The notes below the pieces were generated by a model, which was not told the origin of the DNA, searched no databases, and worked only from the letters and a program-made list of their open reading frames with translations. This document shows positions 1 through 64,000 of a stretch of 64,000 nt of DNA, in pieces. The DNA comes from Anaerolineaceae bacterium (GTDB taxonomy: Bacteria; Chloroflexota; Anaerolineae; Anaerolineales; Anaerolineaceae): the NCBI GenBank assembly GCA_029975475.1, contig JARKPB010000011.1, positions 1-64,000 on the forward strand. Direction: 5' to 3'. How positions within the stretch are numbered: position 1 is the stretch's first letter; every line of letters begins with the position of its first letter. A program made the translations under genes and the position numbers.

Positions 1-1
1 G

Positions 2-142
2 GAGATGGTCATGCCGGGCGACGACATCAACATGACGGTGGAGCTGATCATCCCGGTGGCGCTGGAACAGGGTTCGAAGTTTGCGATCCGCGAAGGCGGT
101 CTGACCGTTGGCGCGGGCGTTATTACCAAGATTCTGGATTAG
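2..142 (+). CDS. tuf: Elongation factor Tu, C-terminal end (partial)
   Basis: Only the last 46 codons are inside the window; the frame is open from the left edge to the TAG at 140-142. The peptide carries the typical end of EF-Tu domain III ([13 protein letters not shown], then [19 protein letters not shown]). EF-Tu is the GTPase that delivers aminoacyl-tRNA to the ribosome. rpsJ starts 10 bases after the stop, so the two genes are almost certainly cotranscribed, as at the str/S10 junction of many bacteria. Confidence 0.95.
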
Positions 143-152
143 GTGGCATAGA

Positions 153-464
153 ATGGCTAAACAAAGAATTCGCATTCGCTTGAAAGCTTACGACCACCGC
201 GTACTTGACCAGTCCGCTAAACGGATTGTTGAGACCGCGGAACGAAGCGGAGCCCAGGTTACCGGGCCGGTGCCTCTTCCTACCAAGAAAGAGTCCTTTA
301 CCGTTCGCCGTTCGACTTTCATCGATAAAGATTCGCACGAGCATTTTGAGATCCGCACCCACAACCGCCTGATCGACGTGGTTGACCCGGATTCCAAAAC
401 GATTGATATGCTCATGCGCTTAAACCTGCCCGCGGGCGTGGATATCGAGATCAAACTGGTCTGA
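153..464 (+). CDS. rpsJ: 30S ribosomal protein S10
   Basis: Protein of 103 residues, the normal length of S10, starting [15 protein letters not shown]. An upstream in-frame ATG at 108 lies inside tuf and would add a non-conserved extension, so the ATG at 153 is chosen. S10 is part of the 30S head and, as NusE, of transcription antitermination complexes. It follows tuf closely but is separated from the next ribosomal gene by 285 bases, so here it looks like the last gene of the str transcript rather than the first of the S10 operon. Confidence 0.97.
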
Positions 465-482
465 GTGAAATAATCGGTCTGC

Positions 483-511
483 CGCCCCGCCCGCAATAAA
501 AGGGCAGGGCG
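483..511 (+). terminator. Imperfect GC hairpin after rpsJ, weak terminator candidate
   Basis: Arms 483-492 and 502-511 pair over nine base pairs with one C-A mismatch around a 9-base loop. No T-run follows, so this is not a canonical intrinsic terminator. It may attenuate or stabilise the tuf-rpsJ message. Confidence 0.35.
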
Positions 512-569
512 CAGCCGGAAAAATCAGCAACCGGGTGATTCACCTCTGGTCTGATTGACAATTTTGGAT

Positions 570-749
570 TATAATGTGCCGGTTTGCGGGTCATTGACCC
601 GCTTAACAGGCGGCATAAGAACGCAGGTGCGAGCGAACGCAACCAGACACAGGGTTCTGCGCGCAGCGCGTTGACTGTGCCGTACCAAGATGATGCAGCC
701 AAGCCCAGGCTGACAGTCTTGATCAATATTTTAGAAGGAGACAACCGAG
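570..749 (+). promoter_or_regulatory. Candidate -10 box and long leader of the rplC-led ribosomal operon
   Basis: A perfect TATAAT is at 570-575. No convincing -35 lies at the right distance: the TTGACA at 555-560 is only 9 bases away. If this -10 is used, the transcript has a leader of roughly 165 bases before rplC. The leader starts with a clean hairpin (arms 586-592 and 596-602, loop ATT) and holds a second GC-rich self-complementary stretch around 655-675. A leader of this size before rplC-rplD suggests feedback by a ribosomal protein such as L4, which is inference. A good Shine-Dalgarno (GAAGGAG, 734-740) precedes the ATG at 750. Confidence 0.45.
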
Positions 750-1379
750 ATGTTCAAAGGGCTTATTGGGAAGAAAATCGGCATGACCCAGATTTTCGAT
801 GACGCCGGCGCTGCGGTACCGGTGACCCTCATCGAAGCTGGGCCATGTTACGTTACCCAGGTCCGCACGCCCGAAAAAGAGGGATACGCCTCTGTGCAGC
901 TGGGTTTCGTAGAAATTAAGCCAAAACGTTTGACCGGCGGCCAGCTGGGCCACCTCAAACGGAATAACCTCCCCCCACTGCGCTTTTTGCGCGAATTTAG
1001 AAGCGAATCGGCTGATTTGAAAGAAGGCGACAAGGTTGATGTCAGCGCCTTCGCAGTCGGCGAGCGGGTCGACATCCAGGGAACCAGCAAGGGCAAAGGT
1101 TTTCAGGGTGGCGTGCGCCGCTATCACTTCCGGGGCGGGCCGAAGACGCACGGTCAGTCTGACCGCCATCGCGCGCCCGGCTCACGCAGCTCCGGCACGA
1201 CTCCTGGTCGTGTTTACAAAGGTTCCCGCGGTGCCGGTCATATGGGCGATGATCAGATTACCGCGCAGAATCTCAAAGTGGTTCTGGTTGACACCGAACG
1301 CAATCTGCTGGGCGTGTGCGGCTCTGTTCCGGGCGCGCGCGGCAATCTGGTGTTGATCCGGGAAGCTCGCAAGCAATAA
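750..1379 (+). CDS. rplC: 50S ribosomal protein L3
   Basis: 209 residues, typical for bacterial L3, beginning [20 protein letters not shown]. The central loop that reaches the peptidyl-transferase centre is recognisable ([19 protein letters not shown]). L3 is an early 23S rRNA-binding assembly protein. It is the first gene of the rplC-D-W-B-rpsS-rplV-rpsC-rplP-rpmC-rpsQ run. The start is supported by the GAAGGAG site about 9 bases upstream. Confidence 0.97.
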
Positions 1380-1415
1380 CCAGGCCTGTACCTGTAGACT
1401 AGGGAGCGTTGCAAA

Positions 1416-2045
1416 ATGGAAGTTGATGTTTTGAACATGGAAGGCAAGAAGGTCAGCACGGTGGAATTACCCGCCGCGATCTTTGAAGCCCCTGTATACG
1501 TAGATTTGATGCACCAGGCCTTTGTGCGCCAGATGGCCAATGCCCGCCTTGGCACGCATGACACCAAAGTCCGCGGCGAGGTTGCCGGCGGTGGCCGCAA
1601 ACCCTGGAAGCAGAAGGGTACCGGCCGGGCGCGTATCGGTTCGACCCGCGCCGCCCAGTGGAAAGGCGGCGGACGTATTCACACCCCGCACCCCCACAAA
1701 TATGTGCAGGCAATGCCGCGCAAAATGCGCCTGGCCGCCCTGCGGTCAGCGTTGACGGTGAAAGCCTCGCAGTCTTCGGTGGTGGTCGTGGATGAATTAA
1801 AAATCTCGCAGCCCAAGACTCGCCTGATGGTTGCGGCTTTAAATTCGCTGGTTGGCGACTCAAGCGCTTTAATCCTGATCCCTGAAAAAGCGGAACAGTA
1901 CGAAGCGGTTACCCGCTCCACCAGCAACATCCCGGATGCCAAGATCCTGCTCGCCGGGTATCTCAACATCCGCGACATCCTCAAGTACGACAAGCTGGTG
2001 GTCCCGCTTTCCGCGTTGGATGCCATCAAGGCCCACCTGGGATAA
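1416..2045 (+). CDS. rplD: 50S ribosomal protein L4
   Basis: 209 residues. The conserved L4 loop, with GGGRKPWKQKGTGRARIGS at about residues 57-75, lines the exit tunnel in known structures. L4 binds 23S rRNA and, in enterobacteria, represses its own S10 operon by acting on the leader; whether it does so here is unknown, but the long leader before rplC is compatible. The gene lies 36 bases after rplC and 14 before rplW, in one operon. Confidence 0.97.
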   Translation: MEVDVLNMEGKKVSTVELPAAIFEAPVYVDLMHQAFVRQMANARLGTHDTKVRGEVAGGGRKPWKQKGTGRARIGSTRAAQWKGGGRIHTPHPHKYVQAMPRKMRLAALRSALTVKASQSSVVVVDELKISQPKTRLMVAALNSLVGDSSALILIPEKAEQYEAVTRSTSNIPDAKILLAGYLNIRDILKYDKLVVPLSALDAIKAHLG

Positions 2046-2059
2046 GGTAGGAGGAAGAC

Positions 2060-2362
2060 ATGAATTCTCTTTATGATGTGCTCCGCCGCCCGTTGGTGAC
2101 CGAAAAATCGAATTACCTTTCCGGCAAGCTGCACCAGTATGTGTTTGAGGTGGCTGAAGACGCGACCCGCACGATGGTGAAAGATGCAGTTGAGACGATC
2201 TTTAAGGTTACCGTTCTGCGGGTGAATGTCATCAACGTGCCTGCCAAACGGTCTCGCCGCGCGCGCAGCCGCCGCCTGGCGGTTCGCAACCCGGGGTACA
2301 AGAAAGCCATCGTGACCCTGGCGGCCGAAGACCGCTTACCGATTTTTGAAGGGGTTGAGTAA
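2060..2362 (+). CDS. rplW: 50S ribosomal protein L23
   Basis: 100 residues, starting [20 protein letters not shown], the standard L23 N-terminus. L23 sits at the tunnel exit and docks trigger factor and SRP. Its stop codon shares one base with the rplB start (TAATG), so the two are translationally coupled. The basic loop [13 protein letters not shown] is the rRNA-binding extension. Confidence 0.97.
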
Positions 2363-3198
2363 TGGCTATTAAAGTTTACAAACCCATCACCCCCGGTCTG
2401 CGCAATATGACCGGTTACGGTTTTGAAGAAATCACCAAGAGCAAACCGGAACGCTCCCTGATTGTGATTCGCCGCGAGCGCGGCGGCCGCAACAACCAGG
2501 GCCGCGTCACCGTGCGCCACCGCGGCGCGGGCGAACGCCAGTTCCTGCGCATTGTGGATTTCCGCCGCAACAAGTTCGGCATTCCAGCGCGCGTTTCGGC
2601 GATCGAATACGATCCCAACCGCACAGCCCGCCTGGCGCTGCTCACCTACGCCGACGGCGAAAAACGCTACATCCTTGCCCCCGTCGGCCTCAAGGTCGGC
2701 GACAGCGTGGTCTCGGGGCCGAACGCTGAAATTCGCGTGGGCAATTCCCTGCCGATCGCCAATATCCCGCTGGGCACCACCATCCACAACATTGAACTCA
2801 AGCCTGGCAAGGGCGGGCAGATTGTGCGCTCCGCGGGCGGCTCCGCGCAGCTGCTGGCAAAAGAAGGCAATTATGCTCAGGTTCGCCTGCCCTCCGGTGA
2901 AGTTCGCCTGGTGCTTCAGGTGTGCTACGCCACCATCGGGCAGGTGGGCAATCTGGACCACAGCAATATCAAGCTTGGCAAGGCTGGCCGCAAGCGCCAT
3001 CTGGGCATTCGTCCGACAGTGCGCGGTACTGCGATGTCTCCCCGCGATCATCCGCACGGCGGTGGTGAAGGCCGCCAGCCGGTCGGCATGCCGGGGCCAA
3101 AGTCACCGTGGGGCCGACCCACGCGCGGCTATAAGACCCGCCGTAACAAGCAGACCGATAAATACATTGTGCGCCGCCGCAATGCTGTCAATCGGTAA
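2362..3198 (+). CDS. rplB: 50S ribosomal protein L2
   Basis: 278 residues, normal length. The universally conserved C-terminal stretch with HPHGGGEGR and the basic tail [18 protein letters not shown] are intact. L2 binds the central part of 23S rRNA and is required for subunit association and peptidyl transfer. The start overlaps the rplW stop by one base. A 314-codon reading frame on the opposite strand here is a shadow of its GC-rich codons. Confidence 0.98.
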
Positions 3199-3247
3199 GA
3201 TGTAGAGTGCTGCATCTGGGACTATACCGAGAAAGAGGATTGTAGAG

Positions 3248-3529
3248 ATGTCACGATCGCTTAAAAAAGGTCCGTTCTGCGACCCGAAACTGTTGAAGAA
3301 AATTGAAGCCATGAATGCCCGCAATGAGAAGAAAGTCTTGCGCACCTGGAGCCGGGACAGCACCATCTTCCCGCAGATGCTCGGGCATACCATTGCTGTT
3401 CATGACGGCCGGCGGCATGTGCCGATTTATGTCACTGAAAACATGGTTGGCCACCGCCTGGGCGAATTTGCGCCGACGCGTCATTTCCGCGGACATGTAT
3501 CTGAAAAATCAAGCGGGAAGGGAAAGTAA
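3248..3529 (+). CDS. rpsS: 30S ribosomal protein S19
   Basis: 93 residues, starting [18 protein letters not shown] as in all bacterial S19. It binds the 16S rRNA 3' domain with S13. It is preceded by AAAGAGGA at 3232-3239 and followed 3 bases later by rplV. Confidence 0.97.
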
Positions 3530-3532
3530 GCC

Positions 3533-3877
3533 ATGGCCACTGAAGTAAAAGCCTATCTTCGCCATTGCGGTATTTCCGCCCAGAAGGTTCGCCTCGTGCT
3601 GGATACGGTGCGCGGAAAACCGGCGGTGGAAGCCGTTACCATGTTGAAATTCACGCCCAAACTGGCTGCCCGTCATGTTGGGAAACTGGTTTCTTCGGCG
3701 ATTGCCAACGCGGAAGAGAATTTTGGCCTGAGCCGCGATGATCTGTATGTGTATCAGATTACGGCGGATGAAGCCCCAACCCGCAAATGGCGCCGCTTTG
3801 GGGCCCGCGGTCGTTTCAAACCGCTGCTGCGCCGTTCTTCCCACATCACTGTGGTGCTCCGCGAAAAGGGCAATTAA
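3533..3877 (+). CDS. rplV: 50S ribosomal protein L22
   Basis: 114 residues. The extended beta-hairpin that lines the exit tunnel is recognisable near residue 85 ([13 protein letters not shown]). The gene starts 3 bases after rpsS. Position and length match the canonical S10 operon. Confidence 0.96.
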
Positions 3878-3894
3878 GGGAACTAGGAGTCAAT

Positions 3895-4575
3895 ATGGGT
3901 CGTAAAGTTCATCCGATTGGTTATCGTCTTGGCATCAACCAGCCCTGGGTAGGGCGCTGGTATGCCGAGGGTAAAGAGTACAGCGAGCAGCTGCACCAGG
4001 ACCTTGCCATCCGAAAGATGATCCACAAAGAGGCCGACAAAGCCGGCGTCTCCAAAGTGGAAGTCGAACGTTTCCCCGGTAAGGTGAAGGTCACGGTTCA
4101 CACCGCCAAACCCGGCATCTTAATTGGCCGCAAGGGTGATACCGTCAAGAAGATCCGCCAGAGCCTTGAAAGCTTAACCTCCAAGAAGATTGACCTGGAG
4201 ATAAAAGAGATCAAGTCGCCGGATTGCGATGCCTACCTGGTTGCGCTAAACATTGCTCAGCAAATTGAACGCCGCGTCAGTTACCGCCGCGCGATGAAGC
4301 GCGCCATCCAGCAGGCCATGCGCCAGGGCGCCCTGGGCGTGAAGATCGAGGTCGCCGGCCGCCTCAGCGGTGCGGAAATGGCCCGCTCGGTCTGGCTGCG
4401 CGAAGGCCGCGTTCCGCTGCAAACGCTGCGCGCTGATTTTGATTTCTCCCGCGCGGAAGCCCTGACCACCTACGGCCGCATCGGCGTGAAGGTTTGGGTG
4501 TACAAGGGTGAAGTCCTTACCGCTCAGGTGGAAGAGAAAGCCGAAGCCACCGAAGGTGTGTATGTTAGTGAATAA
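3895..4575 (+). CDS. rpsC: 30S ribosomal protein S3
   Basis: 226 residues from the ATG at 3895 ([13 protein letters not shown]), preceded by TAGGAG at 3885-3890. The frame is open further upstream into rplV, but that extension is not conserved. A type-2 KH domain with the GILIGRKGD loop lies at about residues 70-85, followed by the C-terminal S3 domain. S3 forms part of the mRNA entry channel. Confidence 0.97.
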
Positions 4576-4626
4576 ATCTGCTGAGCCAGAAATTACTGCT
4601 CAGGTAAACCAGAAGAGGTAGCTGCT

Positions 4627-5055
4627 ATGTTGATGCCAAAACGTGTCAAGTGGCGCAAGCAACAGCGCGGTCGCATGAAGGGCAAAGCCCTGCGCGGCGC
4701 GGAAATGATCTACGGCGAATATGGCCTGCAGGCCACAGAACCCGGATGGGTGACTGCCCGTCAGATCGAAGCCGCCCGGCGTACGATCGTGCGTGCCATG
4801 CGGCGTCATGGAAAAGTATGGATCCGCATTTTCCCGGACCATCCCTATACCCAGAAACCCCCCGAGACCCGCATGGGCAAGGGGAAGGGTAATGTGGAAT
4901 ACTGGGTTGCGGTTGTAAAACCCGGCCGCATCATCTTTGAAGTGGGCGGCCTGGATACCCCCGAAGCGGTGGCGTGCCTGCGCCAGGCGGCTTACAAGTT
5001 CTCCATCGGCACCAAGGTGATCGCCCGCCATGAGACTACAGGAGAGCAGTCATGA
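4627..5055 (+). CDS. rplP: 50S ribosomal protein L16
   Basis: 142 residues, starting [20 protein letters not shown]16 organises the A-site region of the 50S subunit; the motif [13 protein letters not shown] at about residues 83-95 is conserved. The stop overlaps the rpmC start in an ATGA arrangement, indicating coupled translation. It is spaced 51 bases from rpsC. Confidence 0.97.
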
Positions 5056-5261
5056 AACTCAAAGATATGCGCCTGCTTTCTACTGAAGAATTGAAGACCA
5101 AGTTGAGCGATGCCCGCCAGGAATTGATGAATTTCCGCTTCCAGGTGACCACGGGCCAGCTGACCGATACCAGCCGCCTGCGGATTGTCCGCCGGCAGAT
5201 TGCCCGCTTTGAAACCCTGCTGCGCGAACGCGAACTGGGCATTAAGGAAGGTGAAAAATGA
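5052..5261 (+). CDS. rpmC: 50S ribosomal protein L29
   Basis: 69 residues with the two-helix hairpin pattern of L29 ([20 protein letters not shown], then [15 protein letters not shown]). It overlaps both neighbours by 4 bases (ATGA), so translation is coupled with rplP and rpsQ. L29 lies near the tunnel exit. Confidence 0.95.
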
Positions 5262-5530
5262 ACAATCGCCGCCGTCTAATTGGGGTTGTTACCAGCAATA
5301 AAATGGACAAAACCGTGGTGGTTGAAATCACCCGGACGTACCGGCACCCGATCTACCGCAAGGTTGTTCACAGCACCAGCAAGTTGAAAGCTCATGATGA
5401 GCTGAACTGCCAGGTGGGTGATCAGGTTCAGATCGTTGAATGCGCGCCGATCTCCCGCGAAAAATCTTTCGTGGTGGAAAGCATCGTGAAACCCGCCGTC
5501 GCTCCGGCCGAAACCACGGAAGGAGAGTAA
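5258..5530 (+). CDS. rpsQ: 30S ribosomal protein S17
   Basis: 90 residues. The OB-fold signature GVVTSNKMDKTVVVEITR is at the N-terminus. The C-terminus ends in a short Ala/Pro/Glu-rich tail that is not part of the conserved fold. S17 binds 16S rRNA early in 30S assembly. The start overlaps the rpmC stop by 4 bases. Confidence 0.96.
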   Translation: MNNRRRLIGVVTSNKMDKTVVVEITRTYRHPIYRKVVHSTSKLKAHDELNCQVGDQVQIVECAPISREKSFVVESIVKPAVAPAETTEGE

Positions 5531-5533
5531 GTC

Positions 5534-5905
5534 ATGATTCAACAGGAAAGTCGTCTGAAAGTTGCCGATAACACCGGCGCGCGTGAAATTCTGGTGATTC
5601 ATGTCATGGGCGGTTCCACCCGCAAGTACGGCCGCGTCGGCGATATTGTCGTTGCCACGGTTAAATCCGCCGCGCCGCAAGGCTCGGTGAAGAAAAGCGA
5701 TGTTATCAAAGCGGTCATCGTGCGCTGCGCCAAAGAATGGCGGCGCGAAGACGGCTCGACCATCCGCTTCGATGACAACGCGGCTGTGATCCTTGACAAT
5801 GATGGCCAGAACCCGAAAGGGACGCGCATCTTCGGTCCGGTGGCTCGTGAACTGCGTGAAAAAGGCTTTATGAAGATTGTCTCTCTGGCTCCGGAAGTCA
5901 TCTAG
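5534..5905 (+). CDS. rplN: 50S ribosomal protein L14
   Basis: 123 residues, starting [19 protein letters not shown]; the end [19 protein letters not shown] is the standard L14 C-terminus. L14 forms intersubunit bridges and is the target of the RsfS silencing factor. It opens the spc part of the cluster but follows rpsQ by only 3 bases, so no separate promoter is evident. Confidence 0.97.
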
Positions 5906-5927
5906 AGGCAGAGGAGGAAACGAGACC

Positions 5928-6260
5928 ATGGACGTGAAAATTCGCAAAGGCGATTTAGTGGAAATCATCAGCGGACGCACCGAAGACAAGGGCAAACGCG
6001 GTGAAGTAATTCGTGTGCTGGTGGGCGATAAACGCGTGGTGGTGCAGGGTGTGAACATCCGCACCAAACACCAGCGTCAGGTTCAGGCTCAGGGCCGAAC
6101 CGTAAACCCTGGCATTGTGCGCTATGAAGGCCCTATCGACATCTCCAACGTGATGCTGGTGTGTAAAAAGTGTGGGAAACCCACCCGCGTGAGCATCAGC
6201 CGCGACGGCGAGAAAGTCCAGCGGGTTTGCAAGAAGTGCGATGCCCTCATTGACGAATAA
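5928..6260 (+). CDS. rplX: 50S ribosomal protein L24 with C-terminal zinc ribbon
   Basis: 110 residues from the ATG at 5928 ([16 protein letters not shown]), preceded by GAGGAGG at 5911-5917. The KOW motif covers about residues 5-35. The C-terminal half has two CxxC pairs (CKKCGK and CKKCDA), expected to bind zinc; many bacterial L24 lack these cysteines. An in-frame ATG at 5877 inside rplN is not used. L24 initiates 50S assembly. Confidence 0.96.
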
Positions 6261-6277
6261 TCGCCAGGAGCAGGAAG

Positions 6278-6820
6278 ATGAATCAATTACAAAAAAGGTA
6301 TCAGGAAGAAATTGTTCCCACTCTGGTGAAGTCGCTGAACCTGCAGAATAAAATGCAGGCGCCGGCCATCAAGAAAGTGGTGATCAATATCGGCCTTGGC
6401 GAGGCGATGGATGAGCCCAAACTGCTGGATGCTGCTTCCGCAGATCTGATGGCGATTACCGGGCAAAAACCCGTCATCACCAAGGCGCGCAAGAGCATTG
6501 CCAATTTCAAGCTGCGCGAAGGCCGCGCCATCGGCGTGATGGTCACCCTGCGCGGTGAAAAGATGTGGGCATTTCTCGATCGGTTGATGAACATTGTGCT
6601 GCCTCGCGTTCGCGACTTTCGCGGCGTATCGGCAGAGGCCTTCGACGGCCGTGGAAACTACACCCTGGGTCTGCGCGAACAGGTGATCTTCCCGGAGATC
6701 GAATTTGATAAGGTTGATAAAGTCCGCGGTATGGAAATAACCATCGTTACTTCTGCTCCGTCGGATGACCAGTCCGCGCTGCTGCTGCAGCTGCTCGGCA
6801 TGCCTTTCAGGAAGGGATAG
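6278..6820 (+). CDS. rplE: 50S ribosomal protein L5
   Basis: 180 residues. The conserved blocks [28 protein letters not shown] and [10 protein letters not shown] identify L5, which binds 5S rRNA in the central protuberance. It is followed one base after the stop by rpsN. Confidence 0.97.
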
Positions 6821-6821
6821 T

Positions 6822-7004
6822 ATGGCAAAGAAATGCATGATGTATCGTGAACAACGCCGCAAATATGCGGTGCAGGTGCGCAACCGCTGCCGAATCTGTG
6901 GGCGCCCGCGTGGTTATATGCGCCGCTTTGATGTTTGCCGCATCTGTTTCCGTGAGCTCGCTCTGGCAGGACAGATCCCCGGCGTAACCAAGGCATCCTG
7001 GTAA
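6822..7004 (+). CDS. rpsN: 30S ribosomal protein S14, zinc-binding type Z
   Basis: 60 residues from the ATG at 6822, the short zinc form of S14. The zinc site is [20 protein letters not shown] (two CxxC pairs). The start is fixed by AGGAAGG at 6809-6815 and by family length; an in-frame ATG at 6765 lies in rplE. Only this zinc form is present in the window, so a zinc-free paralogue, if any, is elsewhere. Confidence 0.96.
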
Positions 7005-7026
7005 CGCCAGACCGGAGGTAGGAAGC

Positions 7027-7440
7027 ATGAGTGTTAATGATCCGATCGCAGATATGTTGACCCGCATTCGTAACGGCGTCCTGGTGGGATTGTCCGTGGT
7101 TGCGATGCCCAATTCCAGTATCAAGACCGAGATAGCCCGGATTTTGAAGGAAGAAGGCTTTATCGAAGGGTATGAAGAAGCGGAAGGCGACAAGCCCACC
7201 CAGAAAGTGCTGCGCATCCGCCTCAAATATGTCGGCGAACGCCGCCAGCGGCGCCCGGTGATTACCGGCATTGAACGCGTCAGCCGGCCCGGCCGCCGGG
7301 TTTATACCCGCAAAGAAGACATCCCCTGGGTTCTTTCCGGGATGGGTGTTGCGATCCTTTCGACCCCGAAAGGCGTCATGACCGGCGCACGCGCCCGCCA
7401 GATTGGCGTTGGCGGTGAAATTCTGTGCAAGGTCTGGTAA
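7027..7440 (+). CDS. rpsH: 30S ribosomal protein S8
   Basis: 137 residues, starting MSVNDPIADMLTRIRNGV and ending GVGGEILCKVW, both characteristic of S8. In E. coli S8 represses the spc operon; nothing in this sequence shows a matching site. The Shine-Dalgarno CGGAGGTAGGA precedes it at 7014-7024. Confidence 0.97.
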   Translation: MSVNDPIADMLTRIRNGVLVGLSVVAMPNSSIKTEIARILKEEGFIEGYEEAEGDKPTQKVLRIRLKYVGERRQRRPVITGIERVSRPGRRVYTRKEDIPWVLSGMGVAILSTPKGVMTGARARQIGVGGEILCKVW

Positions 7441-7465
7441 GGGGCCGAACAAGGAGGTATGTAAA

Positions 7466-8023
7466 GTGTCTCGTATTGGCCGATTACCCGTAACAATTCC
7501 TGCCGGTGTGCAGGTTACCGTGGATGGCTTGAACGTCTCGGTCAAGGGGCCCAAAGGTGAATTAAAACGCACCTTCCATCCCCTGGTTGAGATCAAGCAC
7601 GAAGAAAACGCGATCACCGTCAGCGCGGACCAGACCAACCCGGTCGCGCACGCGCTGCATGGCACCACCCGCGCTGTGATTCAGAATATGGTCACCGGTG
7701 TTTCCGCCGGCTTCACCCGCGTTCTGGAAATCAACGGCGTCGGTTACCGCGCTGAAATGGACGGCAATAAACTGATGATGTATGTCGGTTACTCTCACCC
7801 GGTTGTCTTTGACCCGCCCGCCGGTATTTCCTACGAAGTGGATGCAAAGACCCGCCAGGTGAAAGTGAACGGCGCCGACAAAGAACTGGTCGGCCAGATT
7901 GCCGCAGATATTCGCAAAATTCGTCCTCCTGAACCTTACCTGGGCAAAGGTATCAAATACCTGGAAGAGACCATTCGCCGCAAGGCAGGTAAAGCCGGTA
8001 AGGGTAAGGGCGGCAAGAAGTAG
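7466..8023 (+). CDS. rplF: 50S ribosomal protein L6
   Basis: 185 residues from a GTG start at 7466 (SRIGRLPVTIPAGV follows). AAGGAGG at 7451-7457 sits 8 bases upstream and decides the start; the in-frame ATG at 7403 is inside rpsH. The two L6 domains and the C-terminal signature KIRPPEPYLGKGIKY are intact. L6 lies near the GTPase-associated centre. The C-terminal tail is Lys/Gly-rich. Confidence 0.96.
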   Translation: MSRIGRLPVTIPAGVQVTVDGLNVSVKGPKGELKRTFHPLVEIKHEENAITVSADQTNPVAHALHGTTRAVIQNMVTGVSAGFTRVLEINGVGYRAEMDGNKLMMYVGYSHPVVFDPPAGISYEVDAKTRQVKVNGADKELVGQIAADIRKIRPPEPYLGKGIKYLEETIRRKAGKAGKGKGGKK

Positions 8024-8033
8024 GTGAGCGATT

Positions 8034-8399
8034 ATGGCTAAACTGACTCGAAAAGAACAACGCATCCGCAGGCATCAGCGCGTTCGCAAGAACCTCGCCG
8101 GGACCCCCGAACGCCCGCGCCTGAACGTGTTTCGGAGTGTTTCCGATATTTATGCTCAGGTGATCGATGACCAGGCCGGCCATACACTGGTCGCTGCTTC
8201 CAGCATTGATCACGACCTGCGCGCCAAGACGTCTGGGGTTAACAAAACCGAACAGGCGAAACTGGTCGGCAAACTGGTGGCTGAACGCGCCCTGGAAAAG
8301 GGCGTGACCAAAGTGGTGTTTGACCGCGGCGGTTTCCGCTATATCGGCCGCGTCAAAGCCCTGGCAGATGCTGCCCGAGAAGCAGGCCTGGAGTTCTAG
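8034..8399 (+). CDS. rplR: 50S ribosomal protein L18
   Basis: 121 residues. The conserved blocks [18 protein letters not shown] and [20 protein letters not shown] identify L18, a 5S rRNA-binding protein. It sits 10 bases after rplF and 29 before rpsE. Confidence 0.96.
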
Positions 8400-8428
8400 G
8401 AAACTGAGGAAGGAAACAGGACCAGACT

Positions 8429-8962
8429 ATGGATAAGATGGAATACCAACCGTTGGAACAGATTTACGACGAGCGCGTGGTCGAGATTGCCCGCGTGGCA
8501 AAAGTGGTCAAGGGCGGCCGCCGTTTCCAGTTCCGCGTTACCGTAGTTGCGGGCGATAACAATGGCAAGGTCGGACTTGGTATTGGCAAGGCGAACGCCG
8601 TGCCGGATGCCATGCGCAAGGCCACCGAACAGGCCCACAAGAATATGCGCCAGTTCTCGCTGGCCGGCACGACCATTCCCCACGAGGTTACCTCGCAGGT
8701 GGGCGGAGCGGTGGTGCTGCTCAAGCCGGCTTCAGCCGGCACGGGCGTTATCGCCGGCGGCGGCGTTCGCGCCGTGCTCGAAGCTGCCGGTGTGCGCGAT
8801 ATCCTGACCAAATCACTGGGCAGCGCCAATGTTCTGAACGTGGTGAAAGCCACTTTTGAAGCCCTGGGTAATTTGAAATCCGTTGAAGAAGAAGCAGCCC
8901 GCCGCGGCAAACCCGCCAGCGAACTGATCCCCTTCTGGGAGCGGAGGAAGAAGAATGGCTAA
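8429..8962 (+). CDS. rpsE: 30S ribosomal protein S5
   Basis: 177 residues. The double-stranded RNA-binding N-domain ([18 protein letters not shown]) and the C-domain ([17 protein letters not shown]) are complete. S5 contributes to decoding fidelity at the mRNA entry. Its 3' end overlaps rpmD by 8 bases. Confidence 0.97.
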
Positions 8963-9170
8963 GAAAGCCCAACCCCAAGTTGAAAAAATGCTGCGCATCA
9001 CCCTGGTCAAGAGCGCCATTGGTTATTCCGAGGTGCATAAAGCCACCGTGCGCGCGCTCGGTTTTCACCGTTTGCATGAAACTCTGGTGAAAAAAGACAC
9101 GCCCGCGCTGCGCGGGATGCTGGCCAAGGTGAATCACCTTGTCAAAATCGAAGAACAGGTTGAGAAATGA
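8955..9170 (+). CDS. rpmD: 50S ribosomal protein L30
   Basis: 71 residues, with the L30 pattern [25 protein letters not shown]. The start overlaps the rpsE end by 8 bases, and the stop overlaps the rplO start by 4 (ATGA), so it is coupled with both neighbours. GGAGGA at 8942-8947 precedes the start. Confidence 0.94.
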
Positions 9171-9619
9171 AACTGAATGAATTGATTCCCAATCCGGGTT
9201 CAAAGCGCCCCCGCAAGCGCGTGGGTCAGGGTCACGGCGCTGGCCAGGGCAAGACGGCTGGCCGCGGTACCAAAGGCCAGAACGCGCGCTCCGGTGAAGG
9301 CGGCCACCTGTACCGACAGGGCGGCAACCTGCCTTTTTACCGCCGCCTGCCGTTTATGCGCGGTGAGGGCTTTACCCCGCCCCATCAGGTGATTTATAAC
9401 GAAATCAACCTCGAACAGTTAGAACGCTTCCCCGCTGGCAGCGAGATCACCCCGGAAGTGCTGAAAGAGGCAAATTTGCTTCACAAGCCAGCCCAGCCAG
9501 TGGTAATTCTGGGCCGCGGAGAGGCTGCTGCCAAATGGACTGTCAAGGTTCATCGTGTGACCAAAGGCGCGCGCGCCAAGATTGAGGCCGCGGGCGGCAA
9601 GATTGAACTGATCGCCTGA
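9167..9619 (+). CDS. rplO: 50S ribosomal protein L15
   Basis: 150 residues. It has the Gly/Arg-rich N-terminal extension (RVGQGHGAGQGKTAGRGTKG) that threads into 23S rRNA, and the globular C-domain ending AAGGKIELIA. It is the last ribosomal gene before secY, as in the canonical spc operon. Confidence 0.97.
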   Translation: MKLNELIPNPGSKRPRKRVGQGHGAGQGKTAGRGTKGQNARSGEGGHLYRQGGNLPFYRRLPFMRGEGFTPPHQVIYNEINLEQLERFPAGSEITPEVLKEANLLHKPAQPVVILGRGEAAAKWTVKVHRVTKGARAKIEAAGGKIELIA

Positions 9620-9643
9620 TCCTACCACTAAAGGAGTGCTTCA

Positions 9644-10984
9644 ATGAAGCGGTCTGCTTGGCGCTATCTCTGGAAGTCCTATGAAATCCGCAGGATGCTG
9701 CTGATCACTTTGCTTTTGCTGGTGATCTACCGCCTGGCCGCGAATGTGCCGGTTCCTGGTATCAACCGGGAAATCATCGCCCAGCTGGCTGGTTCTGGCG
9801 GGGCCGCCGGAAATTTGATCAATTTGCTGGATCTGCTCTCGGGTGGAACGGTGTCTCGCTTCTCCATCCTGGCGATGGGGGTTTACCCTTACATCACCGC
9901 GCAGATTATTATTCAGCTGCTCGTGCCGATCATCCCCGCGCTGGAACGCCGCATGAAGGATAACCCGCGCGAAGGTCAGAAACTGATGGAACGCTGGACA
10001 GTCATCCTGACCATCCCGATGGCCATCCTTTCCGCGATCGGCCAGATCAATATCTTCAACTCGCTGGTGGGCGGCAACGCGCTGACCTATACCTTCGGCT
10101 TCACCGGCGCGAGCCTGGTTCCGACCCTGACCACCATATTCAGTATGATGGCCGGCACCATGTTCGGGGTCTGGCTGGGCCAGTTGATTTCAGAATACGG
10201 CATTCAAAAGCAAGGCCTTTCGCTGATCATCTTCTCCGGTATTGTTTCGCGCATTCCGGATAACCTCGGCCGTTTGCTGGTGGACTTCACCACTGGCTGG
10301 TGGGTCCTCTTAATCATCCTGGTCATTCTGGCGCTGACGATTTTCGCGATCGTCTATGTCCAGCAGGGCCGCCGCTATATCCCGGTGCTGTTCCCCGGGC
10401 GGCGGGTAGGCAACCGCATGTCGATGCCGGTGCGCAGCAACCTGCCCTTGATGGTCAATATGGCCGGCATGATCCCGCTGATCTTCGCCCAGTCTATTCT
10501 GACTTTCCCGGCGATCCTGGCTTCGTATTTTGTTCGGTCTGAAACCGCCTGGGTCAAAAACCTGGCGGAGGGCATCTCCAACACGTTTGGCGGCAACAAC
10601 CTCGGGTACGCCATCATGTACCTGGTCATGGTCGTGCTGTTCACCTTCTTCTACACGGATGTCCTTTTCACCCAGCAAAACTACGGTGACAACCTCAAGA
10701 AGCAGGGCGCCCAGATCCCGGGCGTGGTGCGCGGAGCCCCGACTCAGAAGTACCTCACCAAGGTCCAGCGGCGAATCACCCTGCCAGGCGCGATTTTCCT
10801 CGGCCTGGTGGCGGTCTTGCCTTACTTCCTCGGTGTTGTGCTGCCAACCTCGGCTCAGTCCGGTTTGCTGCTCATCTCCGCAGCCGGTCTGCTGATTGTG
10901 GTTGGCGTGGTGCGCGACACGTTCACGATTATCGAAACCGAGCTGAAGCTGCACGGTTATGATGACAATCTGATTAAAGGATAA
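9644..10984 (+). CDS. secY: Protein translocase subunit SecY
   Basis: 446 residues with about ten hydrophobic membrane segments. It forms the protein-conducting channel with SecE and SecG. The plug/TM2 region (LLDLLSGGTVSRFSILAMGV) and the basic cytoplasmic loops with ELKLHGYDDNLIKG at the end are typical. It is placed between rplO and adk as in Firmicutes and Chloroflexota. GGAG at 9633-9636 precedes the ATG. Confidence 0.97.
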   Translation: MKRSAWRYLWKSYEIRRMLLITLLLLVIYRLAANVPVPGINREIIAQLAGSGGAAGNLINLLDLLSGGTVSRFSILAMGVYPYITAQIIIQLLVPIIPALERRMKDNPREGQKLMERWTVILTIPMAILSAIGQINIFNSLVGGNALTYTFGFTGASLVPTLTTIFSMMAGTMFGVWLGQLISEYGIQKQGLSLIIFSGIVSRIPDNLGRLLVDFTTGWWVLLIILVILALTIFAIVYVQQGRRYIPVLFPGRRVGNRMSMPVRSNLPLMVNMAGMIPLIFAQSILTFPAILASYFVRSETAWVKNLAEGISNTFGGNNLGYAIMYLVMVVLFTFFYTDVLFTQQNYGDNLKKQGAQIPGVVRGAPTQKYLTKVQRRITLPGAIFLGLVAVLPYFLGVVLPTSAQSGLLLISAAGLLIVVGVVRDTFTIIETELKLHGYDDNLIKG

Positions 10985-10990
10985 AGCGAG

Positions 10991-11641
10991 ATGGCCCGTT
11001 ACATCGTTCTGCTTGGCCCTCCCGGGGCTGGAAAAGGCACGCAGGCGGAGATCCTCGCCCGCGAAACCAGGCTGGCGCATATCTCCTCCGGTGAGATCTT
11101 CCGCGAGAACCTGAAGGCTCAGACCGAGCTTGGTAAGCTGGCGCAGGAATACATGAACCGCGGGGAGCTGGTGCCTGATGATGTAACCATCTCGATGATT
11201 GAAGAACGCCTCTCCCGCCCGGATTGCGCCGGTGGAGCCCTGCTGGACGGTTTTCCGCGCACCCCGGCGCAGGCAGAAGCGCTGGAGGCTATGCTGCGCA
11301 AAAACGGCAGCGGTGTTCAGGTTGTGCCGTATATCGCGGTTCCCGCGGCGGTATTGATCGAACGCCTGAGCGGCCGCTGGACGTGCCGTGCGCAGGAACA
11401 CGTCTATCACGAAAAATTCAACCCGCCGGCGGTGCTCGGGAAGTGCGATATTGACGGTTCAGAACTGTATCAACGTGAGGACGACAAACCGGAAACGGTG
11501 GAAAGCCGCATCCGGGTCTACATGGAAAAGACATCGCCGTTAATCGCGTATTACCGCGAGCGCGGTCTGCTGGCAGAAATTGACGGCACTCAGCCGATCG
11601 AAAAAGTCACCGCGGACCTGATGGCGGCGATTCAGAAATAA
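10991..11641 (+). CDS. adk: Adenylate kinase
   Basis: 216 residues, the long bacterial form with a LID domain. The P-loop is GPPGAGKGTQ at residues 8-17; it interconverts ATP+AMP and 2 ADP. The LID has the frame of the zinc form, but the first pair is C-R-A-Q instead of CxxC while the second is C-D-I-D, so one of the four usual zinc ligands is missing. It is in the secY-adk-map block with 6- and 12-base gaps. The start is the only reasonable ATG. Confidence 0.96.
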   Translation: MARYIVLLGPPGAGKGTQAEILARETRLAHISSGEIFRENLKAQTELGKLAQEYMNRGELVPDDVTISMIEERLSRPDCAGGALLDGFPRTPAQAEALEAMLRKNGSGVQVVPYIAVPAAVLIERLSGRWTCRAQEHVYHEKFNPPAVLGKCDIDGSELYQREDDKPETVESRIRVYMEKTSPLIAYYRERGLLAEIDGTQPIEKVTADLMAAIQK

Positions 11642-11653
11642 GGCAAACATCAA

Positions 11654-12430
11654 ATGTCCTGGGATCGTCAGATCACGATTAAATCCGCCGAAGAGTTGAA
11701 GATCATGCGCGAGGCCGGGCGCATCAATGCCGAAGCGCTGGCCGCCGTGCGCAGCATCATTCGACCCGGGGTCACCACTGCGGATTTGAACGCCGCCGCG
11801 GAAGAAGTTCACCGAAAATACGGCGTGTACTCACCTTTCAAAAACTATCCCGGTCCTTACCCTTACCCGGCCAGCATCTGCGCCAGCGTGAACGAAGAGC
11901 TGGTGCACGGAATTCCGGGCAAACGCAAGCTCAAGGAAGGTGATATCGTCTCGGTGGATTGCGGAACGGTCTATGAAGGATTTGTTGGCGATTCGGCCTT
12001 TACCGCCGGGGTTGGCGAGATTTCTGAAACAGCCAGAAAATTACTGGAGGTGACCGAAGCCTCGCTCTACGCCGGGATTGAGAAAATGGTGGCCGGTAAC
12101 CGGGTGGGTGATATCTCGGCGGCGATTCAACACTACGTTGAATCACGCGGGCTGCATGTGGTCCGTGAATACACCGGGCACGGCGTCGGGCGGCAGATGC
12201 ATGAAGGTCCGCAGGTGCCCAATTACGGCAGCCCCGGTAAAGGCATGCTCTTGCGCAACGGTCTGACGATTGCGCTTGAACCAATGGTGCTGGTTGGAAC
12301 TCCGGCAACGCGGGTGTCTCCCGACCAGTGGACCGTATGTTCGCTGGATGGCTCGCTGACCGCTCATTTTGAGCACACCGTGGCCATCACTGAAGCCGGG
12401 CCGGTCATTTTGACCGCCCTGGAGGATTGA
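11654..12430 (+). CDS. map: Methionine aminopeptidase, type I
   Basis: 258 residues. It removes the N-terminal Met from nascent proteins. The five metal ligands are visible: the aspartates in SVDCGT and GDSAF, the histidine in GHGVGR, and glutamates in ALEPM and HFEHTVA. There is no N-terminal zinc/SH3 extension, so it is a type Ia enzyme. It ends the spc transcription block; a promoter for the alpha genes follows within 30 bases. The usual next gene infA is absent. Confidence 0.96.
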   Translation: MSWDRQITIKSAEELKIMREAGRINAEALAAVRSIIRPGVTTADLNAAAEEVHRKYGVYSPFKNYPGPYPYPASICASVNEELVHGIPGKRKLKEGDIVSVDCGTVYEGFVGDSAFTAGVGEISETARKLLEVTEASLYAGIEKMVAGNRVGDISAAIQHYVESRGLHVVREYTGHGVGRQMHEGPQVPNYGSPGKGMLLRNGLTIALEPMVLVGTPATRVSPDQWTVCSLDGSLTAHFEHTVAITEAGPVILTALED

Positions 12431-12433
12431 GTC

Positions 12434-12462
12434 TGGACGGAACGGAGTTCAGCGGTTATAAT
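12434..12462 (+). promoter_or_regulatory. Promoter of the alpha ribosomal operon (rpmJ-rplQ)
   Basis: TGGACG at 12434-12439, 17-base spacer, then TATAAT at 12457-12462. The start of transcription would be near 12469, giving a leader of about 39 bases before rpmJ, which has AAGGAG at 12494-12499. This is a direct sequence match to a sigma-70-type promoter. Confidence 0.7.
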
Positions 12463-12507
12463 TGCAACTTTGCTGATGTTTCGTAATTATTTTAAGGAGT
12501 ACGCAGC

Positions 12508-12621
12508 ATGAGAGTATCACCCAGCATTCGTAAACGATGCGCCAAGTGCCAGATTGTTCGGCGCAAGGGCATTCTGTATGTCATTTGTGAAAACCCAAAG
12601 CATAAGCAGCGACAGGGATAA
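12508..12621 (+). CDS. rpmJ: 50S ribosomal protein L36, zinc-binding form
   Basis: Short gene of 37 codons plus stop, beginning [17 protein letters not shown] and ending NPKHKQRQG. The zinc ligands are C11, C14, C27 and H32 (C-x2-C-x12-C-x4-H). L36 completes the 50S subunit near the 2660 loop. It is preceded by AAGGAG (12494-12499) and followed 6 bases later by rpsM, the usual alpha-operon order. Confidence 0.95.
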
Positions 12622-12627
12622 GAGACC

Positions 12628-13017
12628 ATGGCGAGAATTGAAGGCGTTGATCTGCCCCGCAACAAGCGGGTCGAAGTTGCACTCACGTACATCTACGGCA
12701 TTGGCCCGACCCGTGCCAAGTCGATCCTGGAATCCACGAAAGTGAACCCGGATACGCGCGTTAAAGACCTGACCGAAACGGAAGTAAACGCGCTGCGTGA
12801 TTTCATTGCAAAGAACTTTAAGGTGGAGGGCGACCTGCGCCGAGAAGTCCAGATGAGCATTAAGCGGTTGATTGAAATTGGCTGCTACCGCGGTCTGCGC
12901 CACCGCCGGAGCCTACCGGCGCGCGGACAGCGCACCCGCACCAATTCCCGTACCCGCAAGGGTCCGAAGAAGACCGTTGCTGGCCGCGGCCGCCGCCGTG
13001 GAGCTACGAAGAAGTAA
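12628..13017 (+). CDS. rpsM: 30S ribosomal protein S13
   Basis: 129 residues, starting [20 protein letters not shown]. The helix-two-turn-helix region and the basic C-terminal tail [18 protein letters not shown], which contacts P-site tRNA in known ribosomes, are present. A structured 112-base gap separates it from rpsK. Confidence 0.97.
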
Positions 13018-13027
13018 TTCAACTGGC

Positions 13028-13089
13028 TCAGCCCGCACGGGGTGGGGTATTTCCTTCCTTCTCCCCCGCGGCAAACCCTGTGCGGCTGA
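13028..13089 (+). other. Large RNA hairpin between rpsM and rpsK
   Basis: TCAGCC (13028-13033) pairs with GGCTGA (13084-13089), GCAC (13035-13038) with GTGC (13080-13083), and GGGGT (13039-13043) with ACCCT (13075-13079). This gives a stem of about 15 pairs with one bulged C. An inner GGGG/CCCC stem (13044-13047 with 13063-13066) closes a pyrimidine-rich loop. No T-run follows, so it is not an intrinsic terminator. It may be a translational control or processing site for rpsK-rpsD. Confidence 0.6.
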
Positions 13090-13129
13090 ACAGCTGGTTA
13101 CCTGGCAATAAAGAGAAGAGGTTGAATCT

Positions 13130-13534
13130 ATGGCTCAAAATGTACGCCAAACGCGTCGCGGTGCTTCAGCGCGCAAAGTCAAGCGGACACTGTCCTCCGG
13201 ACAGGTGCATATCTTTGCGTCCTTCAACAACACCATTGTGACCGTCACTGACCAGCAGGGCAACACCGTCTGCTGGGGCAGCTCTGGCTCGGCCGGTTTC
13301 AAGGGGTCGCGAAAAAGCACGCCCTTTGCCGCCCGCCTGGCTGCTGAACAGGCAATCAAGGCTGCCATGGCGATGGGAATCCAGGAAGTTGATCTGATCG
13401 TCAAAGGTCCTGGTCCCGGCCGTGAATCCGCCATCCGGGCCGTGCAGGGTCTTGGCCTGCGCGTCCGCTCGATTGCAGACATCACACCGGTTGCTCATAA
13501 CGGCTGCCGGCCTCCAAAGAAACGCCGCGTCTAA
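13130..13534 (+). CDS. rpsK: 30S ribosomal protein S11
   Basis: 134 residues. The core [19 protein letters not shown] and the end [16 protein letters not shown] are standard S11. It forms the platform of the 30S subunit. Its start follows a 112-base intercistronic region containing a long hairpin. Confidence 0.97.
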
Positions 13535-13552
13535 ACAAATAGAGAGGGAAGT

Positions 13553-14203
13553 ATGGCTAGATATACTGGTCCGGCTTGCAAATTATGCCGGCGTGAAGGT
13601 GAAAAATTATTCTTGAAAGGCGCGCGCTGCTTCAGCCCGAAGTGCGCGTTTGAGCGACGTTCATTTGCCCCCGGTCAGCACGGCAAAGCCAACGCGGCCG
13701 GTGGAGCCGGGCGCACGGACCGCGCTTCAGACTACGCGCGCCAGCTGCGCGCCAAACAGAAAGCGCGCCGCGTGTACGGTATCCTTGAACGGCAGTTCCG
13801 CCGCTATTTCTCGGTGGCTTTGCGCCGCCGCGGTTTGACCGGCCTGAACCTGCTTCAGACTCTGGAACGCCGGATTGACAATGTCGTTTACCGCATGGGC
13901 TTCGCTGAAAGCCGCGCCCAGGCCCGCCAGCTGGTGAACCACGGGCATTTCCTGGTCAACGGCATCCGCGCGGATATTCCTTCCATGTTGTTGAAGGTTG
14001 GTGATGTGGTTACCGTTGCCGAACCTTCCCGCGATTCCGCCTTCTTCAAAGAGCTGCCCGCTCTGGCTGAGAAGCGCACCTGTGCCATGTGGCTGGATCG
14101 TGACCTTAAGTCTGTCTCCGGGCGCGTTCTGCGCCTGCCGGAACGGGCTGAAATTGACGGGAACCTTAACGAGCAGCTGATCGTTGAGTACTACTCGCGC
14201 TAA
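13553..14203 (+). CDS. rpsD: 30S ribosomal protein S4, zinc-ribbon form
   Basis: 216 residues. The N-terminal zinc ribbon has cysteines in CKLCRR and in CFSPKC, so this is the C+ form. The S4 RNA-binding domain lies at about residues 106-165 ([20 protein letters not shown]). S4 nucleates 30S assembly and in E. coli and Bacillus represses its own operon. Confidence 0.97.
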
Positions 14204-14247
14204 ATCCATAAATTCCGGCGGGGCAACCTGCCGGGGAGGGGTGAAAC

Positions 14248-15213
14248 GTGTGTGCTCTAAGTAATATGGTGACGCCGAAAGTCGATAAAGAAGCGGAAGC
14301 TCGCGACTATGGGAAATTCATCATCAGCCCGTTGGAACGCGGTTACGGGGTAACCCTTGGGAATTCGCTGCGCCGAATCCTGCTCTCATCGCTGGATGGC
14401 GCTGCCATTACCTCAATCCGCATCACCGATGTGCTGCATGAGTTTAGCGATGTCCCCGGCGTTCGTGAAGATGTCATTCAGATCATGCTGCAAATTAAGC
14501 AGGTGCGTCTGATCATGCATGAGGGCGATGTCGCCCATTTGCATCTGGATGTGCGCGGTGAAGGTGTGGTAACCGCTGCGGATATTCAGGCGCCGGCCGA
14601 GGTGGAAATCGTCAACCCGGAACTGTATCTCTTCACCGTGGATGATAAGAACACCCGCCTGGAAATTGATATGACGGTGGAACGCGGGCGCGGTTACTCT
14701 CCCGCCTCTGACCGCAGCGGCAAGCTGCCCATCGGCGAGCTGCCGGTGGATGCCATTTACAGCCCGGTGCGGCGCGTGAATTACACGGTTGGTTCAGCCC
14801 GCGTTGGCCAGAGCACCAACTTTGACCGCCTGGCGCTTGAGATCTGGACCGATGGCACCATCTCCCCGGAAAAATCCCTGGGACTGGCATCCAAGATCAT
14901 GATTGATCATCTGCGCCTGATCTCCGGCATTACCGAAGAAACCTTCCTGCCCAGCCCGGAAAAAGAAACCGCCGGAAGCCGCTTGACCAGCGAGGCCGCG
15001 GAAACGCCGATCGAGAACCTCGATCTTTCGGTGCGCGTGTTCAATTCGCTCAAGCGGACCGGTATCACCACGGTTGGGGATGTGTTGGAATTACTGGAAA
15101 AAGGCGATGAGGCCGTCATGTCCATTCGCAATTTTGGCGAAAAGAGTCTGGATGAATTACGCCAGAAGATGCAGGAAAAAGGCTTCATGCGCGATGATAA
15201 AGATGTGGAGTAA
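14248..15213 (+). CDS. rpoA: DNA-directed RNA polymerase subunit alpha
   Basis: 321 residues from GTG at 14248. GGGGAGGGG at 14233-14241 sits 6-7 bases upstream; an ATG at 14266 is the alternative start. The N-terminal domain has the dimerisation signature GNSLRRILLSSL. The C-terminal domain (about 250-315, with LDLSVRVFNSLKRTGITTVG) contacts UP elements and activators. The two are joined by a Ser/Glu/Thr-rich linker. Confidence 0.97.
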   Translation: MCALSNMVTPKVDKEAEARDYGKFIISPLERGYGVTLGNSLRRILLSSLDGAAITSIRITDVLHEFSDVPGVREDVIQIMLQIKQVRLIMHEGDVAHLHLDVRGEGVVTAADIQAPAEVEIVNPELYLFTVDDKNTRLEIDMTVERGRGYSPASDRSGKLPIGELPVDAIYSPVRRVNYTVGSARVGQSTNFDRLALEIWTDGTISPEKSLGLASKIMIDHLRLISGITEETFLPSPEKETAGSRLTSEAAETPIENLDLSVRVFNSLKRTGITTVGDVLELLEKGDEAVMSIRNFGEKSLDELRQKMQEKGFMRDDKDVE

Positions 15214-15219
15214 GAAATT

Positions 15220-15597
15220 ATGCGTCATCAGGTAGCAGGTTACAAACTCGGCCGCAGCGTCGGCCAGCGCAATGCTCTGCGTAAAACAATGATTAACCAG
15301 CTGTTCACCCATGAACGGATTCAGACCACCCATGCCAAAGCCCTGGCGATTCGCGGTGAAGCTGAAAAATTGATCACCCTGGCTCGCAACAGCAGCAAAG
15401 GCACTGATATTGATAAAGTCAATGCCCGCCGTCTGGCTGCCGCCCGCCTGGGCGACGCGGATGTGGTCAAGAAATTGTTTGATGATCTCGGACCGCGCTT
15501 CGCTAACCGCAACGGCGGTTACACGCGCATCCTCAAGCTCAGACCGCGCCTCGGCGATGCTGCGGAGATGGTCCAGTTGGAGCTGGTTGAAGAGTAA
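15220..15597 (+). CDS. rplQ: 50S ribosomal protein L17
   Basis: 125 residues, starting MRHQVAGYKLGRSVGQRNAL with the usual basic N-terminus, and ending in a globular domain (GGYTRILKLRPRLGDAAEM). It lies 6 bases after rpoA and ends the alpha cluster. truA follows 23 bases later. Confidence 0.97.
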   Translation: MRHQVAGYKLGRSVGQRNALRKTMINQLFTHERIQTTHAKALAIRGEAEKLITLARNSSKGTDIDKVNARRLAAARLGDADVVKKLFDDLGPRFANRNGGYTRILKLRPRLGDAAEMVQLELVEE

Positions 15598-15620
15598 ACC
15601 AACCGGGTAACCGGATTGGT

Positions 15621-16358
15621 ATGGCACGTTACCAGGTTATTCTTGCTTACGACGGAACCGAATTCCGCGGCTATCAACGCCAGGGAAGAGGCAGAACCGT
15701 TCAGAGCGAGTTCGAAGCAGCCCTGCGCGGTTTGGGCTGGCAGGGGAGGTCAATCCTCTCCGCCGGCCGAACCGATACCGGGGTGCATGCGGCCGGTCAG
15801 GCGGCAGCGTTTGACCTTGACTGGCAGCACTCCGAGGAAGCGCTGATCCGCGCGTTGAACGCCAGGCTTCCGGCTGACATCGCTGTGCGGGCTGCGCGCC
15901 GGACGCGGGATGATTTTCATCCGCGCTTCGACGCGCTCGGCAGAAGCTACCAGTACCGCCTGTACTGCCAGCCGGAGCGCGATCCGCTGCGCGGCCGGTT
16001 CGCCTGGAGGGTCTGGCCGGCTCCTGATCTCGCTCTGCTTCGCTCTGCGGCCGGTCTGCTGCCGGGTTGCCAGGATTTCGCCGCGCTGGGTTCGCCCATG
16101 TCTCCCGGCGGTTCGACCATCCGCGAAATCTTTTCGGCGCAGTGGGAATCGCAGGCGGACGAGTTCGTATTTACCGTCAGCGCGAACGCCTTTTTGTACC
16201 GCATGGTGCGGCGAATGGTGTTTTTGCAGCTGCTGGTTGGGCAAGGCCGGTTGACGCTGGAGGCTTTTGCTGAAGGCCTGAAGCGTCAGCGCAGCCTTCC
16301 CCCCGGGTTGGCTGAACCGGCTGGTTTGACCCTGGTCGCAGTCCGGTACGCCGAATAG
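15621..16358 (+). CDS. truA: tRNA pseudouridine synthase A
   Basis: 245 residues. TruA converts uridines 38-40 of the anticodon arm to pseudouridine. The catalytic aspartate is in SAGRTDTGVHAAGQ at about residue 53. The C-terminal motif FLYRMVRRMVFLQLLVGQGR is also conserved. The order rplQ-truA-rplM-rpsI is common in bacteria and supports the call. The long reading frame on the opposite strand (15750-16733) is a codon-bias shadow. Confidence 0.96.
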   Translation: MARYQVILAYDGTEFRGYQRQGRGRTVQSEFEAALRGLGWQGRSILSAGRTDTGVHAAGQAAAFDLDWQHSEEALIRALNARLPADIAVRAARRTRDDFHPRFDALGRSYQYRLYCQPERDPLRGRFAWRVWPAPDLALLRSAAGLLPGCQDFAALGSPMSPGGSTIREIFSAQWESQADEFVFTVSANAFLYRMVRRMVFLQLLVGQGRLTLEAFAEGLKRQRSLPPGLAEPAGLTLVAVRYAE

Positions 16359-16487
16359 CAAGAAAGCGCTCGCGATCCACGAGGATCGTTCCTCCGACAG
16401 GTCCCTCCCCCGTTTCCTGCCGGCAGAACCCCAAAACGGATCAACCAGCGCGCAACCGACGATGCAACTGAATCTGGAATTTAGTTC

Positions 16488-16928
16488 GTGGAGAAGATGA
16501 CCGTGGACAAGACATACGTCCTCAAAGGGCAGCAACAGCATGATTGGATCCTGGTGGATGCGAATGAAGCCAATCTCGGCCGCCTGGCAACCAAAATTGC
16601 TCACCTGCTGCTCGGCAAACATAAACCGACTTTCACCCCCGGAGTTGACCTGGGCGACTTTGTCGTTGTGGTCAATGTTGATCGTCTGGATCTGGCCCCC
16701 AAACGTCTGGATACCAAACTGTATCACCACCACTCCGGTTATCCCGGCGGGTTAAAAACCATCACCCTGCGCGATCAGATGAAACAGCAGCCTGACCGCG
16801 TCATCCGCGCTGCGGTGTGGGGGATGCTGCCCCATAACCGCCTGGGCCGCAAGCTGATCAAGCGCCTGAAGATTTATTCAGGTAACGAACATCCGCATGC
16901 TGCGCAGCAGCCAAAACCCGTTGCCTAA
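16488..16928 (+). CDS. rplM: 50S ribosomal protein L13
   Basis: 146 residues from GTG at 16488 (VEKMTVDKTYVL). The ATG at 16497 is an equally possible start, with GGAG only 3 bases upstream. The motif DANEANLGRLATKIAHLLLGK and the end AVWGMLPHNRLGRKL are L13 signatures. The 129 bases between truA and rplM hold a small hairpin (CGATCC/GGATCG at 16372-16387) and no clear promoter; a leader-type control is possible but not shown. Confidence 0.96.
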   Translation: MEKMTVDKTYVLKGQQQHDWILVDANEANLGRLATKIAHLLLGKHKPTFTPGVDLGDFVVVVNVDRLDLAPKRLDTKLYHHHSGYPGGLKTITLRDQMKQQPDRVIRAAVWGMLPHNRLGRKLIKRLKIYSGNEHPHAAQQPKPVA

Positions 16929-16942
16929 AGGAGTAAGAGAGC

Positions 16943-17338
16943 ATGACTGTTCAATATTTTGAAGGCATTGGGCGCCGTAAAGAATCCACCGCCCGCGTAC
17001 GGGTAATGACCGGAACTGGCCGGATTATCGTCAATGATCGGCCCGGTGAAGAATACTTCCCCCGTCTGGGTGATATGGAACGCATCCTGTCTGCGGTTTC
17101 TGCAGTCGGGGTTGAGCCTTCCACCCTGGATATCACCGTTAAGGTCAACGGCGGCGGTATCACCGGTCAGACCGACTCGGTGACCCTGGGCCTGGCCCGC
17201 GCGCTGGTCAAGATGAACCCGGAAAATACGCCCCTGCTGCGCAAACACGGCCTGCTGACCCGCGATGCGCGCGTCAAGGAACGCAAGAAGCCAGGGTTGA
17301 AACGCGCCCGCAAGGCTCCTACCTACACCAAACGTTAA
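16943..17338 (+). CDS. rpsI: 30S ribosomal protein S9
   Basis: 131 residues. FEGIGRRKESTARVRVMTG at the N-terminus and the basic tail KARKAPTYTKR, which reaches the P-site tRNA, are diagnostic. It follows rplM by 14 bases (AAAGGAG, 16927-16933) and is the last gene before a strong terminator. Confidence 0.97.
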   Translation: MTVQYFEGIGRRKESTARVRVMTGTGRIIVNDRPGEEYFPRLGDMERILSAVSAVGVEPSTLDITVKVNGGGITGQTDSVTLGLARALVKMNPENTPLLRKHGLLTRDARVKERKKPGLKRARKAPTYTKR

Positions 17339-17363
17339 TTTCAATTCTTTCACCCGACCAATC

Positions 17364-17400
17364 AACGGGGCACAGTACCGGTGCCCCGTTTTGGTTTTCC
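17364..17400 (+). terminator. Intrinsic terminator of the ribosomal cluster
   Basis: A perfect 10-bp stem (AACGGGGCAC at 17364-17373 with GTGCCCCGTT at 17381-17390) and a 7-base loop, followed by TTGGTTTTCC. It ends the rplM-rpsI transcript 26 bases after the rpsI stop. Confidence 0.85.
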
Positions 17401-17453
17401 ATGATTTGCGTTTGCGCGGTACAATTCTGCCATCTCTTACCAGGCGGTTTATT

Positions 17454-18908
17454 ATGTCAGGAATCACGCTGCTCGGACTGGGACCCGGGAACCCCGAACA
17501 ACTTACCCGCCAGGCCTGGGCCTGGCTGGAAAAATCATCTCAAATTCTGCTGCGAACCCGACAGCACCCGGTGGTCGCGCACCTCCCGGCGCATCTGGAG
17601 ATTCTCAGCTGCGATGATCTCTATGAGTCCGGGAAGAATTTTGACGCAGTTTATGAGGCGATCATCCAGCGCGCGCTGGAACTGGGCCGCCGCGATCAGG
17701 GCATCACTTACGCGGTTCCCGGCCACCCGTTTGTGGCTGAGACAACCGGACCAGAAATTGCCCGGCGGGCCGCTCTGGAAGGCATCCCCGTGCAGGTTAT
17801 CGAAGGCCTTTCCTTCCTGGAACCTTGTTTTTCTGCCCTGGGCGTAGACCCGTTTCCCAACACGGTTCTTGTCGATGCCCTCGATCTTGCCCGGCGGCAC
17901 CATCCCCCTTTCTCCCCAGCTCAGCCCGCGTTGATCGCTCAAATCTATTCCCGCCAGGTAGCCTCGGATGTCAAGTTGACCCTCAACGCGGTCTACCCGG
18001 ATGAATATCCCGTCGTTATGATCCACGCCGCGGGAACACCGGCGCAGGCGGTTGAACGCATACCGCTGTATCAGGTCGACCGCAGCCGACAGATCGGCCT
18101 GCTGAGTGTTCTGTATGTGCCCCCGCTGCCAGACGACACAGCGTTTGAAGATTTTCAGGATGTGGTGGCGCGCCTTCGAGCCCCGGACGGCTGTCCCTGG
18201 GACCGCGAACAGACCCATGAGAGTTTGCGCAAATATCTGTTAGAAGAGACGTATGAAGCTCTCGACGCTCTGGACCACGGCGATTTGAGCGCGATGCGCG
18301 AGGAATTGGGCGATCTTCTGCTGCAAATTGTGCTCCATGCGCAGATCGCGGTTGAAGACGGCGAATTTAGCATGGCGGATATCCTCCAGGGGATAAACCA
18401 GAAGATCCGCCGGCGCCACCCGCATGTGTTTGGAGAAGCGCAGGTCAGCGGAACCGAAGCCGTATTGCAGAACTGGGAAAAGATAAAGCAGGATGAACGT
18501 AAAAACAACGGCGCGGCTGAAAAAGGCCTGCTGGACGGCGTTCCCCGTTCACTTCCGGCGCTCTCGCAGGCGCAGGAACTTCAAGACCGGGCTGCGCGGG
18601 TTGGCTTTGACTGGAGCGAGATGGCTCCTGTGCTGGCGAAAGTCCGCGAGGAACTGGATGAGGTCTTGCAGGCTCCGGAAGGCGAAAAACGGGCGGAAGA
18701 GCTGGGTGATTTGCTCTTCGCGGTGGTGAATCTGGTGCGCTGGTACCGGGTGGACGCCGAAAGCGCGCTGCGCCAGACCAATCAAAAGTTCCGCGATCGT
18801 TTTCAGTTCATCGAGCAGCGAGCCCGTGAGTCTGGGCGCCAGTTGAGCGAGATGAGCCTAAATGAGATGGATGTGTTCTGGGATGAAGCCAAACAGCGCG
18901 GGATATAA
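17454..18908 (+). CDS. mazG: MazG nucleotide pyrophosphohydrolase fused to a tetrapyrrole-methylase-like domain
   Basis: 484 residues. An N-terminal SAM-dependent tetrapyrrole-methylase-type domain (about 1-225; ITLLGLGPGNPEQLTRQAW, VPGHPFVAETTG) precedes two MazG modules (about 245-350 with DGCPWDREQTHESLRKYLLE and EELGDLLLQI; about 375-470 with REELDEV and EELGDLLFAVVN). This is the YabN architecture of Bacillus. MazG hydrolyses NTPs/dNTPs to monophosphates. The start at 17454 removes a non-conserved extension that would run back into the terminator. A TACAAT at 17420-17425 is a possible -10. Confidence 0.92.
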   Translation: MSGITLLGLGPGNPEQLTRQAWAWLEKSSQILLRTRQHPVVAHLPAHLEILSCDDLYESGKNFDAVYEAIIQRALELGRRDQGITYAVPGHPFVAETTGPEIARRAALEGIPVQVIEGLSFLEPCFSALGVDPFPNTVLVDALDLARRHHPPFSPAQPALIAQIYSRQVASDVKLTLNAVYPDEYPVVMIHAAGTPAQAVERIPLYQVDRSRQIGLLSVLYVPPLPDDTAFEDFQDVVARLRAPDGCPWDREQTHESLRKYLLEETYEALDALDHGDLSAMREELGDLLLQIVLHAQIAVEDGEFSMADILQGINQKIRRRHPHVFGEAQVSGTEAVLQNWEKIKQDERKNNGAAEKGLLDGVPRSLPALSQAQELQDRAARVGFDWSEMAPVLAKVREELDEVLQAPEGEKRAEELGDLLFAVVNLVRWYRVDAESALRQTNQKFRDRFQFIEQRARESGRQLSEMSLNEMDVFWDEAKQRGI

Positions 18909-18936
18909 AAACTCGCGGCTGCGCAGCAGCCGCGAG
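18903..18936 (-). terminator. Hairpin terminator shared by mazG and the tryptophanase operon
   Basis: Perfect 11-bp stem: CTCGCGGCTGC at 18912-18922 and GCAGCCGCGAG at 18926-18936, loop GCA. On the minus strand it is followed by TTTTTATAT, so it is an intrinsic terminator for the leftward operon. On the plus strand there is no T-run, so any effect on mazG would be weaker. Confidence 0.75.
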
Positions 18937-18954
18937 CGGTGAGCCGTCTGCGAA

Positions 18955-19374
18955 TCAGCGTAATTCTGCCGAATCAAACCATAAACCGCTCAGCAGGTAA
19001 GGCTGGCTGGTTTCCAAAACCAGGCGCATCACCACCTTCGGAGATTTCTCGTATTCCATTTCAAACAGCGCCACATAGTATTGATCGCTCAGGCTGATGC
19101 TGGTCATTTTCATGGACTTATAATCCCCCAGACGGGTCTGAAAGAGGGCGCGCAGGTCGTCAAAGGCTTTCTGATCGAAGGCGGCGGTCATCTGCGCGTT
19201 CATATCCGCGTGGAAAGCGGTTAGATCGCCCGCATCAATCGCGGTTACCAGCCGCGCGGCAATTTCTTCTGCCCGCTGGCTGACTTCCGCATTGACTTCG
19301 CCCGATGCGGGCACACAGGCGGCGAGCAGCAGGGTCAGCAGTATCAGTCCGGCCCAAAAGCGGTTCATTTTCAT
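18955..19374 (-). CDS. Small lipoprotein, DUF3887-like
   Basis: 139 residues. A signal peptide with lipobox LLAAC (Cys20) predicts a lipoprotein anchored outside the cytoplasmic membrane. The mature part has the pattern of small DUF3887/NTF2-like proteins: a helix (VSQRAEEIAARLVTAIDAGD) followed by a beta-rich half with FEMEYEKSPKVVMRLVLE. It is 18 bases downstream of the tryptophanase gene on the same strand, so probably cotranscribed. No function can be given. Confidence 0.7.
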   Translation of the reverse strand: MKMNRFWAGLILLTLLLAACVPASGEVNAEVSQRAEEIAARLVTAIDAGDLTAFHADMNAQMTAAFDQKAFDDLRALFQTRLGDYKSMKMTSISLSDQYYVALFEMEYEKSPKVVMRLVLETSQPYLLSGLWFDSAELR

Positions 19375-19392
19375 CTTGAATTCCTCCAGGAA

Positions 19393-20769
19393 TTATACCG
19401 GTTCAAACCGGCAGGTAAAATGGCGCAGCAGCTCGGGCGCGTACGTGAAGCGGAAACCGCGCAGCGCGTCTTTATTTTCTTTGATTTTATAAAAAGTCTC
19501 CACCACAAAATCCATGTGGCTCTGGGTATAGGTGCGCCGCGGGATGGCCAGCCGGACCAGTTCGAGGCGCGGATGAACCATCTTACCGCTTTCCGGATCG
19601 GGATGGGCGAACATCACCGAGCCGATCTCCACACTGCGGATGCCGCCTTCCAGATACAGCGCGGCGGACAGCGCCTGGCCTGGAAATTCAGCCGGGGGAA
19701 TATGCGGCAGCAGGCGTCCGGCGTCCACATAAACGGCGTGTCCTCCGGGCGGTTCGATCACCCCGATGCCGCCTTCCAGCAAGCGGTTCGCCAGGTAGGC
19801 GGTTTGCCCGAGGCGGTATGCCAGATAATCTTCATCCAGGCCTTCTTCCAGGCCGATCGCCAGGGCTTCCAGGTCGCGCCCGGCAAGCCCGCCGTATGAA
19901 ATGAACCCTTCCCGCAAAATCAACTGATTGCAGATCTGTTGAAACAGCTGCGGATCGCGCACTGCCAGCAGACCGCCAATATTGACGATCGCGTCTTTCT
20001 TGGCGGACATCCAGGTGCCGTCTGCCAGGTCAAACATCTCGCGGGCAATCTCGCGCGTAGATTTGGCAGCGTATCCGGGCTCGCGGGTTTTGATGAAGTA
20101 GGCATTTTCGGCAAAACGGCAGCAGTCGATGAAGAATGGAATGTTATAACGGTGGTAAGTATCGGCTACCGCGCGCAAATTTTCCATTGAAACCGGCTGG
20201 CCCCCTCCGGCGTTGTTGGTCACGGTGATCGAACCAAAGGGGATATTTTCCACACCGGTCTGCTCGATAAAAGCGGTCAGTTTGGCAATATCCATGTTGC
20301 CTTTAAACGGGTGCCGGTTTTGCGGATCGTAGGCTTCGTCGATGACCAGATTCACCGGCAGACCGCCGCGGGCGCGGATGTTTCCTTCCGTGGTGTCAAA
20401 GTGCATATTCGAAGGCACTTTCATGCCCGGTTTTATCAGCAAATTGGCCAGGATGTTCTCCGCCGCCCGGCCCTGGTGAGTCGGCACGAACAAATCGAAA
20501 CCAAAAACATCTCTGACCACCCGCGACAGGCGCTGATAAGAGCGCGCGCCGGCGTAAGATTCATCTCCGCGCATCATACCCGCCCACTGCTCCTGGCTCA
20601 TCGCGCCGGTTCCGGAATCGGTCAACAAATCAATGAAGACATCCTCGGCATTCAGGGCAAACAGATTGTATCCAGCCGCGCGCAGGGCCGCTTCACGTTC
20701 GGCCCGGGAAATCAGGCGCACAGGCTCAACCATTTTGATCCGGAAAGGTTCTGGCGGATAGATGGACAT
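19393..20769 (-). CDS. tnaA: Tryptophanase (PLP-dependent beta-eliminating lyase)
   Basis: 458 residues, close to E. coli tryptophanase. It splits tryptophan to indole, pyruvate and ammonia. The PLP lysine is in MSAKKDAIVN and the phosphate-binding region in PTHQGRAAEN. At positions that separate it from tyrosine phenol-lyase it has FDTT (Asp, not Thr) and IRSVEIG (Val-Glu-Ile instead of the Arg-containing phenol-lyase context), favouring tryptophanase; this rests on remembered family alignments. GGAG lies about 6 bases before the ATG. No TnaC-like leader peptide with Trp is visible upstream. Confidence 0.85.
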   Translation of the reverse strand: MSIYPPEPFRIKMVEPVRLISRAEREAALRAAGYNLFALNAEDVFIDLLTDSGTGAMSQEQWAGMMRGDESYAGARSYQRLSRVVRDVFGFDLFVPTHQGRAAENILANLLIKPGMKVPSNMHFDTTEGNIRARGGLPVNLVIDEAYDPQNRHPFKGNMDIAKLTAFIEQTGVENIPFGSITVTNNAGGGQPVSMENLRAVADTYHRYNIPFFIDCCRFAENAYFIKTREPGYAAKSTREIAREMFDLADGTWMSAKKDAIVNIGGLLAVRDPQLFQQICNQLILREGFISYGGLAGRDLEALAIGLEEGLDEDYLAYRLGQTAYLANRLLEGGIGVIEPPGGHAVYVDAGRLLPHIPPAEFPGQALSAALYLEGGIRSVEIGSVMFAHPDPESGKMVHPRLELVRLAIPRRTYTQSHMDFVVETFYKIKENKDALRGFRFTYAPELLRHFTCRFEPV

Positions 20770-20802
20770 GAGGATCTCCGTTGAAGTGGGATGGATAAAC
20801 GT

Positions 20803-20831
20803 AGTGTAGCACCCCGACCCGGAAAAGAAAA
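20803..20831 (-). promoter_or_regulatory. Candidate extended -10 promoter for tryptophanase
   Basis: On the minus strand TGCTACACT (20811 down to 20803) forms an extended -10 box; the -35 region (20831-20826, TTTTCT) is poor. Transcription would start near 20796, about 27 bases before the tryptophanase ATG. This fits, but rests mainly on the -10. Confidence 0.35.
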
Positions 20832-20941
20832 TGGAATATCGTCATCAACCGCGGGGGAGAAAAGCACCTGCGTAGATTATAAATATAATTTACAATAGTT
20901 TTTATAATATTAAACATATTTCAAAAATATTTATAAATCAC

Positions 20942-20970
20942 TTGACAAAATTTATATTTATTGCTACACT
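20942..20970 (+). promoter_or_regulatory. Strong promoter with AT-rich upstream tract for the YvlB-like gene
   Basis: TTGACA at 20942-20947, spacer of 17, TACACT at 20965-20970 with an extended TG at 20962-20963. The preceding 75 bases (20870-20941) are almost pure A/T in a GC-rich genome, like an UP element or curved DNA. The transcript would start near 20977 and lead into GGGGGAGGAG at 21005-21014. The rest of the 249-base gap between tnaA and this gene holds no other gene. Confidence 0.85.
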
Positions 20971-21018
20971 GAAAACATCCTTTGAACCTGAATCCTGCAA
21001 AGCGCGGGGGAGGAGAAA

Positions 21019-22248
21019 ATGAAAGAAATCGCCAGTGACCTCAGCGGAATTGCCCGGTTGACGATTCGGTGCCACGCCGACCTGCATGCGGAAGGTACCG
21101 ATCAAAACGCCTTGACCGGCAGAATCAGCGGGCGGGACGCCGTCACGTTAACCCGAAAAGAGGATACCCTCATCCTGGTCTGCCTGGACGATGCCTGGCT
21201 GCGGATTCCGCGCCAGGTGACCCTGGAAATCGAGCGTGTCGGCGGGGATGCTTACCTGCAAAATCTACCCGCATTAAAATTGTTGGGCCGTGTCGGCGGC
21301 GATTTGGCTGCTCAGGGTTTTGAGATGCTTTCGGTTCAGCATATTGGCGGGGACTGCCTGCTGCGCGATATCACTTCTGTGCTTACCGTTGGCAGCATTG
21401 GCGGGGACTTGCTGGTTGATCAGGTTGGCCTGGATTGTCTGGTCGAATCGGTTGGCGGCGACGCGGAGTTTCAATCCATTGGCGGTGAATTGACAGCCCT
21501 GGCAGGCGGCGATATAACCCTGCGGCAGGTTAAGATGTCCGCGAAAAACATCACCCTGAAAGCCGGCGGGGATGTGGAACTTTACCTGCCAGAAGCGGTA
21601 GACGCGGCTCTGGAACTGACGTCCCGCGGCCAGGATATTGCAATTGACTTTGCGGACCAGAAGCAAGCATACGAACAGGCTTTCGTTCAAATCACGCGCG
21701 GCAGCGGCGCGGCCAGGATCCAGGTCGTGGCAGGGGGTGATATCCTTGTCCGCGATCATGACTGGCAGTTCAGGAACATGGACAGAAAATTTGAACCTTT
21801 TGAGCGGGACTGGAACCGCGTGTTTTCGGATCTCGTCCCCGAACGCATTCTGGCCGGCCTGGAATCGGATAAAATTGATAAGATCGCCCGCCTGGCTGCC
21901 GATCGGGCTGAGGAGGCCATCCGCCGTGCGAACGAACGAGTCCAGGCCGCCATGAGGCGCATCGAGGTTGAACTATCCGAATCCGCGGCGGATTTTTCAC
22001 CACCTGCCGAGCCAACCCCGCCGACACCGCCAACCCCGCCAACACCGCCAACACCGCCAACCCCGCCAACACCGCCATCGCCGCCAACTCCGCCGGCGCC
22101 TGCCGCATCCAATCTCTCCGCAGCTGGCTCAACCCCCAACAAGAGCGCGGAGGCTGAAAAAAACCTGGTGCTGCAAATGTTAAAAGAGAGAAAAATCAGT
22201 GTAGAAGAAGCGGAGCGGCTTTTAGACGCGCTCGACATTTCAGAATAA
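21019..22248 (+). CDS. YvlB/LiaX-like protein: GGD beta-repeat domain, Pro-Thr linker and C-terminal helical motif
   Basis: 409 residues, no signal peptide or membrane segment. Residues about 75-240 contain eight GGD and one GGE motif spaced roughly 15-25 residues apart (VGGD, IGGD, AGGD), the pattern of DUF4097-type beta-helix repeats. Next come a charged helical region (about 270-325), a PTP tandem repeat (about 332-361) and a C-terminal helix pair LKERKISVEEAERLLDAL. That last motif is the short helical motif found in Bacillus YvlB, where it is N-terminal. YvlB and LiaX belong to cell-envelope stress responses; a similar role here is inference. It is likely cotranscribed with the next gene, 22 bases away. 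Confidence 0.7.
   Translation: MKEIASDLSGIARLTIRCHADLHAEGTDQNALTGRISGRDAVTLTRKEDTLILVCLDDAWLRIPRQVTLEIERVGGDAYLQNLPALKLLGRVGGDLAAQGFEMLSVQHIGGDCLLRDITSVLTVGSIGGDLLVDQVGLDCLVESVGGDAEFQSIGGELTALAGGDITLRQVKMSAKNITLKAGGDVELYLPEAVDAALELTSRGQDIAIDFADQKQAYEQAFVQITRGSGAARIQVVAGGDILVRDHDWQFRNMDRKFEPFERDWNRVFSDLVPERILAGLESDKIDKIARLAADRAEEAIRRANERVQAAMRRIEVELSESAADFSPPAEPTPPTPPTPPTPPTPPTPPTPPSPPTPPAPAASNLSAAGSTPNKSAEAEKNLVLQMLKERKISVEEAERLLDALDISE
22012..22101 (+). repeat. 9-bp minisatellite inside the YvlB-like gene
   Basis: About ten head-to-tail 9-base units of the form CCAACMCCG (22012-22101), drifting at the 3' end (CCATCGCCG, CCAACTCCG, CCGGCGCCT). It encodes a repeated PTP linker. The units keep the reading frame, so copy-number change would only alter linker length. 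Confidence 0.9.
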
Positions 22249-22270
22249 ACCCAACTCCGGGAAGTGAAGC

Positions 22271-22933
22271 ATGGATATCAACCTGAAACGGCGTGAAATT
22301 CTCAAGCAGGTGGAACGTGGTGAAATCGCAATTGAAGACGCTTCAGTATTACTGGCTGCGCTGGAAAATTCGTCCCAGCTGGCCCTTCCGCAGGATAATC
22401 CCGGTGAATCCGCACCTGATCAGGACCGTTCTGGTGAAGAACCTCAGGAGGCGCAGCCTGAAAAAGCCAGCGCTCCCGGCTGCTGGCGGGTGGTCTGGTT
22501 TTTACCCCTGGTAACCGGCGTGATTCTGACCTGTTTTAGCGCCTGGTGGATGGCTCAGGGCTGGCAAAAACAGCCCTTTGGCTGGGCTTTCTGGCTTTCC
22601 TGGCTGCCATTTCTAATCGGGATCGCTCTGACGGTGGTCGGCTGGATGCTGGAGACAGCCCCCTGGCTCATCCTGGATGTGCGGTCTAAAGCAAAAGCGG
22701 GCGAACACCGTTCCGGATTTATCCTCGCCATGCCGGCGCCCTTTGGCCTCCTTTCCTGGTTGCTTCGCACCTTCCCGGCGCTGGTTCCTGAAAATGTCAA
22801 ACAACAGGGGATCACTGAAATGATGGAAGCGGTCAACGAGTCCTTAAAGAACGGCGACCCGGTGATGATTGACGTCAATGACGAGGATGACGGCGAAAAG
22901 GAACGGGTCCTTATATACATTGGCAAGCGCTGA
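22271..22933 (+). CDS. Membrane protein with N-terminal YvlB-type helical motif
   Basis: 220 residues. The N-terminus KRREILKQVERGEIAIEDAS followed by VLLAALENS repeats the motif at the C-terminus of the upstream protein (LKERKISVEEAERLLDAL). After a hydrophilic linker come two hydrophobic segments (about 75-95 and 105-130), then a cytoplasmic-looking C-terminal domain ending in an acidic stretch and a short beta strand (ERVLIYIGKR). It forms a two-gene operon with the GGD-repeat gene. The function is unknown; the shared motif suggests the two products interact or share a partner. Confidence 0.65.
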   Translation: MDINLKRREILKQVERGEIAIEDASVLLAALENSSQLALPQDNPGESAPDQDRSGEEPQEAQPEKASAPGCWRVVWFLPLVTGVILTCFSAWWMAQGWQKQPFGWAFWLSWLPFLIGIALTVVGWMLETAPWLILDVRSKAKAGEHRSGFILAMPAPFGLLSWLLRTFPALVPENVKQQGITEMMEAVNESLKNGDPVMIDVNDEDDGEKERVLIYIGKR

Positions 22934-22948
22934 CTTTGACGCTTACTG

Positions 22949-22978
22949 GCCCCGCTGCGATCAGCGGGGCTTTTTTCT
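22949..22978 (+). terminator. Intrinsic terminator after the YvlB-like operon
   Basis: GCCCCGCTG (22949-22957), loop CGAT, CAGCGGGGC (22962-22970), then TTTTTTCTTC. It is a textbook rho-independent terminator 15 bases after the stop codon. Confidence 0.92.
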
Positions 22979-22983
22979 TCCAG

Positions 22984-22996
22984 TATAATCACAGGC
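22984..22996 (+). promoter_or_regulatory. -10 box 7 bases before the next start codon (leaderless promoter)
   Basis: TATAAT at 22984-22989 is followed after 7 bases by ATG at 22997, so transcription should begin at or next to the start codon. The -35 position falls inside the preceding terminator and is poor. There is no Shine-Dalgarno before the ATG. Confidence 0.55.
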
Positions 22997-23569
22997 ATGA
23001 ACAGATTGTTTCTTCGCCGCCTGATCGCGGTGGCGGCGGCCTTGAGCGCGCTGGCGTTGATCGCGCTGACTCTGCAGCCGCCAGTTTATAAGATGGTCAG
23101 GCAGTCAGTGGCACCATCCGCGGGGTTTGAAGGCGAAATGCAGTTAATCATCCCGCAGGTGGTGATGTTTCAGTCGCAGGCCAGCCTGCAGGTGCAGTTA
23201 ACGGCCGGGGCTGATGCGGAAGGGCGGATGCTGCGCGCGCGGTTAGATTTTCCTGCCGCCAGTCTGCGCTCGCCCGGAGAGGTGCTGGCTCCATTAACGG
23301 TGGATCAGCCCGTTCATCTCCAGTGGCAGCTGGTCCCGGCCGAGCGCGGGGAACTGCGGGGTACCCTCTGGCTTTTTGTTCAATCCACCGATGGGGCAGA
23401 GTCCAGCGCTTTTTTATCCCTACCGGTGAATATCCGCGTAATGGACTTTCTGGGTTTTCCTCCTTCGGTCCTGCGCTGGGCAGCCGCCGTTGGCCTGTTT
23501 TTTGCCGCCCTATCAAGCGGATTAGCAGGATGGATAAAGAGAAAAGTACAGCTCCATCCGGAAACATGA
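22997..23569 (+). CDS. Small membrane protein of unknown function
   Basis: 190 residues. There is an N-terminal hydrophobic segment (about 9-26, LIAVAAALSALALIALTL), an extracytoplasmic beta-rich domain (about 40-150), and a C-terminal membrane segment (about 158-180) followed by a short basic tail. This is an anchored-domain layout with both ends in the cytoplasm. I do not recognise a family. It is expressed alone, between a terminator and the nuo promoter, probably from a leaderless transcript. Confidence 0.6.
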   Translation: MNRLFLRRLIAVAAALSALALIALTLQPPVYKMVRQSVAPSAGFEGEMQLIIPQVVMFQSQASLQVQLTAGADAEGRMLRARLDFPAASLRSPGEVLAPLTVDQPVHLQWQLVPAERGELRGTLWLFVQSTDGAESSAFLSLPVNIRVMDFLGFPPSVLRWAAAVGLFFAALSSGLAGWIKRKVQLHPET

Positions 23570-23593
23570 TTAATTATTACAATTTAGATATAA

Positions 23594-23622
23594 TTAGTGA
23601 ACTGGCGGGCTTGTGATACAAT
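23594..23622 (+). promoter_or_regulatory. Promoter of the complex I membrane-arm operon
   Basis: TTAGTG at 23594-23599, 17-base spacer, TACAAT at 23617-23622 with extended TG at 23614-23615. Transcription would start near 23629, with GAAGGAGG (23646-23653) leading to nuoA at 23665. Confidence 0.65.
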
Positions 23623-23664
23623 CAATCCATCCAGACCTGGCGGGAGAAGGAGGTTGCGCAGCGT

Positions 23665-24021
23665 ATGCCATCCGAATGGATCTATATCGGGATTTTTAGC
23701 CTGATAGCCCTGGCGCTGCCGGCCGCGGCCATTCTTATGGCCGGGGTCCTGGGCCCGAAAAAGCCGAACCCCATTAAGAATTCCACCTATGAATGCGGGA
23801 TTGAAACCACCGGTGAGACCTGGGTGCAGTTCCGCCCGCAGTATTACATCTTTGGATTGTTATTCCTGATTTTTGATGTCGAGACGGTCTTTCTGTTTCC
23901 CTGGGCGGTTGGGTATCGGGTGCTTCCGCTTTTCGCGGTGATTGAAGGAATCGTATTTATCCTCATCTTACTGGGCGGTCTGCTGTATGCCTGGCGCGTG
24001 GGCGCGTTGAGCTGGCAGTAA
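23665..24021 (+). CDS. nuoA: NADH-quinone oxidoreductase subunit A
   Basis: 118 residues, three membrane segments. The conserved stretch KNSTYECGIETTGE after TM1 and FLIFDVETVFLFPWAV in TM2 are diagnostic of NuoA/NdhC. It links the membrane arm to the quinone site of complex I. It is the first gene of nuoA-H-J-K-L-M-M-N; nuoB, C, D and I, which usually follow nuoA, are not here. Confidence 0.95.
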   Translation: MPSEWIYIGIFSLIALALPAAAILMAGVLGPKKPNPIKNSTYECGIETTGETWVQFRPQYYIFGLLFLIFDVETVFLFPWAVGYRVLPLFAVIEGIVFILILLGGLLYAWRVGALSWQ

Positions 24022-24040
24022 CGCGCGGGAGGGAAGCGGA

Positions 24041-25270
24041 ATGACTTTCTGGCAGGACCCTTACGCTGCTGCAGTCGAATGGCTGCGTAATTTACTGATT
24101 GGCTGGGGATTGACGGTTGAGGCTGCTCAGTTGATCCTCTACCTGGCGGGCGGGATTGTCCTGGCAGGCGGTTCACTGGCGCTGGTTATCTTCCTGATCT
24201 GGGCTGAACGGAAGATTATCGGGCGCGTGCAGGACCGCCTGGGGCCAAACCGGGTGGGCCCGTGGGGCATTTTTCAGACTTTCGCGGATATCCTCAAAAT
24301 TTTCACCAAAGAATATATCACCCCGAACGGGGTAGACCGCGTGCCGTACAATCTGGCGCCGGTGCTGGCTGTGGCAGCGGTCATTATGATCTGGGCGGTG
24401 GTTCCATTCACAGTGACCCTTTACGGCGCGGATCTCAGTGTCGGGCTGATTTACGTTATGGCCGTGGGCGCGATCGGTGAAATGGGTATTGTCATGGCCG
24501 GGTGGGGCTCAAACAATAAATTTGCGCTTCTCGGCGCCTTCCGGGCAGTGGCGCAGATGGTTTCCTATGAAATTCCGATGGTGATTGCCCTGCTCATCCC
24601 GGTGATGATGGCCGGGTCGCTTTCTCTGGGCGCCATTACCGCCAGCCAGGCGGTCTGGAATATCCTGATCGCGCCGCTGGCGGCACTGATCTTTTTCATA
24701 ACATCCGTTGCTGAAGTTGGCCGCGCTCCGTTTGACCTGGTGGAAGCGGAATCGGAACTGGTGGCGGGGTTTAATATCGAATACTCCGGCTTAAAATTCG
24801 GCTTCTTCTTCGTCGGCGATTTTCTGCACGCCTTTACCATCGCCATGCTCTTCACGGTGTTCTTTCTGGGCGGGTGGCGCGGACCGTTTGTGGACCAGGT
24901 GCCCATCCTTGGCGCGGTTTACTTTTTTATCAAAACCAGCCTGGTCTATCTGGTCAATATCCTGATGCGGGCAGCCCTGCCGCGCTTTCGCATTGACCAG
25001 ATGATGGATTTTAACTGGAAATATCTGACCCCCCTTTCTTTGTCCGTTCTGGTGGTTACCGCGCTGGCGGATAAACTGACGCTGGGTTTAAGCGCCTGGG
25101 TGCGGATCCCGGTCTTTTTAGGCCTGAACGGCCTGCTCTTTCTGGCAGCCAGTGTGATGGTTAACCGCCGGGCAATCAACCGCCCGCGCGCGGAGGTGGT
25201 CAGCCGCCCCCGGCCGCTGGCTCGCCCGGAAACGGCGGTCCAACCTGAAACGAATGGAGGCGTCTCGTGA
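24041..25270 (+). CDS. nuoH: NADH-quinone oxidoreductase subunit H
   Basis: 409 residues, somewhat longer than the E. coli protein because of N- and C-terminal extensions. The cytoplasmic loops that form the quinone chamber are intact (IGRVQDRLGPNRVGPWG; AEVGRAPFDLVEAESELVAG). The hydrophilic tail (about 380-409) is Arg/Pro-rich. It overlaps the nuoJ start by 4 bases. Confidence 0.95.
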   Translation: MTFWQDPYAAAVEWLRNLLIGWGLTVEAAQLILYLAGGIVLAGGSLALVIFLIWAERKIIGRVQDRLGPNRVGPWGIFQTFADILKIFTKEYITPNGVDRVPYNLAPVLAVAAVIMIWAVVPFTVTLYGADLSVGLIYVMAVGAIGEMGIVMAGWGSNNKFALLGAFRAVAQMVSYEIPMVIALLIPVMMAGSLSLGAITASQAVWNILIAPLAALIFFITSVAEVGRAPFDLVEAESELVAGFNIEYSGLKFGFFFVGDFLHAFTIAMLFTVFFLGGWRGPFVDQVPILGAVYFFIKTSLVYLVNILMRAALPRFRIDQMMDFNWKYLTPLSLSVLVVTALADKLTLGLSAWVRIPVFLGLNGLLFLAASVMVNRRAINRPRAEVVSRPRPLARPETAVQPETNGGVS

Positions 25271-25782
25271 GCACGGCGCAGATTCTATTTCTTATTTTTT
25301 CCGCCGTGGTGGTGGCTGCGGCGGTGATGGTTGTCCTGTCGCGCCGCATCATGCGCGCGGCCCTCTGGCTGGTGCTGGCTCTATTTGGCGTGGCTTTGAT
25401 CTTTGCCCTCCTGGACGCCAGTTTCTTCGCGGTCGTTCAGGTTTTGGTATATGTAGGCGCGATTGCCACCCTGTTAATCTTCGCCATTATGCTGACCCGG
25501 GGTGTGATGGACGACAGCAAAGCGCAGTTAAACCGCGGCTGGCCGTTTGCGCTGCTGGTCTGTCTCGGATTGTTTGGCGGGCTGGTCTATATCCTCTCGC
25601 AATGGAACCGGTTCAATTCAGCCGCTCCGGCGCTGCCGCAAGATGCCTATGACCTGACGCTCTTCGGCCTTGCTCTGACATCGCCGGATGGCTATCTGGT
25701 CGCGTTTGAAGCCGCTTCGGTCTTGCTGCTGGCTGCCATGGTCGGGGCAATCTACCTCGCGCTGGAAAAGAGGGGGAATTAA
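25267..25782 (+). CDS. nuoJ: NADH-quinone oxidoreductase subunit J
   Basis: 171 residues, with five hydrophobic segments. The TM3 signature (FAVVQVLVYVGAIATLLIFA), which contains the pi-bulge region of complex I, is clear. It starts with GTG at 25267, overlapping the nuoH stop, with GGAGG at 25257-25261 just upstream. Confidence 0.93.
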   Translation: MSTAQILFLIFSAVVVAAAVMVVLSRRIMRAALWLVLALFGVALIFALLDASFFAVVQVLVYVGAIATLLIFAIMLTRGVMDDSKAQLNRGWPFALLVCLGLFGGLVYILSQWNRFNSAAPALPQDAYDLTLFGLALTSPDGYLVAFEAASVLLLAAMVGAIYLALEKRGN

Positions 25783-25784
25783 GC

Positions 25785-26099
25785 ATGATCCCGCTTTCCT
25801 GGTATCTGATCCTGGCCGCGCTGCTCTTCTGTATCGGCCTGTTCGGCGTCTTGGCTCGCAAGAATTCGGTGGCGGTCCTGATGAGTGTTGAGTTGATGCT
25901 CAACGCGGTCAACATCAACCTGCTGGCTTTCTGGCGGTATCTGTATCTAACCAGCACCGCCTATAACGGCTTTGTCTTTGTGGTGGTATTGTTTGCCGTG
26001 GCGGCAGCCGAGACCGCGGTTGGCCTGGCGATTATCATCTCCGCTTACCGTAGCCGAAAGACAGTGGCGGCGGAAGACTTTACTGCCCTGCAGGGTTGA
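25785..26099 (+). CDS. nuoK: NADH-quinone oxidoreductase subunit K
   Basis: 104 residues, three membrane segments. The two glutamates needed for proton transfer are present: Glu36 in SVELMLNAVN and Glu72 in AAAETAVGLA. It starts 2 bases after nuoJ. A normal-length NuoK. Confidence 0.95.
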   Translation: MIPLSWYLILAALLFCIGLFGVLARKNSVAVLMSVELMLNAVNINLLAFWRYLYLTSTAYNGFVFVVVLFAVAAAETAVGLAIIISAYRSRKTVAAEDFTALQG

Positions 26100-26109
26100 G
26101 CGAGGCCGC

Positions 26110-28248
26110 ATGAATCCTGAATCATATTTTTGGCTTATTCCCCTGCCTCCATTGGCGGCTTTCTTTGGCATCTTGCTGCTCACCTGGCGAAAACGCACCC
26201 TCAGCCACTGGCTGGCACTGGCTGGAGCCGGGCTGGCTTTTCTGGGGTCGCTGGCGGTCCTCTGGCGCGCGTTTTCGATCGAGCATCTTGCTGAGCATCC
26301 ATTTGGCGTTTCCATCGACTGGCTGCCGGCGGGCAGCAGCGTGATGCGCATCGGGGCGGCTCTTGATCCGCTTGGGGCGGTCAGCCTGGCTTTTGTGGCT
26401 GTAACAGTACTGATGATCTTCATTTACTCGATCGGGTATCACAATCACGGACAGCCGGAAGGGAAAGATGATCTCCCCGGATTGCCGCCCCGCGGGATGG
26501 AGATGATGGATGAACACGGCCACACCGTCCGCGCGGCGACGATCGAGCCAATGTACAGCCGCTTCTTCGCGTTGATCAGCCTCTTCGCCTTTGCCATGTT
26601 CCTGCTGGTGTTGAGCGACAATCTGCTGACCCTGTATATTGGCTGGGAGATTATGGGCCTGTGCTCGTATCTCTTGATTGGCTTCTGGTACGGCCGGCCT
26701 TCTGCACGCGACGCCGCGGTAAAGGCTTTCATGACCACCCGTATCGGGGATGCTTTCATGCTGCTTGGACTCGCGGCGCTTTACAGCCTGACCGGGACCT
26801 TCCGCTTCAGCGAGATTCTGGGCAGTCCCCAAACGCTGGAAATCTTGAGCACCTCGGCTTCCGGCGTGCTGGGTCTTTCCTGGGCCGGGTTGATCGGCAT
26901 CTTGCTGTTGATGGGCACGGTGGGCAAATCCGCGCAGTTCCCGCTGCACGTCTGGCTTCCGGATGCCATGGAAGGTCCCACGCCAGTATCAGCCATGATC
27001 CATGCCGCCACGATGGTATCCGCCGGTGTGTATCTGGCGCTGCGTTTCTTCCCGCTGATCGCGGCCGGGTGGCAGCCAGGCGGCCCTCTGACCGCGCCCA
27101 TGCTTTTTATCGGGGCGGTTGGCGCGTTTACGGCCCTGTTTGCCGCGTTGATTGCCCTCGGGCAGGACGACATCAAGCGCGTCCTGGCTTACTCGACCAT
27201 CTCGCAGCTCGGGTTTATGCTGGCTGCCCTGGGCATTGGTGCTTATGTTGCCGCGGCCTTTCACCTGGTAACGCATGCGTTTTTCAAAGCGCTGCTCTTC
27301 CTCGGCTCCGGTTCGGTGATCCACGGCATGGAACACGGCGCAGCTCACAGCGGAGAACATCTGGACCCGCAGAATATGAAATATATGGGCGGGCTGGCGT
27401 GGAAGATGCCCTTAACCTTCGCCGCCTTCCTGGCTGGTGGACTTTCGCTGGCGGGTTTCCCGCTGCTCACTTCCGGCTTCTGGTCAAAAGACGAAATCCT
27501 CAAATCCGCTTACGGACTGGCGCCGGTCGTGTTTTATACGCTCGCTTTCGCTGCCCTGCTGACCGCATTTTACACCGCCCGCCAGCTGACCCTGGTCTTT
27601 CTCGGCCAGCCGCGCAGCCGGGCCGCTGAAAAGGCGCACGAATCCCGTCCGGTGATGACCTGGCCGCTGCTGATCCTGGCGGTTTTCGCCCTGATCGGCG
27701 GTCTGGTGGTAAAGCCCTTTGAGCATTTTGTGGCCGGGATGCTGCCGCACGAACTGCTGGTTGAACTGCCAGAGTCGGCGGTGCCGGTCGCGGTCTCGGT
27801 TGCGGTCGCCCTGGGGGGGCTGCTGCTGGGTTGGCTGGTTTACCGCCACGCTGCGAAAGGACAGCCCGATCCGCTCGAAAGCGCGCTGGGGCCGCTGTTC
27901 CGCGCTTTTCATCGTAAATTCTGGGTGGATGAAGCCTATCAGGCGGTCATCCTGCGCCCCGCGGCCTGGCTGGCAGAGACGGCGGTTGCGCGCTGGATCG
28001 ATCAGGTGATTCTGGACGGCATCCTGCACGCGGTCGGACGTTTTACCCTCTGGCTGGGAGAATTGCTGCGCAGCAAAGTTGACCGCAAGGTGTTTAGCGG
28101 CGGCGGCGACGCGCTGGCAGCCGGCGCTCAACTGGCCGGCAGTCAGCTTTCAGGCCTGCAGCGCGGCCGGGTGCAGGAGTACATGGCGGGCGGGATCGCG
28201 GTGCTGGTTCTGGCTGGTTTAATGGTTCTGTTCTTCCTAAACCTTTAG
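26110..28248 (+). CDS. nuoL: NADH-quinone oxidoreductase subunit L
   Basis: 712 residues from the ATG at 26110 (MNPESYFWLIPLPP); in-frame upstream ATGs lie inside nuoK. Proton-channel residues are present: Glu in YIGWEIMGLCSYLL and Lys in GTVGKSAQFPLHVWLPDA. It is about 100 residues longer than E. coli NuoL, partly from a hydrophilic insert at about residues 115-150 (HNHGQPEGKDDLPGLPPRG) and partly from the C-terminal part that carries the lateral helix. It forms the distal antiporter-like pump of complex I. Confidence 0.93.
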   Translation: MNPESYFWLIPLPPLAAFFGILLLTWRKRTLSHWLALAGAGLAFLGSLAVLWRAFSIEHLAEHPFGVSIDWLPAGSSVMRIGAALDPLGAVSLAFVAVTVLMIFIYSIGYHNHGQPEGKDDLPGLPPRGMEMMDEHGHTVRAATIEPMYSRFFALISLFAFAMFLLVLSDNLLTLYIGWEIMGLCSYLLIGFWYGRPSARDAAVKAFMTTRIGDAFMLLGLAALYSLTGTFRFSEILGSPQTLEILSTSASGVLGLSWAGLIGILLLMGTVGKSAQFPLHVWLPDAMEGPTPVSAMIHAATMVSAGVYLALRFFPLIAAGWQPGGPLTAPMLFIGAVGAFTALFAALIALGQDDIKRVLAYSTISQLGFMLAALGIGAYVAAAFHLVTHAFFKALLFLGSGSVIHGMEHGAAHSGEHLDPQNMKYMGGLAWKMPLTFAAFLAGGLSLAGFPLLTSGFWSKDEILKSAYGLAPVVFYTLAFAALLTAFYTARQLTLVFLGQPRSRAAEKAHESRPVMTWPLLILAVFALIGGLVVKPFEHFVAGMLPHELLVELPESAVPVAVSVAVALGGLLLGWLVYRHAAKGQPDPLESALGPLFRAFHRKFWVDEAYQAVILRPAAWLAETAVARWIDQVILDGILHAVGRFTLWLGELLRSKVDRKVFSGGGDALAAGAQLAGSQLSGLQRGRVQEYMAGGIAVLVLAGLMVLFFLNL

Positions 28249-28264
28249 GCGCGCAGGCGGACAA

Positions 28265-29800
28265 ATGCTCAACTTCCTGGAAGCCCATTCTCTATCCATC
28301 CTTCTTTTTACCCCTGCGCTGGCAGCCCTGGCGGTCATGCTGCTGCCTGCGCGGCGAATAAAACTGCTGCGCTGGTTTGCCCTGGCTGCAAGTCTGCTGC
28401 CGCTCGGGCTGAGCGTGTACCTGTGGCTGCGGTTTGATCCCGCCCTCGATCCGCGCCTGGCTTTTCAGTTTGAAGAGTGGCTGCCCTGGTTCCCGGCGAT
28501 TGGCAGTTCCTACCATCTGGGACTGGACGGCCTGTCCTTGCCGATGGTCGCGCTCACCTGTTTGTTAACCCCGCTGGCGATCCTCGCTTCATTTAAAATA
28601 GAAACTCATCTGCGGGGTTATCTCGCCCTCTTCTTGCTGCTGGAAACGGGCATTCTGGGCGTCTTTATGGCGCTCGACCTGCTGCTGTTCTTTGTGTTCT
28701 GGGAAATTGGTCTGGTGCCGATGTATTTTCTCATCAACCAGTGGGGCGGAGCGAACCGCAATTACGCTTCCCTAAAATTCATCATTTTTACCATGGGCGG
28801 CTCGCTTGGATTGCTGCTGGCGATCCAGTTGATCGGTCTGAACGCCGGTTCCTTCGATATGCTCAACCTGTTCCGCAATTTCGGCAGCCTCGATTTGAGC
28901 GTTTTTGGGTTAACCAGCGCTGCGGTGAAAACAATCGCCTTCTGGGCTTTTGTGATCGCCTTCGCGGTCAAAGTGCCAGTCTGGCCCTTTCACACCTGGC
29001 TGCCTGATGCTCACACCGAAGCCCCAACCGCTGGATCCATGATCCTGGCGGGTGTTCTGCTAAAACTCGGGGCATACGGTTTTCTACGGTTGGTCCTGCC
29101 GCTTTTCCCGCAAGAATCAGCGCGGTTTGCTCCGGCGCTGGCTGCGCTGGCGGCGGCGGCGATCATCTTTGGCGCGCTGGCCGCTGCCGGACAAAAAGAT
29201 CTGAAGAAACTGGTCGCTTACTCCAGCGTCAACCACATGGGGTTCGTGATGCTGGGTGTGGCGGCGGTCGCTTCTGCGGTGGGCGGTGATGCCGCGGCTG
29301 TTCAATCTTCGCGCATCGCTGCCAGCGGCGCGGTCTTGCAGATGGTCAACCACGGTTTGAGTTCAGCCGGGATGTTCTTCCTGGTCGGGGTGTTGTACGA
29401 CCGGGCGCATACCCGTCAGCTGGATGAGTTTGGCGGATTATACGCCCTTCTTCCCGCTTACGGCACCGTCTTCATTTTTGTTTCAATGGCTTCGCTTGGT
29501 CTGCCGGGATTAAATGGGTTTATCAGCGAGCTGCTGGTGGTGGTTGGCGCCTGGCCGCTGTTAAGCGCTTACGTCGCCGCGGCCATGATCGGACTGATTT
29601 TCACCGGTACGTATATCCTCAAAGGCATTCGCCAGGTGCTTCACGGTCCGCTCAATCTGCGCTGGCGAGGCGTCCTCACGGAAATGAGCGCGCGTGAGTG
29701 GGCGGTGATTTTGCCGCTGATGGCGTTGATGCTCCTGCTGGGCATCTGGCCGTCCTGGCTGCTGGATCTGATCAACCGGGCGGTTATGTTCTGGTTCTAA
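28265..29800 (+). CDS. nuoM: NADH-quinone oxidoreductase subunit M, first copy
   Basis: 511 residues, about 14 membrane segments. All proton-path residues expected from E. coli NuoM are present: Glu147 (FFVFWEIGLVPMYF), Lys236 (FAVKVPVWPFHTWLPDAH), Lys267 (LLKLGAY) and the TM12 glutamate in GLNGFISELL. It is the canonical copy; a second, divergent NuoM gene follows 10 bases later. Confidence 0.93.
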   Translation: MLNFLEAHSLSILLFTPALAALAVMLLPARRIKLLRWFALAASLLPLGLSVYLWLRFDPALDPRLAFQFEEWLPWFPAIGSSYHLGLDGLSLPMVALTCLLTPLAILASFKIETHLRGYLALFLLLETGILGVFMALDLLLFFVFWEIGLVPMYFLINQWGGANRNYASLKFIIFTMGGSLGLLLAIQLIGLNAGSFDMLNLFRNFGSLDLSVFGLTSAAVKTIAFWAFVIAFAVKVPVWPFHTWLPDAHTEAPTAGSMILAGVLLKLGAYGFLRLVLPLFPQESARFAPALAALAAAAIIFGALAAAGQKDLKKLVAYSSVNHMGFVMLGVAAVASAVGGDAAAVQSSRIAASGAVLQMVNHGLSSAGMFFLVGVLYDRAHTRQLDEFGGLYALLPAYGTVFIFVSMASLGLPGLNGFISELLVVVGAWPLLSAYVAAAMIGLIFTGTYILKGIRQVLHGPLNLRWRGVLTEMSAREWAVILPLMALMLLLGIWPSWLLDLINRAVMFWF

Positions 29801-29810
29801 GAGGTGGCGG

Positions 29811-31283
29811 ATGCAGTTTCCATACCTTAGCGTACTGATCTTTACCCCGCTTGCGGCAGCGGTCATCCTGCTGCTGCTGCCGAACCGTCAGGCGCGCCTG
29901 ATTCGCGCCATTGCCCTGACGGCTTCCGCGCTGGTACTGGGATTATCGGCCGCGTTGTTCTTTATCTCAAGTCCGGTGGTGGACGGCTACCGTTTTATCG
30001 AGAAAATTGACTGGCTGCCTGAACTGGGAATATCGTATCACGTGGGTGTGGATGGGTTTAGCCTGCCGCTGCTGCTGCTGGCCGGGCTGGTGGCGTTCAG
30101 CGGGGTGCTGGTCTCCTGGAATGTGCAGGACCGACCGCGGGAGTTCTTTTCTTTCTTTATGTTTTTGGTGGCCAGTGTGCTGGGCGTCTTCAGTTCGCTG
30201 GATCTTTTTCAGCTGTTCTTTTTCTTTGAACTCGCGGTTTTTCCCAAATACTTGATGATCGTTATGTGGGGATCGCCTCAAACCCGCGAATACGGCGGCA
30301 TGAAACTGACTCTTTATCTGTTTTTGGGTTCGGTCGTGGCGCTGGTGGGCGTCTTTGCCCTCTACTTCGGCAGCGGCTTAAACACCTTTGACATGCTGGC
30401 GTTGGAAAAGGCCGGGCTGCCGTTGGCGTTTCAACAGATCTGGTTCCCGGTTATCTTTATCGGTTTTGCCGTGCTGGCGGGTATTTTCCCGTTTTATTCC
30501 TGGGCGCCGGATGGTCATGTGGCTGCCCCGACGGCGGTGTCCATGCTGCTCGCCGGGGTGGAAATGAAGGTGGGCGCTTTCGCGGCTTTGCGGATTGGGA
30601 TTGAATTATTGCCGCAGGGGGCGCAGCACTGGGCCTGGTTGATTTTGCTGCTCGGGACAATAAACGTGGTCTACGGCGCGCTGCTGGCGATGGCGCAAAA
30701 AGACCTGAAATACGTCATCGGGTACAGCTCGGTTTCCCACATGGGGCTGGTCTTGATCGGTTTCGCCGCCCTGAATCAACAGGGTTTGCTGGGAGCCGGT
30801 TTACAAATGTTTTCCCACGGCGTGATGACAGCTCTCTTCTTTGCGGTGGTCGGCATGGTGTACGACCGCACGCATACGCGTGACATCGGACAGCTCGGAG
30901 GTCTGGCGCGCTTTATGCCGCTGGCCGCCTTCGGCTTCATTGTTTCCGGTCTGGTCTCGATGGGTATGCCGGGTTTCTCCGGCTTTGTGGCTGAGATCCC
31001 GATTTATCTGGGCGCTTGGCGCGTGGCGCCCTGGGTGGCGGTGGTGAGCGCGGTTTCTATTGTGATTACCGCGGCTTACATCCTGCTGGTTGTGCGGCGG
31101 GTGTTTTTTGGCGAAGTGCCGCAATCTCTGAGCGCGTTGGAAGATATCCATACCAGGGATAAACTGGTGGTCTTGATGCTCAGTCTGGTGATGATCGCGG
31201 TCGGTTTGCTGCCTGGCTTGATCAGCGCTGGCATATCAGACGGCGTTAACCGCATCCTGCAGCTTCTGGGAGGTTCATTATGA
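29811..31283 (+). CDS. Second NuoM-like subunit, lacking the TM7 lysine
   Basis: 490 residues, homologous along its whole length to the first NuoM. Glu140 (FFFFELAVFPKYL), Lys253 (EMKVGAF) and the TM12 glutamate (GFSGFVAEIP) are kept. The TM7 lysine is replaced: FAVLAGIFPFYSWAPDGH aligns without gaps to FAVKVPVWPFHTWLPDAH of the first copy, giving Leu222 (codon CTG at 30474-30476). In E. coli that lysine (234) is needed for pumping. Complexes with two NuoM are known; this copy may be a modified or partly silent pump. It overlaps nuoN by 4 bases. Confidence 0.88.
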   Translation: MQFPYLSVLIFTPLAAAVILLLLPNRQARLIRAIALTASALVLGLSAALFFISSPVVDGYRFIEKIDWLPELGISYHVGVDGFSLPLLLLAGLVAFSGVLVSWNVQDRPREFFSFFMFLVASVLGVFSSLDLFQLFFFFELAVFPKYLMIVMWGSPQTREYGGMKLTLYLFLGSVVALVGVFALYFGSGLNTFDMLALEKAGLPLAFQQIWFPVIFIGFAVLAGIFPFYSWAPDGHVAAPTAVSMLLAGVEMKVGAFAALRIGIELLPQGAQHWAWLILLLGTINVVYGALLAMAQKDLKYVIGYSSVSHMGLVLIGFAALNQQGLLGAGLQMFSHGVMTALFFAVVGMVYDRTHTRDIGQLGGLARFMPLAAFGFIVSGLVSMGMPGFSGFVAEIPIYLGAWRVAPWVAVVSAVSIVITAAYILLVVRRVFFGEVPQSLSALEDIHTRDKLVVLMLSLVMIAVGLLPGLISAGISDGVNRILQLLGGSL

Positions 31284-32737
31284 CGGGCAGTTTCCCCGCC
31301 GCCATGCTGTTGAAGTCGCTGCCAGAAATCAGTCTGGTGATTCTGGCCGGGCTGGTGCTGCTGCTCTCGCTGGTCTGGAAAAAACGGCCTCCCCAGGCTC
31401 TGACCTGGATTACCATCGCCGGCCTGATGCTCTGCCTGCTGCTGGCTTTGTTGTTTGCCTTGCCGGTTAAAGGCCCTTACCTGATCTGGGGCGGACTGCT
31501 CAAAATTGATGTGCTCAGCTTTCTGTTCCGCATGATCTTTCTGACCGGGGCAGCGCTGACCGTCTTGATCAGCGTCGAGCGCCAACCCTCGCAAGGGCAG
31601 GGGGAATACCTGGCGCTGCTGATCACCAGCGTATTTGGCATGTGTCTCATGGCTGCCTCGGCGGATATCCTCATGCTCTATCTGGCGATTGAAATTACCG
31701 CTATGCCGCTATTTATTTTGGCCGCCTTCCAATTCCGCCAGAAAAAATCCGCTGAAGCCGGTCTAAAATATTTTCTCTACGGCGCCATGACCTCGACGGT
31801 GATGGTCTTCGGGTTTTCTCTGCTGTTTGGGATCAGCGGTCAGACCGGCTATTCCGCTATCGCTGCCGCGTTGGAACCTGACCGGCTGCCGGTCAGCCTG
31901 ACAGCCGGGATTTTCATGTTGGTTCTGGTCGGGTTTCTTTTTAAGGTTTCAGCAGCGCCGTTTCACTTCTGGGCGCCTGACGTTTATGAAGGCGCGCCAA
32001 CCCCGATCGCCGGTTTCCTTTCCACAGCTTCAAAAGCAGCCGGTTTCGCCGCCTTGCTGCGCATTCTGCAGGAGGTTTTTCGCGCCTCGCCCGAATTGCG
32101 CTTCGGGCTGCTGGCTGCCGCGGCTGTGGCCAGCATGCTGATCGGCAACTTCCTCGCCCTGCGGCAGAAAAACCTGAAGCGGCTGCTGGCATATTCCAGC
32201 ATCGCACAGGCCGGATACATCCTGGTTGGCGCGGCGGTTGGCACTCCGCTGGGCGCCAGCGGGGCGATCTATTACCTCATCGCCTATCTGGTCACCAACC
32301 TGGCCGCTTTTGGCGCCGTCGCGGTGGTTAGCAGTAATACCGGCAGCGATCAAATTGCTGCTTTTAGCGGTTTAAACCGCAGAAATGCTGCGCTGGCGCT
32401 GGTTCTGGGCGCTGCACTGCTGTCTCTGGGCGGGGTTCCTGTCTTCGCCGGTTTCTTTGGCAAGTTCCTGGTGTTTGCCTCGGCGGTCCAGGCCGGGGCG
32501 GTCTGGCTGGCTGTGATCGGTGTCTTGAACGCTGTGGTAGGCCTTTATTACTACCTGAACCTGCTGAAAGTGATGTATCTGGACCCGGTTCCTGAGGGAA
32601 GCGGTCCGCTAACCGTTGTGTTTCCCTGGAAAGCTGCTCTGTTGGTGTGCGCGGCAGGCATCCTTGTCCTCGGATTTATCTACCGGCCGTGGTATCACTG
32701 GGCGGATCTGGCTGCCCAGATGCTATTGCTACATTGA
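31280..32737 (+). CDS. nuoN: NADH-quinone oxidoreductase subunit N
   Basis: 485 residues, about 14 membrane segments. Channel residues are visible: Glu in LYLAIEITAMPLFIL and Lys in FLFKVSAAPFHFWAPDVYEG. It is the antiporter-like subunit nearest NuoK. It overlaps the second nuoM gene by an ATGA. The promoter of the ATP synthase genes overlaps its stop codon. Confidence 0.93.
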   Translation: MTGSFPAAMLLKSLPEISLVILAGLVLLLSLVWKKRPPQALTWITIAGLMLCLLLALLFALPVKGPYLIWGGLLKIDVLSFLFRMIFLTGAALTVLISVERQPSQGQGEYLALLITSVFGMCLMAASADILMLYLAIEITAMPLFILAAFQFRQKKSAEAGLKYFLYGAMTSTVMVFGFSLLFGISGQTGYSAIAAALEPDRLPVSLTAGIFMLVLVGFLFKVSAAPFHFWAPDVYEGAPTPIAGFLSTASKAAGFAALLRILQEVFRASPELRFGLLAAAAVASMLIGNFLALRQKNLKRLLAYSSIAQAGYILVGAAVGTPLGASGAIYYLIAYLVTNLAAFGAVAVVSSNTGSDQIAAFSGLNRRNAALALVLGAALLSLGGVPVFAGFFGKFLVFASAVQAGAVWLAVIGVLNAVVGLYYYLNLLKVMYLDPVPEGSGPLTVVFPWKAALLVCAAGILVLGFIYRPWYHWADLAAQMLLLH

Positions 32738-32769
32738 CGGTCGGATTTGCGCTATGTTATAATTTTCGC
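32734..32769 (+). promoter_or_regulatory. Leaderless promoter of the ATP synthase Fo operon
   Basis: TTGACG (32734-32739), 18-base spacer, TATAAT (32758-32763), then 6 bases to ATG at 32770. The -35 overlaps the nuoN stop codon. Transcription should begin on or beside the start codon. Confidence 0.75.
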
Positions 32770-33087
32770 ATGGACTCATCCCAGGGAAAGAATCCAGACC
32801 GCCGCCAGCAAGCCAGGAATATCACGCTGGCGGTTATGGCTGGATCAGTGGGGTGTGTTACGCTGGTCATAGTCCTGGCGGCCGTGGGCGGCGGGCTGCT
32901 GCTCGATCGGCAGTTCAACACCAAACCTGCGTTTACCCTGGGCCTCTTGCTGGTCAGTATTCCGGTCTCACTTGTGGCTATGTTTGCCATCGTTCGCGCG
33001 GCTGTGAGCCGCATCAAAGCGCAGACAGATGCCTCAAAATCAGACTCTACGGAGGGTAGCGATCTTGGAAGAAACCAAACCGCGTAA
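32770..33087 (+). CDS. AtpZ/AtpI-family protein of the F0F1 ATP synthase locus
   Basis: 105 residues with two hydrophobic segments (about 20-40 and 52-75). The segment GGGLLLDRQFNTKPAFTLG is the hairpin typical of AtpZ/AtpI-type proteins encoded just before atpB. In other bacteria these help assemble the c-ring or supply Mg/Ca. The start is the ATG at 32770 rather than upstream in-frame codons inside nuoN. It has no Shine-Dalgarno, consistent with leaderless translation. It overlaps the chosen atpB start by 23 bases. Confidence 0.75.
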   Translation: MDSSQGKNPDRRQQARNITLAVMAGSVGCVTLVIVLAAVGGGLLLDRQFNTKPAFTLGLLLVSIPVSLVAMFAIVRAAVSRIKAQTDASKSDSTEGSDLGRNQTA

Positions 33088-34042
33088 ATGGCGATGGGGC
33101 TTCAAGCGCTGGATCGTCCTGGTGCTGGTGATTATTGGAATTTTTGCTGCCAGGGCTTTTCCGCCCATCACTCCGCACATTCAGGTTGCCCCTGAAAATG
33201 TCAGCCGCCAGCCCTTGTTCAGCCTGCCGGTGATTGGCGATTTTTATCTGACCAATACGCTGGTGGCGATGTTGATCGTGGATGTGATCATCCTGGCGCT
33301 GGCGCTGGGCGTGCGCGCCACGCTGCGGAAAGGCACTCTGCTGCCCGGCGGGATCACCGGCCTGGTCGAGTTCCTGATTGAGTTTATTTACAATTTGACG
33401 GAATCGACCGCCGGTAAATACGCCAAAAAGATCTTTCCCTTTTTCGCCACAATTATGATCCTGGTTCTGGTCTCGAATCTGATGGAATTGATCCCCGGTG
33501 TAGATTCCATCGGCCGCTTTGAGGAATATTCCCACGGTTATCAGGTCGCAGAACTGATCCCGAACAGCGTCGCCTATATCTACGGACAGGAACTGGATCA
33601 CGGAGGCGAGATTATTGTTCCCTATGTGCGGGTGCTGTCGACGGATTTGAATTTTACCGCTGCCCTGGCGTTGATTTCTGTCTTTTTCACCCAGGTTATC
33701 GGCGTTCAGGCGCAGGGTTTCCGCTACTTCTCAAAATTCTTCAATACGACCACATTTTTCAAAAAACCCATTTTTGGAGCGATTGACTGGGCGGTCAGCA
33801 TTCTTGAGCTGATCTCCGAATTCTCCAAGATCCTCTCTTTTGCTTTCCGGTTGTTTGGCAATATCTTTGCTGGAGCAGTTCTGCTGTTTCTGGTGGGCTC
33901 GCTCATCCCGGTATTTGCGCAAAGCGCGATCCTGTTATTTGAGTTCTTCATCGGTCTGATCCAGGCTTTCGTCTTCGGCATGTTGACCATGGTGTTCATG
34001 TCTCAGGCGACTCAGGGTCACGGCGGCGAGGAACACCACTAA
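33065..34042 (+). CDS. atpB: ATP synthase subunit a
   Basis: 325 residues from a TTG start at 33065, chosen because GGAGGG (33051-33056) lies 8 bases upstream; an ATG at 33029 has no such site. Membrane segments include the essential arginine in LSFAFRLFGNIFAGAVLLF. Subunit a forms the proton half-channels beside the c-ring. It has a longer periplasmic loop than E. coli (about 140-185, including YIYGQELDHGGEIIVPYV). Confidence 0.92.
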   Translation: MEETKPRKWRWGFKRWIVLVLVIIGIFAARAFPPITPHIQVAPENVSRQPLFSLPVIGDFYLTNTLVAMLIVDVIILALALGVRATLRKGTLLPGGITGLVEFLIEFIYNLTESTAGKYAKKIFPFFATIMILVLVSNLMELIPGVDSIGRFEEYSHGYQVAELIPNSVAYIYGQELDHGGEIIVPYVRVLSTDLNFTAALALISVFFTQVIGVQAQGFRYFSKFFNTTTFFKKPIFGAIDWAVSILELISEFSKILSFAFRLFGNIFAGAVLLFLVGSLIPVFAQSAILLFEFFIGLIQAFVFGMLTMVFMSQATQGHGGEEHH

Positions 34043-34078
34043 ATTCTCACGAAGATTCCCGGAGGAGGTTGATCAGGC

Positions 34079-34315
34079 ATGGAAGAGGCAATTATTCAAG
34101 CGGCAAAGTTCTTGGGCGCGGGCCTGGCGATGATCGGTGCGGCGGGCGCAGGGATTGGAATTGGTCTATCCGTGCAGGGCGCATTAAACGGCATGGCGCG
34201 CAACCCGGACACGTACAGCACGCTGCTGACCAATATGATTCTGGGTATTGCGTTCTCCGAAGCGATCGCGATCTACTGTCTGGTAATCGCGTTCCTGATG
34301 CTGTTCGTGCTTTAA
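34079..34315 (+). CDS. atpE: ATP synthase subunit c
   Basis: 78 residues, two-helix hairpin with polar loop ARNPD. The ion-binding glutamate is in LGIAFSEAIAIYCLVIAF. The residues following it (Ala, Ile) and the absence of the glutamine seen in helix 1 of sodium-binding c subunits point to a proton-type ring; that is inferred from family knowledge. GGAGGAGG at 34061-34068 precedes it. Confidence 0.95.
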   Translation: MEEAIIQAAKFLGAGLAMIGAAGAGIGIGLSVQGALNGMARNPDTYSTLLTNMILGIAFSEAIAIYCLVIAFLMLFVL

Positions 34316-34339
34316 ACCTGCGGCTGAAGGAGAGTTACC

Positions 34340-35077
34340 TTGGAAAAACTTGGTCTAAACCTAGGCTATTTAATCGTCCAGATCCTGAATTTTGGGATTG
34401 TCTTTATCGCGCTGTACGAGTGGATTTATAAACCCCTGCTCGGGATGCTGGGAAAACGGCGCAAGACTATTGCTCAGGGTCTGGAGGACGCTCGCATCGC
34501 TGCGGAAGCGCGCGCCAATGCTGAACAGGAAGCGGCAAAAATCCTGGCTGATGCGCAAAGCAAAGCCGCCGCTACCGTCCGCGAAGCCACCGAACGCGCT
34601 CAGTTAGCGGCCAAAGAAGTGCGGGCTGCCGCGGAAGCGGAGACGGTTAAAGCGCGCGAGGCGGCGATGGCGGAAATGGAAGCCGAGCGCAACCGGATCC
34701 TTTCCGAATTGCGCGGTCAGGTGGCGGCCCTTTCAATCGCTGCCGCGCAAAAGCTGATTGGTGAAGCGCTGGATGAAAAGCGCCAGCGCGCTTTGCTCGA
34801 GGAATTTTTCTCCGGCGTGCGGAACGGCAAGGTGGTTGTCCTGCAGGGCGCTGAACTGGAAGGCAGCGCTGCTGAGGTTACCAGCGCGCTTCCGCTGACG
34901 GAAGCCGAGCAGGCGGTGGTGAAGAAAGAACTGGTCAGCGTTTTAGGCGCCAACCCGCAGATCGATTTTCGCGTAGACCCCGCCATCCTCGGCGGCCTGG
35001 TGGTGCGCGCCGGAGACCGGCTGGTTGATGGTTCGGTGGCCGGTCAGCTGCAAAATTTGCGTCAGAGTCTGCAATAA
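34340..35077 (+). CDS. atpF: ATP synthase subunit b with C-terminal delta (OSCP)-like domain
   Basis: 245 residues. An N-terminal membrane helix (about 8-30) is followed by a long Ala/Glu/Arg-rich coiled coil (31-165). From about 175 the sequence (VTSALPLTEAEQAVVKKEL and ILGGLVVRAGDRLVDGSV) matches the C-terminal domain of the delta/OSCP subunit. The N-terminal helical bundle of delta, which binds alpha subunits, is absent. No separate atpH or F1 genes follow; a terminator does. Either a full delta is encoded elsewhere or this fusion replaces part of it. Confidence 0.85.
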   Translation: MEKLGLNLGYLIVQILNFGIVFIALYEWIYKPLLGMLGKRRKTIAQGLEDARIAAEARANAEQEAAKILADAQSKAAATVREATERAQLAAKEVRAAAEAETVKAREAAMAEMEAERNRILSELRGQVAALSIAAAQKLIGEALDEKRQRALLEEFFSGVRNGKVVVLQGAELEGSAAEVTSALPLTEAEQAVVKKELVSVLGANPQIDFRVDPAILGGLVVRAGDRLVDGSVAGQLQNLRQSLQ

Positions 35078-35107
35078 GCTTCCTCACCTTAATCCGATGG
35101 GATGGAT

Positions 35108-35140
35108 GGGTTCGGGCGAAAGTCCGAACCCATTATTTTT
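35108..35140 (+). terminator. Intrinsic terminator of the nuo/atp region
   Basis: GGGTTCGG (35108-35115) pairs with CCGAACCC (35124-35131), loop of 8, followed by ATTATTTTT. The next promoter box begins 8 bases later. Confidence 0.87.
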
Positions 35141-35147
35141 GATCGGG

Positions 35148-35160
35148 TATAATCGCTTCT
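35148..35160 (+). promoter_or_regulatory. -10 box 7 bases before murE (leaderless promoter)
   Basis: TATAAT at 35148-35153, then 7 bases to ATG at 35161. No Shine-Dalgarno is present. The -35 region falls in the preceding terminator hairpin and is weak. Confidence 0.6.
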
Positions 35161-36729
35161 ATGCTCGCACCAATGTATTTAACCGATATTCTTCAACAAA
35201 TCCCGGTGGCTGTGATCAATCAACCCAGACTGGAAGGAGTCCGCGTAAACGGCGTCCGGCTGGATTCTCGCGCGGTGACCCCGGGTGATTTGTTTGTCGC
35301 CCTTACGGGCGGGAACACCGACGGCCACCGTTTCATCCCGGACGCGGTCCGGCGCGGCGCGGCCGCGGTGATCGGGACCCGCGAACCGGAGGATCTGCCA
35401 GTGCCGTATCTGCAGGTGGCGGACAGCCGGCAAGCGCTGGCTTATTTTTCCGCCGCTCTATACGGCTTCCCATCCCGCCAGCTGACCGTGATTGGCGTAA
35501 CAGGAACGGACGGGAAGACGACCACCAGCAATATTCTCTTTTCCATTTTGAAAAGCGCCGGTCTAAAAGCCGGCATGATCTCAACGGTGAACGCGTTAAT
35601 CGGCGATCAGGCTCTGGACACGGGGTTTCACGTTACCACCCCCGAAGCGCCGGATGTGCAGCGCTACCTCGCGCTCATGGTTCAGGCTGGCCTGACCCAC
35701 GTCGTGCTGGAATCAACCTCTCACGGCCTGGCCCAGCACCGCGTCACCGCCTGCGAGTATGATATCGGCGTCGTGACCAATATCACGCATGAGCATCTGG
35801 ATTATCACGGCAGTTATGAAGCCTACCGCGCGGCGAAAGCGCGCATGTTTGAGATGCTGGCAGAACCTAAAAAGAAAACCAGGCCGGTCGAAGCGCTGGC
35901 GGTGTTAAATCATGACGATCGTTCTTATGAATTTCTGCATGATCTGGTCAGGGTTCGCCAGATCGCGTACGGCCTGAGCCATGATGGCTGCGAATTGTGG
36001 GCGGAAGAGGTGCGCCACACTCCAGATGAAATGACGTTTTTCGTTTGCGCTCGGGATTTTCGCGCGCCAGTGCGAACGCGTCTGGCCGGCGAATATAATG
36101 TTTCCAACATTCTCGCAGCCTTCGGAGCGGCGGTGTTCGGGCTGGGGATCGCTTTGCAGGACGCGGCCCGGGGCGTCGCCAGCCTGCCGGGCGTGCCGGG
36201 GAGGATGGAACGCATCGCCCTGGGTCAGGATTTCACTGCGATCGTGGATTTTGCCCACACTCCAAACGCTTTAAAAAATGCGCTGGAAACCGTGCGGCGG
36301 ATGACGGCCGGCAGAGTCATCGCCGTGTTTGGCTCGGCGGGGCTGCGCGACCGGCAGAAGCGCAGGATGATGGCAGAAGTCTCAGCGAAACTGGCGGACA
36401 TCACGATTTTGACCGCCGAAGATCCGCGAACCGAATCGCTGGAAGCCATCCTGGCTGAAATGGCCGCCGCTGCTGAAGGCTGCGGCGCGCGCGAAGGCGA
36501 GACCTTTTTCCGCGTTCCAGATCGCGGCGAGGCGATCCGGCTGGGTCTCCGTCTGGCTCGGCCGGGCGACCTGGTGGTCGCCTGCGGAAAAGGCCACGAG
36601 CAGAGCATGTGTTTCGGGGAAGTGGAATACCCCTGGGATGACCGCACGGCGGTGCGGGCGGCTTTAAGCGAGCTGCTCGGTTTGCCGGGTCCCGAAATGC
36701 CGTACCTGCCAACCCGGGATCCCCGTTAA
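35161..36729 (+). CDS. murE: UDP-N-acetylmuramoyl-tripeptide synthetase (MurE family)
   Basis: 522 residues. It adds the third amino acid to the peptidoglycan stem peptide. ATP-binding loop GVTGTDGKTTTSNIL (about 115-130), the central domain with VLESTSHGLAQHR, and the C-terminal ligase domain (FDFAHTP-type, VFGSAGLRD) are complete. The specificity motif reads EDPR (36418-36429) instead of the DNPR typical of diaminopimelate-adding enzymes, so the added residue is uncertain. A second ATG at 35173 is an alternative start. It stands alone between terminators. Confidence 0.92.
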   Translation: MLAPMYLTDILQQIPVAVINQPRLEGVRVNGVRLDSRAVTPGDLFVALTGGNTDGHRFIPDAVRRGAAAVIGTREPEDLPVPYLQVADSRQALAYFSAALYGFPSRQLTVIGVTGTDGKTTTSNILFSILKSAGLKAGMISTVNALIGDQALDTGFHVTTPEAPDVQRYLALMVQAGLTHVVLESTSHGLAQHRVTACEYDIGVVTNITHEHLDYHGSYEAYRAAKARMFEMLAEPKKKTRPVEALAVLNHDDRSYEFLHDLVRVRQIAYGLSHDGCELWAEEVRHTPDEMTFFVCARDFRAPVRTRLAGEYNVSNILAAFGAAVFGLGIALQDAARGVASLPGVPGRMERIALGQDFTAIVDFAHTPNALKNALETVRRMTAGRVIAVFGSAGLRDRQKRRMMAEVSAKLADITILTAEDPRTESLEAILAEMAAAAEGCGAREGETFFRVPDRGEAIRLGLRLARPGDLVVACGKGHEQSMCFGEVEYPWDDRTAVRAALSELLGLPGPEMPYLPTRDPR

Positions 36730-36761
36730 AAAAAAAGCGGAGGCTGATCAGCCTCCGCTTT
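36728..36761 (-). terminator. Palindromic terminator between murE and pnp
   Basis: GCGGAGGCT/AGCCTCCGC with GATC loop (36737-36758). Nine adenines on the plus strand (36728-36736) give a T-run for the leftward pnp transcript, so it is a strong terminator for pnp. The short TTT on the plus side may also stop murE. Confidence 0.88.
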
Positions 36762-36770
36762 ACGGTCAAA

Positions 36771-38990
36771 TTACCGCCGGTTGTTCCGTCCGCGGTCTCC
36801 GCCGCTGCGGTTAAACCCGCCGCGCGGATTGCGGTCGCCGCGGTCGCCGTTGCGGTCGGGCCGTTTGGGGCGGTCCATTTCTCGCGCCTGTTCGGCGGTC
36901 CAGCCTTCCAGCACTGCCTGGCGGGACAGGCGGATTTTTCCCTGCGGGTCAATATCGGTGATCATCACGGTGATCTCATCTCCGACCTTGACCACATCTT
37001 CAACGTTTTCTACCCGTTCGGTATCGAGCTGGCTGATATGCACCATGCCGTCCTGGTTGGGCAGGATTTCCACGAAAGCGCCAAAATCGGCGATGCGCAC
37101 GACCTTGCCGGTGTAAATACGGCCGATCTGCGGGGTTTCGGTCAGGCTCTCGATCTTTTCGCGGGCCAGGGCTTCCATCTCGCCGTCGGTGGCGGCGATA
37201 AATACCGTTCCGTCATCGTCAATGTCAATCTTCGTACCGGTTTCTTCCTGAATCGCCCGGATTGTTTTTCCGCCCGGGCCGATGATCGCGCCGATTTTAT
37301 CCACCGGGATCCGTATCGTGGTGATGCGCGGAGCGTGCGGTTTGAGTTCTTTATTGGGCGCAGGAATGGTTTCCAGGATTTTGCCAAGGATAAACAGGCG
37401 CGCTTCCAGCGCCTGTGAGAGGGCTTCGCTCATCAATTGAGCTGTCAAACCGGTGATTTTAATGTCCATCTGCAGGGCGGTGATGCCGTTCCTGGTTCCG
37501 GCGACTTTGAAATCCATATCGCCCAGATGGTCTTCGATCCCCTGGATGTCGGTCAGAATGCGGTAAGCCTCGCCTTCTTTCACCAGGCCCATGGCCACCC
37601 CGGCGACAGGCGCTTTAATTGGTACGCCGGTATCCATCAACGCCAGGGTTGAACCGCACACGCTGCCCATGGATGAAGAGCCGTTGGATGACAATACTTC
37701 CGATACCAGGCGCATGGTGTAGGGGAATTCTTCCTGGCTGGGCAGGACGGGCACCAAAGCGCGTTCCGCCAGCGCGCCGTGGCCGATCTCGCGCCGGGAC
37801 TGGCCGCCCATGCGCTTGACTTCACCGGTTGAGAACGGCGGAAAATTGTAATGGTGGATGTAGCGTTTGGTATCCACAGGGGTCAGGTTGTCCAGTTCCT
37901 GGGCTTCTTTTGGCGTCCCAAGGGTCGCCAGGGTGAGCACCTGGGTTTCGCCGCGGGTAAATAATCCGGAACCATGCGCGCGCGGGATCAGCCCGACTTC
38001 ACACCAGATGGGGCGGATTTCGGTTAACTTTCGCCCGTCCGGTCGTTTGCCGTCGTTAAGGATGCGGCGGCGGACCACCTTCTTCTCCACGGCGTCAAAG
38101 GCTTTCTTCGCATCCGCGATTTTGCTTTCATCTTCTCCCGCCAGCGCGCTGACGACCTTCTCGCGAATGGCGTCCATTGCCTGGTTTAATTCCGCTTTGG
38201 TGTGCGGGGCGTCCAGCGCGGCTTCGAGTTCGCCCGCTGCCAGTTCCATGGCCTGTTCGACCAGGCTTTCATCCAGGGTAAAGAGCGGCACCTCGCGTTT
38301 GGCTTTTCCAACCTCGCGCGCCATCTTTTCTTGAAGTTCAATCAACGGCTGGATGGCCTGGTGGCCGAACATCAGGGCTTCGACCATGACCGATTCGGGC
38401 AGTTCGTTCGCGCCGCATTCGACCATCAGGATCGCCTCACGCGTACCGGCCAGGCGCAGATCGAGCTCCGACTCTTCAATTTGCTGATAGGTAGGGTTGA
38501 CAATGAATTGCCCGTCAATCCTGCCAATGCGCACCGCCCCAACCGGGCCCTCCCAGGGAATATCGGAGATCATTAACGCTGCTGAGGCGGCGTTAATCGC
38601 CAGAATATCCAGTGGATTTTCCGGATCGGCCGAGAGCGAGAATAGAATCACCTGGACTTCGTTGCGGATATCTTTGTTGAAGAGGGGGCGCAGCGGGCGG
38701 TCAACCAGCCGGGCGATCAGGATGGCTTCAGTGGATGGACGGCCCTCGCGGCGGAAGAAAGAACCGGGAATTCGGCCGCCAGCGTACATCCGCTCTTCAT
38801 ATTCAACGGTGAGCGGGAAAAAGTCCTGGCTTTCGCGCGGTTCTGAACCCATGGTGGCAGCGCCGAAAACAATGGATTCGCCGTACTGCACGGTGAGCGA
38901 ACCGCCTGCCTGACCGGCCAGCTTGCCGGTCTCAAAGACAAGTTCGCGCCCACCAACAACTGTGGTGTAACGTTTTACTTCTGGTTTCAT
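36771..38990 (-). CDS. pnp: Polyribonucleotide nucleotidyltransferase
   Basis: 739 residues from the ATG at 38990 (MKPEVKRYTTVVGGREL), with AGAAGG just upstream; a longer frame starting at 39062 is not conserved. Two RNase PH-type domains are separated by an all-helical region. They are followed by a KH domain (about 560-620, IGAIIGPGGKTIRAIQEETG), an S1 domain (about 625-700, GKVVRIADFGAFVEILPNQD) and an Arg/Gly-rich tail (GDRNPRGGFNRSGGDRGRN). PNPase is the phosphorolytic 3'-5' exonuclease. rpsO lies directly upstream, the classic pairing. Confidence 0.96.
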   Translation of the reverse strand: MKPEVKRYTTVVGGRELVFETGKLAGQAGGSLTVQYGESIVFGAATMGSEPRESQDFFPLTVEYEERMYAGGRIPGSFFRREGRPSTEAILIARLVDRPLRPLFNKDIRNEVQVILFSLSADPENPLDILAINAASAALMISDIPWEGPVGAVRIGRIDGQFIVNPTYQQIEESELDLRLAGTREAILMVECGANELPESVMVEALMFGHQAIQPLIELQEKMAREVGKAKREVPLFTLDESLVEQAMELAAGELEAALDAPHTKAELNQAMDAIREKVVSALAGEDESKIADAKKAFDAVEKKVVRRRILNDGKRPDGRKLTEIRPIWCEVGLIPRAHGSGLFTRGETQVLTLATLGTPKEAQELDNLTPVDTKRYIHHYNFPPFSTGEVKRMGGQSRREIGHGALAERALVPVLPSQEEFPYTMRLVSEVLSSNGSSSMGSVCGSTLALMDTGVPIKAPVAGVAMGLVKEGEAYRILTDIQGIEDHLGDMDFKVAGTRNGITALQMDIKITGLTAQLMSEALSQALEARLFILGKILETIPAPNKELKPHAPRITTIRIPVDKIGAIIGPGGKTIRAIQEETGTKIDIDDDGTVFIAATDGEMEALAREKIESLTETPQIGRIYTGKVVRIADFGAFVEILPNQDGMVHISQLDTERVENVEDVVKVGDEITVMITDIDPQGKIRLSRQAVLEGWTAEQAREMDRPKRPDRNGDRGDRNPRGGFNRSGGDRGRNNRR

Positions 38991-39102
38991 TTTTCCTTCT
39001 GTCCTTTTCTTTTCCCGCCTGGTCAGGGACTGAAAACTGGCGGGAAGCGGACTTCCCAACATATTTCAATACCTAACCTGCGGGTAATCAGTTTGCTTAA
39101 GT

Positions 39103-39108
39103 ATTATA
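39103..39108 (-). promoter_or_regulatory. Candidate -10 box for pnp
   Basis: TATAAT on the minus strand at 39108-39103, immediately downstream of the rpsO terminator; no good -35. The leader to pnp would be about 105 bases. The remainder of this gap shows no gene. Confidence 0.4.
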
Positions 39109-39113
39109 CCCGT

Positions 39114-39157
39114 TAAAAAACGAAAAGTAGATGGCCGTGTGCAGCAACCATCTACTT
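39114..39157 (-). terminator. Intrinsic terminator of rpsO
   Basis: On the minus strand, AAGTAGATGG (39157-39148) pairs with CCATCTACTT (39034-relative positions 39134-39125 on the plus strand), with a 13-base loop, and is followed by TTCGTTTTTT. It lies about 22 bases after the rpsO stop. Confidence 0.85.
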
Positions 39158-39178
39158 CGCCGGTTTGGTTGATGTACC

Positions 39179-39451
39179 TTACTTCTTGCGGATCTTTAAT
39201 TGCTCGGTCAGAGCCAGGTAGCGCGCGTAGCTCTTGCGCCGCAGGTAAGCCAGCAAACGGCGGCGCTGGCCGACCATTTTCAACAAACCCAGGCGGCTGG
39301 ATTCATCGTGCTTGTTGCTGCGCAGGTGATCGGTGAGCTGGTTGATGCGCGCGGTCAGCAGGGCAATTTGCACTTCAGCCGAACCGCTGTCTTTTTCGTG
39401 CTTCTGATGCTCGCTGATGATCTTCGACTTTGTTTCTTTGTTAATGGGCAT
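39179..39451 (-). CDS. rpsO: 30S ribosomal protein S15
   Basis: 90 residues from the ATG at 39451 ([20 protein letters not shown]), the exact family length; the frame is open upstream but not conserved. The block [20 protein letters not shown] is diagnostic. S15 binds the 16S central domain. A minus-strand TATAAT at 39542-39537 is the likely -10, giving a leader of about 80 bases, where S15 autoregulation is common in other bacteria. Confidence 0.97.
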
Positions 39452-39536
39452 GACGTATGCTACTCCTGTTAAGGTGATTTTTGCAGGTCTCCGGCACCCC
39501 AGCCGAAACCAGGGAGCGGACCAGTCAACGGCAGGA

Positions 39537-39597
39537 ATTATACCAGCGAATCCGGCGCGCTGGAAGGGCATCCCCGCAGCGCGGGCTGTACTATAAT
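39537..39597. promoter_or_regulatory. Divergent promoter region between rpsO and the GH13 gene
   Basis: TATAAT boxes face both ways: on the minus strand at 39542-39537 for rpsO, and on the plus strand at 39592-39597 for the glycosidase at 39627, whose Shine-Dalgarno GGAGGGAG is at 39617-39624. Neither has a convincing -35. Confidence 0.5.
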
Positions 39598-39626
39598 TTT
39601 GATATCTCGTCCCATCGGAGGGAGTC

Positions 39627-41228
39627 ATGTCGGATTCATATCTGTGGTGGCGCGATGGCGTCATTTATCAAATTTATCCCCGGTCCTTTTATGATTCAAA
39701 CGGCGACGGGATTGGTGATCTGCCGGGTATCACCGCCCGCCTGGATTACCTGGCTGATCTTGGCGTGGATGGTTTATGGATCTCGCCGATTTATCCGTCT
39801 CCGGATGTGGATTTTGGTTACGATGTGAGCAATTACAAAGACATCGATCCAAAATTTGGCAGCATGCGCGATTTTGAGGATCTGGTCGCGGCTGCCCGTC
39901 AGCGCGGCATGCGCATAATTCTGGATCTGGTGCTGGCTCATACTTCCGACCAGCATCCCTGGTTTGTAGAAGCGCGCCAGTCGCGCGAAAACGAGCGCCG
40001 CGACTGGTATATCTGGCGCGACCCAAAACCGGGCGGCGGGCGTCCCAATAACTGGGAGTCGATCTTTGGTGGACCGGCCTGGGAGTTCGACCCGCTCACG
40101 GGTCAATATTACTATCACATGTTTTACAAGCAGCAGCCCGATCTCAACTGGCGCAATCCTGCCGTGCGGGCCGAGATGATGGATGTCTTTCGCTTCTGGG
40201 CAGATAAGGGCGTTTCCGGTTTTCGTCTGGATGTCTTCAACAACTATTTCAAAGATGCTCAGTTTCGCGACAACCCGCCTCGCTTCGGGCTGCGCGGGTT
40301 CGACCGCCAGCACCACATCTATGATACCAACCAGCCTGAGATGATCGGCGTGGTCCAGCAGATCCGCCGTCTGGTCGACGCGTATCCCGAATCGTATGTG
40401 GTTGGCGAGACGTTCATGAATCAGGAATGGGCAGCGGATTACGTCGGCGAGGATAAGCTCCACGCCGCGTTCAATTTTGAGATGCTCGGCAGTCCCTTTT
40501 CCGCCCGCAAATATTTTCGGGCGATTCAACGCTGGGAAAGCGGTCTGGCGGAGACCGCGTGGCCAAATTATGTGTTGAACAATCATGATAACCCGCGCAC
40601 GGCGACCCGCTTTGGCCGCGGAGAACGGGACGAACGCTTGAAGGTTGCAGCCGCGATGTTGTTAACTTTACGCGGAACGCCGTTTATCTACTACGGTGAA
40701 GAAATTGGCATGCGGGATATTCGCATTACGCGCAAAATGATCCAGGACCCGATCGGTAAGCGCTACTGGCCCTTTCACAAGGGGCGCGACGGCTGCCGGG
40801 CGCCGATGCAGTGGAGCTCGGACCCCCAGGCGGGTTTCACCGGCGGGACGCCCTGGCTGCCGGTTCATCCGGACTATCTCTGGCGCAACGTTGAGCGCCA
40901 GCTGGCCGACCCGGATTCGCTGTTGAATTTTTACAAACGACTGATCAGGCTGCGCAGACAAACTCCAGCCCTCCAGCGCGGGATGTTTCAGGCTTTGACG
41001 TTTGATCCGCGTTCGCTGCTGGCTTATCAGCGGCAGACCAGCGACCAAACTGTGCTGGTCGCGCTCAATTTTTCCCGGCGGCCGCTGCGCTTATTCCTCG
41101 GCCCGGCCACCACGCGGGGTGAATGGGCTTTGCTGCTTTCCAGCCACCGCCAGGAACCCCCGGATTTGACGCAGGGCGTCCTGCCGCTCGCCGGGTACGA
41201 GGTCTGCATTCTGGCAAAAGCCGGTTAG
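39627..41228 (+). CDS. GH13 alpha-glucosidase (oligo-1,6-glucosidase type)
   Basis: 533 residues, cytoplasmic (no signal). It hydrolyses small alpha-glucosides. The first GH13 region is DLVLAHTS (about 100-107). The nucleophile is Asp202 in [10 protein letters not shown], the acid/base Glu261 in VVGETF, and the third carboxylate Asp321 in NNHDNPR. The N-terminus [20 protein letters not shown] is typical of the oligo-1,6-/alpha-glucosidase subfamilies. The exact substrate linkage cannot be set from sequence. Its stop codon overlaps that of the convergent large GH13 gene (TTAG). Confidence 0.9.
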
Positions 41229-44200
41229 CTCTGGCTGCGCTTTCTTGCGCTGATTTCCGCGGCCTGCTTCTTGGCGCTTGTTTTCGCTTTGCCGGGTTTC
41301 TGCGGTTTTGAAAGCGCATTTAACAGTCCTTCAACTTTATAACCGGATTCCGACTCGGCCAGCTTCAAAGCTGAATTCAATTCAGACAGGTAAAGGATGC
41401 GTTCCATGCGCAGCGCGGCGGAGACGCCTCTGGCGCTTTCATTCTCCAAAATCGCCAGCAGGCACATCCAGTCGGTGAAGGTCAGGAAGGATTCATGGTT
41501 AAACCAGAGGACATCCTGGTAGCGGTTCACACCCAGGTAAGACTGAGTTTCGGGCTGACCGAGCCAGGCCTGCATCTGCTGCAGCGCGTCAAGCTGACCC
41601 CGCGACCAACCCTGCTGGGAGATCAACAGCTGCAGCGTGTTAAAAGCCCGCCAGCGCTGCCCATCATCCAAACCCAGAGCAGAAAATGTCTCCTGGAGCG
41701 GTCGGGTCAACTGCCACTCATCCAGCCAGGAAAGCGCCCGCAAAGCGGCATCCGCCTCTCCGCCAAGCAATCCGGCGGCGTGAGTAAAAGCGAAAGCCAG
41801 TAAAGTCGGCCGGCTTTCGGGCAGGGTAAGCAGGGAGGCGCGCAGCCTCGTGATCAGTTCAGCCGCTTTAGGGGCGCGCAGGTAGGCGGGCCGTTTCTCC
41901 AGATGGTCCAGGGACAAGATGGCTTCCACAGCCAGGCGGGTCTGCTCCAGGGCGGCTGCCCGTTGGTTCAATTCTGGATTCAGCCACTGAATGCCGTCAT
42001 ACCAGGCGTTGAGTTTAGCGGTCATTTCTTCAGCAGCGGCGGGCGGCAGTGCGGTCTGGCGCTCCGCTAATGGATTTTCCAGCAGATAGCGGAAGTAACC
42101 GGGATTGGCGATTTGAATGAAGGGCTGGATGATCGGCTGCAAGACCAGGTCGCGCAGCGATTCGCGAATGGAAGGAACACCGCGCCCGCCGAGCGTATCG
42201 CACAGGCGGCGGTAACTGCCGCTTGGATCGTCCTCCACTTCCTGAAAATCAGTGAATACATGCGCCTGATAGGCGCGCAGGCGCAGGTGCAGCCCGCGCT
42301 CGCGCACCTCGCGCGAAGGGCGGATGAATTCCCAGCCGCTGATGACATCCCGGAAAATGCAAAAAGTGTTCGGCCCGCCGTTCAGTTCAAGCGCCTGTCC
42401 GAGCGTTTCAGAAACCGGGCGTTTTTCGCCAGCCTGGCGGACCGCGCTGATGCAGGAGTGGTGGATCCAGCCCTCGTATTCAGCGTAACGGTTGTTGACC
42501 ACAACCAGGCAGCGCTCCCCGCCAGCAGCATTCGTATAGGCATAAACATCTTCAACGGTTCCGTAGGCGGCTTGAAAATCATACAGACGGAACCGGTCTA
42601 CCCCGGCGAACAGATAGCGCTTCTTGAGCAGCGGGAAGATCTCCTTTTCATGGCGGGCGATCAAGTCGCCGTCTGGCTGCTCATCCCAGTAGGCGCGGCG
42701 GAATTCCATGCCGTATTTTTCCGCGAATCCCTCTACCTGTCCGTGCCCCAGCATGGGCAAACCGGGCAGGGTAACCATCAGGACGCAGATCGCGAAGTAT
42801 TTGTCCCCCTTGCCGAATTGATCCACAGCCGTGCGCTCATCCGGGTTGTTCATGAAATTTACAAAACGCTTCAAAATTTCCGCATCAAATTCCAGCGTGT
42901 TCTTCATGATCTTCCGGTAGCCGGCATTGTCTTCATTGCGCAGCATGTTCATAAATGCGCTGTTGTAAACCCGGTGCATCCCCAGTGTGCGCACAAAATA
43001 GGATTCCATCAGCCAGAAAGCCTCTGCCAGCAGCAGCGTATCCGGGGCTTCAACCGCGCAGCGGTCCACCACTTCGCGCCAGAACTCGATCGGCATCGCC
43101 TGATCGAACTGTTCGCGCGTCATGGCGAAGTCAGAACGGGACGGGATGGCTCCGCCTGAACCGGGCTCGGGATACCAGAGGCGCTGCACGTGCTTTTTCG
43201 CCAGGGTCATGGCGGCGTCAAAGCGAATAATCGGGAAGCGGCGGGCGACTTCCAGGATGGTTTGAATCACCGCTTCGCGAACCTGCGGGTTGAGGTAGTC
43301 CAGCTGGGCTGTGTCATTCCACGGCATGCTGGTGCCGTCATTCCCGTGGTAAATGTAGCGCGTATCGCCGCTGCGAAAATCCACGCGTTTGAACACCACC
43401 GCAGCATCTGTGCGGTCGTAATAATGATCTTCGATATAAATTCCCAGGTTGGGATCATCCGAGAGATTGGGCCCGTTAAAGCTATAGCCGGGGAAAGGGC
43501 TGTAGGGAAGCCCGAGGAAGTAGTCCGGGCGTTCTTTAACCCAGGTGGAATCGATGCCCATATGATTGGGCACCATATCGCTGGCCAGACGGATGCCGCG
43601 CTGCCAGGCGCGGTCGCGCAGGTTGCGGTAGGCATCTTCTCCGCCCAGGTCCGCGGCGATCTGGTAACTATCGAGGGAATAGGCTGAGGCGACCGCCTCG
43701 GGGTTGCCGCACAACTGTTTAATGCGCGCGGATGCGCGGGAGCGCTCCCATAAACCAATTAGCCACAGACCGGTAATCCCCCAGCGCGAAAGCTCATCCA
43801 GCGCTTCGTCGGGGATCTGATCCAGTCGGTTAACCGGGCGTTTGAAGCGGCGGCTGAGCTGATCGAGCCAGACGTAGGTATTTTTGGCGATCAACACCAG
43901 GTTGGGCATCCACTCGCGGTCGGGGCTGAAGGCTTCAGCTTCCCCCGCGCCGGCCAGCAGAGCCGGGTCGTATACCGGGATGGTCACCGGGCCCGGGCCA
44001 AAAAAGCGCGCGCGCTCTTCTTCCTGAATCAGATCCAGCGAACTCAGCAGACGGTAGAGATAACGCCCTAACAGCTCAGACCAGCGGCTGCGGATAAATT
44101 CGAGCTGACCGGACAGGGAGGACGGCACGGCGATGGCGGGCGCGCGCAGCATATCCAGCAGGTTTTGCTGGTCGGGGCCAAAACGCGGGCGGGTATCAAA

Positions 44201-44761
44201 GAACTGCTGCAGCGCTCCCATCAGGCGGGCGTAGGCGCTGTTGTCGCTCAGGCGCGAATCGTCAAATAATTCCTGGTAGGGTTCGGCCGCCGGGTTCTTA
44301 TTGGTCACCCACAGCAGGATCAGCTCTTCCAGCATCACCGCGCGGTTTGAAACCCCATCGGTTTCCCCGTCCATGTACTCGCCCAGCGAGATTTCTTTTC
44401 GGTACACGCGCAGCGGTGGGAATTCGGTGCCAAATTCCAGCAGCACGCGCTCAACCTGTTCAACCCCCATGACGCCTTCCAGCCAGACCAGGGCTTCTTC
44501 CATCACCTGCGGGGCTTTTTGCCTGCGGTAGAGAAAGACGACATAATGCAGAATTTCATCAATCAGCCCTAGCGCGTTGATCTGGCCGGCCTTAACCGTC
44601 TGTTCCGGGTAGGTCACCAGATCGCGTTTCTGATTCATTTTTTGGGCGAGCAATCGCGCCGCGTGAAAATTCGCCAGAATGGCATTGCCGCTGAATGTGA
44701 AAATCGATTCATCGAACTGATAGCGGTCGCGAGACTGCCGCGAGATGTGAAATTCGCGCAT
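41225..44761 (-). CDS. Large GH13-type protein with long N- and C-terminal regions
   Basis: 1178 residues, no signal peptide. An alpha-helical N-terminal region of about 300 residues precedes an alpha-amylase-type barrel (about 315-730). Region I is DMVPNH (395-400), the likely nucleophile Asp515 is in IIRFDAAMTL, the likely acid/base Glu580 is in LLLAEAFW, and the third Asp641 is in NNPDERT. The C-terminal part (about 800-1150) is mostly helical with a Lys-rich tail. It is probably an active alpha-glucan enzyme of an uncharacterised subfamily. A minus-strand TATAAT at 44796-44791 and GGGAGGGG before the ATG give it its own start signals. Confidence 0.75.
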   Translation of the reverse strand: MREFHISRQSRDRYQFDESIFTFSGNAILANFHAARLLAQKMNQKRDLVTYPEQTVKAGQINALGLIDEILHYVVFLYRRQKAPQVMEEALVWLEGVMGVEQVERVLLEFGTEFPPLRVYRKEISLGEYMDGETDGVSNRAVMLEELILLWVTNKNPAAEPYQELFDDSRLSDNSAYARLMGALQQFFDTRPRFGPDQQNLLDMLRAPAIAVPSSLSGQLEFIRSRWSELLGRYLYRLLSSLDLIQEEERARFFGPGPVTIPVYDPALLAGAGEAEAFSPDREWMPNLVLIAKNTYVWLDQLSRRFKRPVNRLDQIPDEALDELSRWGITGLWLIGLWERSRASARIKQLCGNPEAVASAYSLDSYQIAADLGGEDAYRNLRDRAWQRGIRLASDMVPNHMGIDSTWVKERPDYFLGLPYSPFPGYSFNGPNLSDDPNLGIYIEDHYYDRTDAAVVFKRVDFRSGDTRYIYHGNDGTSMPWNDTAQLDYLNPQVREAVIQTILEVARRFPIIRFDAAMTLAKKHVQRLWYPEPGSGGAIPSRSDFAMTREQFDQAMPIEFWREVVDRCAVEAPDTLLLAEAFWLMESYFVRTLGMHRVYNSAFMNMLRNEDNAGYRKIMKNTLEFDAEILKRFVNFMNNPDERTAVDQFGKGDKYFAICVLMVTLPGLPMLGHGQVEGFAEKYGMEFRRAYWDEQPDGDLIARHEKEIFPLLKKRYLFAGVDRFRLYDFQAAYGTVEDVYAYTNAAGGERCLVVVNNRYAEYEGWIHHSCISAVRQAGEKRPVSETLGQALELNGGPNTFCIFRDVISGWEFIRPSREVRERGLHLRLRAYQAHVFTDFQEVEDDPSGSYRRLCDTLGGRGVPSIRESLRDLVLQPIIQPFIQIANPGYFRYLLENPLAERQTALPPAAAEEMTAKLNAWYDGIQWLNPELNQRAAALEQTRLAVEAILSLDHLEKRPAYLRAPKAAELITRLRASLLTLPESRPTLLAFAFTHAAGLLGGEADAALRALSWLDEWQLTRPLQETFSALGLDDGQRWRAFNTLQLLISQQGWSRGQLDALQQMQAWLGQPETQSYLGVNRYQDVLWFNHESFLTFTDWMCLLAILENESARGVSAALRMERILYLSELNSALKLAESESGYKVEGLLNALSKPQKPGKAKTSAKKQAAEISARKRSQS

Positions 44762-44790
44762 GCATACCCCTCCCTTAGCAGGATATCTGT

Positions 44791-44796
44791 ATTATA
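44791..44796 (-). promoter_or_regulatory. -10 box of the large GH13 gene
   Basis: TATAAT on the minus strand (44796-44791), 30 bases before the start codon at 44761 and just after the stop of the upstream gene. The -35 region (44819-44814, TTTCGC) is weak. Confidence 0.5.
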
Positions 44797-44806
44797 CCGT
44801 TGAGTA

Positions 44807-45673
44807 TTATTTGGCGAAACCAACCAGAGCCGTATGCGCCAGACAGCGCCCGTTCTCGCCTTCCAGCCGGCAGTCGGATAATATTCCCTGACGGGTTAGC
44901 TGGTTGACGGCGCGTTCAGCCAGGGCTGAATCCCAGCGCAGGATGCGGATCAGCGCGTTGATCGGTGCGGCGCCAAGGGAGCGGAAGAAAAGCCCGGCCA
45001 GCTCCTCTCGAGCCTGGTTTTCAGTGATTTGACCGGCTGCGGCGATCAGGTCGGGAAAATGGCGGTGGGTCAGATCATAAATAAACGAGTACCGCCATCC
45101 GCCAGCTTCGCTGATGCCCACCGGCAGGATGCGGAACGCGCGCTGCAGCTGCTCCAGGGCGCGGTTAAATGCGCTTTCGCTGCCCGCGCTATTCAAATGA
45201 GCTTTTTTCCTCAGGCTAAGCGTATCCAGCGGCCCTTCTCTGAGCAGCGCTTCAAATACCTGCCGTGTTTCCAGCGGCAGCCGGCCTTCTTCGTATTCGA
45301 GCAGATAATCCGTTTCCGGTTCGCCGTAATTGGGGCTGAGCGCGTAAAAATACGGCAGGCAATCCAGGCTGATCATGGCGTTTTTGCCCTTCAGCACGCG
45401 CCCGTAATACCAGACCTTTGTGCCTAACTGGCTGTCTTTCCATCCCCAGGTGACATGCCCGGGGTCATCGTGCGCGTCTGCCACCGGCCGATCGCCCGCC
45501 GCTGCCGTCCAAAGACTGGGAAAGACCCACCCCTTGATCGGCCAGAAAAACACAAAACCGCGCTCATTCACAAACTGAACGGCTTCAGCCAGACTGGCCA
45601 GGCGCAGGCCGGGCGCGGTGCGAAAGGTGCGGGATCGGTATGCCGCCAGCAAATCAGCCGGAAGGGTGATCAT
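44807..45673 (-). CDS. AlkZ-related winged-helix protein
   Basis: 288 residues, soluble. The N-terminal half (FFWPIKGWVFPSLW, DDPGHVTWGWKDSQLG, WYYGRVLKGKNAMISLD) and the winged-helix-like C-terminal half (GPLDTLSLRKKAHL; FRSLGAAPINALIRILRWD) resemble proteins annotated as AlkZ-related. AlkZ/YcaQ are DNA glycosylases that unhook crosslinks, but their catalytic motif is not evident here, so activity is not claimed. It is upstream of and codirectional with the large GH13 gene; no functional link is obvious. Confidence 0.5.
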   Translation of the reverse strand: MITLPADLLAAYRSRTFRTAPGLRLASLAEAVQFVNERGFVFFWPIKGWVFPSLWTAAAGDRPVADAHDDPGHVTWGWKDSQLGTKVWYYGRVLKGKNAMISLDCLPYFYALSPNYGEPETDYLLEYEEGRLPLETRQVFEALLREGPLDTLSLRKKAHLNSAGSESAFNRALEQLQRAFRILPVGISEAGGWRYSFIYDLTHRHFPDLIAAAGQITENQAREELAGLFFRSLGAAPINALIRILRWDSALAERAVNQLTRQGILSDCRLEGENGRCLAHTALVGFAK

Positions 45674-45746
45674 GTGGTGATTATATGTCAGATTTCTTCG
45701 TTAGAAAAGATGTTCTTCAATGTCATTGATTAAATCGAAGGCTTGA

Positions 45747-45775
45747 TTGATAAAAACCGCCGCCTGCGATATGAT
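45747..45775 (+). promoter_or_regulatory. Promoter of the ferritin-VIT gene
   Basis: TTGATA at 45747-45752, 17-base spacer, TATGAT at 45770-45775. Transcription from about 45782 gives a short leader with GGAGG (45795-45799) before the GTG at 45804. No Fur-type inverted repeat was recognised. Confidence 0.7.
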
Positions 45776-45803
45776 GAAGGTATCCTGAGGTCTGGAGGTA
45801 ACT

Positions 45804-46676
45804 GTGGAAATAACCCCTGCCCTGCGCCAACAACTGTTGGTCTTACAGAAAGAAGAAATAAACGGTTATGAAATGTACCGCTTCATCGCCTCAACCCTGC
45901 CGCAATCTGAAAACCGCCGGGTTCTGGAGAAAATTGCGGCCGATGAAATGGATCATTATCAGACCTGGAAAGGCTATACCGGCCAGGAGGTCAGTCCTGA
46001 CCGGCTCAAAGTCGCATTTTACAAATTGCTGGTGCGCTTGGTTGGGTTTACCTTTGTCATTAAATTGATGGAAAACGGTGAGGAAAAAGCTCAATCAGCC
46101 TATGCGGCGGTCAACACGGCTGTGCCCGAAGTTGCCAGTGTGCTGCGTGCAGAAGAGGGACATGAAGATCAGCTGATGGCCATGCTGGATGAAGAGCGCC
46201 TGCGGTACGCCAGTTCGGTCGTGCTGGGCCTGAACGATGCGCTGGTGGAGCTGACCGGCGCCCTGGCCGGTTTCACCCTCGCGCTTCAAAATGTAAATTT
46301 GATCGCGCTATCAGGCTTAATTACTGGAATCGCCGCGGCTTTTTCAATGGCCGCATCGGAATATCTGTCCACCAGGGATGAAAAATCTGAAAAGCAGCCC
46401 GTCCGGGCAGCGGTTTATACCGGCATCGCCTATATCATAACGGTCGCGCTGTTGATCCTGCCTTTCCTGCTTTTAACCAACCCGTATATCAGCCTGGGCA
46501 TCGCGCTGGTAACCGCAGTGGTTATCATCGCCATGTTCAACTACTATATCTCCGTCGCGCGGGGAGAGCCGTTCCGCCGCCGGTTTATTGAAATGGCGGC
46601 CATCAGCCTGGGTGTGGCTGGATTCAGCTTTCTCTTGAGTTACTTCATCCGCTTGTGGCTGGGTGTCAACCTATAA
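45804..46676 (+). CDS. Ferritin-like / VIT1 (MbfA-type) iron transporter
   Basis: 290 residues from GTG at 45804 with a good Shine-Dalgarno. The N-terminal rubrerythrin-like four-helix domain (about 1-130) has likely di-iron ligands in KEEINGYEMYRFIA, ADEMDHYQTW, NGEEKAQ and EEGHEDQ. The C-terminal VIT1/CCC1 domain (about 135-290) has five membrane helices with VLGLNDALVELTGALAGF and AAFSMAASEYLSTRDEKSE. Related MbfA proteins export iron from the cytoplasm and protect against peroxide; that role is inferred. Confidence 0.85.
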   Translation: MEITPALRQQLLVLQKEEINGYEMYRFIASTLPQSENRRVLEKIAADEMDHYQTWKGYTGQEVSPDRLKVAFYKLLVRLVGFTFVIKLMENGEEKAQSAYAAVNTAVPEVASVLRAEEGHEDQLMAMLDEERLRYASSVVLGLNDALVELTGALAGFTLALQNVNLIALSGLITGIAAAFSMAASEYLSTRDEKSEKQPVRAAVYTGIAYIITVALLILPFLLLTNPYISLGIALVTAVVIIAMFNYYISVARGEPFRRRFIEMAAISLGVAGFSFLLSYFIRLWLGVNL

Positions 46677-46693
46677 ATATAATGGGGATTGTC

Positions 46694-46723
46694 TGGCCGC
46701 CCTGCCTGGGCGGCCAATTTTAT
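46694..46723 (+). terminator. Terminator between the VIT and thiolase genes
   Basis: TGGCCGCCC (46694-46702), loop TGCCT, GGGCGGCCA (46708-46716), then ATTTTATT. It terminates the rightward VIT transcript; its 3' edge overlaps the thiolase stop codon. Confidence 0.82.
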
Positions 46724-47880
46724 TCATCCGCGCGCAGGATATGCGCGATGATATTCGAGCCGCTTCCGCCAATGTTCTGGGCCATCCCAATCTTCGCGCC
46801 CGGGACCTGATTCGCCCCGGCCTGCCCGCGAAGCTGCTGAACGACTTCCACCAGCTGATATAAACCGGTTGCGCCGACCGGGTGGCCGCGGGCTTTTAAT
46901 CCGCCCATTGTGGCGATCGGAATGCGCCCGGTCGGGCGGATCTCTCCCTCCAGGGCTAAAAGCGGGGCTTTGCCAGGCTCCGCGAAGCCGCAGGCTTCCA
47001 GCGAGAGGGCAGCCATGATGGAGAAGGCATCGTGCGCCTCAAACAGATCGATTTCTTCCGGGCGCAGGCTGGCCTGGGCGTACGCCTGCCGGGCAGATTT
47101 CTCCGCGGCGCTCAGCCAGAGCGGGACCTGCCGCGAATGGACCGCGATGGTGTCTGTGGCCGCGCCGGACCCGACCACGCGGATGCGCGGCTGCCCGGGA
47201 GCCGAACGCACTTTTTCCGCCGGAACCAGCACCAGCGCCGCCGCGCCGTCGCCCAGAGGTGAGGCATCCATAACATTGATCGGGTCGGCCACCATCGGCG
47301 CGCGCACGTAGTCTTGCTCGCTGATCGGGCTGCGAAAGCGCGCATTGGGATTGTTAACCCCGTTGGCATGCGCGTTAATTGAAAATCCGGCAAAAGCCTC
47401 TTTTCCCCATTTGTATTCGTGCATGTATCGCCGCATGATCAGCGCGTTCAGGGCGACGAACGAGATGCCCTGATCGCGTTCCCAGTCCGCGTCTGCGGCG
47501 GTGGCGAGTTCCCCGGTGATGATGTCGGACGGTGAATCGGTCATCTTTTCCACCGCTCCGGCGACAGCCACTTCCACTTCCCCCGAAGCCACTGCCATCA
47601 CCGCGGTTCGGAACGCGGCCGCGGCTGAAGAGCAGGCCGCTTCAAGCCGGATTCCTTCCGTGTAGCGCTGACCGACCCAGTCGGCGATGTACGCGCCTAA
47701 ATGCTGCTGAAAATTTGCCGAGCCGGACATCATATTCCCCATGTAGAGGGCGTCGAAATGATCCAGACCGGCGTCTGCCATCGCGCTCAGCACGGCTTCG
47801 CCCGCCAGCTCTCGCAGGGATTTGTCCCAGTGTTCTTCGATTTTGGTTTGCCCAATGCCAATGACTGCTACTTCTCGCAT
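46720..47880 (-). CDS. Thiolase (acetyl-CoA acetyltransferase, SCPx/archaeal type)
   Basis: 386 residues. The acylated cysteine is in LEAACSSAAAAF (about residue 83), the histidine of the active site in EAHDAFS, and the C-terminal motif is GGLKARGHPVGATG. This subgroup in archaea usually works with a DUF35 OB-fold partner and HMG-CoA synthase; neither is next to it here. The reaction is probably acyl-CoA condensation or cleavage, substrate unknown. It is divergent from the CapA-like lipoprotein gene; a minus-strand TATAAT at 47918-47913 may drive it. Confidence 0.85.
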   Translation of the reverse strand: MREVAVIGIGQTKIEEHWDKSLRELAGEAVLSAMADAGLDHFDALYMGNMMSGSANFQQHLGAYIADWVGQRYTEGIRLEAACSSAAAAFRTAVMAVASGEVEVAVAGAVEKMTDSPSDIITGELATAADADWERDQGISFVALNALIMRRYMHEYKWGKEAFAGFSINAHANGVNNPNARFRSPISEQDYVRAPMVADPINVMDASPLGDGAAALVLVPAEKVRSAPGQPRIRVVGSGAATDTIAVHSRQVPLWLSAAEKSARQAYAQASLRPEEIDLFEAHDAFSIMAALSLEACGFAEPGKAPLLALEGEIRPTGRIPIATMGGLKARGHPVGATGLYQLVEVVQQLRGQAGANQVPGAKIGMAQNIGGSGSNIIAHILRADE

Positions 47881-47956
47881 GACCAGCCCTCTTGCCGATG
47901 TTGATAATAAGGATTATAAAGGTTGCTACTGTCATTCTCTATCAACTTCCCCGGAA

Positions 47957-49588
47957 ATGGGAGCCTTTGCACAAAGTTTGAAGCATCGATTCTCCTTCTT
48001 CGCCCTTCTCGGTCTTGCCGGTCTGGTCCTGACGCTGTCCGCCTGCCAGCCCGGGCTGGCTGTTCCGGAAATTGATAAAAGCCCCTCTGAACCGGCCCCG
48101 GCGGTGACGCCGACCGGTGTGCTGGCCTGGCGGCTTGCAGAAGGGGTTCCCCCGGCTCTGCGCGCGCGTCTCACGCTGCCGGCCGGCCTCCCGGAAGCGG
48201 CCAGCCCCGAACAGGCGGCGCTGATTTTTGACCTGTCGCAGGATCAACAACCCGCTGTGGCGTGGGTTTACGCGCTCACGGCCGCTTTTCCCACCGTGGA
48301 GGACGGCTATTCGCTGGATCAAATTCGCGCCCTCTGGGCGGGAAACCAGGCAGCGGAGACTGGTAAAAACTGTTTGCTGCTCAGCCCCCAGACGGCTGCC
48401 GCGCTGACCCGCTGGTGGGGCGCGCCGCCGTCACCGGCGGTCGAACAGCGGCCTGCAGAACAGCTGCTTGAAACAGCCTGGCAGCGGCGCGGTTGTCTGG
48501 CGATTTTGCCGTTTGAGGAGATTTCCCCGCGCTGGAAAGTGCTGGAAGTGGATAACCAGTCGCCGCTTCACGGCGATTTCAACCCGGAGACGTATCCATT
48601 AACGCTGCGTTTTTCCTGGCGGGGAAACGACCAGCTGGCGCCTCCGCTTCCGGAGGGAAACTGGCGGCGCGACCGGATGAGCATTGTGCTGATCACCGGG
48701 ACCACCGCGCTGACCCGCGGCACAGCGGCCCGCATGGCAGAAATGGGCGCAGCTTATCCCGGCGAAAAAATCCGCTCCTGGTTTACCCAGGCGGATCTGG
48801 CTCACATATCCAATGAGGTCTCCTTTACCAGCAAATGCCCGGCTCCCGACCCTTTTAGCCCTTCACTGATGTTTTGTTCCGCCCCGGAGAATATGCAGTT
48901 GTTTGAGTATCTCGGCGTGGATGTGATCGAAGTTACCGGAAATCACGTTGCGGATTACGGCATGCAGCCCTTTCTGGATACGCTGAAAGCCTACCGGGAG
49001 CGCGGCTGGAAGTATTACGCGGCCGGGAGCAACCTGGAGGAAGCCCGCCAGCCGCTGCGCATCGAACATAATGGAAACCGCATCGCTTTCCTGGGGTGTA
49101 ATCAGGCCGGGCCGCAGGAGGTCTGGGCAGGCGCTGACCGTCCCGGGGTGGCAGAATGTAACCTTGATGACCTGAAAAACATGCTGGCGGACTTAAAAGC
49201 CCGCGGATACACGACCATCGTTACCATCCAGTATGATGAATCGTACCGTTCAAAACCGACCGAGCTCCAGGAACGCTTTTTCCAGGCTGTTTCAGCCGCC
49301 GGAGCGGATATCGTCAGCGGAAGTCAGGCGCATTATCCTCAAGCATTTGCCTTCAGCGAACAGGGCTTTATTCACTACGGCCCCGGCAATCTATTTTTTG
49401 ACCAGATGGATTATCCAGTTGTTGGGACGCGGCGGGAGTTCCTGGTGCGTTACGTGGTTTACGATAACCGTCTGGCCGGGATTGAACTGCTGACAGCCAT
49501 GCTGGAAGATTATGCCCAGCCGCGGCCAATGACCGCGGATGAGCGGCGATCTTTTTTGCAGGAATATTTCACCGCTTCAGGCTGGTGA
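47957..49588 (+). CDS. CapA-family lipoprotein with N-terminal binding-protein-like domain
   Basis: 543 residues from the ATG at 47957. The start is chosen because it leaves a normal signal peptide with lipobox LTLSAC (Cys30); the frame is open further upstream across the thiolase gene. Residues about 55-225 resemble a phosphate-type periplasmic binding domain (WVYALTAAFPTVEDGYSLDQ). From about 240 the protein is a CapA/PGA-cap metallophosphoesterase-like domain (TGNHVADYG, SGSQAHYPQ, YGPGNLFFDQ). CapA proteins act in poly-gamma-glutamate export and anchoring; no capB/C lie nearby, so the role is open. Confidence 0.78.
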   Translation: MGAFAQSLKHRFSFFALLGLAGLVLTLSACQPGLAVPEIDKSPSEPAPAVTPTGVLAWRLAEGVPPALRARLTLPAGLPEAASPEQAALIFDLSQDQQPAVAWVYALTAAFPTVEDGYSLDQIRALWAGNQAAETGKNCLLLSPQTAAALTRWWGAPPSPAVEQRPAEQLLETAWQRRGCLAILPFEEISPRWKVLEVDNQSPLHGDFNPETYPLTLRFSWRGNDQLAPPLPEGNWRRDRMSIVLITGTTALTRGTAARMAEMGAAYPGEKIRSWFTQADLAHISNEVSFTSKCPAPDPFSPSLMFCSAPENMQLFEYLGVDVIEVTGNHVADYGMQPFLDTLKAYRERGWKYYAAGSNLEEARQPLRIEHNGNRIAFLGCNQAGPQEVWAGADRPGVAECNLDDLKNMLADLKARGYTTIVTIQYDESYRSKPTELQERFFQAVSAAGADIVSGSQAHYPQAFAFSEQGFIHYGPGNLFFDQMDYPVVGTRREFLVRYVVYDNRLAGIELLTAMLEDYAQPRPMTADERRSFLQEYFTASGW

Positions 49589-49604
49589 ATCTTTGCGCAG
49601 GGAA

Positions 49605-49632
49605 TGGAAAAAACCAGCGGCTGAGGTATGAT
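49605..49632 (+). promoter_or_regulatory. Candidate promoter for the cyclase-thioesterase pair
   Basis: TGGAAA (49605-49610), 16-base spacer, TATGAT (49627-49632). The leader is about 17 bases, with GAGG at 49647-49650. Confidence 0.45.
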
Positions 49633-49655
49633 TAATTGAAACCAGTGAGGTGCTT

Positions 49656-50291
49656 ATGAAAATTTTTGATATCAGCCTGACCATTCATCCCGACATGGTT
49701 ACCTGGCCGGGCGATCCACCGGTCGCCCTGGAACGGGTGAGCAAGATGGAAGACGGTGCGAACGCGAACGTTTCCCGTCTGACGGCAGGCGTGCATACCG
49801 GCACGCATGTTGATGCGCCGGTTCATTTTGTGCCTGGGCGCGGCGGTGTGGATAGCATCCCGCTGGAAGCCCTGGTCGGGCCCTGCCAGGTGGTGGAATT
49901 GCCAGACAGCGTCAATGTGATCAATGCCGCGGTGGTGCAAACCTGCGGGCTGGCGCCGGCGGTCAAGCGGATATTGTTTAAAACGCGCAATTCTGCGTAC
50001 TGGAAACAGCCCGATCTGCCTTTCCAGACGGAATTTGTGGCAGTGGATGAAAGCGGCGCAATCGAACTGGCCGCTCGCGGTATCCAGCTGGTTGGAATTG
50101 ACTATCTTTCCATCGCTCCATATAAAAACAGCCGCCCCGCGCACCAGGCACTATTAAAAGCCAGTATCGTCATCCTGGAAGGGTGTAACTTAAGTGAAGT
50201 ACCGGCCGGTTATTACCGCCTGATCTGTCTGCCGCTAAAGTTAAAAGACAGCGACGGCGCTCCGGCGCGGGTGATCTTGCTGGATGAATAA
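49656..50291 (+). CDS. Cyclase family protein / kynurenine formamidase homologue
   Basis: 211 residues from the ATG at 49656; a GTG two codons upstream is possible. The metal-binding signature HTGTHVDAPVHF at about residues 48-59 is that of the KynB/cyclase fold, which hydrolyses formamides or ureido/ester bonds at a Zn or Mn centre. There is no kynurenine pathway nearby, so the substrate is not known. It is followed 21 bases later by a thioesterase gene and probably cotranscribed. Confidence 0.82.
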   Translation: MKIFDISLTIHPDMVTWPGDPPVALERVSKMEDGANANVSRLTAGVHTGTHVDAPVHFVPGRGGVDSIPLEALVGPCQVVELPDSVNVINAAVVQTCGLAPAVKRILFKTRNSAYWKQPDLPFQTEFVAVDESGAIELAARGIQLVGIDYLSIAPYKNSRPAHQALLKASIVILEGCNLSEVPAGYYRLICLPLKLKDSDGAPARVILLDE

Positions 50292-50312
50292 TCTATTAAG
50301 GAAAATTTACCA

Positions 50313-50732
50313 ATGTCTATCCCGGTTCTAATTACCCATCATCTGGTGAAAGGGGAAGATCTAAACCATCACGGCACCCTGTTTGCCGGGCGCAGCGCTG
50401 AGTGGTTCGTCGAGTCCGGTTTTATCGCCGCCGCCGCGCTGACCCGACCGGAAAACATCGTCTGCCTGAAAATTCACGGGATGACCTTCACCCGCCCGGT
50501 GCGGCGGGGGGAGGTCATCCGTTACGAAAGCCGGATTGTTTCAACCGGGAAATCCCGTCTGGTCGCTCACATTCAAATGAAAGGGAAAGATCCGCAGGAT
50601 CTCATCGTAGATGGCTTTATCACCTTTGTGAATGTGGATGCCGAGGGAAAACCGCTGCCGCACGGCATTGAAATCCAGGCGGAGACGGAGGAGGAGAAAC
50701 AGATCCAGCAAAAAGCAGCAGCTTTACGCTAA
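50313..50732 (+). CDS. Hotdog-fold acyl-CoA thioesterase
   Basis: 139 residues. The N-terminal motif DLNHHGTLFAGRSAEWFVE corresponds to the active-site helix of YciA/ACOT-type thioesterases (N-x-x-G-x-x-F-G/A-G). It would hydrolyse acyl-CoA; chain length is unknown. It has a charged C-terminal helix (AETEEEKQIQQKA) and converges on the fabL-like gene. Confidence 0.82.
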   Translation: MSIPVLITHHLVKGEDLNHHGTLFAGRSAEWFVESGFIAAAALTRPENIVCLKIHGMTFTRPVRRGEVIRYESRIVSTGKSRLVAHIQMKGKDPQDLIVDGFITFVNVDAEGKPLPHGIEIQAETEEEKQIQQKAAALR

Positions 50733-50754
50733 GCGGCAGCGGGCAGATTTTCCA

Positions 50755-51537
50755 CTAGCGCGGCACAATCAGGGTATAACCGCCATCCTGCAGGATGATC
50801 TGCCCGCGGATCATGTCTGCCGCAGGGCTGCATAAAAACAATGCCAATTCAGCGACATCCTCCGGGGTAACCAGCCGCCCGGCGGGGGTATTGGCAACCG
50901 CCCGCGGAATGACTTCTGGATCTGCCATGATGGAGAAGTGGCGCAGCGCGTCGGTCAGGACCAGCCCGGGCGCGATGGCGTTGACGCGGATATTGAGCGG
51001 GGCGAGTTCCACAGCCAGGTAGCGGATCAGGGCATCCAGAGCTGCTTTTGACGCGCCCACAGCGATGTAATCTGGCATGACCCGGTAAGCGCCGGGCGAA
51101 GAAATCGCGAGAATATGTCCCCCGCCGCGGGCCTGCATCAAAGGCGCCGCCTTTTGCGCCGCGAAGAGCAGCGCGCGGGCATTGAGGTTCATCGTATAAT
51201 CCCAACCACTTTCTTTCTGTTCCAGGGCTGGTCGGTTGAACCCGGCGGCGGCGTTGTGGATAAAAATATCCAGCCCGTCGAATTCTTCCTGGATGATGGT
51301 AAAAAGGCGCTCGATTTCCTCGATTTTGCTGAAATTGGAGCGCTGCACCACAGCGCGCCGTCCCAGAGCCCGGATGGCGCTGGCGGTCTCTTCGGCGGGC
51401 TGCTGGTTGCGCACGTACGTGATCATCAGGTCCGCGCCTTCACGGGCCAGCGCCAGCGCAATCGCTTTGCCAATGCCGCGCCCAGAACCGGACACCATTG
51501 CGATTTTCCCGGAAAGAGGAAGAGGTTCGGCAGTCAT
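50755..51537 (-). CDS. fabL: Enoyl-ACP reductase III (FabL-type SDR)
   Basis: 260 residues, short-chain dehydrogenase fold. The nucleotide motif is SGSGRGIGKA, followed by HNAAAG; the catalytic region is SSPGAYR, then YIAVGASKAALDALIRYLAV. The end AADMIRGQIILQDGGYTLIV and the segment LTDALRHFS closely follow Bacillus FabL, an NADPH-dependent enoyl-ACP reductase of fatty acid synthesis. A generic SDR is the alternative. It is the last gene of the ugd-DUF309-fabL minus-strand operon, 5 bases after DUF309. Confidence 0.75.
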   Translation of the reverse strand: MTAEPLPLSGKIAMVSGSGRGIGKAIALALAREGADLMITYVRNQQPAEETASAIRALGRRAVVQRSNFSKIEEIERLFTIIQEEFDGLDIFIHNAAAGFNRPALEQKESGWDYTMNLNARALLFAAQKAAPLMQARGGGHILAISSPGAYRVMPDYIAVGASKAALDALIRYLAVELAPLNIRVNAIAPGLVLTDALRHFSIMADPEVIPRAVANTPAGRLVTPEDVAELALFLCSPAADMIRGQIILQDGGYTLIVPR

Positions 51538-51542
51538 TGGTT

Positions 51543-51965
51543 TTATTCCTTCTCTAAAATCACAGGTTTTAGCAGGCGCATCGGAAAGCGGTCCATACCT
51601 TCCGGCCCAAGGCGCTGCAGTTCGAATTCAACCTGCTGGATATCCGCCAGCAGGCTGGCCAGCAGCAGCCCCTGGCAGCAAGGCGGGAAAGGTTCCGCCC
51701 AACGGCGCAGGCGGGCGATCATTTTTAGCGCGCCGTTATAATTTCCCTGTTGAATTTTATAATATACGACCGCCGCCTGAAGGAAGACCCGGTACGCTTC
51801 TCTGACCGGGCGGCGCTCGGCGCGCCAGGCATCTTCCAGCGCTTCGTGGGCTTCAAAGTAAGCGCTGCGGTTAAATAACGCGACCCCGCGCCTGACCGTC
51901 AGCGGCAGCGGTTCGGCGCACTGCGCGGCCAGATCAGCGGGGTCGGGGTTAAAGCCGTCTGACAA
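51543..51965 (-). CDS. DUF309 domain protein
   Basis: 140 residues, all-helical. The motif GVALFNRSAYFEAHEALEDA, followed by a Trp, is the DUF309 signature. Members are small helical proteins of unknown function. It sits 4 bases after ugd and 5 before the fabL-like gene, so it is cotranscribed with both. Confidence 0.8.
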   Translation of the reverse strand: MSDGFNPDPADLAAQCAEPLPLTVRRGVALFNRSAYFEAHEALEDAWRAERRPVREAYRVFLQAAVVYYKIQQGNYNGALKMIARLRRWAEPFPPCCQGLLLASLLADIQQVEFELQRLGPEGMDRFPMRLLKPVILEKE

Positions 51966-51969
51966 AGGT

Positions 51970-53268
51970 TTACGGGCGTCCCACGCCGGTGTAATGGAAA
52001 CCCAGCTCGCGCAGGTGCTGGGGGTCCCACAGATTGCGCCCGTCCATGATGATTGGTCTGGCCATCAAATCTCGGATGCGGGCAAAATCCAGCTGTTTGA
52101 ATTCGTTCCATTCGGTGGCCAGCACCAGCGCGTCTGCCCCTTCGGCGACCTGGTAGGGGTTCTGGCACAGTTTCACGTTTTTGAGAATTTTGGCTGCGTT
52201 TTCCATGCCCTGCGGGTCATAAGCCTGAATTTTCGCGCCTTCCAGCTGCAGAAGGTGGATGACCTCAATCGCCGGAGCATCGCGCAGGTCATCGGTGTTG
52301 GGTTTGAAAGAAATCCCAAGGATGCCGATGGTCTTTTCGTCCAGGTTGCCCAGCGCTTTTCTTAGCTTCATCACCAGGCGGCGGCGCTGCATGCGGTTGA
52401 TGTCCATCACAGCCTGCAGCAGCTGCGGCTGGCTGCCGTGCAACACAGCCATGTGCGCCAGCGCTTTAACATCCTTGGGGAAGCAGGACCCTCCCCAGCC
52501 CAGACCGGCATCCAGAAAAGCCGGCCCGATGCGCTTGTCCAGCCCCATGCCGGCGGCTACCTGGCGAACATCCGCGCCCAGTTCCTCGCAGATATTGGCA
52601 ATTTCGTTGATGAAGGAAATCTTGGTGGCCAGAAAAGCGTTGGATGCGTATTTGATCATTTCCGCGGTGCGCAGATCGGTGATCAAAATCTGGCAGCGCA
52701 GCGCGGCGTACAGCTCCGCCACCGCTTCAGCGGCTTTGCGGTCTTCGGAGCCCAGCACGACCCGGTCAGGCATCATAAAATCATTGATGGCGGAACCTTC
52801 GCGTAAAAATTCCGGGTTGGAAGCCACGCTGAATTCCAGCGGCCGACCATTGCGGCGCTTGCGAATGATGTCTGCGACCCAGTCGCCCGTGCCGACCGGC
52901 ACGGTAGATTTATTGACCACCACCACGGGTTTATTCACCAGGTCAGCGATGGCTTCAGCGGCCTGGCGCACGTACTGGAGATCGGCTTCCCCTTCATCGC
53001 CGGATGGGGTTCCAACCGCAATGAAGGCGAAATCGACATCTTTCAACGCCGCGGCGTAATCGGTGGTGAAGAAAAGCCGGCCCGCTTTCACATTCTGCAC
53101 CACCAGCTGTTCCAGGCCGGGCTCATAAATGGGCATGACGCCCTGGTTTAACAGGGAAATCCGGTTTTCGTCAATATCCATGCAGGTCACCTGATTGCCA
53201 AGATCGGCGAAGCAGGTGCCGGTGACCAGACCGACGTAACCGGTTCCAATGACGCAAAGTTTACTCAT
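51970..53268 (-). CDS. ugd: UDP-glucose 6-dehydrogenase
   Basis: 432 residues. The N-terminal Rossmann motif [20 protein letters not shown] binds NAD; the catalytic cysteine is in [16 protein letters not shown] (about residue 260); the C-terminal UDP-binding domain has [15 protein letters not shown]. It makes UDP-glucuronate for surface polysaccharides. It is the first gene of its operon; AGGAGG and a minus-strand TATAAT (53302-53297) lie upstream. Confidence 0.93.
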
Positions 53269-53296
53269 AAGTGCTTGATTTCCTCCTGACAGACGA

Positions 53297-53378
53297 ATTA
53301 TAGCCGAAAAATAACCTTCGGACCGCAGAAATCTTCATTCTCCCGGCGGATGGGTGGGCTGAGGGAAGGTTGTATAAT
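53297..53378. promoter_or_regulatory. Divergent -10 boxes between ugd and folD
   Basis: Minus-strand TATAAT at 53302-53297 (leader about 22 bases to ugd) and plus-strand TATAAT at 53373-53378 (leader about 25 bases to folD). Neither has a good -35. The folD Shine-Dalgarno is CGGAGG (53399-53404). Confidence 0.5.
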
Positions 53379-53409
53379 CAATGATAAGAATTCCAGTGCG
53401 GAGGCAGAA

Positions 53410-54285
53410 ATGACGGCAAGAATCATTGATGGGGCGGCTGTCGCGCAGCAGGTGCGGGCAGAGGTGGCCGAAGCAGTAAAAGCGCGCGTCAGCGCCGGGA
53501 AGGTTGTGCCTGGTCTGGCGGCGGTGCTGGTGGGAGAAAATCCAGCTTCTCAGGTCTATGTGCGCAACAAGCGCAAAGCCTGCGAAGAGGTCGGCATCGC
53601 TTCTTTCGGGTACGAATTACCTGCCAGCGCCAGCCAGGAAGAGGTAGAAGCTTTGGTCAGCCAGCTGAACGCCGATCCAAAAGTCCACGGGATTCTGGTG
53701 CAGCTGCCGCTGCCAGCGGGTCTTGATGAACAGCGGGTGTTAAACGCCATCCGCATCGAAAAAGATGTAGACGGATTTCATCCCATGAATCTTGGCCGTC
53801 TCGCGCAAAAAGGGAGGGATCCGCTGTTTGTTCCCTGCACACCGGCCGGGTGCATGGTGATGCTGGAAAAAGAACTGCCCTCCCTGGAAGGGGTAAACGC
53901 TGTTGTCCTCGGGCGTTCCAATATCGTTGGGATGCCGGTGGCTTTGCTGTTGGTGCGCGCGAACGCCACGGTGACCATCTGCCATTCGCGCACAAAAAAC
54001 CTGCCGGATGTCGTCCGCAGCGCGGATGTCCTCGTCGCGGCAGTTGGCCGCGAGGAAATGGTGCGCGGGAGCTGGGTAAAACCCGGCGCGGTCGTCATTG
54101 ATGTCGGGATTAATCGCGTGGAAGATGCCAGTAAGCCCAAAGGATACCGCCTGGTCGGGGATGTGGCGTTTGATGAGGTCAAAGAAATCGCGGGCGCGAT
54201 TACGCCGGTGCCGGGTGGGGTGGGGCCAATGACCATCGCCATGCTGCTCAAGAATACCCTGCGGGCCGCCGAGCTGGCAGATTGA
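53410..54285 (+). CDS. folD: Bifunctional methylene-THF dehydrogenase / methenyl-THF cyclohydrolase
   Basis: 291 residues from the ATG at 53410 ([19 protein letters not shown]), preceded by CGGAGG. The family motifs [14 protein letters not shown] (catalytic Lys and Tyr region), [18 protein letters not shown] and [16 protein letters not shown] are present, and the end reads [19 protein letters not shown]. It interconverts 5,10-methylene- and 10-formyl-THF. It stands between the ugd divergence and the purine operon promoter. Confidence 0.95.
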
Positions 54286-54301
54286 TGACATTCATCATAA
54301 T

Positions 54302-54356
54302 GTCTGACAATTGACTTTAACCATGAAAATAGGTAAACTGGAATAGTCAGACAATT
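54302..54356 (+). promoter_or_regulatory. Purine operon promoter bracketed by two GTCWGACAATT operators
   Basis: Promoter: TTGACT (54311-54316), 17-base spacer, TAAACT (54334-54339), with the transcription start near 54346. GTCTGACAATT (54302-54312) overlaps the 5' end of the -35, and GTCAGACAATT (54346-54356) lies on the start site. The two sites are 44 bases apart, close to four helical turns. The 9-base core TGTCTGACA of the first is palindromic, as expected for a dimeric regulator. The GntR/UTRA gene of this operon is the obvious candidate (inference). Confidence 0.68.
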
Positions 54357-54400
54357 AAATGAGAATATCTTAATCTAACAACCGAGCTCAGGGAAGTCAC

Positions 54401-55786
54401 ATGCCCACACTTCTCGTAAAAAATGCGGAAGTTCTGGTAACTATGGATGGCCATCGCCGGGAGATTCCCGGGGGTGGCCTGTTTGTGCGCGACGGTTTTA
54501 TTGAACAGATTGGTCCAACCAACAGCTTGCCGCAGCAGGCGGATGAAGTGCTGGACCTCAGCGGCCACATCGTCCTGCCGGGATTAATCAACACACACCA
54601 TCATTTCTATCAAACGCTGACCCGGGCGGTGCCGGCAGCGCAGAATGCCAATTTATTTCACTGGCTAAAAACCCTGTATCCCATCTGGGCGCGCATGACC
54701 CCTGAGGATATCTACCTGTCCACGCAGACCGCCCTGGCGGAACTGGCGCTGTCTGGCTGTACCACCGCATCGGATCACCTGTACCTCTTCCCCAACGGTG
54801 CGCGCCTGGATGACGAGATCGAAGCCGCTCGGCAAATCGGCCTGCGTCTGCACGCTTCACGCGGTTCAATGAGCCTGGGCGAGAGCCAGGGTGGGCTGCC
54901 GCCCGATCGGGTGGTGGACAGCGAAGACCATATTCTGGCGGACAGTGTCCGTCTGATTGAACGCTATCATGACCCCAACCCCGGTTCGATGGTTCAACTG
55001 GTGCTGGCGCCCTGCTCGCCATTCAGTGTGACCGGGGAATTGATGAAACAAAGCGCGGCGCTGGCACGTCAGTACGGTGTGCATCTGCACACCCACCTGG
55101 CTGAAACTCAAGATGAAGAAGAATTCTGCCTGCAAAAATTCGGCTACCGGCCGGTGGCTTACATGCAGTCAGTGGACTGGATCGGCAGCGACGTCTGGTT
55201 TGCCCATTCGGTGCATATTCGCCCCGATGAAGTGGACCTTTATGCGCATCACGGCTGCGGGGTGGCACACTGTCCTTCTTCCAATATGCGCCTGGCCAGC
55301 GGGATCGCTCCGCTGAGGGAATATTTACAAAAGGGCGTTAAAGTTGGGCTTGGCGTAGACGGCTCGGCCAGCAATGACGGGTCCCACATGCTCGCCGAAG
55401 CCCGCCAGGCGATGCTGCTGGCGCGGCTGCGCGCGGGGTTGGAAGGCGCGTCCCTCTCCGGAAAGGAGGCTCCGCCCATCTTAACTGCCCGCCAGGCGTT
55501 AGAAGTTGCCACCCGCGGTGGAGCGGCTGTGCTCGGGCGCGACGATCTTGGCGCGCTGGAACCGGGAAAATGCGCCGACTTCATCGCTTATGATTTGCGC
55601 CGGTTAGAGTTTAGCGGCGCGCTGCATGACCCCGTGGCTGCCCTGCTCTTTTGCACGCCGGTGAATGTGGATTATTCTGTGGTCGGTGGCCGCACCATTG
55701 TTCGAAACGGTGAACTGTTAACGCTGGATGTGGCCGCTCATGTGGTCAAACACAACCGGGCTGCCCGGCGGCTACTGGAAGGTTAA
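54401..55786 (+). CDS. Amidohydrolase of the 8-oxoguanine deaminase type
   Basis: 461 residues, amidohydrolase superfamily with a single catalytic metal. Metal ligands lie in PGLINTHHHFYQTL (about 62-75), HTHLAE (His about 233), FAHSVH and GLGVDGSASNDGS. The stretch LFHWLKTLYPIWARMTPED and CPSSNMRLASGIAP are characteristic of 8-oxoguanine deaminases, which convert 8-oxoguanine to urate plus ammonia. Guanine or other aminopurine deamination (SsnA-like role) is the alternative. It is the first gene of the operon, 12 bases before adenine deaminase. Confidence 0.8.
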   Translation: MPTLLVKNAEVLVTMDGHRREIPGGGLFVRDGFIEQIGPTNSLPQQADEVLDLSGHIVLPGLINTHHHFYQTLTRAVPAAQNANLFHWLKTLYPIWARMTPEDIYLSTQTALAELALSGCTTASDHLYLFPNGARLDDEIEAARQIGLRLHASRGSMSLGESQGGLPPDRVVDSEDHILADSVRLIERYHDPNPGSMVQLVLAPCSPFSVTGELMKQSAALARQYGVHLHTHLAETQDEEEFCLQKFGYRPVAYMQSVDWIGSDVWFAHSVHIRPDEVDLYAHHGCGVAHCPSSNMRLASGIAPLREYLQKGVKVGLGVDGSASNDGSHMLAEARQAMLLARLRAGLEGASLSGKEAPPILTARQALEVATRGGAAVLGRDDLGALEPGKCADFIAYDLRRLEFSGALHDPVAALLFCTPVNVDYSVVGGRTIVRNGELLTLDVAAHVVKHNRAARRLLEG

Positions 55787-55798
55787 GAGGACTGGCGA

Positions 55799-57589
55799 AT
55801 GAGCATGGAAAGTTTTCGCTTGCAGGATGCGCGCGCGCTGGTGGACTGCGCCATGGGACGCAAGCCAGCGGATCTGGTGATCCGCAACGGCCGCTGGGTC
55901 TCGGTTCAATCAGGGGAGGTGATCCCGGACACGGATATCGCCGTGATCAACGGGCGCATCGCCTATGTTGGATCGGATGCCGGCCATTGCCTCGGGCCAA
56001 AGACGCGGGTGATCGAGGCCGCCGGTCGTTATCTGGTTCCCGGCCTGCTGGATGCGCACATGCACGTTGAATCAGGAATGCTGACCGTAACCGAATTTGT
56101 GCGCGCGGTTCTGCCCCATGGCACCACCGGCATGTTCGTTGACCCGCATGAAATCGCCAATGTGTTTGGGCTGCCGGGGGTGCGCCTGATGGTGGATGAG
56201 GCTGCCCAGCAGCCAGTTCATGTTTTTGTGCAAATGCCTTCGTGCGTTCCCTCCGCCCCCGGTCTGGAGACTCCCGGCGCGAGCCTGGGCCCGGCGGAAG
56301 TGGAAGAGGCGATGAGCTGGCCAGGGATTATCGGCCTGGGCGAAATGATGAATTTCCCCGGGGTTGCCGCCAGCGACGCCCGCGTGCATGCCGAAATGCA
56401 GGCGACCCGCCAGGCGGGCAAGGTGATCGGCGGTCACTACGCTTCCTTAGACCTCGGGCTCCCGTTTGCGGGTTACGTGGCCGGCGGCCCGGCGGATGAT
56501 CATGAAGGCACCCGCCTGGAAGATGCGGTTGCCAGAGTGCGCCAGGGCATGCGCGTGATGATGCGCTATGGATCCGCCTGGCATGATGTCGCCAGCCAGG
56601 TGAGAGCCGTCACCGAGCTGGGGCTGGATTCCCGCCGCTTCATCCTCTGCACAGACGATTCACATTCCGCGACCCTGCTCTGCGAAGGTCACATGAACCG
56701 TGTGGTGCGCCACGCTGTGGCTCAGGGGCTGAACCCGATCACAGCGATTCAAATGGCGACGATCAACACAGCCGAGCATTTCGGCGTGGACAGTGAAATG
56801 GGCATGATCGCACCCGGTCGTTACGCGGACATTCTGCTGGTTGACGACCTGGTGCATTTCAATATCCACATGGTGATTGCCCAGGGAAAACTGGCAGCGC
56901 GGGATGGCGAACTGCTGGTAAACCTGCCGGCGGTGGATTACCCCGGCTGGGCGCTCAATTCGGTCCATCTAAAGCATTCCTTAAGCAAAACGGACTTTGC
57001 CCTTCGAACCGAACGGCGCGGCAGGGCGAAAGTAAACGTGATTGGAATCATTGAAAACCAGGCTCCGACCCGCCACCTGGTGATGGAAGTGCCGGTCAAG
57101 AATGGCGAGATCCAGGTTGATGCGTCCCAGGACCTCGCCAAAATTGCCCTGGTCGAGCGCCACCGCGGCACTGGCGCGGTTCAGGTTGGTCTGGTCCACG
57201 GGTTTGGTTTCACCGAACCCTGCGCGATTGCCAGCACGGTGGCGCATGACAGCCACCACATGCTGGTCGTGGGGACGGACGAGGAATGCATGGCGCAGGC
57301 GGCCAATGAGCTGGAAGCCTGCGGCGGTGGCCAGGTTGTCGTTCGCCGCGGTCAGGTGATTGGCAAAGTGGAACTGCGCATCGCCGGGTTGATGTCCAAT
57401 GAACCGGCCCGGGTCGTAGCGCAGAAGGCTGAGACGGTGTTAAACGGTTTTAAGGCCTGCGGCAGCCCGATCAACAATCCCAATATGACCATGAGCTTGC
57501 TTGGCCTGGTTGTGATCCCAGAATTGCGCATATCCGACCGGGGACTGGTGAATGTCAACACCTTTCAGATCATCCCGGTTGTGGAATAA
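55799..57589 (+). CDS. ade: Adenine deaminase
   Basis: 596 residues, normal for bacterial Ade. It converts adenine to hypoxanthine and ammonia. The amidohydrolase motif PGLLDAHMHVESGMLT, the segment HGTTGMFVDPHEIANVFG and CTDDSHSATLL are present. The C-terminal half is the small domain with HDSHHMLVVG. A second ATG two codons in (55805) is possible. It lies between the 8-oxoguanine-deaminase-like gene and the GntR regulator. Confidence 0.93.
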   Translation: MSMESFRLQDARALVDCAMGRKPADLVIRNGRWVSVQSGEVIPDTDIAVINGRIAYVGSDAGHCLGPKTRVIEAAGRYLVPGLLDAHMHVESGMLTVTEFVRAVLPHGTTGMFVDPHEIANVFGLPGVRLMVDEAAQQPVHVFVQMPSCVPSAPGLETPGASLGPAEVEEAMSWPGIIGLGEMMNFPGVAASDARVHAEMQATRQAGKVIGGHYASLDLGLPFAGYVAGGPADDHEGTRLEDAVARVRQGMRVMMRYGSAWHDVASQVRAVTELGLDSRRFILCTDDSHSATLLCEGHMNRVVRHAVAQGLNPITAIQMATINTAEHFGVDSEMGMIAPGRYADILLVDDLVHFNIHMVIAQGKLAARDGELLVNLPAVDYPGWALNSVHLKHSLSKTDFALRTERRGRAKVNVIGIIENQAPTRHLVMEVPVKNGEIQVDASQDLAKIALVERHRGTGAVQVGLVHGFGFTEPCAIASTVAHDSHHMLVVGTDEECMAQAANELEACGGGQVVVRRGQVIGKVELRIAGLMSNEPARVVAQKAETVLNGFKACGSPINNPNMTMSLLGLVVIPELRISDRGLVNVNTFQIIPVVE

Positions 57590-57603
57590 CCCAGGAGGTG
57601 GGG

Positions 57604-58353
57604 ATGGTTTCAAAAGACAGCAGTAAAGGGTTTGAACAGCCCTATCAGCGTTTGCAGGGCGAGCTGGCCCGCATGATCGCCAGCATTCCCGCCGGCGAAC
57701 GTCTGCCGGCTGAACCTGATCTGGCCAGACAACTTGGTGTTTCCCGCGCCACGCTGCGCGAAGCCATGCGCACCTTTGAGGGCCAGGGTATGATCCGCCG
57801 CCGCCAGGGCGTTGGCACCTTTGTTGTTGGGCAGGGCCCGGTTCTGCAAAGCGGTCTCGAAGTTCTGGAAAGCATTGAGACTCTGGCGAAGCGGATCAAA
57901 TTGAATGTCCAGATGGGCGCGCTGCGTTTTGACCATATTCAGGCCGGCGAAAATCTGGCAATGGAGATGGATGTTCCCCCAACCGCGGACCTGCTGCAGG
58001 TTTCGCGCGTTATTCTGGCTGAAGATCGTCCGGTAGCCTATCTGGTTGATATTCTTCCGGAAAATATCCTCTCGGAATCGGAATTACAGGAAGGCTTTAC
58101 CGGTTCGGTGCTGGATTATCTGATCCGCCGCGGCTCCCCCAAGCTGTCAAATTCGCTGACTGAAATTCGCGCCACCGCAGCCAAACCGGAAATTGCGCGG
58201 ATGCTGCAGATACAGCGCGGAGATGTTTTATTAATGTTCCAGGCAAAACTTTTTTCCGCTGAAGCCCGCCTGGTTGATTTTTCCTTCAGCTATTTCATCC
58301 CCGGTTACTTCCGCTTCCAGGTGGTTCGCCGCGTCGGGGATATTCATTCATAA
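57604..58353 (+). CDS. GntR-family transcriptional regulator with UTRA effector domain
   Basis: 249 residues from the ATG at 57604, 5 bases after AGGAGG (57593-57598). The winged helix-turn-helix (about 10-75) has AEPDLARQLGVSRATLREAM and MIRRRQGVGTFV. The C-terminal UTRA domain (about 90-245), with ILAEDRPVAYLVDILPENIL and DFSFSYFIPGYFRFQV, places it in the HutC subfamily, whose domain binds small ligands. The position inside the purine operon suggests it controls this locus; operator candidates are at 54302-54356, 61621-61632 and 61782-61792. The effector is unknown. Confidence 0.88.
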   Translation: MVSKDSSKGFEQPYQRLQGELARMIASIPAGERLPAEPDLARQLGVSRATLREAMRTFEGQGMIRRRQGVGTFVVGQGPVLQSGLEVLESIETLAKRIKLNVQMGALRFDHIQAGENLAMEMDVPPTADLLQVSRVILAEDRPVAYLVDILPENILSESELQEGFTGSVLDYLIRRGSPKLSNSLTEIRATAAKPEIARMLQIQRGDVLLMFQAKLFSAEARLVDFSFSYFIPGYFRFQVVRRVGDIHS

Positions 58354-58365
58354 GAAAGGAACACG

Positions 58366-59568
58366 ATGAATTCTCAAACTTTTGCCGAAATTCAAAAACA
58401 GGTCGCTGGTTACAGCGAACGCATCACCCGTTTTATGTGTGAAATCGTTGCCATTCCCAGCATGGATTCCCAGATTGGCCCGGTTTGCGAGCGGATCGCC
58501 CAGGAAATGCGCGCCTTGAAATTTGATGAAGTCCGTTTTGATAAGATGGGCAACATTCTTGGACGCATTGGCAGCGGCAGCAAAGTGCTGGTCTACGACT
58601 CGCATATTGACACGGTCGGGATTGGCGATCCCGCCGCGTGGGAGTGGGACCCGTTCAAAGGAAAAATTGAGGACGGGTACCTCTACGGCCGCGGCGCCAG
58701 TGATGAAAAACAGTCCACGCCCGGGATGGTCTACGGTCTGGCCATCGCCCGCGATCTTGGGCTGCTGGACGGCTGGACGGTCTATTATTTTGGCAACATG
58801 GAAGAATGGTGCGACGGGATCGCCGCGAACACCTTCGTAGAGGTTGACCCAAAAGTGCGTCCTGACTTTGTTGTGATTGGTGAGCCAACCAAGATGAATG
58901 TGTACCGCGGACATAAGGGCCGTCTGGAACTCAAAGTAACCGCCAAAGGGCGCAGCGCCCATGCCGCCAGCAATCATCTCGGCGATAACGCTGTTTACAA
59001 ACTGCTGCCGGTCATCGCCGGGATCCGGGATATGGAACCCAGCCTGGGGGATCACCCGTTCCTGGGACACGGCAAGATCACCTTAAGCGATCTGAAGGTG
59101 CAAACCCCCAGCATCAACGCGGTTCCGGATGAGGCGGTGATTTTCATCGACCGCCGCATGACCTTTGGCGAAACCAAAGAACAGGTACTGGCTCAAATCA
59201 ACGCCCTGATTCCGGAAAAGGATAAGGATTCGATCAAGGTGGAAGAACTTTTTTACGCAGAACCATCCTATACCGGTTTCGTTTTCCCGGTGGACAAGTA
59301 TTTCCCCGCCTGGGCGGTTGAGGAAGACCATCCTCTGGTTCAGGCAGGGCAGGAAGCCCGCCGCTGGATGGGACTTCCAGACGCGCCTTCCGGTAAATGG
59401 AACTTCAGCACCAACGGGGTATACTGGGCCGGAAAGGCTGGCATTCCCGCGATTGGCTTCGCCCCCGGAGATGAAGAAACCGCTCACACGGTGATTGACC
59501 GGGTCAAGCTGGATGAGGTGGTTAAGGCTACCGAGTTTTATGCTGTGCTGCCCGCTCTGATAAAATAA
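58366..59568 (+). CDS. ygeY: M20-family hydrolase, YgeY type
   Basis: 400 residues. The metal site of M20 peptidases is visible: DSHIDTVGIGDP (His and Asp), GRGASDEKQSTPGMVYG, and EEWCDGIA with the catalytic and bridging glutamates. GHKGRLELKVTAKGRSAHA is the dimerisation-domain entry. The EWCDG form is typical of the YgeY group, found with YgeW and YqeA in anaerobic purine/ureido catabolism. The precise substrate is not settled. It starts 12 bases after the regulator gene and is followed 24 bases later by the carbamoyltransferase. Confidence 0.82.
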   Translation: MNSQTFAEIQKQVAGYSERITRFMCEIVAIPSMDSQIGPVCERIAQEMRALKFDEVRFDKMGNILGRIGSGSKVLVYDSHIDTVGIGDPAAWEWDPFKGKIEDGYLYGRGASDEKQSTPGMVYGLAIARDLGLLDGWTVYYFGNMEEWCDGIAANTFVEVDPKVRPDFVVIGEPTKMNVYRGHKGRLELKVTAKGRSAHAASNHLGDNAVYKLLPVIAGIRDMEPSLGDHPFLGHGKITLSDLKVQTPSINAVPDEAVIFIDRRMTFGETKEQVLAQINALIPEKDKDSIKVEELFYAEPSYTGFVFPVDKYFPAWAVEEDHPLVQAGQEARRWMGLPDAPSGKWNFSTNGVYWAGKAGIPAIGFAPGDEETAHTVIDRVKLDEVVKATEFYAVLPALIK

Positions 59569-59592
59569 GAACCAGAAAAAGGAGTAAGTTAT

Positions 59593-60573
59593 ATGCAAAC
59601 GAACTTAAGAGGCCGCGACCTGATCGGCGACCTGGACTTTAGTCGAGAAGAAGTTGAAACCGTCCTGGATGTCGCCTGGGATTTGAAGCGCAAGCGCGCC
59701 CTGGGGGAACCGCATCCTTATTTGCGCGATAAAGTGCTGGCGATGCTGTTCTTCTTCTCCTCCACCCGCACGCGCGGCTCATTTGAAGCTGGCATTGCCC
59801 AGCTCGGCGGGCATGGCGCCTTCATTGAAAGCACCACCACCCAGATCGCTCACGGGGACACCGCCAAAGAAATCGGTGAAATTTACGGCCGCTATTTTGA
59901 CGGAATCGCCATCCGCCACTGCGACTGGAAACTGGGCAATCAATACCTGAATGAAGTCGCCAGATATTCCCGCGCGCCGATCCTGAATATGCAGTGCGAT
60001 GTTTATCATCCGTTTCAATGCCTGGCGGATCTGATGACCATCATGGAGAAAAAAGGCCGAGATTTGCGCAAGAAAAAGATTGTGGTTTCCTGGGCATATG
60101 CGGCTTCATACCTAAAACCCATCTCTGTGCCGCAGTCCTTGATTTTACAAATGCCGCGTTTTGGCATGGATGTTACCCTGGCATATCCCAAAGAATTCCC
60201 GCTGATGCCGGAGATTGTTCAGCAGGCGCAGGATGAAGCCAAGAAACACCACACCAGCTTTGAAATCACGCACAACATGGAAGAGGCGTTCAAAGACGGC
60301 GATGTGATATACGCGAAATCCTGGGGCCCACTGTTGACGACCTCCGACCCGGCGGAAGGCAAGAAGCTGCAGGATATGTACAAAGACTGGATCACGGACG
60401 CGCGCAAGATGAAGCTGGCAAAAGAAGATGCGATTTACATGCATCCCCTGCCGGCTGACCGCAATATTGAGGTAACCGATGAAGTCATTGACGGCCCGCA
60501 ATCGGTCGTTTATGATCAGGCGGAAAACCGCCTGCACGCGCAGAAAGCAGTCATGGCTTTGACCATGAGCTAA
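59593..60573 (+). CDS. ygeW: Carbamoyltransferase, YgeW-like
   Basis: 326 residues, aspartate/ornithine carbamoyltransferase superfamily. The carbamoyl-phosphate loop STRTR is at residues 57-61, HPFQCLAD at 139-146, and HPLPADR near 287. The segment YLKPISVPQSLILQMPRFGM followed by DVTLAYP matches the YgeW group better than ArgF or PyrB. YgeW proteins are thought to release carbamoyl phosphate from a ureido compound in purine breakdown. It is shorter than E. coli YgeW. It is adjacent to carbamate kinase, which would use its product. Confidence 0.8.
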   Translation: MQTNLRGRDLIGDLDFSREEVETVLDVAWDLKRKRALGEPHPYLRDKVLAMLFFFSSTRTRGSFEAGIAQLGGHGAFIESTTTQIAHGDTAKEIGEIYGRYFDGIAIRHCDWKLGNQYLNEVARYSRAPILNMQCDVYHPFQCLADLMTIMEKKGRDLRKKKIVVSWAYAASYLKPISVPQSLILQMPRFGMDVTLAYPKEFPLMPEIVQQAQDEAKKHHTSFEITHNMEEAFKDGDVIYAKSWGPLLTTSDPAEGKKLQDMYKDWITDARKMKLAKEDAIYMHPLPADRNIEVTDEVIDGPQSVVYDQAENRLHAQKAVMALTMS

Positions 60574-60610
60574 TATTATTCAGTAGAGGAAGAGACGGAG
60601 ACACAGGTAT

Positions 60611-61558
60611 ATGGAAAAGAAAGGTGTAGCAGTTATTGCCGTCGGCGGCAACTCGTTAATCAAGGATGAAAAGCGCAAAACCATCCCGGATCAGTACGAA
60701 GCCGCCTATGAATCCATGAGCCACATTGTGGACATGATTCAACAGGGATGGGAAGTTGTCGTGACCCACGGCAACGGTCCCCAGGTTGGCTTCATTCATC
60801 GCCGTTCTGAATTATCTGCGCATGAGCTTCATGAAGTCCCGCTGGATTACTGCGGCGCGGATACCCAGGGTTCGATCGGCTATATGTTTGTTAACGCGCT
60901 GCACAACGAATTCAAGCGGCGCGGAATTAACAAAGAAGCGGTCGCTGTCGTTACCCAGACCGTGGTTGACCGCCACGACAAAGCCTTCGAGCATCCCAGC
61001 AAACCGATCGGTTCATTCCTTTCAGAAGAAGTGGCGAAAGAACGCGCGGCGAAAGAAGGCTGGGTCATTGTTGAAGATGCCGGCCGCGGCTGGCGGCGCG
61101 TGGTTCCTTCACCCATTCCCCAGCGCATCGTCGAAGCCGAAGCCATTCATAAGCTGATTGAGCACGGTTTTGTGGTCGTCGGCGTCGGTGGCGGCGGAAT
61201 TCCGGTCATCGAAGATGAAAACGGATTTCTCAAAGGCGTTGAGGCTGTGATTGATAAGGACTTTGGCACTTCTCTGCTGGCGACGATGATCCAGGCCGAC
61301 CTGTTCATCATCAGCACCGCGGTTGAGAAAGTCGCCCTGAATTTCAACAAGCCGGATGTGAAATGGCTGGATCGGATGACCGCTGCGGAGGCTCGCAAAT
61401 ACATTGAAGAAGGGCACTTCGCCAAAGGGTCGATGCTCCCCAAGATCCAGGCGATCCTGAAATACCTGGATGCTGGCGGCAAACAGGCATTAATCACCAA
61501 TCCGGAAAATATCGGGCGCGCGCTGCGCGGCGAAACCGGCACCTGGGTCACTCCCTGA
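60611..61558 (+). CDS. arcC: Carbamate kinase
   Basis: 315 residues. It transfers phosphate from carbamoyl phosphate to ADP, yielding ATP, ammonia and CO2. The amino-acid-kinase motifs are AVGGNSLIKDE, VVTHGNGPQVGFIHRRSE, VVGVGGGGIPVIED and DKDFGTSLLATMIQADL. There is no arginine deiminase nearby, so its substrate must come from the YgeW-like enzyme; the E. coli counterpart in such loci is YqeA. It is the last gene of the operon, with a hairpin 10 bases after the stop. Confidence 0.92.
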   Translation: MEKKGVAVIAVGGNSLIKDEKRKTIPDQYEAAYESMSHIVDMIQQGWEVVVTHGNGPQVGFIHRRSELSAHELHEVPLDYCGADTQGSIGYMFVNALHNEFKRRGINKEAVAVVTQTVVDRHDKAFEHPSKPIGSFLSEEVAKERAAKEGWVIVEDAGRGWRRVVPSPIPQRIVEAEAIHKLIEHGFVVVGVGGGGIPVIEDENGFLKGVEAVIDKDFGTSLLATMIQADLFIISTAVEKVALNFNKPDVKWLDRMTAAEARKYIEEGHFAKGSMLPKIQAILKYLDAGGKQALITNPENIGRALRGETGTWVTP

Positions 61559-61568
61559 TCGTATTCTG

Positions 61569-61598
61569 CGCGGGGGAGGGGTTATTCCCTCCCCCGCG
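61569..61598 (+). terminator. GC hairpin after carbamate kinase without T-run
   Basis: A perfect 12-bp stem (61569-61580 with 61587-61598, loop GTTATT). It is followed by GTGATATG, not T-rich. It probably stabilises the upstream mRNA or stops transcription only partly. Confidence 0.5.
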
Positions 61599-61604
61599 GT
61601 GATA

Positions 61605-61862
61605 TGACAAATGTCACTTCTTGTCTAGACAATCACAGTTTTGGCGCATTTTTATTTGGAACATCTCCCAGGTTGGTGTACAATAATCAAGCGCGAATTT
61701 ACCCAACCGAGTTAACAGTTGAACAATCCGATCTTACCCCGCTGTCGCTGCGGGGGTGGTGTGGTTCAAGGAGAGGAGGTGGTCAGACAATTCCCGAATT
61801 GATGTGAAGGCTTTGTCAATGTTCCGTATGGTTCACCAATTGAAAACTTCAGGAGGAGAATG
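61605..61862 (+). promoter_or_regulatory. Promoter, palindromic operator and long leader of the BMP transporter genes
   Basis: A promoter is at TTGGAA (61656-61661), 17-base spacer, TACAAT (61679-61684). Upstream lie TGACAAATGTCA (61605-61616, inverted TGACA/TGTCA) and the perfect 12-base palindrome TTGTCTAGACAA (61621-61632). That palindrome resembles HutC/DasR-type GntR operators. GTCAGACAATT recurs at 61782-61792 inside the transcribed leader. The leader (about 61691-61862) has a hairpin near 61735-61757 (ACCCCGC with GCGGGGGT) and no riboswitch class that I recognise. AGGAGGAG is at 61851-61858. No gene is seen in this 304-base gap. Confidence 0.65.
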
Positions 61863-63065
61863 ATGTCAAAACGATTGTGGTTCGTGATCAGTATGCTGGT
61901 TCTGGCGGCCATGCTGCTGGCGGCCTGCGGTCCGGCTGCGGCGGGCGGCAAGGAAGTGGTCTTCGGCATGCTGCTGGTTGGCCCGTACAACGACCGCGGC
62001 TGGAGCCAGGCGCATTATGACGCTGGGCTGTACGTGCAGGAAAAACTGCCCGGCACCAAGATGGTCTACCTGGATAAGGTGAACGGCGCTGACCGCCCCG
62101 GCACCACCCCGGATAAACTGGCCGAAGACCTGCTGGCTCAGGGTGCCACGGTGATTGTTTTTAACTCCGATGACATGAAAGATGCCGCCGTCGCCTTCGC
62201 TCAGAAACACCCGGATATCCCCGTGATTCATGCTTCGGGCGATAACAGCTGGAAAGACGGCAAAGACTTCAAGGACTTGAAGAACCTCTACAATGTCATG
62301 GGCAAGATGGAATACGGCAAGATGATTGCCGGCTGCGCGGCAGCTCTGACCACCAAGACCGGTCAGATCGGCTACCTTGGTCCCTTGATCAATGACGAAA
62401 CCCGCCGTCTGGCTTCCTCTGCGTATCTTGGCGCGCGCTATTGCTGGACCAATTACCTCGGCAAAAACCCGGCGGACTTAAAATTCAAAGTCACCTGGAT
62501 CGGTTTCTGGTTCAATATCCCGGGTGTGACCTCTGACCCCACCCAGGTCGCCGATGATTTCATCAACAGCGGCGCTGATGTGGTGATCTCTGGTATTGAC
62601 ACGACCGAAGCCCTGGTGCAGGCCAATAAAGCGGCTGCTTCTGGCAAGAAAGTGTTCGCCATTCCGTATGATTACAAGACCGCCTGCGATGCCGCTCCGG
62701 ATGTCTGCCTGGGCGTCCCGTACTTCAACTGGGGTCCCTCTTATGTCAAGTTGATCAAATCCGCACAGGAAGGCAAATTCGCGGCCGGTTTTGAATGGCT
62801 GGCCCCCGATTGGGCGGATATCAACAATCCGGATACCTCAGCGGTCGGGTTTGTGAAGGGCAAAGCCCTCTCTGCGGATGCTGCCGCGACCCTGGATAAG
62901 TTCATCGGTGAACTGGCTTCCGGGTTGAACCTGTGGAAAGGCCCGTTGAACTATCAGGATGGTTCAGTCTTCTTGAAAGACGGCGAGACCGCCACGGACT
63001 TCCAGGTCTGGTACCTGCCTTTGCTGCTGGAAGGCATGGAAGGCCAGAGCGTTCCGGCGAATTAA
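61863..63065 (+). CDS. BMP-family ABC transporter substrate-binding lipoprotein
   Basis: 400 residues from the second of two adjacent ATGs (61863; the first is 61860), 6 bases after AGGAGG. The signal peptide has lipobox LLAAC (Cys about 22). The Bmp/PnrA fold is recognisable (GPYNDRGWSQAHYDAGLYVQ; YGKMIAGCAAALTTKTGQIGY). PnrA-like proteins bind purine nucleosides, which suits the neighbouring catabolic genes; the ligand itself is inferred. It is followed by a hairpin and the ABC ATPase. Confidence 0.87.
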   Translation: MSKRLWFVISMLVLAAMLLAACGPAAAGGKEVVFGMLLVGPYNDRGWSQAHYDAGLYVQEKLPGTKMVYLDKVNGADRPGTTPDKLAEDLLAQGATVIVFNSDDMKDAAVAFAQKHPDIPVIHASGDNSWKDGKDFKDLKNLYNVMGKMEYGKMIAGCAAALTTKTGQIGYLGPLINDETRRLASSAYLGARYCWTNYLGKNPADLKFKVTWIGFWFNIPGVTSDPTQVADDFINSGADVVISGIDTTEALVQANKAAASGKKVFAIPYDYKTACDAAPDVCLGVPYFNWGPSYVKLIKSAQEGKFAAGFEWLAPDWADINNPDTSAVGFVKGKALSADAAATLDKFIGELASGLNLWKGPLNYQDGSVFLKDGETATDFQVWYLPLLLEGMEGQSVPAN

Positions 63066-63081
63066 TTTTATGTCGGTTGAT

Positions 63082-63107
63082 GGGGAAGGCTGCTCGCAGC
63101 CTTCCCC
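63082..63107 (+). other. Intergenic hairpin between the binding protein and ABC ATPase genes
   Basis: GGGGAAGGCTG (63082-63092), loop CTCG, CAGCCTTCCCC (63097-63107), no T-run. Such hairpins between a binding protein and its ATPase commonly protect the upstream message and lower downstream expression. Confidence 0.7.
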
Positions 63108-63139
63108 GCTCATATTCGCGCACGGCGACAGGGTATCAG

Positions 63140-64000
63140 ATGAATGTAGAACTTCGACATATCCATAAGCACTTTGGCAAAGTCCACGCCAATAACGACA
63201 TCACCTTAAAAATTCCCTCAGGCTCGATCCAGGGCATCCTGGGTGAAAATGGTGCTGGAAAAAGCACCCTGATGAAAATCCTTTCCGGCTTTATCCAGGC
63301 GGACAGCGGGGAAATTGAGCTGGATGGAAAAATTGTCACCATTACCACACCGGCGGACGCGATCCGCTACGGGATTGGTATGCTGCATCAGGATCCGCTG
63401 GATTTTCCCCCGCTTAAGGTGATTGATAATTTTATCCTCGGGCAGCCAGGCGGCCTGTTCCCAAGGCGGCGGCAGGCGGTCAAAGAATTTATGGATCTGT
63501 GCGGGCATTACGGCTTTAAGCTTAATCCCGAAGCCTACCTGGAAACCCTGACCGTGGGCGAACGCCAGCAGCTGGAAATCATCCGCCTGCTCTGGCTTGG
63601 AGCGAAGGTGTTAATTCTGGATGAACCAACCACCGGCATCAGCGCTTTGCAGAAAGAAAAACTGTTTGAGACCCTAAAGGTCCTGGCCAAAGAGAACAAG
63701 ACGATTATTTTTGTGTCGCATAAACTCGAAGATGTCGAAGGCCTGTGCGACCGGGTGGCGGTTTTTCAACGGGGAAAACTGGTAGGCGAAGTGAAACCGC
63801 CGTATAAGACCGAAGAACTGGTTCAGTTGATGTTCGGAAAAGCGGTATCCCCTGGCTGCCGCGAGTACACCGGTTTAAATGACATCGCTGTAAAACTTGA
63901 AAATCTTTCCCTGGAAGATGCGCGTCTGCAAATCAAGCACGTGAACCTTGAGATTCGGCGCGGCGAAGTGATCGGTCTGGCTGGGATGGAAGGCTCGGGC
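63140..64000 (+). CDS. ABC transporter ATP-binding protein of the nucleoside/BMP type (partial)
   Basis: Open from the ATG at 63140 (MNVELRHIHKHFGKVHANND) to the right edge: 287 codons, incomplete. First nucleotide-binding domain: Walker A GENGAGKST, a degenerate signature LTVGERQQLEI in place of LSGGQ, Walker B VLILDEPTT, and H-loop FVSHKLEDV. From about residue 248 a second domain begins (VKLENLSL, then EVIGLAGMEGSG at the edge), so this is a tandem-domain ATPase like those of ribose and nucleoside importers. Permease genes are expected beyond the window. Confidence 0.88.
   Translation, partial: MNVELRHIHKHFGKVHANNDITLKIPSGSIQGILGENGAGKSTLMKILSGFIQADSGEIELDGKIVTITTPADAIRYGIGMLHQDPLDFPPLKVIDNFILGQPGGLFPRRRQAVKEFMDLCGHYGFKLNPEAYLETLTVGERQQLEIIRLLWLGAKVLILDEPTTGISALQKEKLFETLKVLAKENKTIIFVSHKLEDVEGLCDRVAVFQRGKLVGEVKPPYKTEELVQLMFGKAVSPGCREYTGLNDIAVKLENLSLEDARLQIKHVNLEIRRGEVIGLAGMEGSG

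Follow-up and report, generated by a model that had tools for sequence, protein, structure and literature searches.

A NuoM lineage without the TM7 lysine in Chloroflexota complex I and the possible relocation of its basic residue

How complex I pumps protons is still debated, and most models take the pair formed by a glutamate in TM5 and a lysine in TM7 as the central gate. The TM7 lysine has been reported to be essential in NuoM, NuoL and NuoN of E. coli, where mutation of Lys234 leads to loss of function (PMC3046159). The question of what becomes of such a pump when the lysine is missing is raised by a locus of an Anaerolineaceae bacterium (contig JARKPB010000011.1), of which a stretch of 64,000 nucleotides, called the window here, has been analysed. 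An initial annotation made from the letters of the sequence had noticed that the second of two NuoM proteins carries Leu222 in place of this lysine, and had concluded that this copy should pump differently or not at all.

According to an NCBIfam profile search the window holds, all on the forward strand, an operon of the order nuoA-H-J-K-L-M1-M2-N, followed by the gene for ATP synthase subunit a. The best matches of nuoA (23665..24021, 2.8e-36) and nuoJ (25267..25782, 2.2e-29) to their family models stay under the curated cut-offs, nuoH (24041..25270) reaches 331.2 bits with NF004741 (cut-off 305), and nuoK (25785..26099, best NuoK model 5.4e-36) passes the cut-off of NF004320. The nuoL gene (26110..28248, 712 aa; NF005141, 573.5 bits, cut-off 556) is followed by the canonical nuoM1 (28265..29800; TIGR01972, 527.3 bits), whose TM7 Lys236 is encoded at 28970-28972, by nuoM2 (29811..31283, 490 aa), which is devoid of the TM7 lysine, and by nuoN (31280..32737; TIGR01770, 377.7 bits, cut-off 332.6). 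Together these genes make up the membrane arm (A-H-J-K-L-M1-M2-N) of a complex I with four antiporter-like subunits. About 290 bases past nuoN lies the subunit a gene (33029-34042), by which this two-NuoM arm adjoins the start of an F-type ATP synthase. Directly upstream of nuoA, three open reading frames (21019-23569) are bordered on their other side by a tryptophanase-type gene; no NCBIfam family above cut-off has been found for them, only one weak LiaG-like match.

This arrangement corresponds to the 2M complex I described by Chadwick et al. (2018), as relayed in parts of PMC7117926, PMC9040806, PMC6606698 and PMC8004040, with which it shares the gene order nuoL-M1-M2-N and a longer lateral helix of NuoL. 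Two nuoM genes stand between nuoL and nuoN, NuoL carries an insertion of ∼26 residues, and nuoBCDI are set apart with nuoC and nuoD fused, as reported for 2M complexes of Chloroflexota; in the genome of the window nuoB, the fused nuoCD and nuoI are adjacent on another contig (C18). The expectation of the initial annotation that the complex is of the two-NuoM kind is borne out. Among the loci of Anaerolineae and relatives none listed contradicts the order L-M1-M2-N, many of the contigs ending inside it. In the passages of the 2M literature that are available, M2 is treated as an ordinary extra pump and the TM7 lysine is not mentioned, whereas the M2 described here lacks it; a fifth proton per cycle has been put forward there as a hypothesis.

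Within 12 kb round nuoB-CD-I no nuoEFG have been found, and four NuoF-type matches occur in the same genome, three on C18 at ∼200–475 kb from nuoB-CD-I and one in a second nuo operon on contig C10; these could serve the two-NuoM complex. The C10 cluster is separate and runs from nuoB to nuoN, including nuoEFG and a NuoM with TM7 lysine (nuoA would fall at the edge of the stretch taken). Two more pairs of antiporter-like genes have been observed outside both operons, on contigs C3 (314383-318379) and C13 (116547-119211), the latter adjoining a 49-kDa-type subunit and possibly belonging to a hydrogenase-like or related complex.

M2 is a NuoM by its profile (TIGR01972, 448.9 bits against a cut-off of 263.8) and by its fold. 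An AlphaFold2 model (mean pLDDT 87.9, pTM 0.90), the confidence of which is modest in the block 161-170 around TM6 (pLDDT 64) and in residues 230-238 after TM7 (below 50), finds its best PDB match in 8qby_M (TM-score 0.93, 36% identity), and the NuoM/ND4 chains of the top rows reach TM-scores of 0.91–0.95. With canonical NuoM/ND4 from E. coli and Paracoccus M2 shares the fold, the TM5 glutamate, the TM8 lysine and the TM12 glutamate: Glu140 (30228..30230; E. coli Glu144), Lys253 (30567..30569; Lys265) and Glu395 (30993..30995; Glu407) are all kept, as the initial annotation had read them, and so are His310 (E. coli 322) and His336 (E. coli 348). In contrast, the TM7 lysine is lost. Leu222 (30474..30476, codon CTG) aligns with Lys236 of M1 and Lys234 of E. 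coli NuoM, which confirms the substitution first noticed, and a lysine stands in this column in all four of the PDB alignments listed (8qby_M of Paracoccus, 6hum_D of T. elongatus, 7aqw_M and 7ar7_M of Arabidopsis). Where E. coli NuoM has a histidine in TM7 (residue 241), M2 has Tyr229. Two charged residues of M2 are absent from canonical NuoM, namely Lys146 in TM5 (30246..30248; E. coli Met150) and the new acid Glu251 in TM8 (30561..30563; E. coli Leu263). With the TM5, TM8 and TM12 residues present and the TM7 lysine absent, M2 is therefore classed as a variant lineage of NuoM; proteins of this class are called K-less in the following, those that retain the lysine K-type.

The loss is a fixed property of the sampled M2 orthologues, a point on which the initial annotation had asked for an alignment. 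Site 222 is Leu in 102/110 and Thr in 8/110 of them and Lys in none, and the absence of the lysine is therefore beyond chance; a sequencing error or a misalignment as the cause of Leu222 is ruled out by the same counts. The TM7 site of NuoL is Lys in 35/35 sampled rows. Decay of a spare copy has been discarded as well: the mean pairwise identity of M2, 60.3%, is near the 63.4% of M1 (3000 pairs, 123 loci; M2 more alike in only 918/3000), so that M2 is about as constrained as M1.

A regular pattern emerges from the alignment of 308 NuoM rows from Chloroflexota and E. coli, 152 of which are devoid of the TM7 lysine. The rows are stop-to-stop frames of at least 380 aa, including those of partial contigs, with one copy of the window (L014) left out; they are not all independent genomes (L048 and L144, for instance, come from contigs of equal length, and L155/L199 are nearly identical), and sampling began from similarity to M2, which makes the collection something other than an unbiased census. 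Exactly one basic residue is found among the sites 146, 170, 222 and 247 (M2 numbering) in 308/308 rows, and no row has none or two. The base is Lys222 of TM7 in 156 rows, His247 of TM8 in 103, Lys146 of TM5 in 47 including the window, and His170 of TM6 in 2. In the window, position 247 is a leucine (30549..30551; E. coli Leu259). Lys146 occurs in all 39 rows with Glu251 and in all 8 rows with Thr222, and in none of the other 261. Glu251 alone has been dropped as a substitute, being acidic and missing from the Thr222 and His247 rows, while the base that the Glu251 and Thr222 rows share is Lys146. Lys146 lies six residues past Glu140 and is the candidate for the compensating lysine that the initial annotation had proposed to look for one turn away. 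The two His170 rows (L161 and L198, genomes G356 and G451) also carry Asp140 for Glu and Ala247.

As the four sites had first been found by looking, 250 helix-core columns, delimited by the helices of the AlphaFold2 model of M2, have been scanned for basic residues (Lys, Arg or His) gained or lost in a class-specific way, as a guard against a choice by eye. Six columns have been returned: the four sites, and columns 209 and 451, both close to the start of a helix and neither of them exclusive. Nearly every K-less row retains Glu140, His310 and Glu395, Lys253 is retained in 141/152, and the proline that follows the TM7 lysine site has become glycine in 137/152. In 11/308 rows the TM8 lysine is found at 252, the column of the NuoN TM8 lysine, and 253 is Ala or Asn; these are M2 proteins of three families (f5, f11 and f51; L127, L128, L130-L136), six of the 11 with Gly for His336.

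An indication of where the sites lie in space comes from the homologous subunit NuoL. By alignment, 146, 222 and 170 correspond to Ser150, Lys229 and Thr174 of E. coli NuoL, and 247 to Ile253 beside His254. Ser150, His254 and Lys229 have been described as one hydrogen-bonded cluster, in which His254, in its B conformation, forms a hydrogen bond to Ser150, with a network leading to Lys229 (PMC13358369). In NuoL a single cluster is thus bordered by three of the four sites, and the same is presumed for NuoM, in which 146, 170 and 247 would surround the TM5 glutamate if the alignment and the part of PMC13358369 considered here can be transferred. K-less NuoM resembles the histidine switch of NuoL and MrpA (E. 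coli NuoL His254) in having a TM8 histidine near the TM5–TM7 Glu–Lys pair. NuoL, however, keeps Lys229 besides His254, whereas in K-less NuoM the histidine stands one residue earlier, at 247, together with the TM8 lysine in most rows.

From the residues, their conservation, their mutual exclusivity and the tree described below, we infer, with some reservation but as the favoured reading, that a base moved to another helix stands in for the TM7 lysine and that M2 still relays protons. The base would come to lie close to the TM5 glutamate and serve in electrostatics and proton relay as the lysine does elsewhere, and the opening and closing of its interaction with Glu140 would still hand protons to Lys253 in TM8 and Glu395 in TM12. 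In M2 of the window, Lys146 would act next to Glu140, perhaps balanced by Glu251, with Lys253 and Glu395 next in the relay. If the subunits lie in the membrane in the order of their genes, M2 would sit between N and M1, and therefore would at least have to transmit the coupling signal to M1 and L; an inert M2 at that place would cut both off from the quinone site. Judged from sequence, the pump is probably rewired and not broken. Of the initial prediction, the part that such a copy might pump "not at all" is weakened by the substitute base in 152/152 K-less rows, which is no proof of pumping.

The history of the protein has been followed in a FastTree of 145 NuoM rows from which the key columns had been removed. 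A single change separates K-type from K-less proteins, and within the K-less clade (support 100) the 15 rows of single-NuoM loci separate from the 50 rows of M2, with all M1 elsewhere. A recent tandem duplication of M1 as the origin of M2 is rejected on this ground, since the two fall into different clades; the TM7 lysine is lost once on the tree, and K-less NuoM is an old lineage by this sequence phylogeny. An IQ-TREE analysis of 60 rows requires at least four changes: one from K222 to H247, one from H247 to K146 in each of two clades, and one from H247 to H170. A tree constrained to unite the two K146 clades is worse by 23.9 log units and is not rejected (AU p = 0.093); Lys146 has perhaps been gained twice.

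K-less NuoM is not tied to two-NuoM complexes, because the phylum-wide search has yielded 15 loci with three antiporter-like subunits (L-M-N) whose sole NuoM is K-less. A further NuoM-like match has been found in 16/16 genomes searched. Of these genomes, 15 have a single-NuoM locus of the K-less kind, and the second copy, fetched from 13 of the 15, is K-type throughout. In eight K-less single-NuoM loci of Chloroflexota, six with a complete nuoA-B-C-D-H-I-J-K-L-M-N and two (L205, L207) cut by contig ends, no nuoE, F or G have been found nearby. The best matches to M2 in a plasmid collection, at ∼42–45% identity, come from Phocaeicola massiliensis, Bacteroides finegoldii and Prevotella nigrescens, whose NuoM are K-less with His247; the other match read, from Pararhizobium, is K-type. 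The nuo genes of B. finegoldii and P. massiliensis reside on small circular "plasmid" records of 25.8 and 81.8 kb, respectively, perhaps assembly fragments. The three Bacteroidota proteins group with those of Chloroflexota in the K-less clade, which then counts 53 rows, has support 100 and includes no K222 row; their placement within it is weak (41). Bacteroides and Prevotella are reported to possess headless complexes of 11 subunits (PMC7002350, PMC6560451), with one NuoM only, whereas the window type has an added NuoM1.

The NuoL stretch with the lateral helix comprises 98 aa in the window (residues 601-698; 27910..28203) and 94–101 aa in 88/88 two-NuoM loci, 70 aa in 15/15 K-less single-NuoM loci, and 66 aa in E. 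coli. Among K-type single-NuoM loci it measures 66–71 aa in 29/32; the exceptions are L179 (18 aa, from a broken frame or the alignment), L180 (100 aa) and L197 (116 aa). L180 (NuoL 3024-4988) and L197 (NuoL 6612-8921) combine a single K-type NuoM with a stretch as long as that of the two-NuoM type, and L197 sits on a very long branch. L143 has a single NuoM, which is K-type. A longer helix with an extra antiporter-like subunit has been published for two-NuoM complexes (PMC9040806, PMC6606698), and the length in the window type fits the accommodation of a fourth such subunit. In the NuoL tree, K-less single-NuoM loci group with K-type single-NuoM loci (82), and two-NuoM loci stand outside in their own clade (100); the root of the NuoN tree is weak (73), and these two trees give no decision on an addition of M1 to a K-less complex. 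We hold only tentatively, and with less confidence than the relocation itself, that headless complex I of several Chloroflexota and of gut Bacteroidota has the K-less design as its sole NuoM, that the TM7 charge, usually regarded as fixed in every antiporter-like subunit, can be moved in working complexes (from TM7 to a TM8 histidine and on to a TM5 lysine, perhaps twice, or to a TM6 histidine), and that the four-pump complex of Anaerolineae and Chloroflexia arose from the K-less type by adding a canonical NuoM1, the "extra" pump being M1 and not M2.

Relocation draws its support from the one base in every row, the result of the scan, the NuoL equivalents of the sites, the constraint on M2, the 15 loci with K-less NuoM alone and a NuoL helix of normal length, and HycC. 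This antiporter-like subunit of the E. coli formate hydrogenlyase is K-less, has no substitute and belongs to a complex not shown to pump. Like M2, HycC has a leucine (Leu208) at the Lys234 site and retains Glu135 and Lys239 (PMC5061711, PMC9474812). It differs in having Ala141, Gly158 and Phe233 at the other three sites, where M2 has Lys146, in having Asn295 where M2 keeps His310, and in being the single antiporter-like subunit of a hydrogenase complex, whereas M2 is accompanied by K, J, H and A in a complete membrane arm. With Lys146 present, M2 is not of the HycC type, in which the TM7 leucine comes without any substitute base. The relocation is weakened by the position of His247 one residue off the switch histidine of NuoL, by the few changes on the tree, by the AU test on the two Lys146 gains, by the choice of the sites by looking, by the modest model confidence around TM6 and after TM7, by the reported loss of function of E. 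coli Lys234 mutants, by the lack of a phenotype of the B. fragilis nuo deletion taken up below, and by the 11 rows without Lys253.

The strongest competing explanation, which we regard as unlikely, is that M2 is a structural relay that transmits the coupling wave from N to M1 and moves no proton, so that four antiporter-like subunits would work with a stoichiometry of three. The reported essentiality of the TM7 lysine in E. coli favours it, and so does HycC, which has the same leucine and no evidence of pumping. An inert spacer, though, would not need basic substitutes, nor would one expect it to keep Glu140, His310, Glu395 and mostly Lys253, to evolve about as slowly as M1, and to serve as the only NuoM of 15 loci. 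It is quite improbable that constraint has been relaxed, in which case the loss of the lysine would reflect the small importance of headless complexes, and the pattern of bases a few inherited coincidences. The tree does contain only about four state changes, and deletion of nuo in B. fragilis gave no phenotype in the reported tests, NADH:quinone activity and mouse colonisation being unchanged (PMC7002350); as nuo is also poorly expressed in rich medium, these data do not show a function of the K-less complex. Against relaxation, every base lost at one site is paired with a base at another, the scan has returned only columns 209 and 451 besides, and the identity among M2 proteins is close to that of M1. 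Least probable of all is a passive conduit that feeds substrate protons and does not pump, as a cytoplasmic path through HycC to the E-channel has been proposed (PMC9474812): the TM7 stretches are alike (LLAGIIPLH in HycC, VLAGIFPFY in M2), but HycC is without substitutes and His310, M2 resides in a full membrane arm, and reports on HycC mutants conflict, 17–18 substitutions being without effect in PMC5061711 and E391A and D354A costing 45% as cited in PMC9474812.

Two-NuoM complexes, headless complexes and the leucine of HycC are already known. In the accessible passages of the literature searched, no report of K-less NuoM or of relocated bases has been found; the missing lysine may already have been noted in Chadwick 2018. 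If the relocation holds true, the conserved need would be a base in the cluster and not a lysine on TM7, which would provide a testable constraint on models of pumping. It would also matter for the fifth proton claimed for two-NuoM complexes, and for energy metabolism in Anaerolineae and common gut Bacteroidota.
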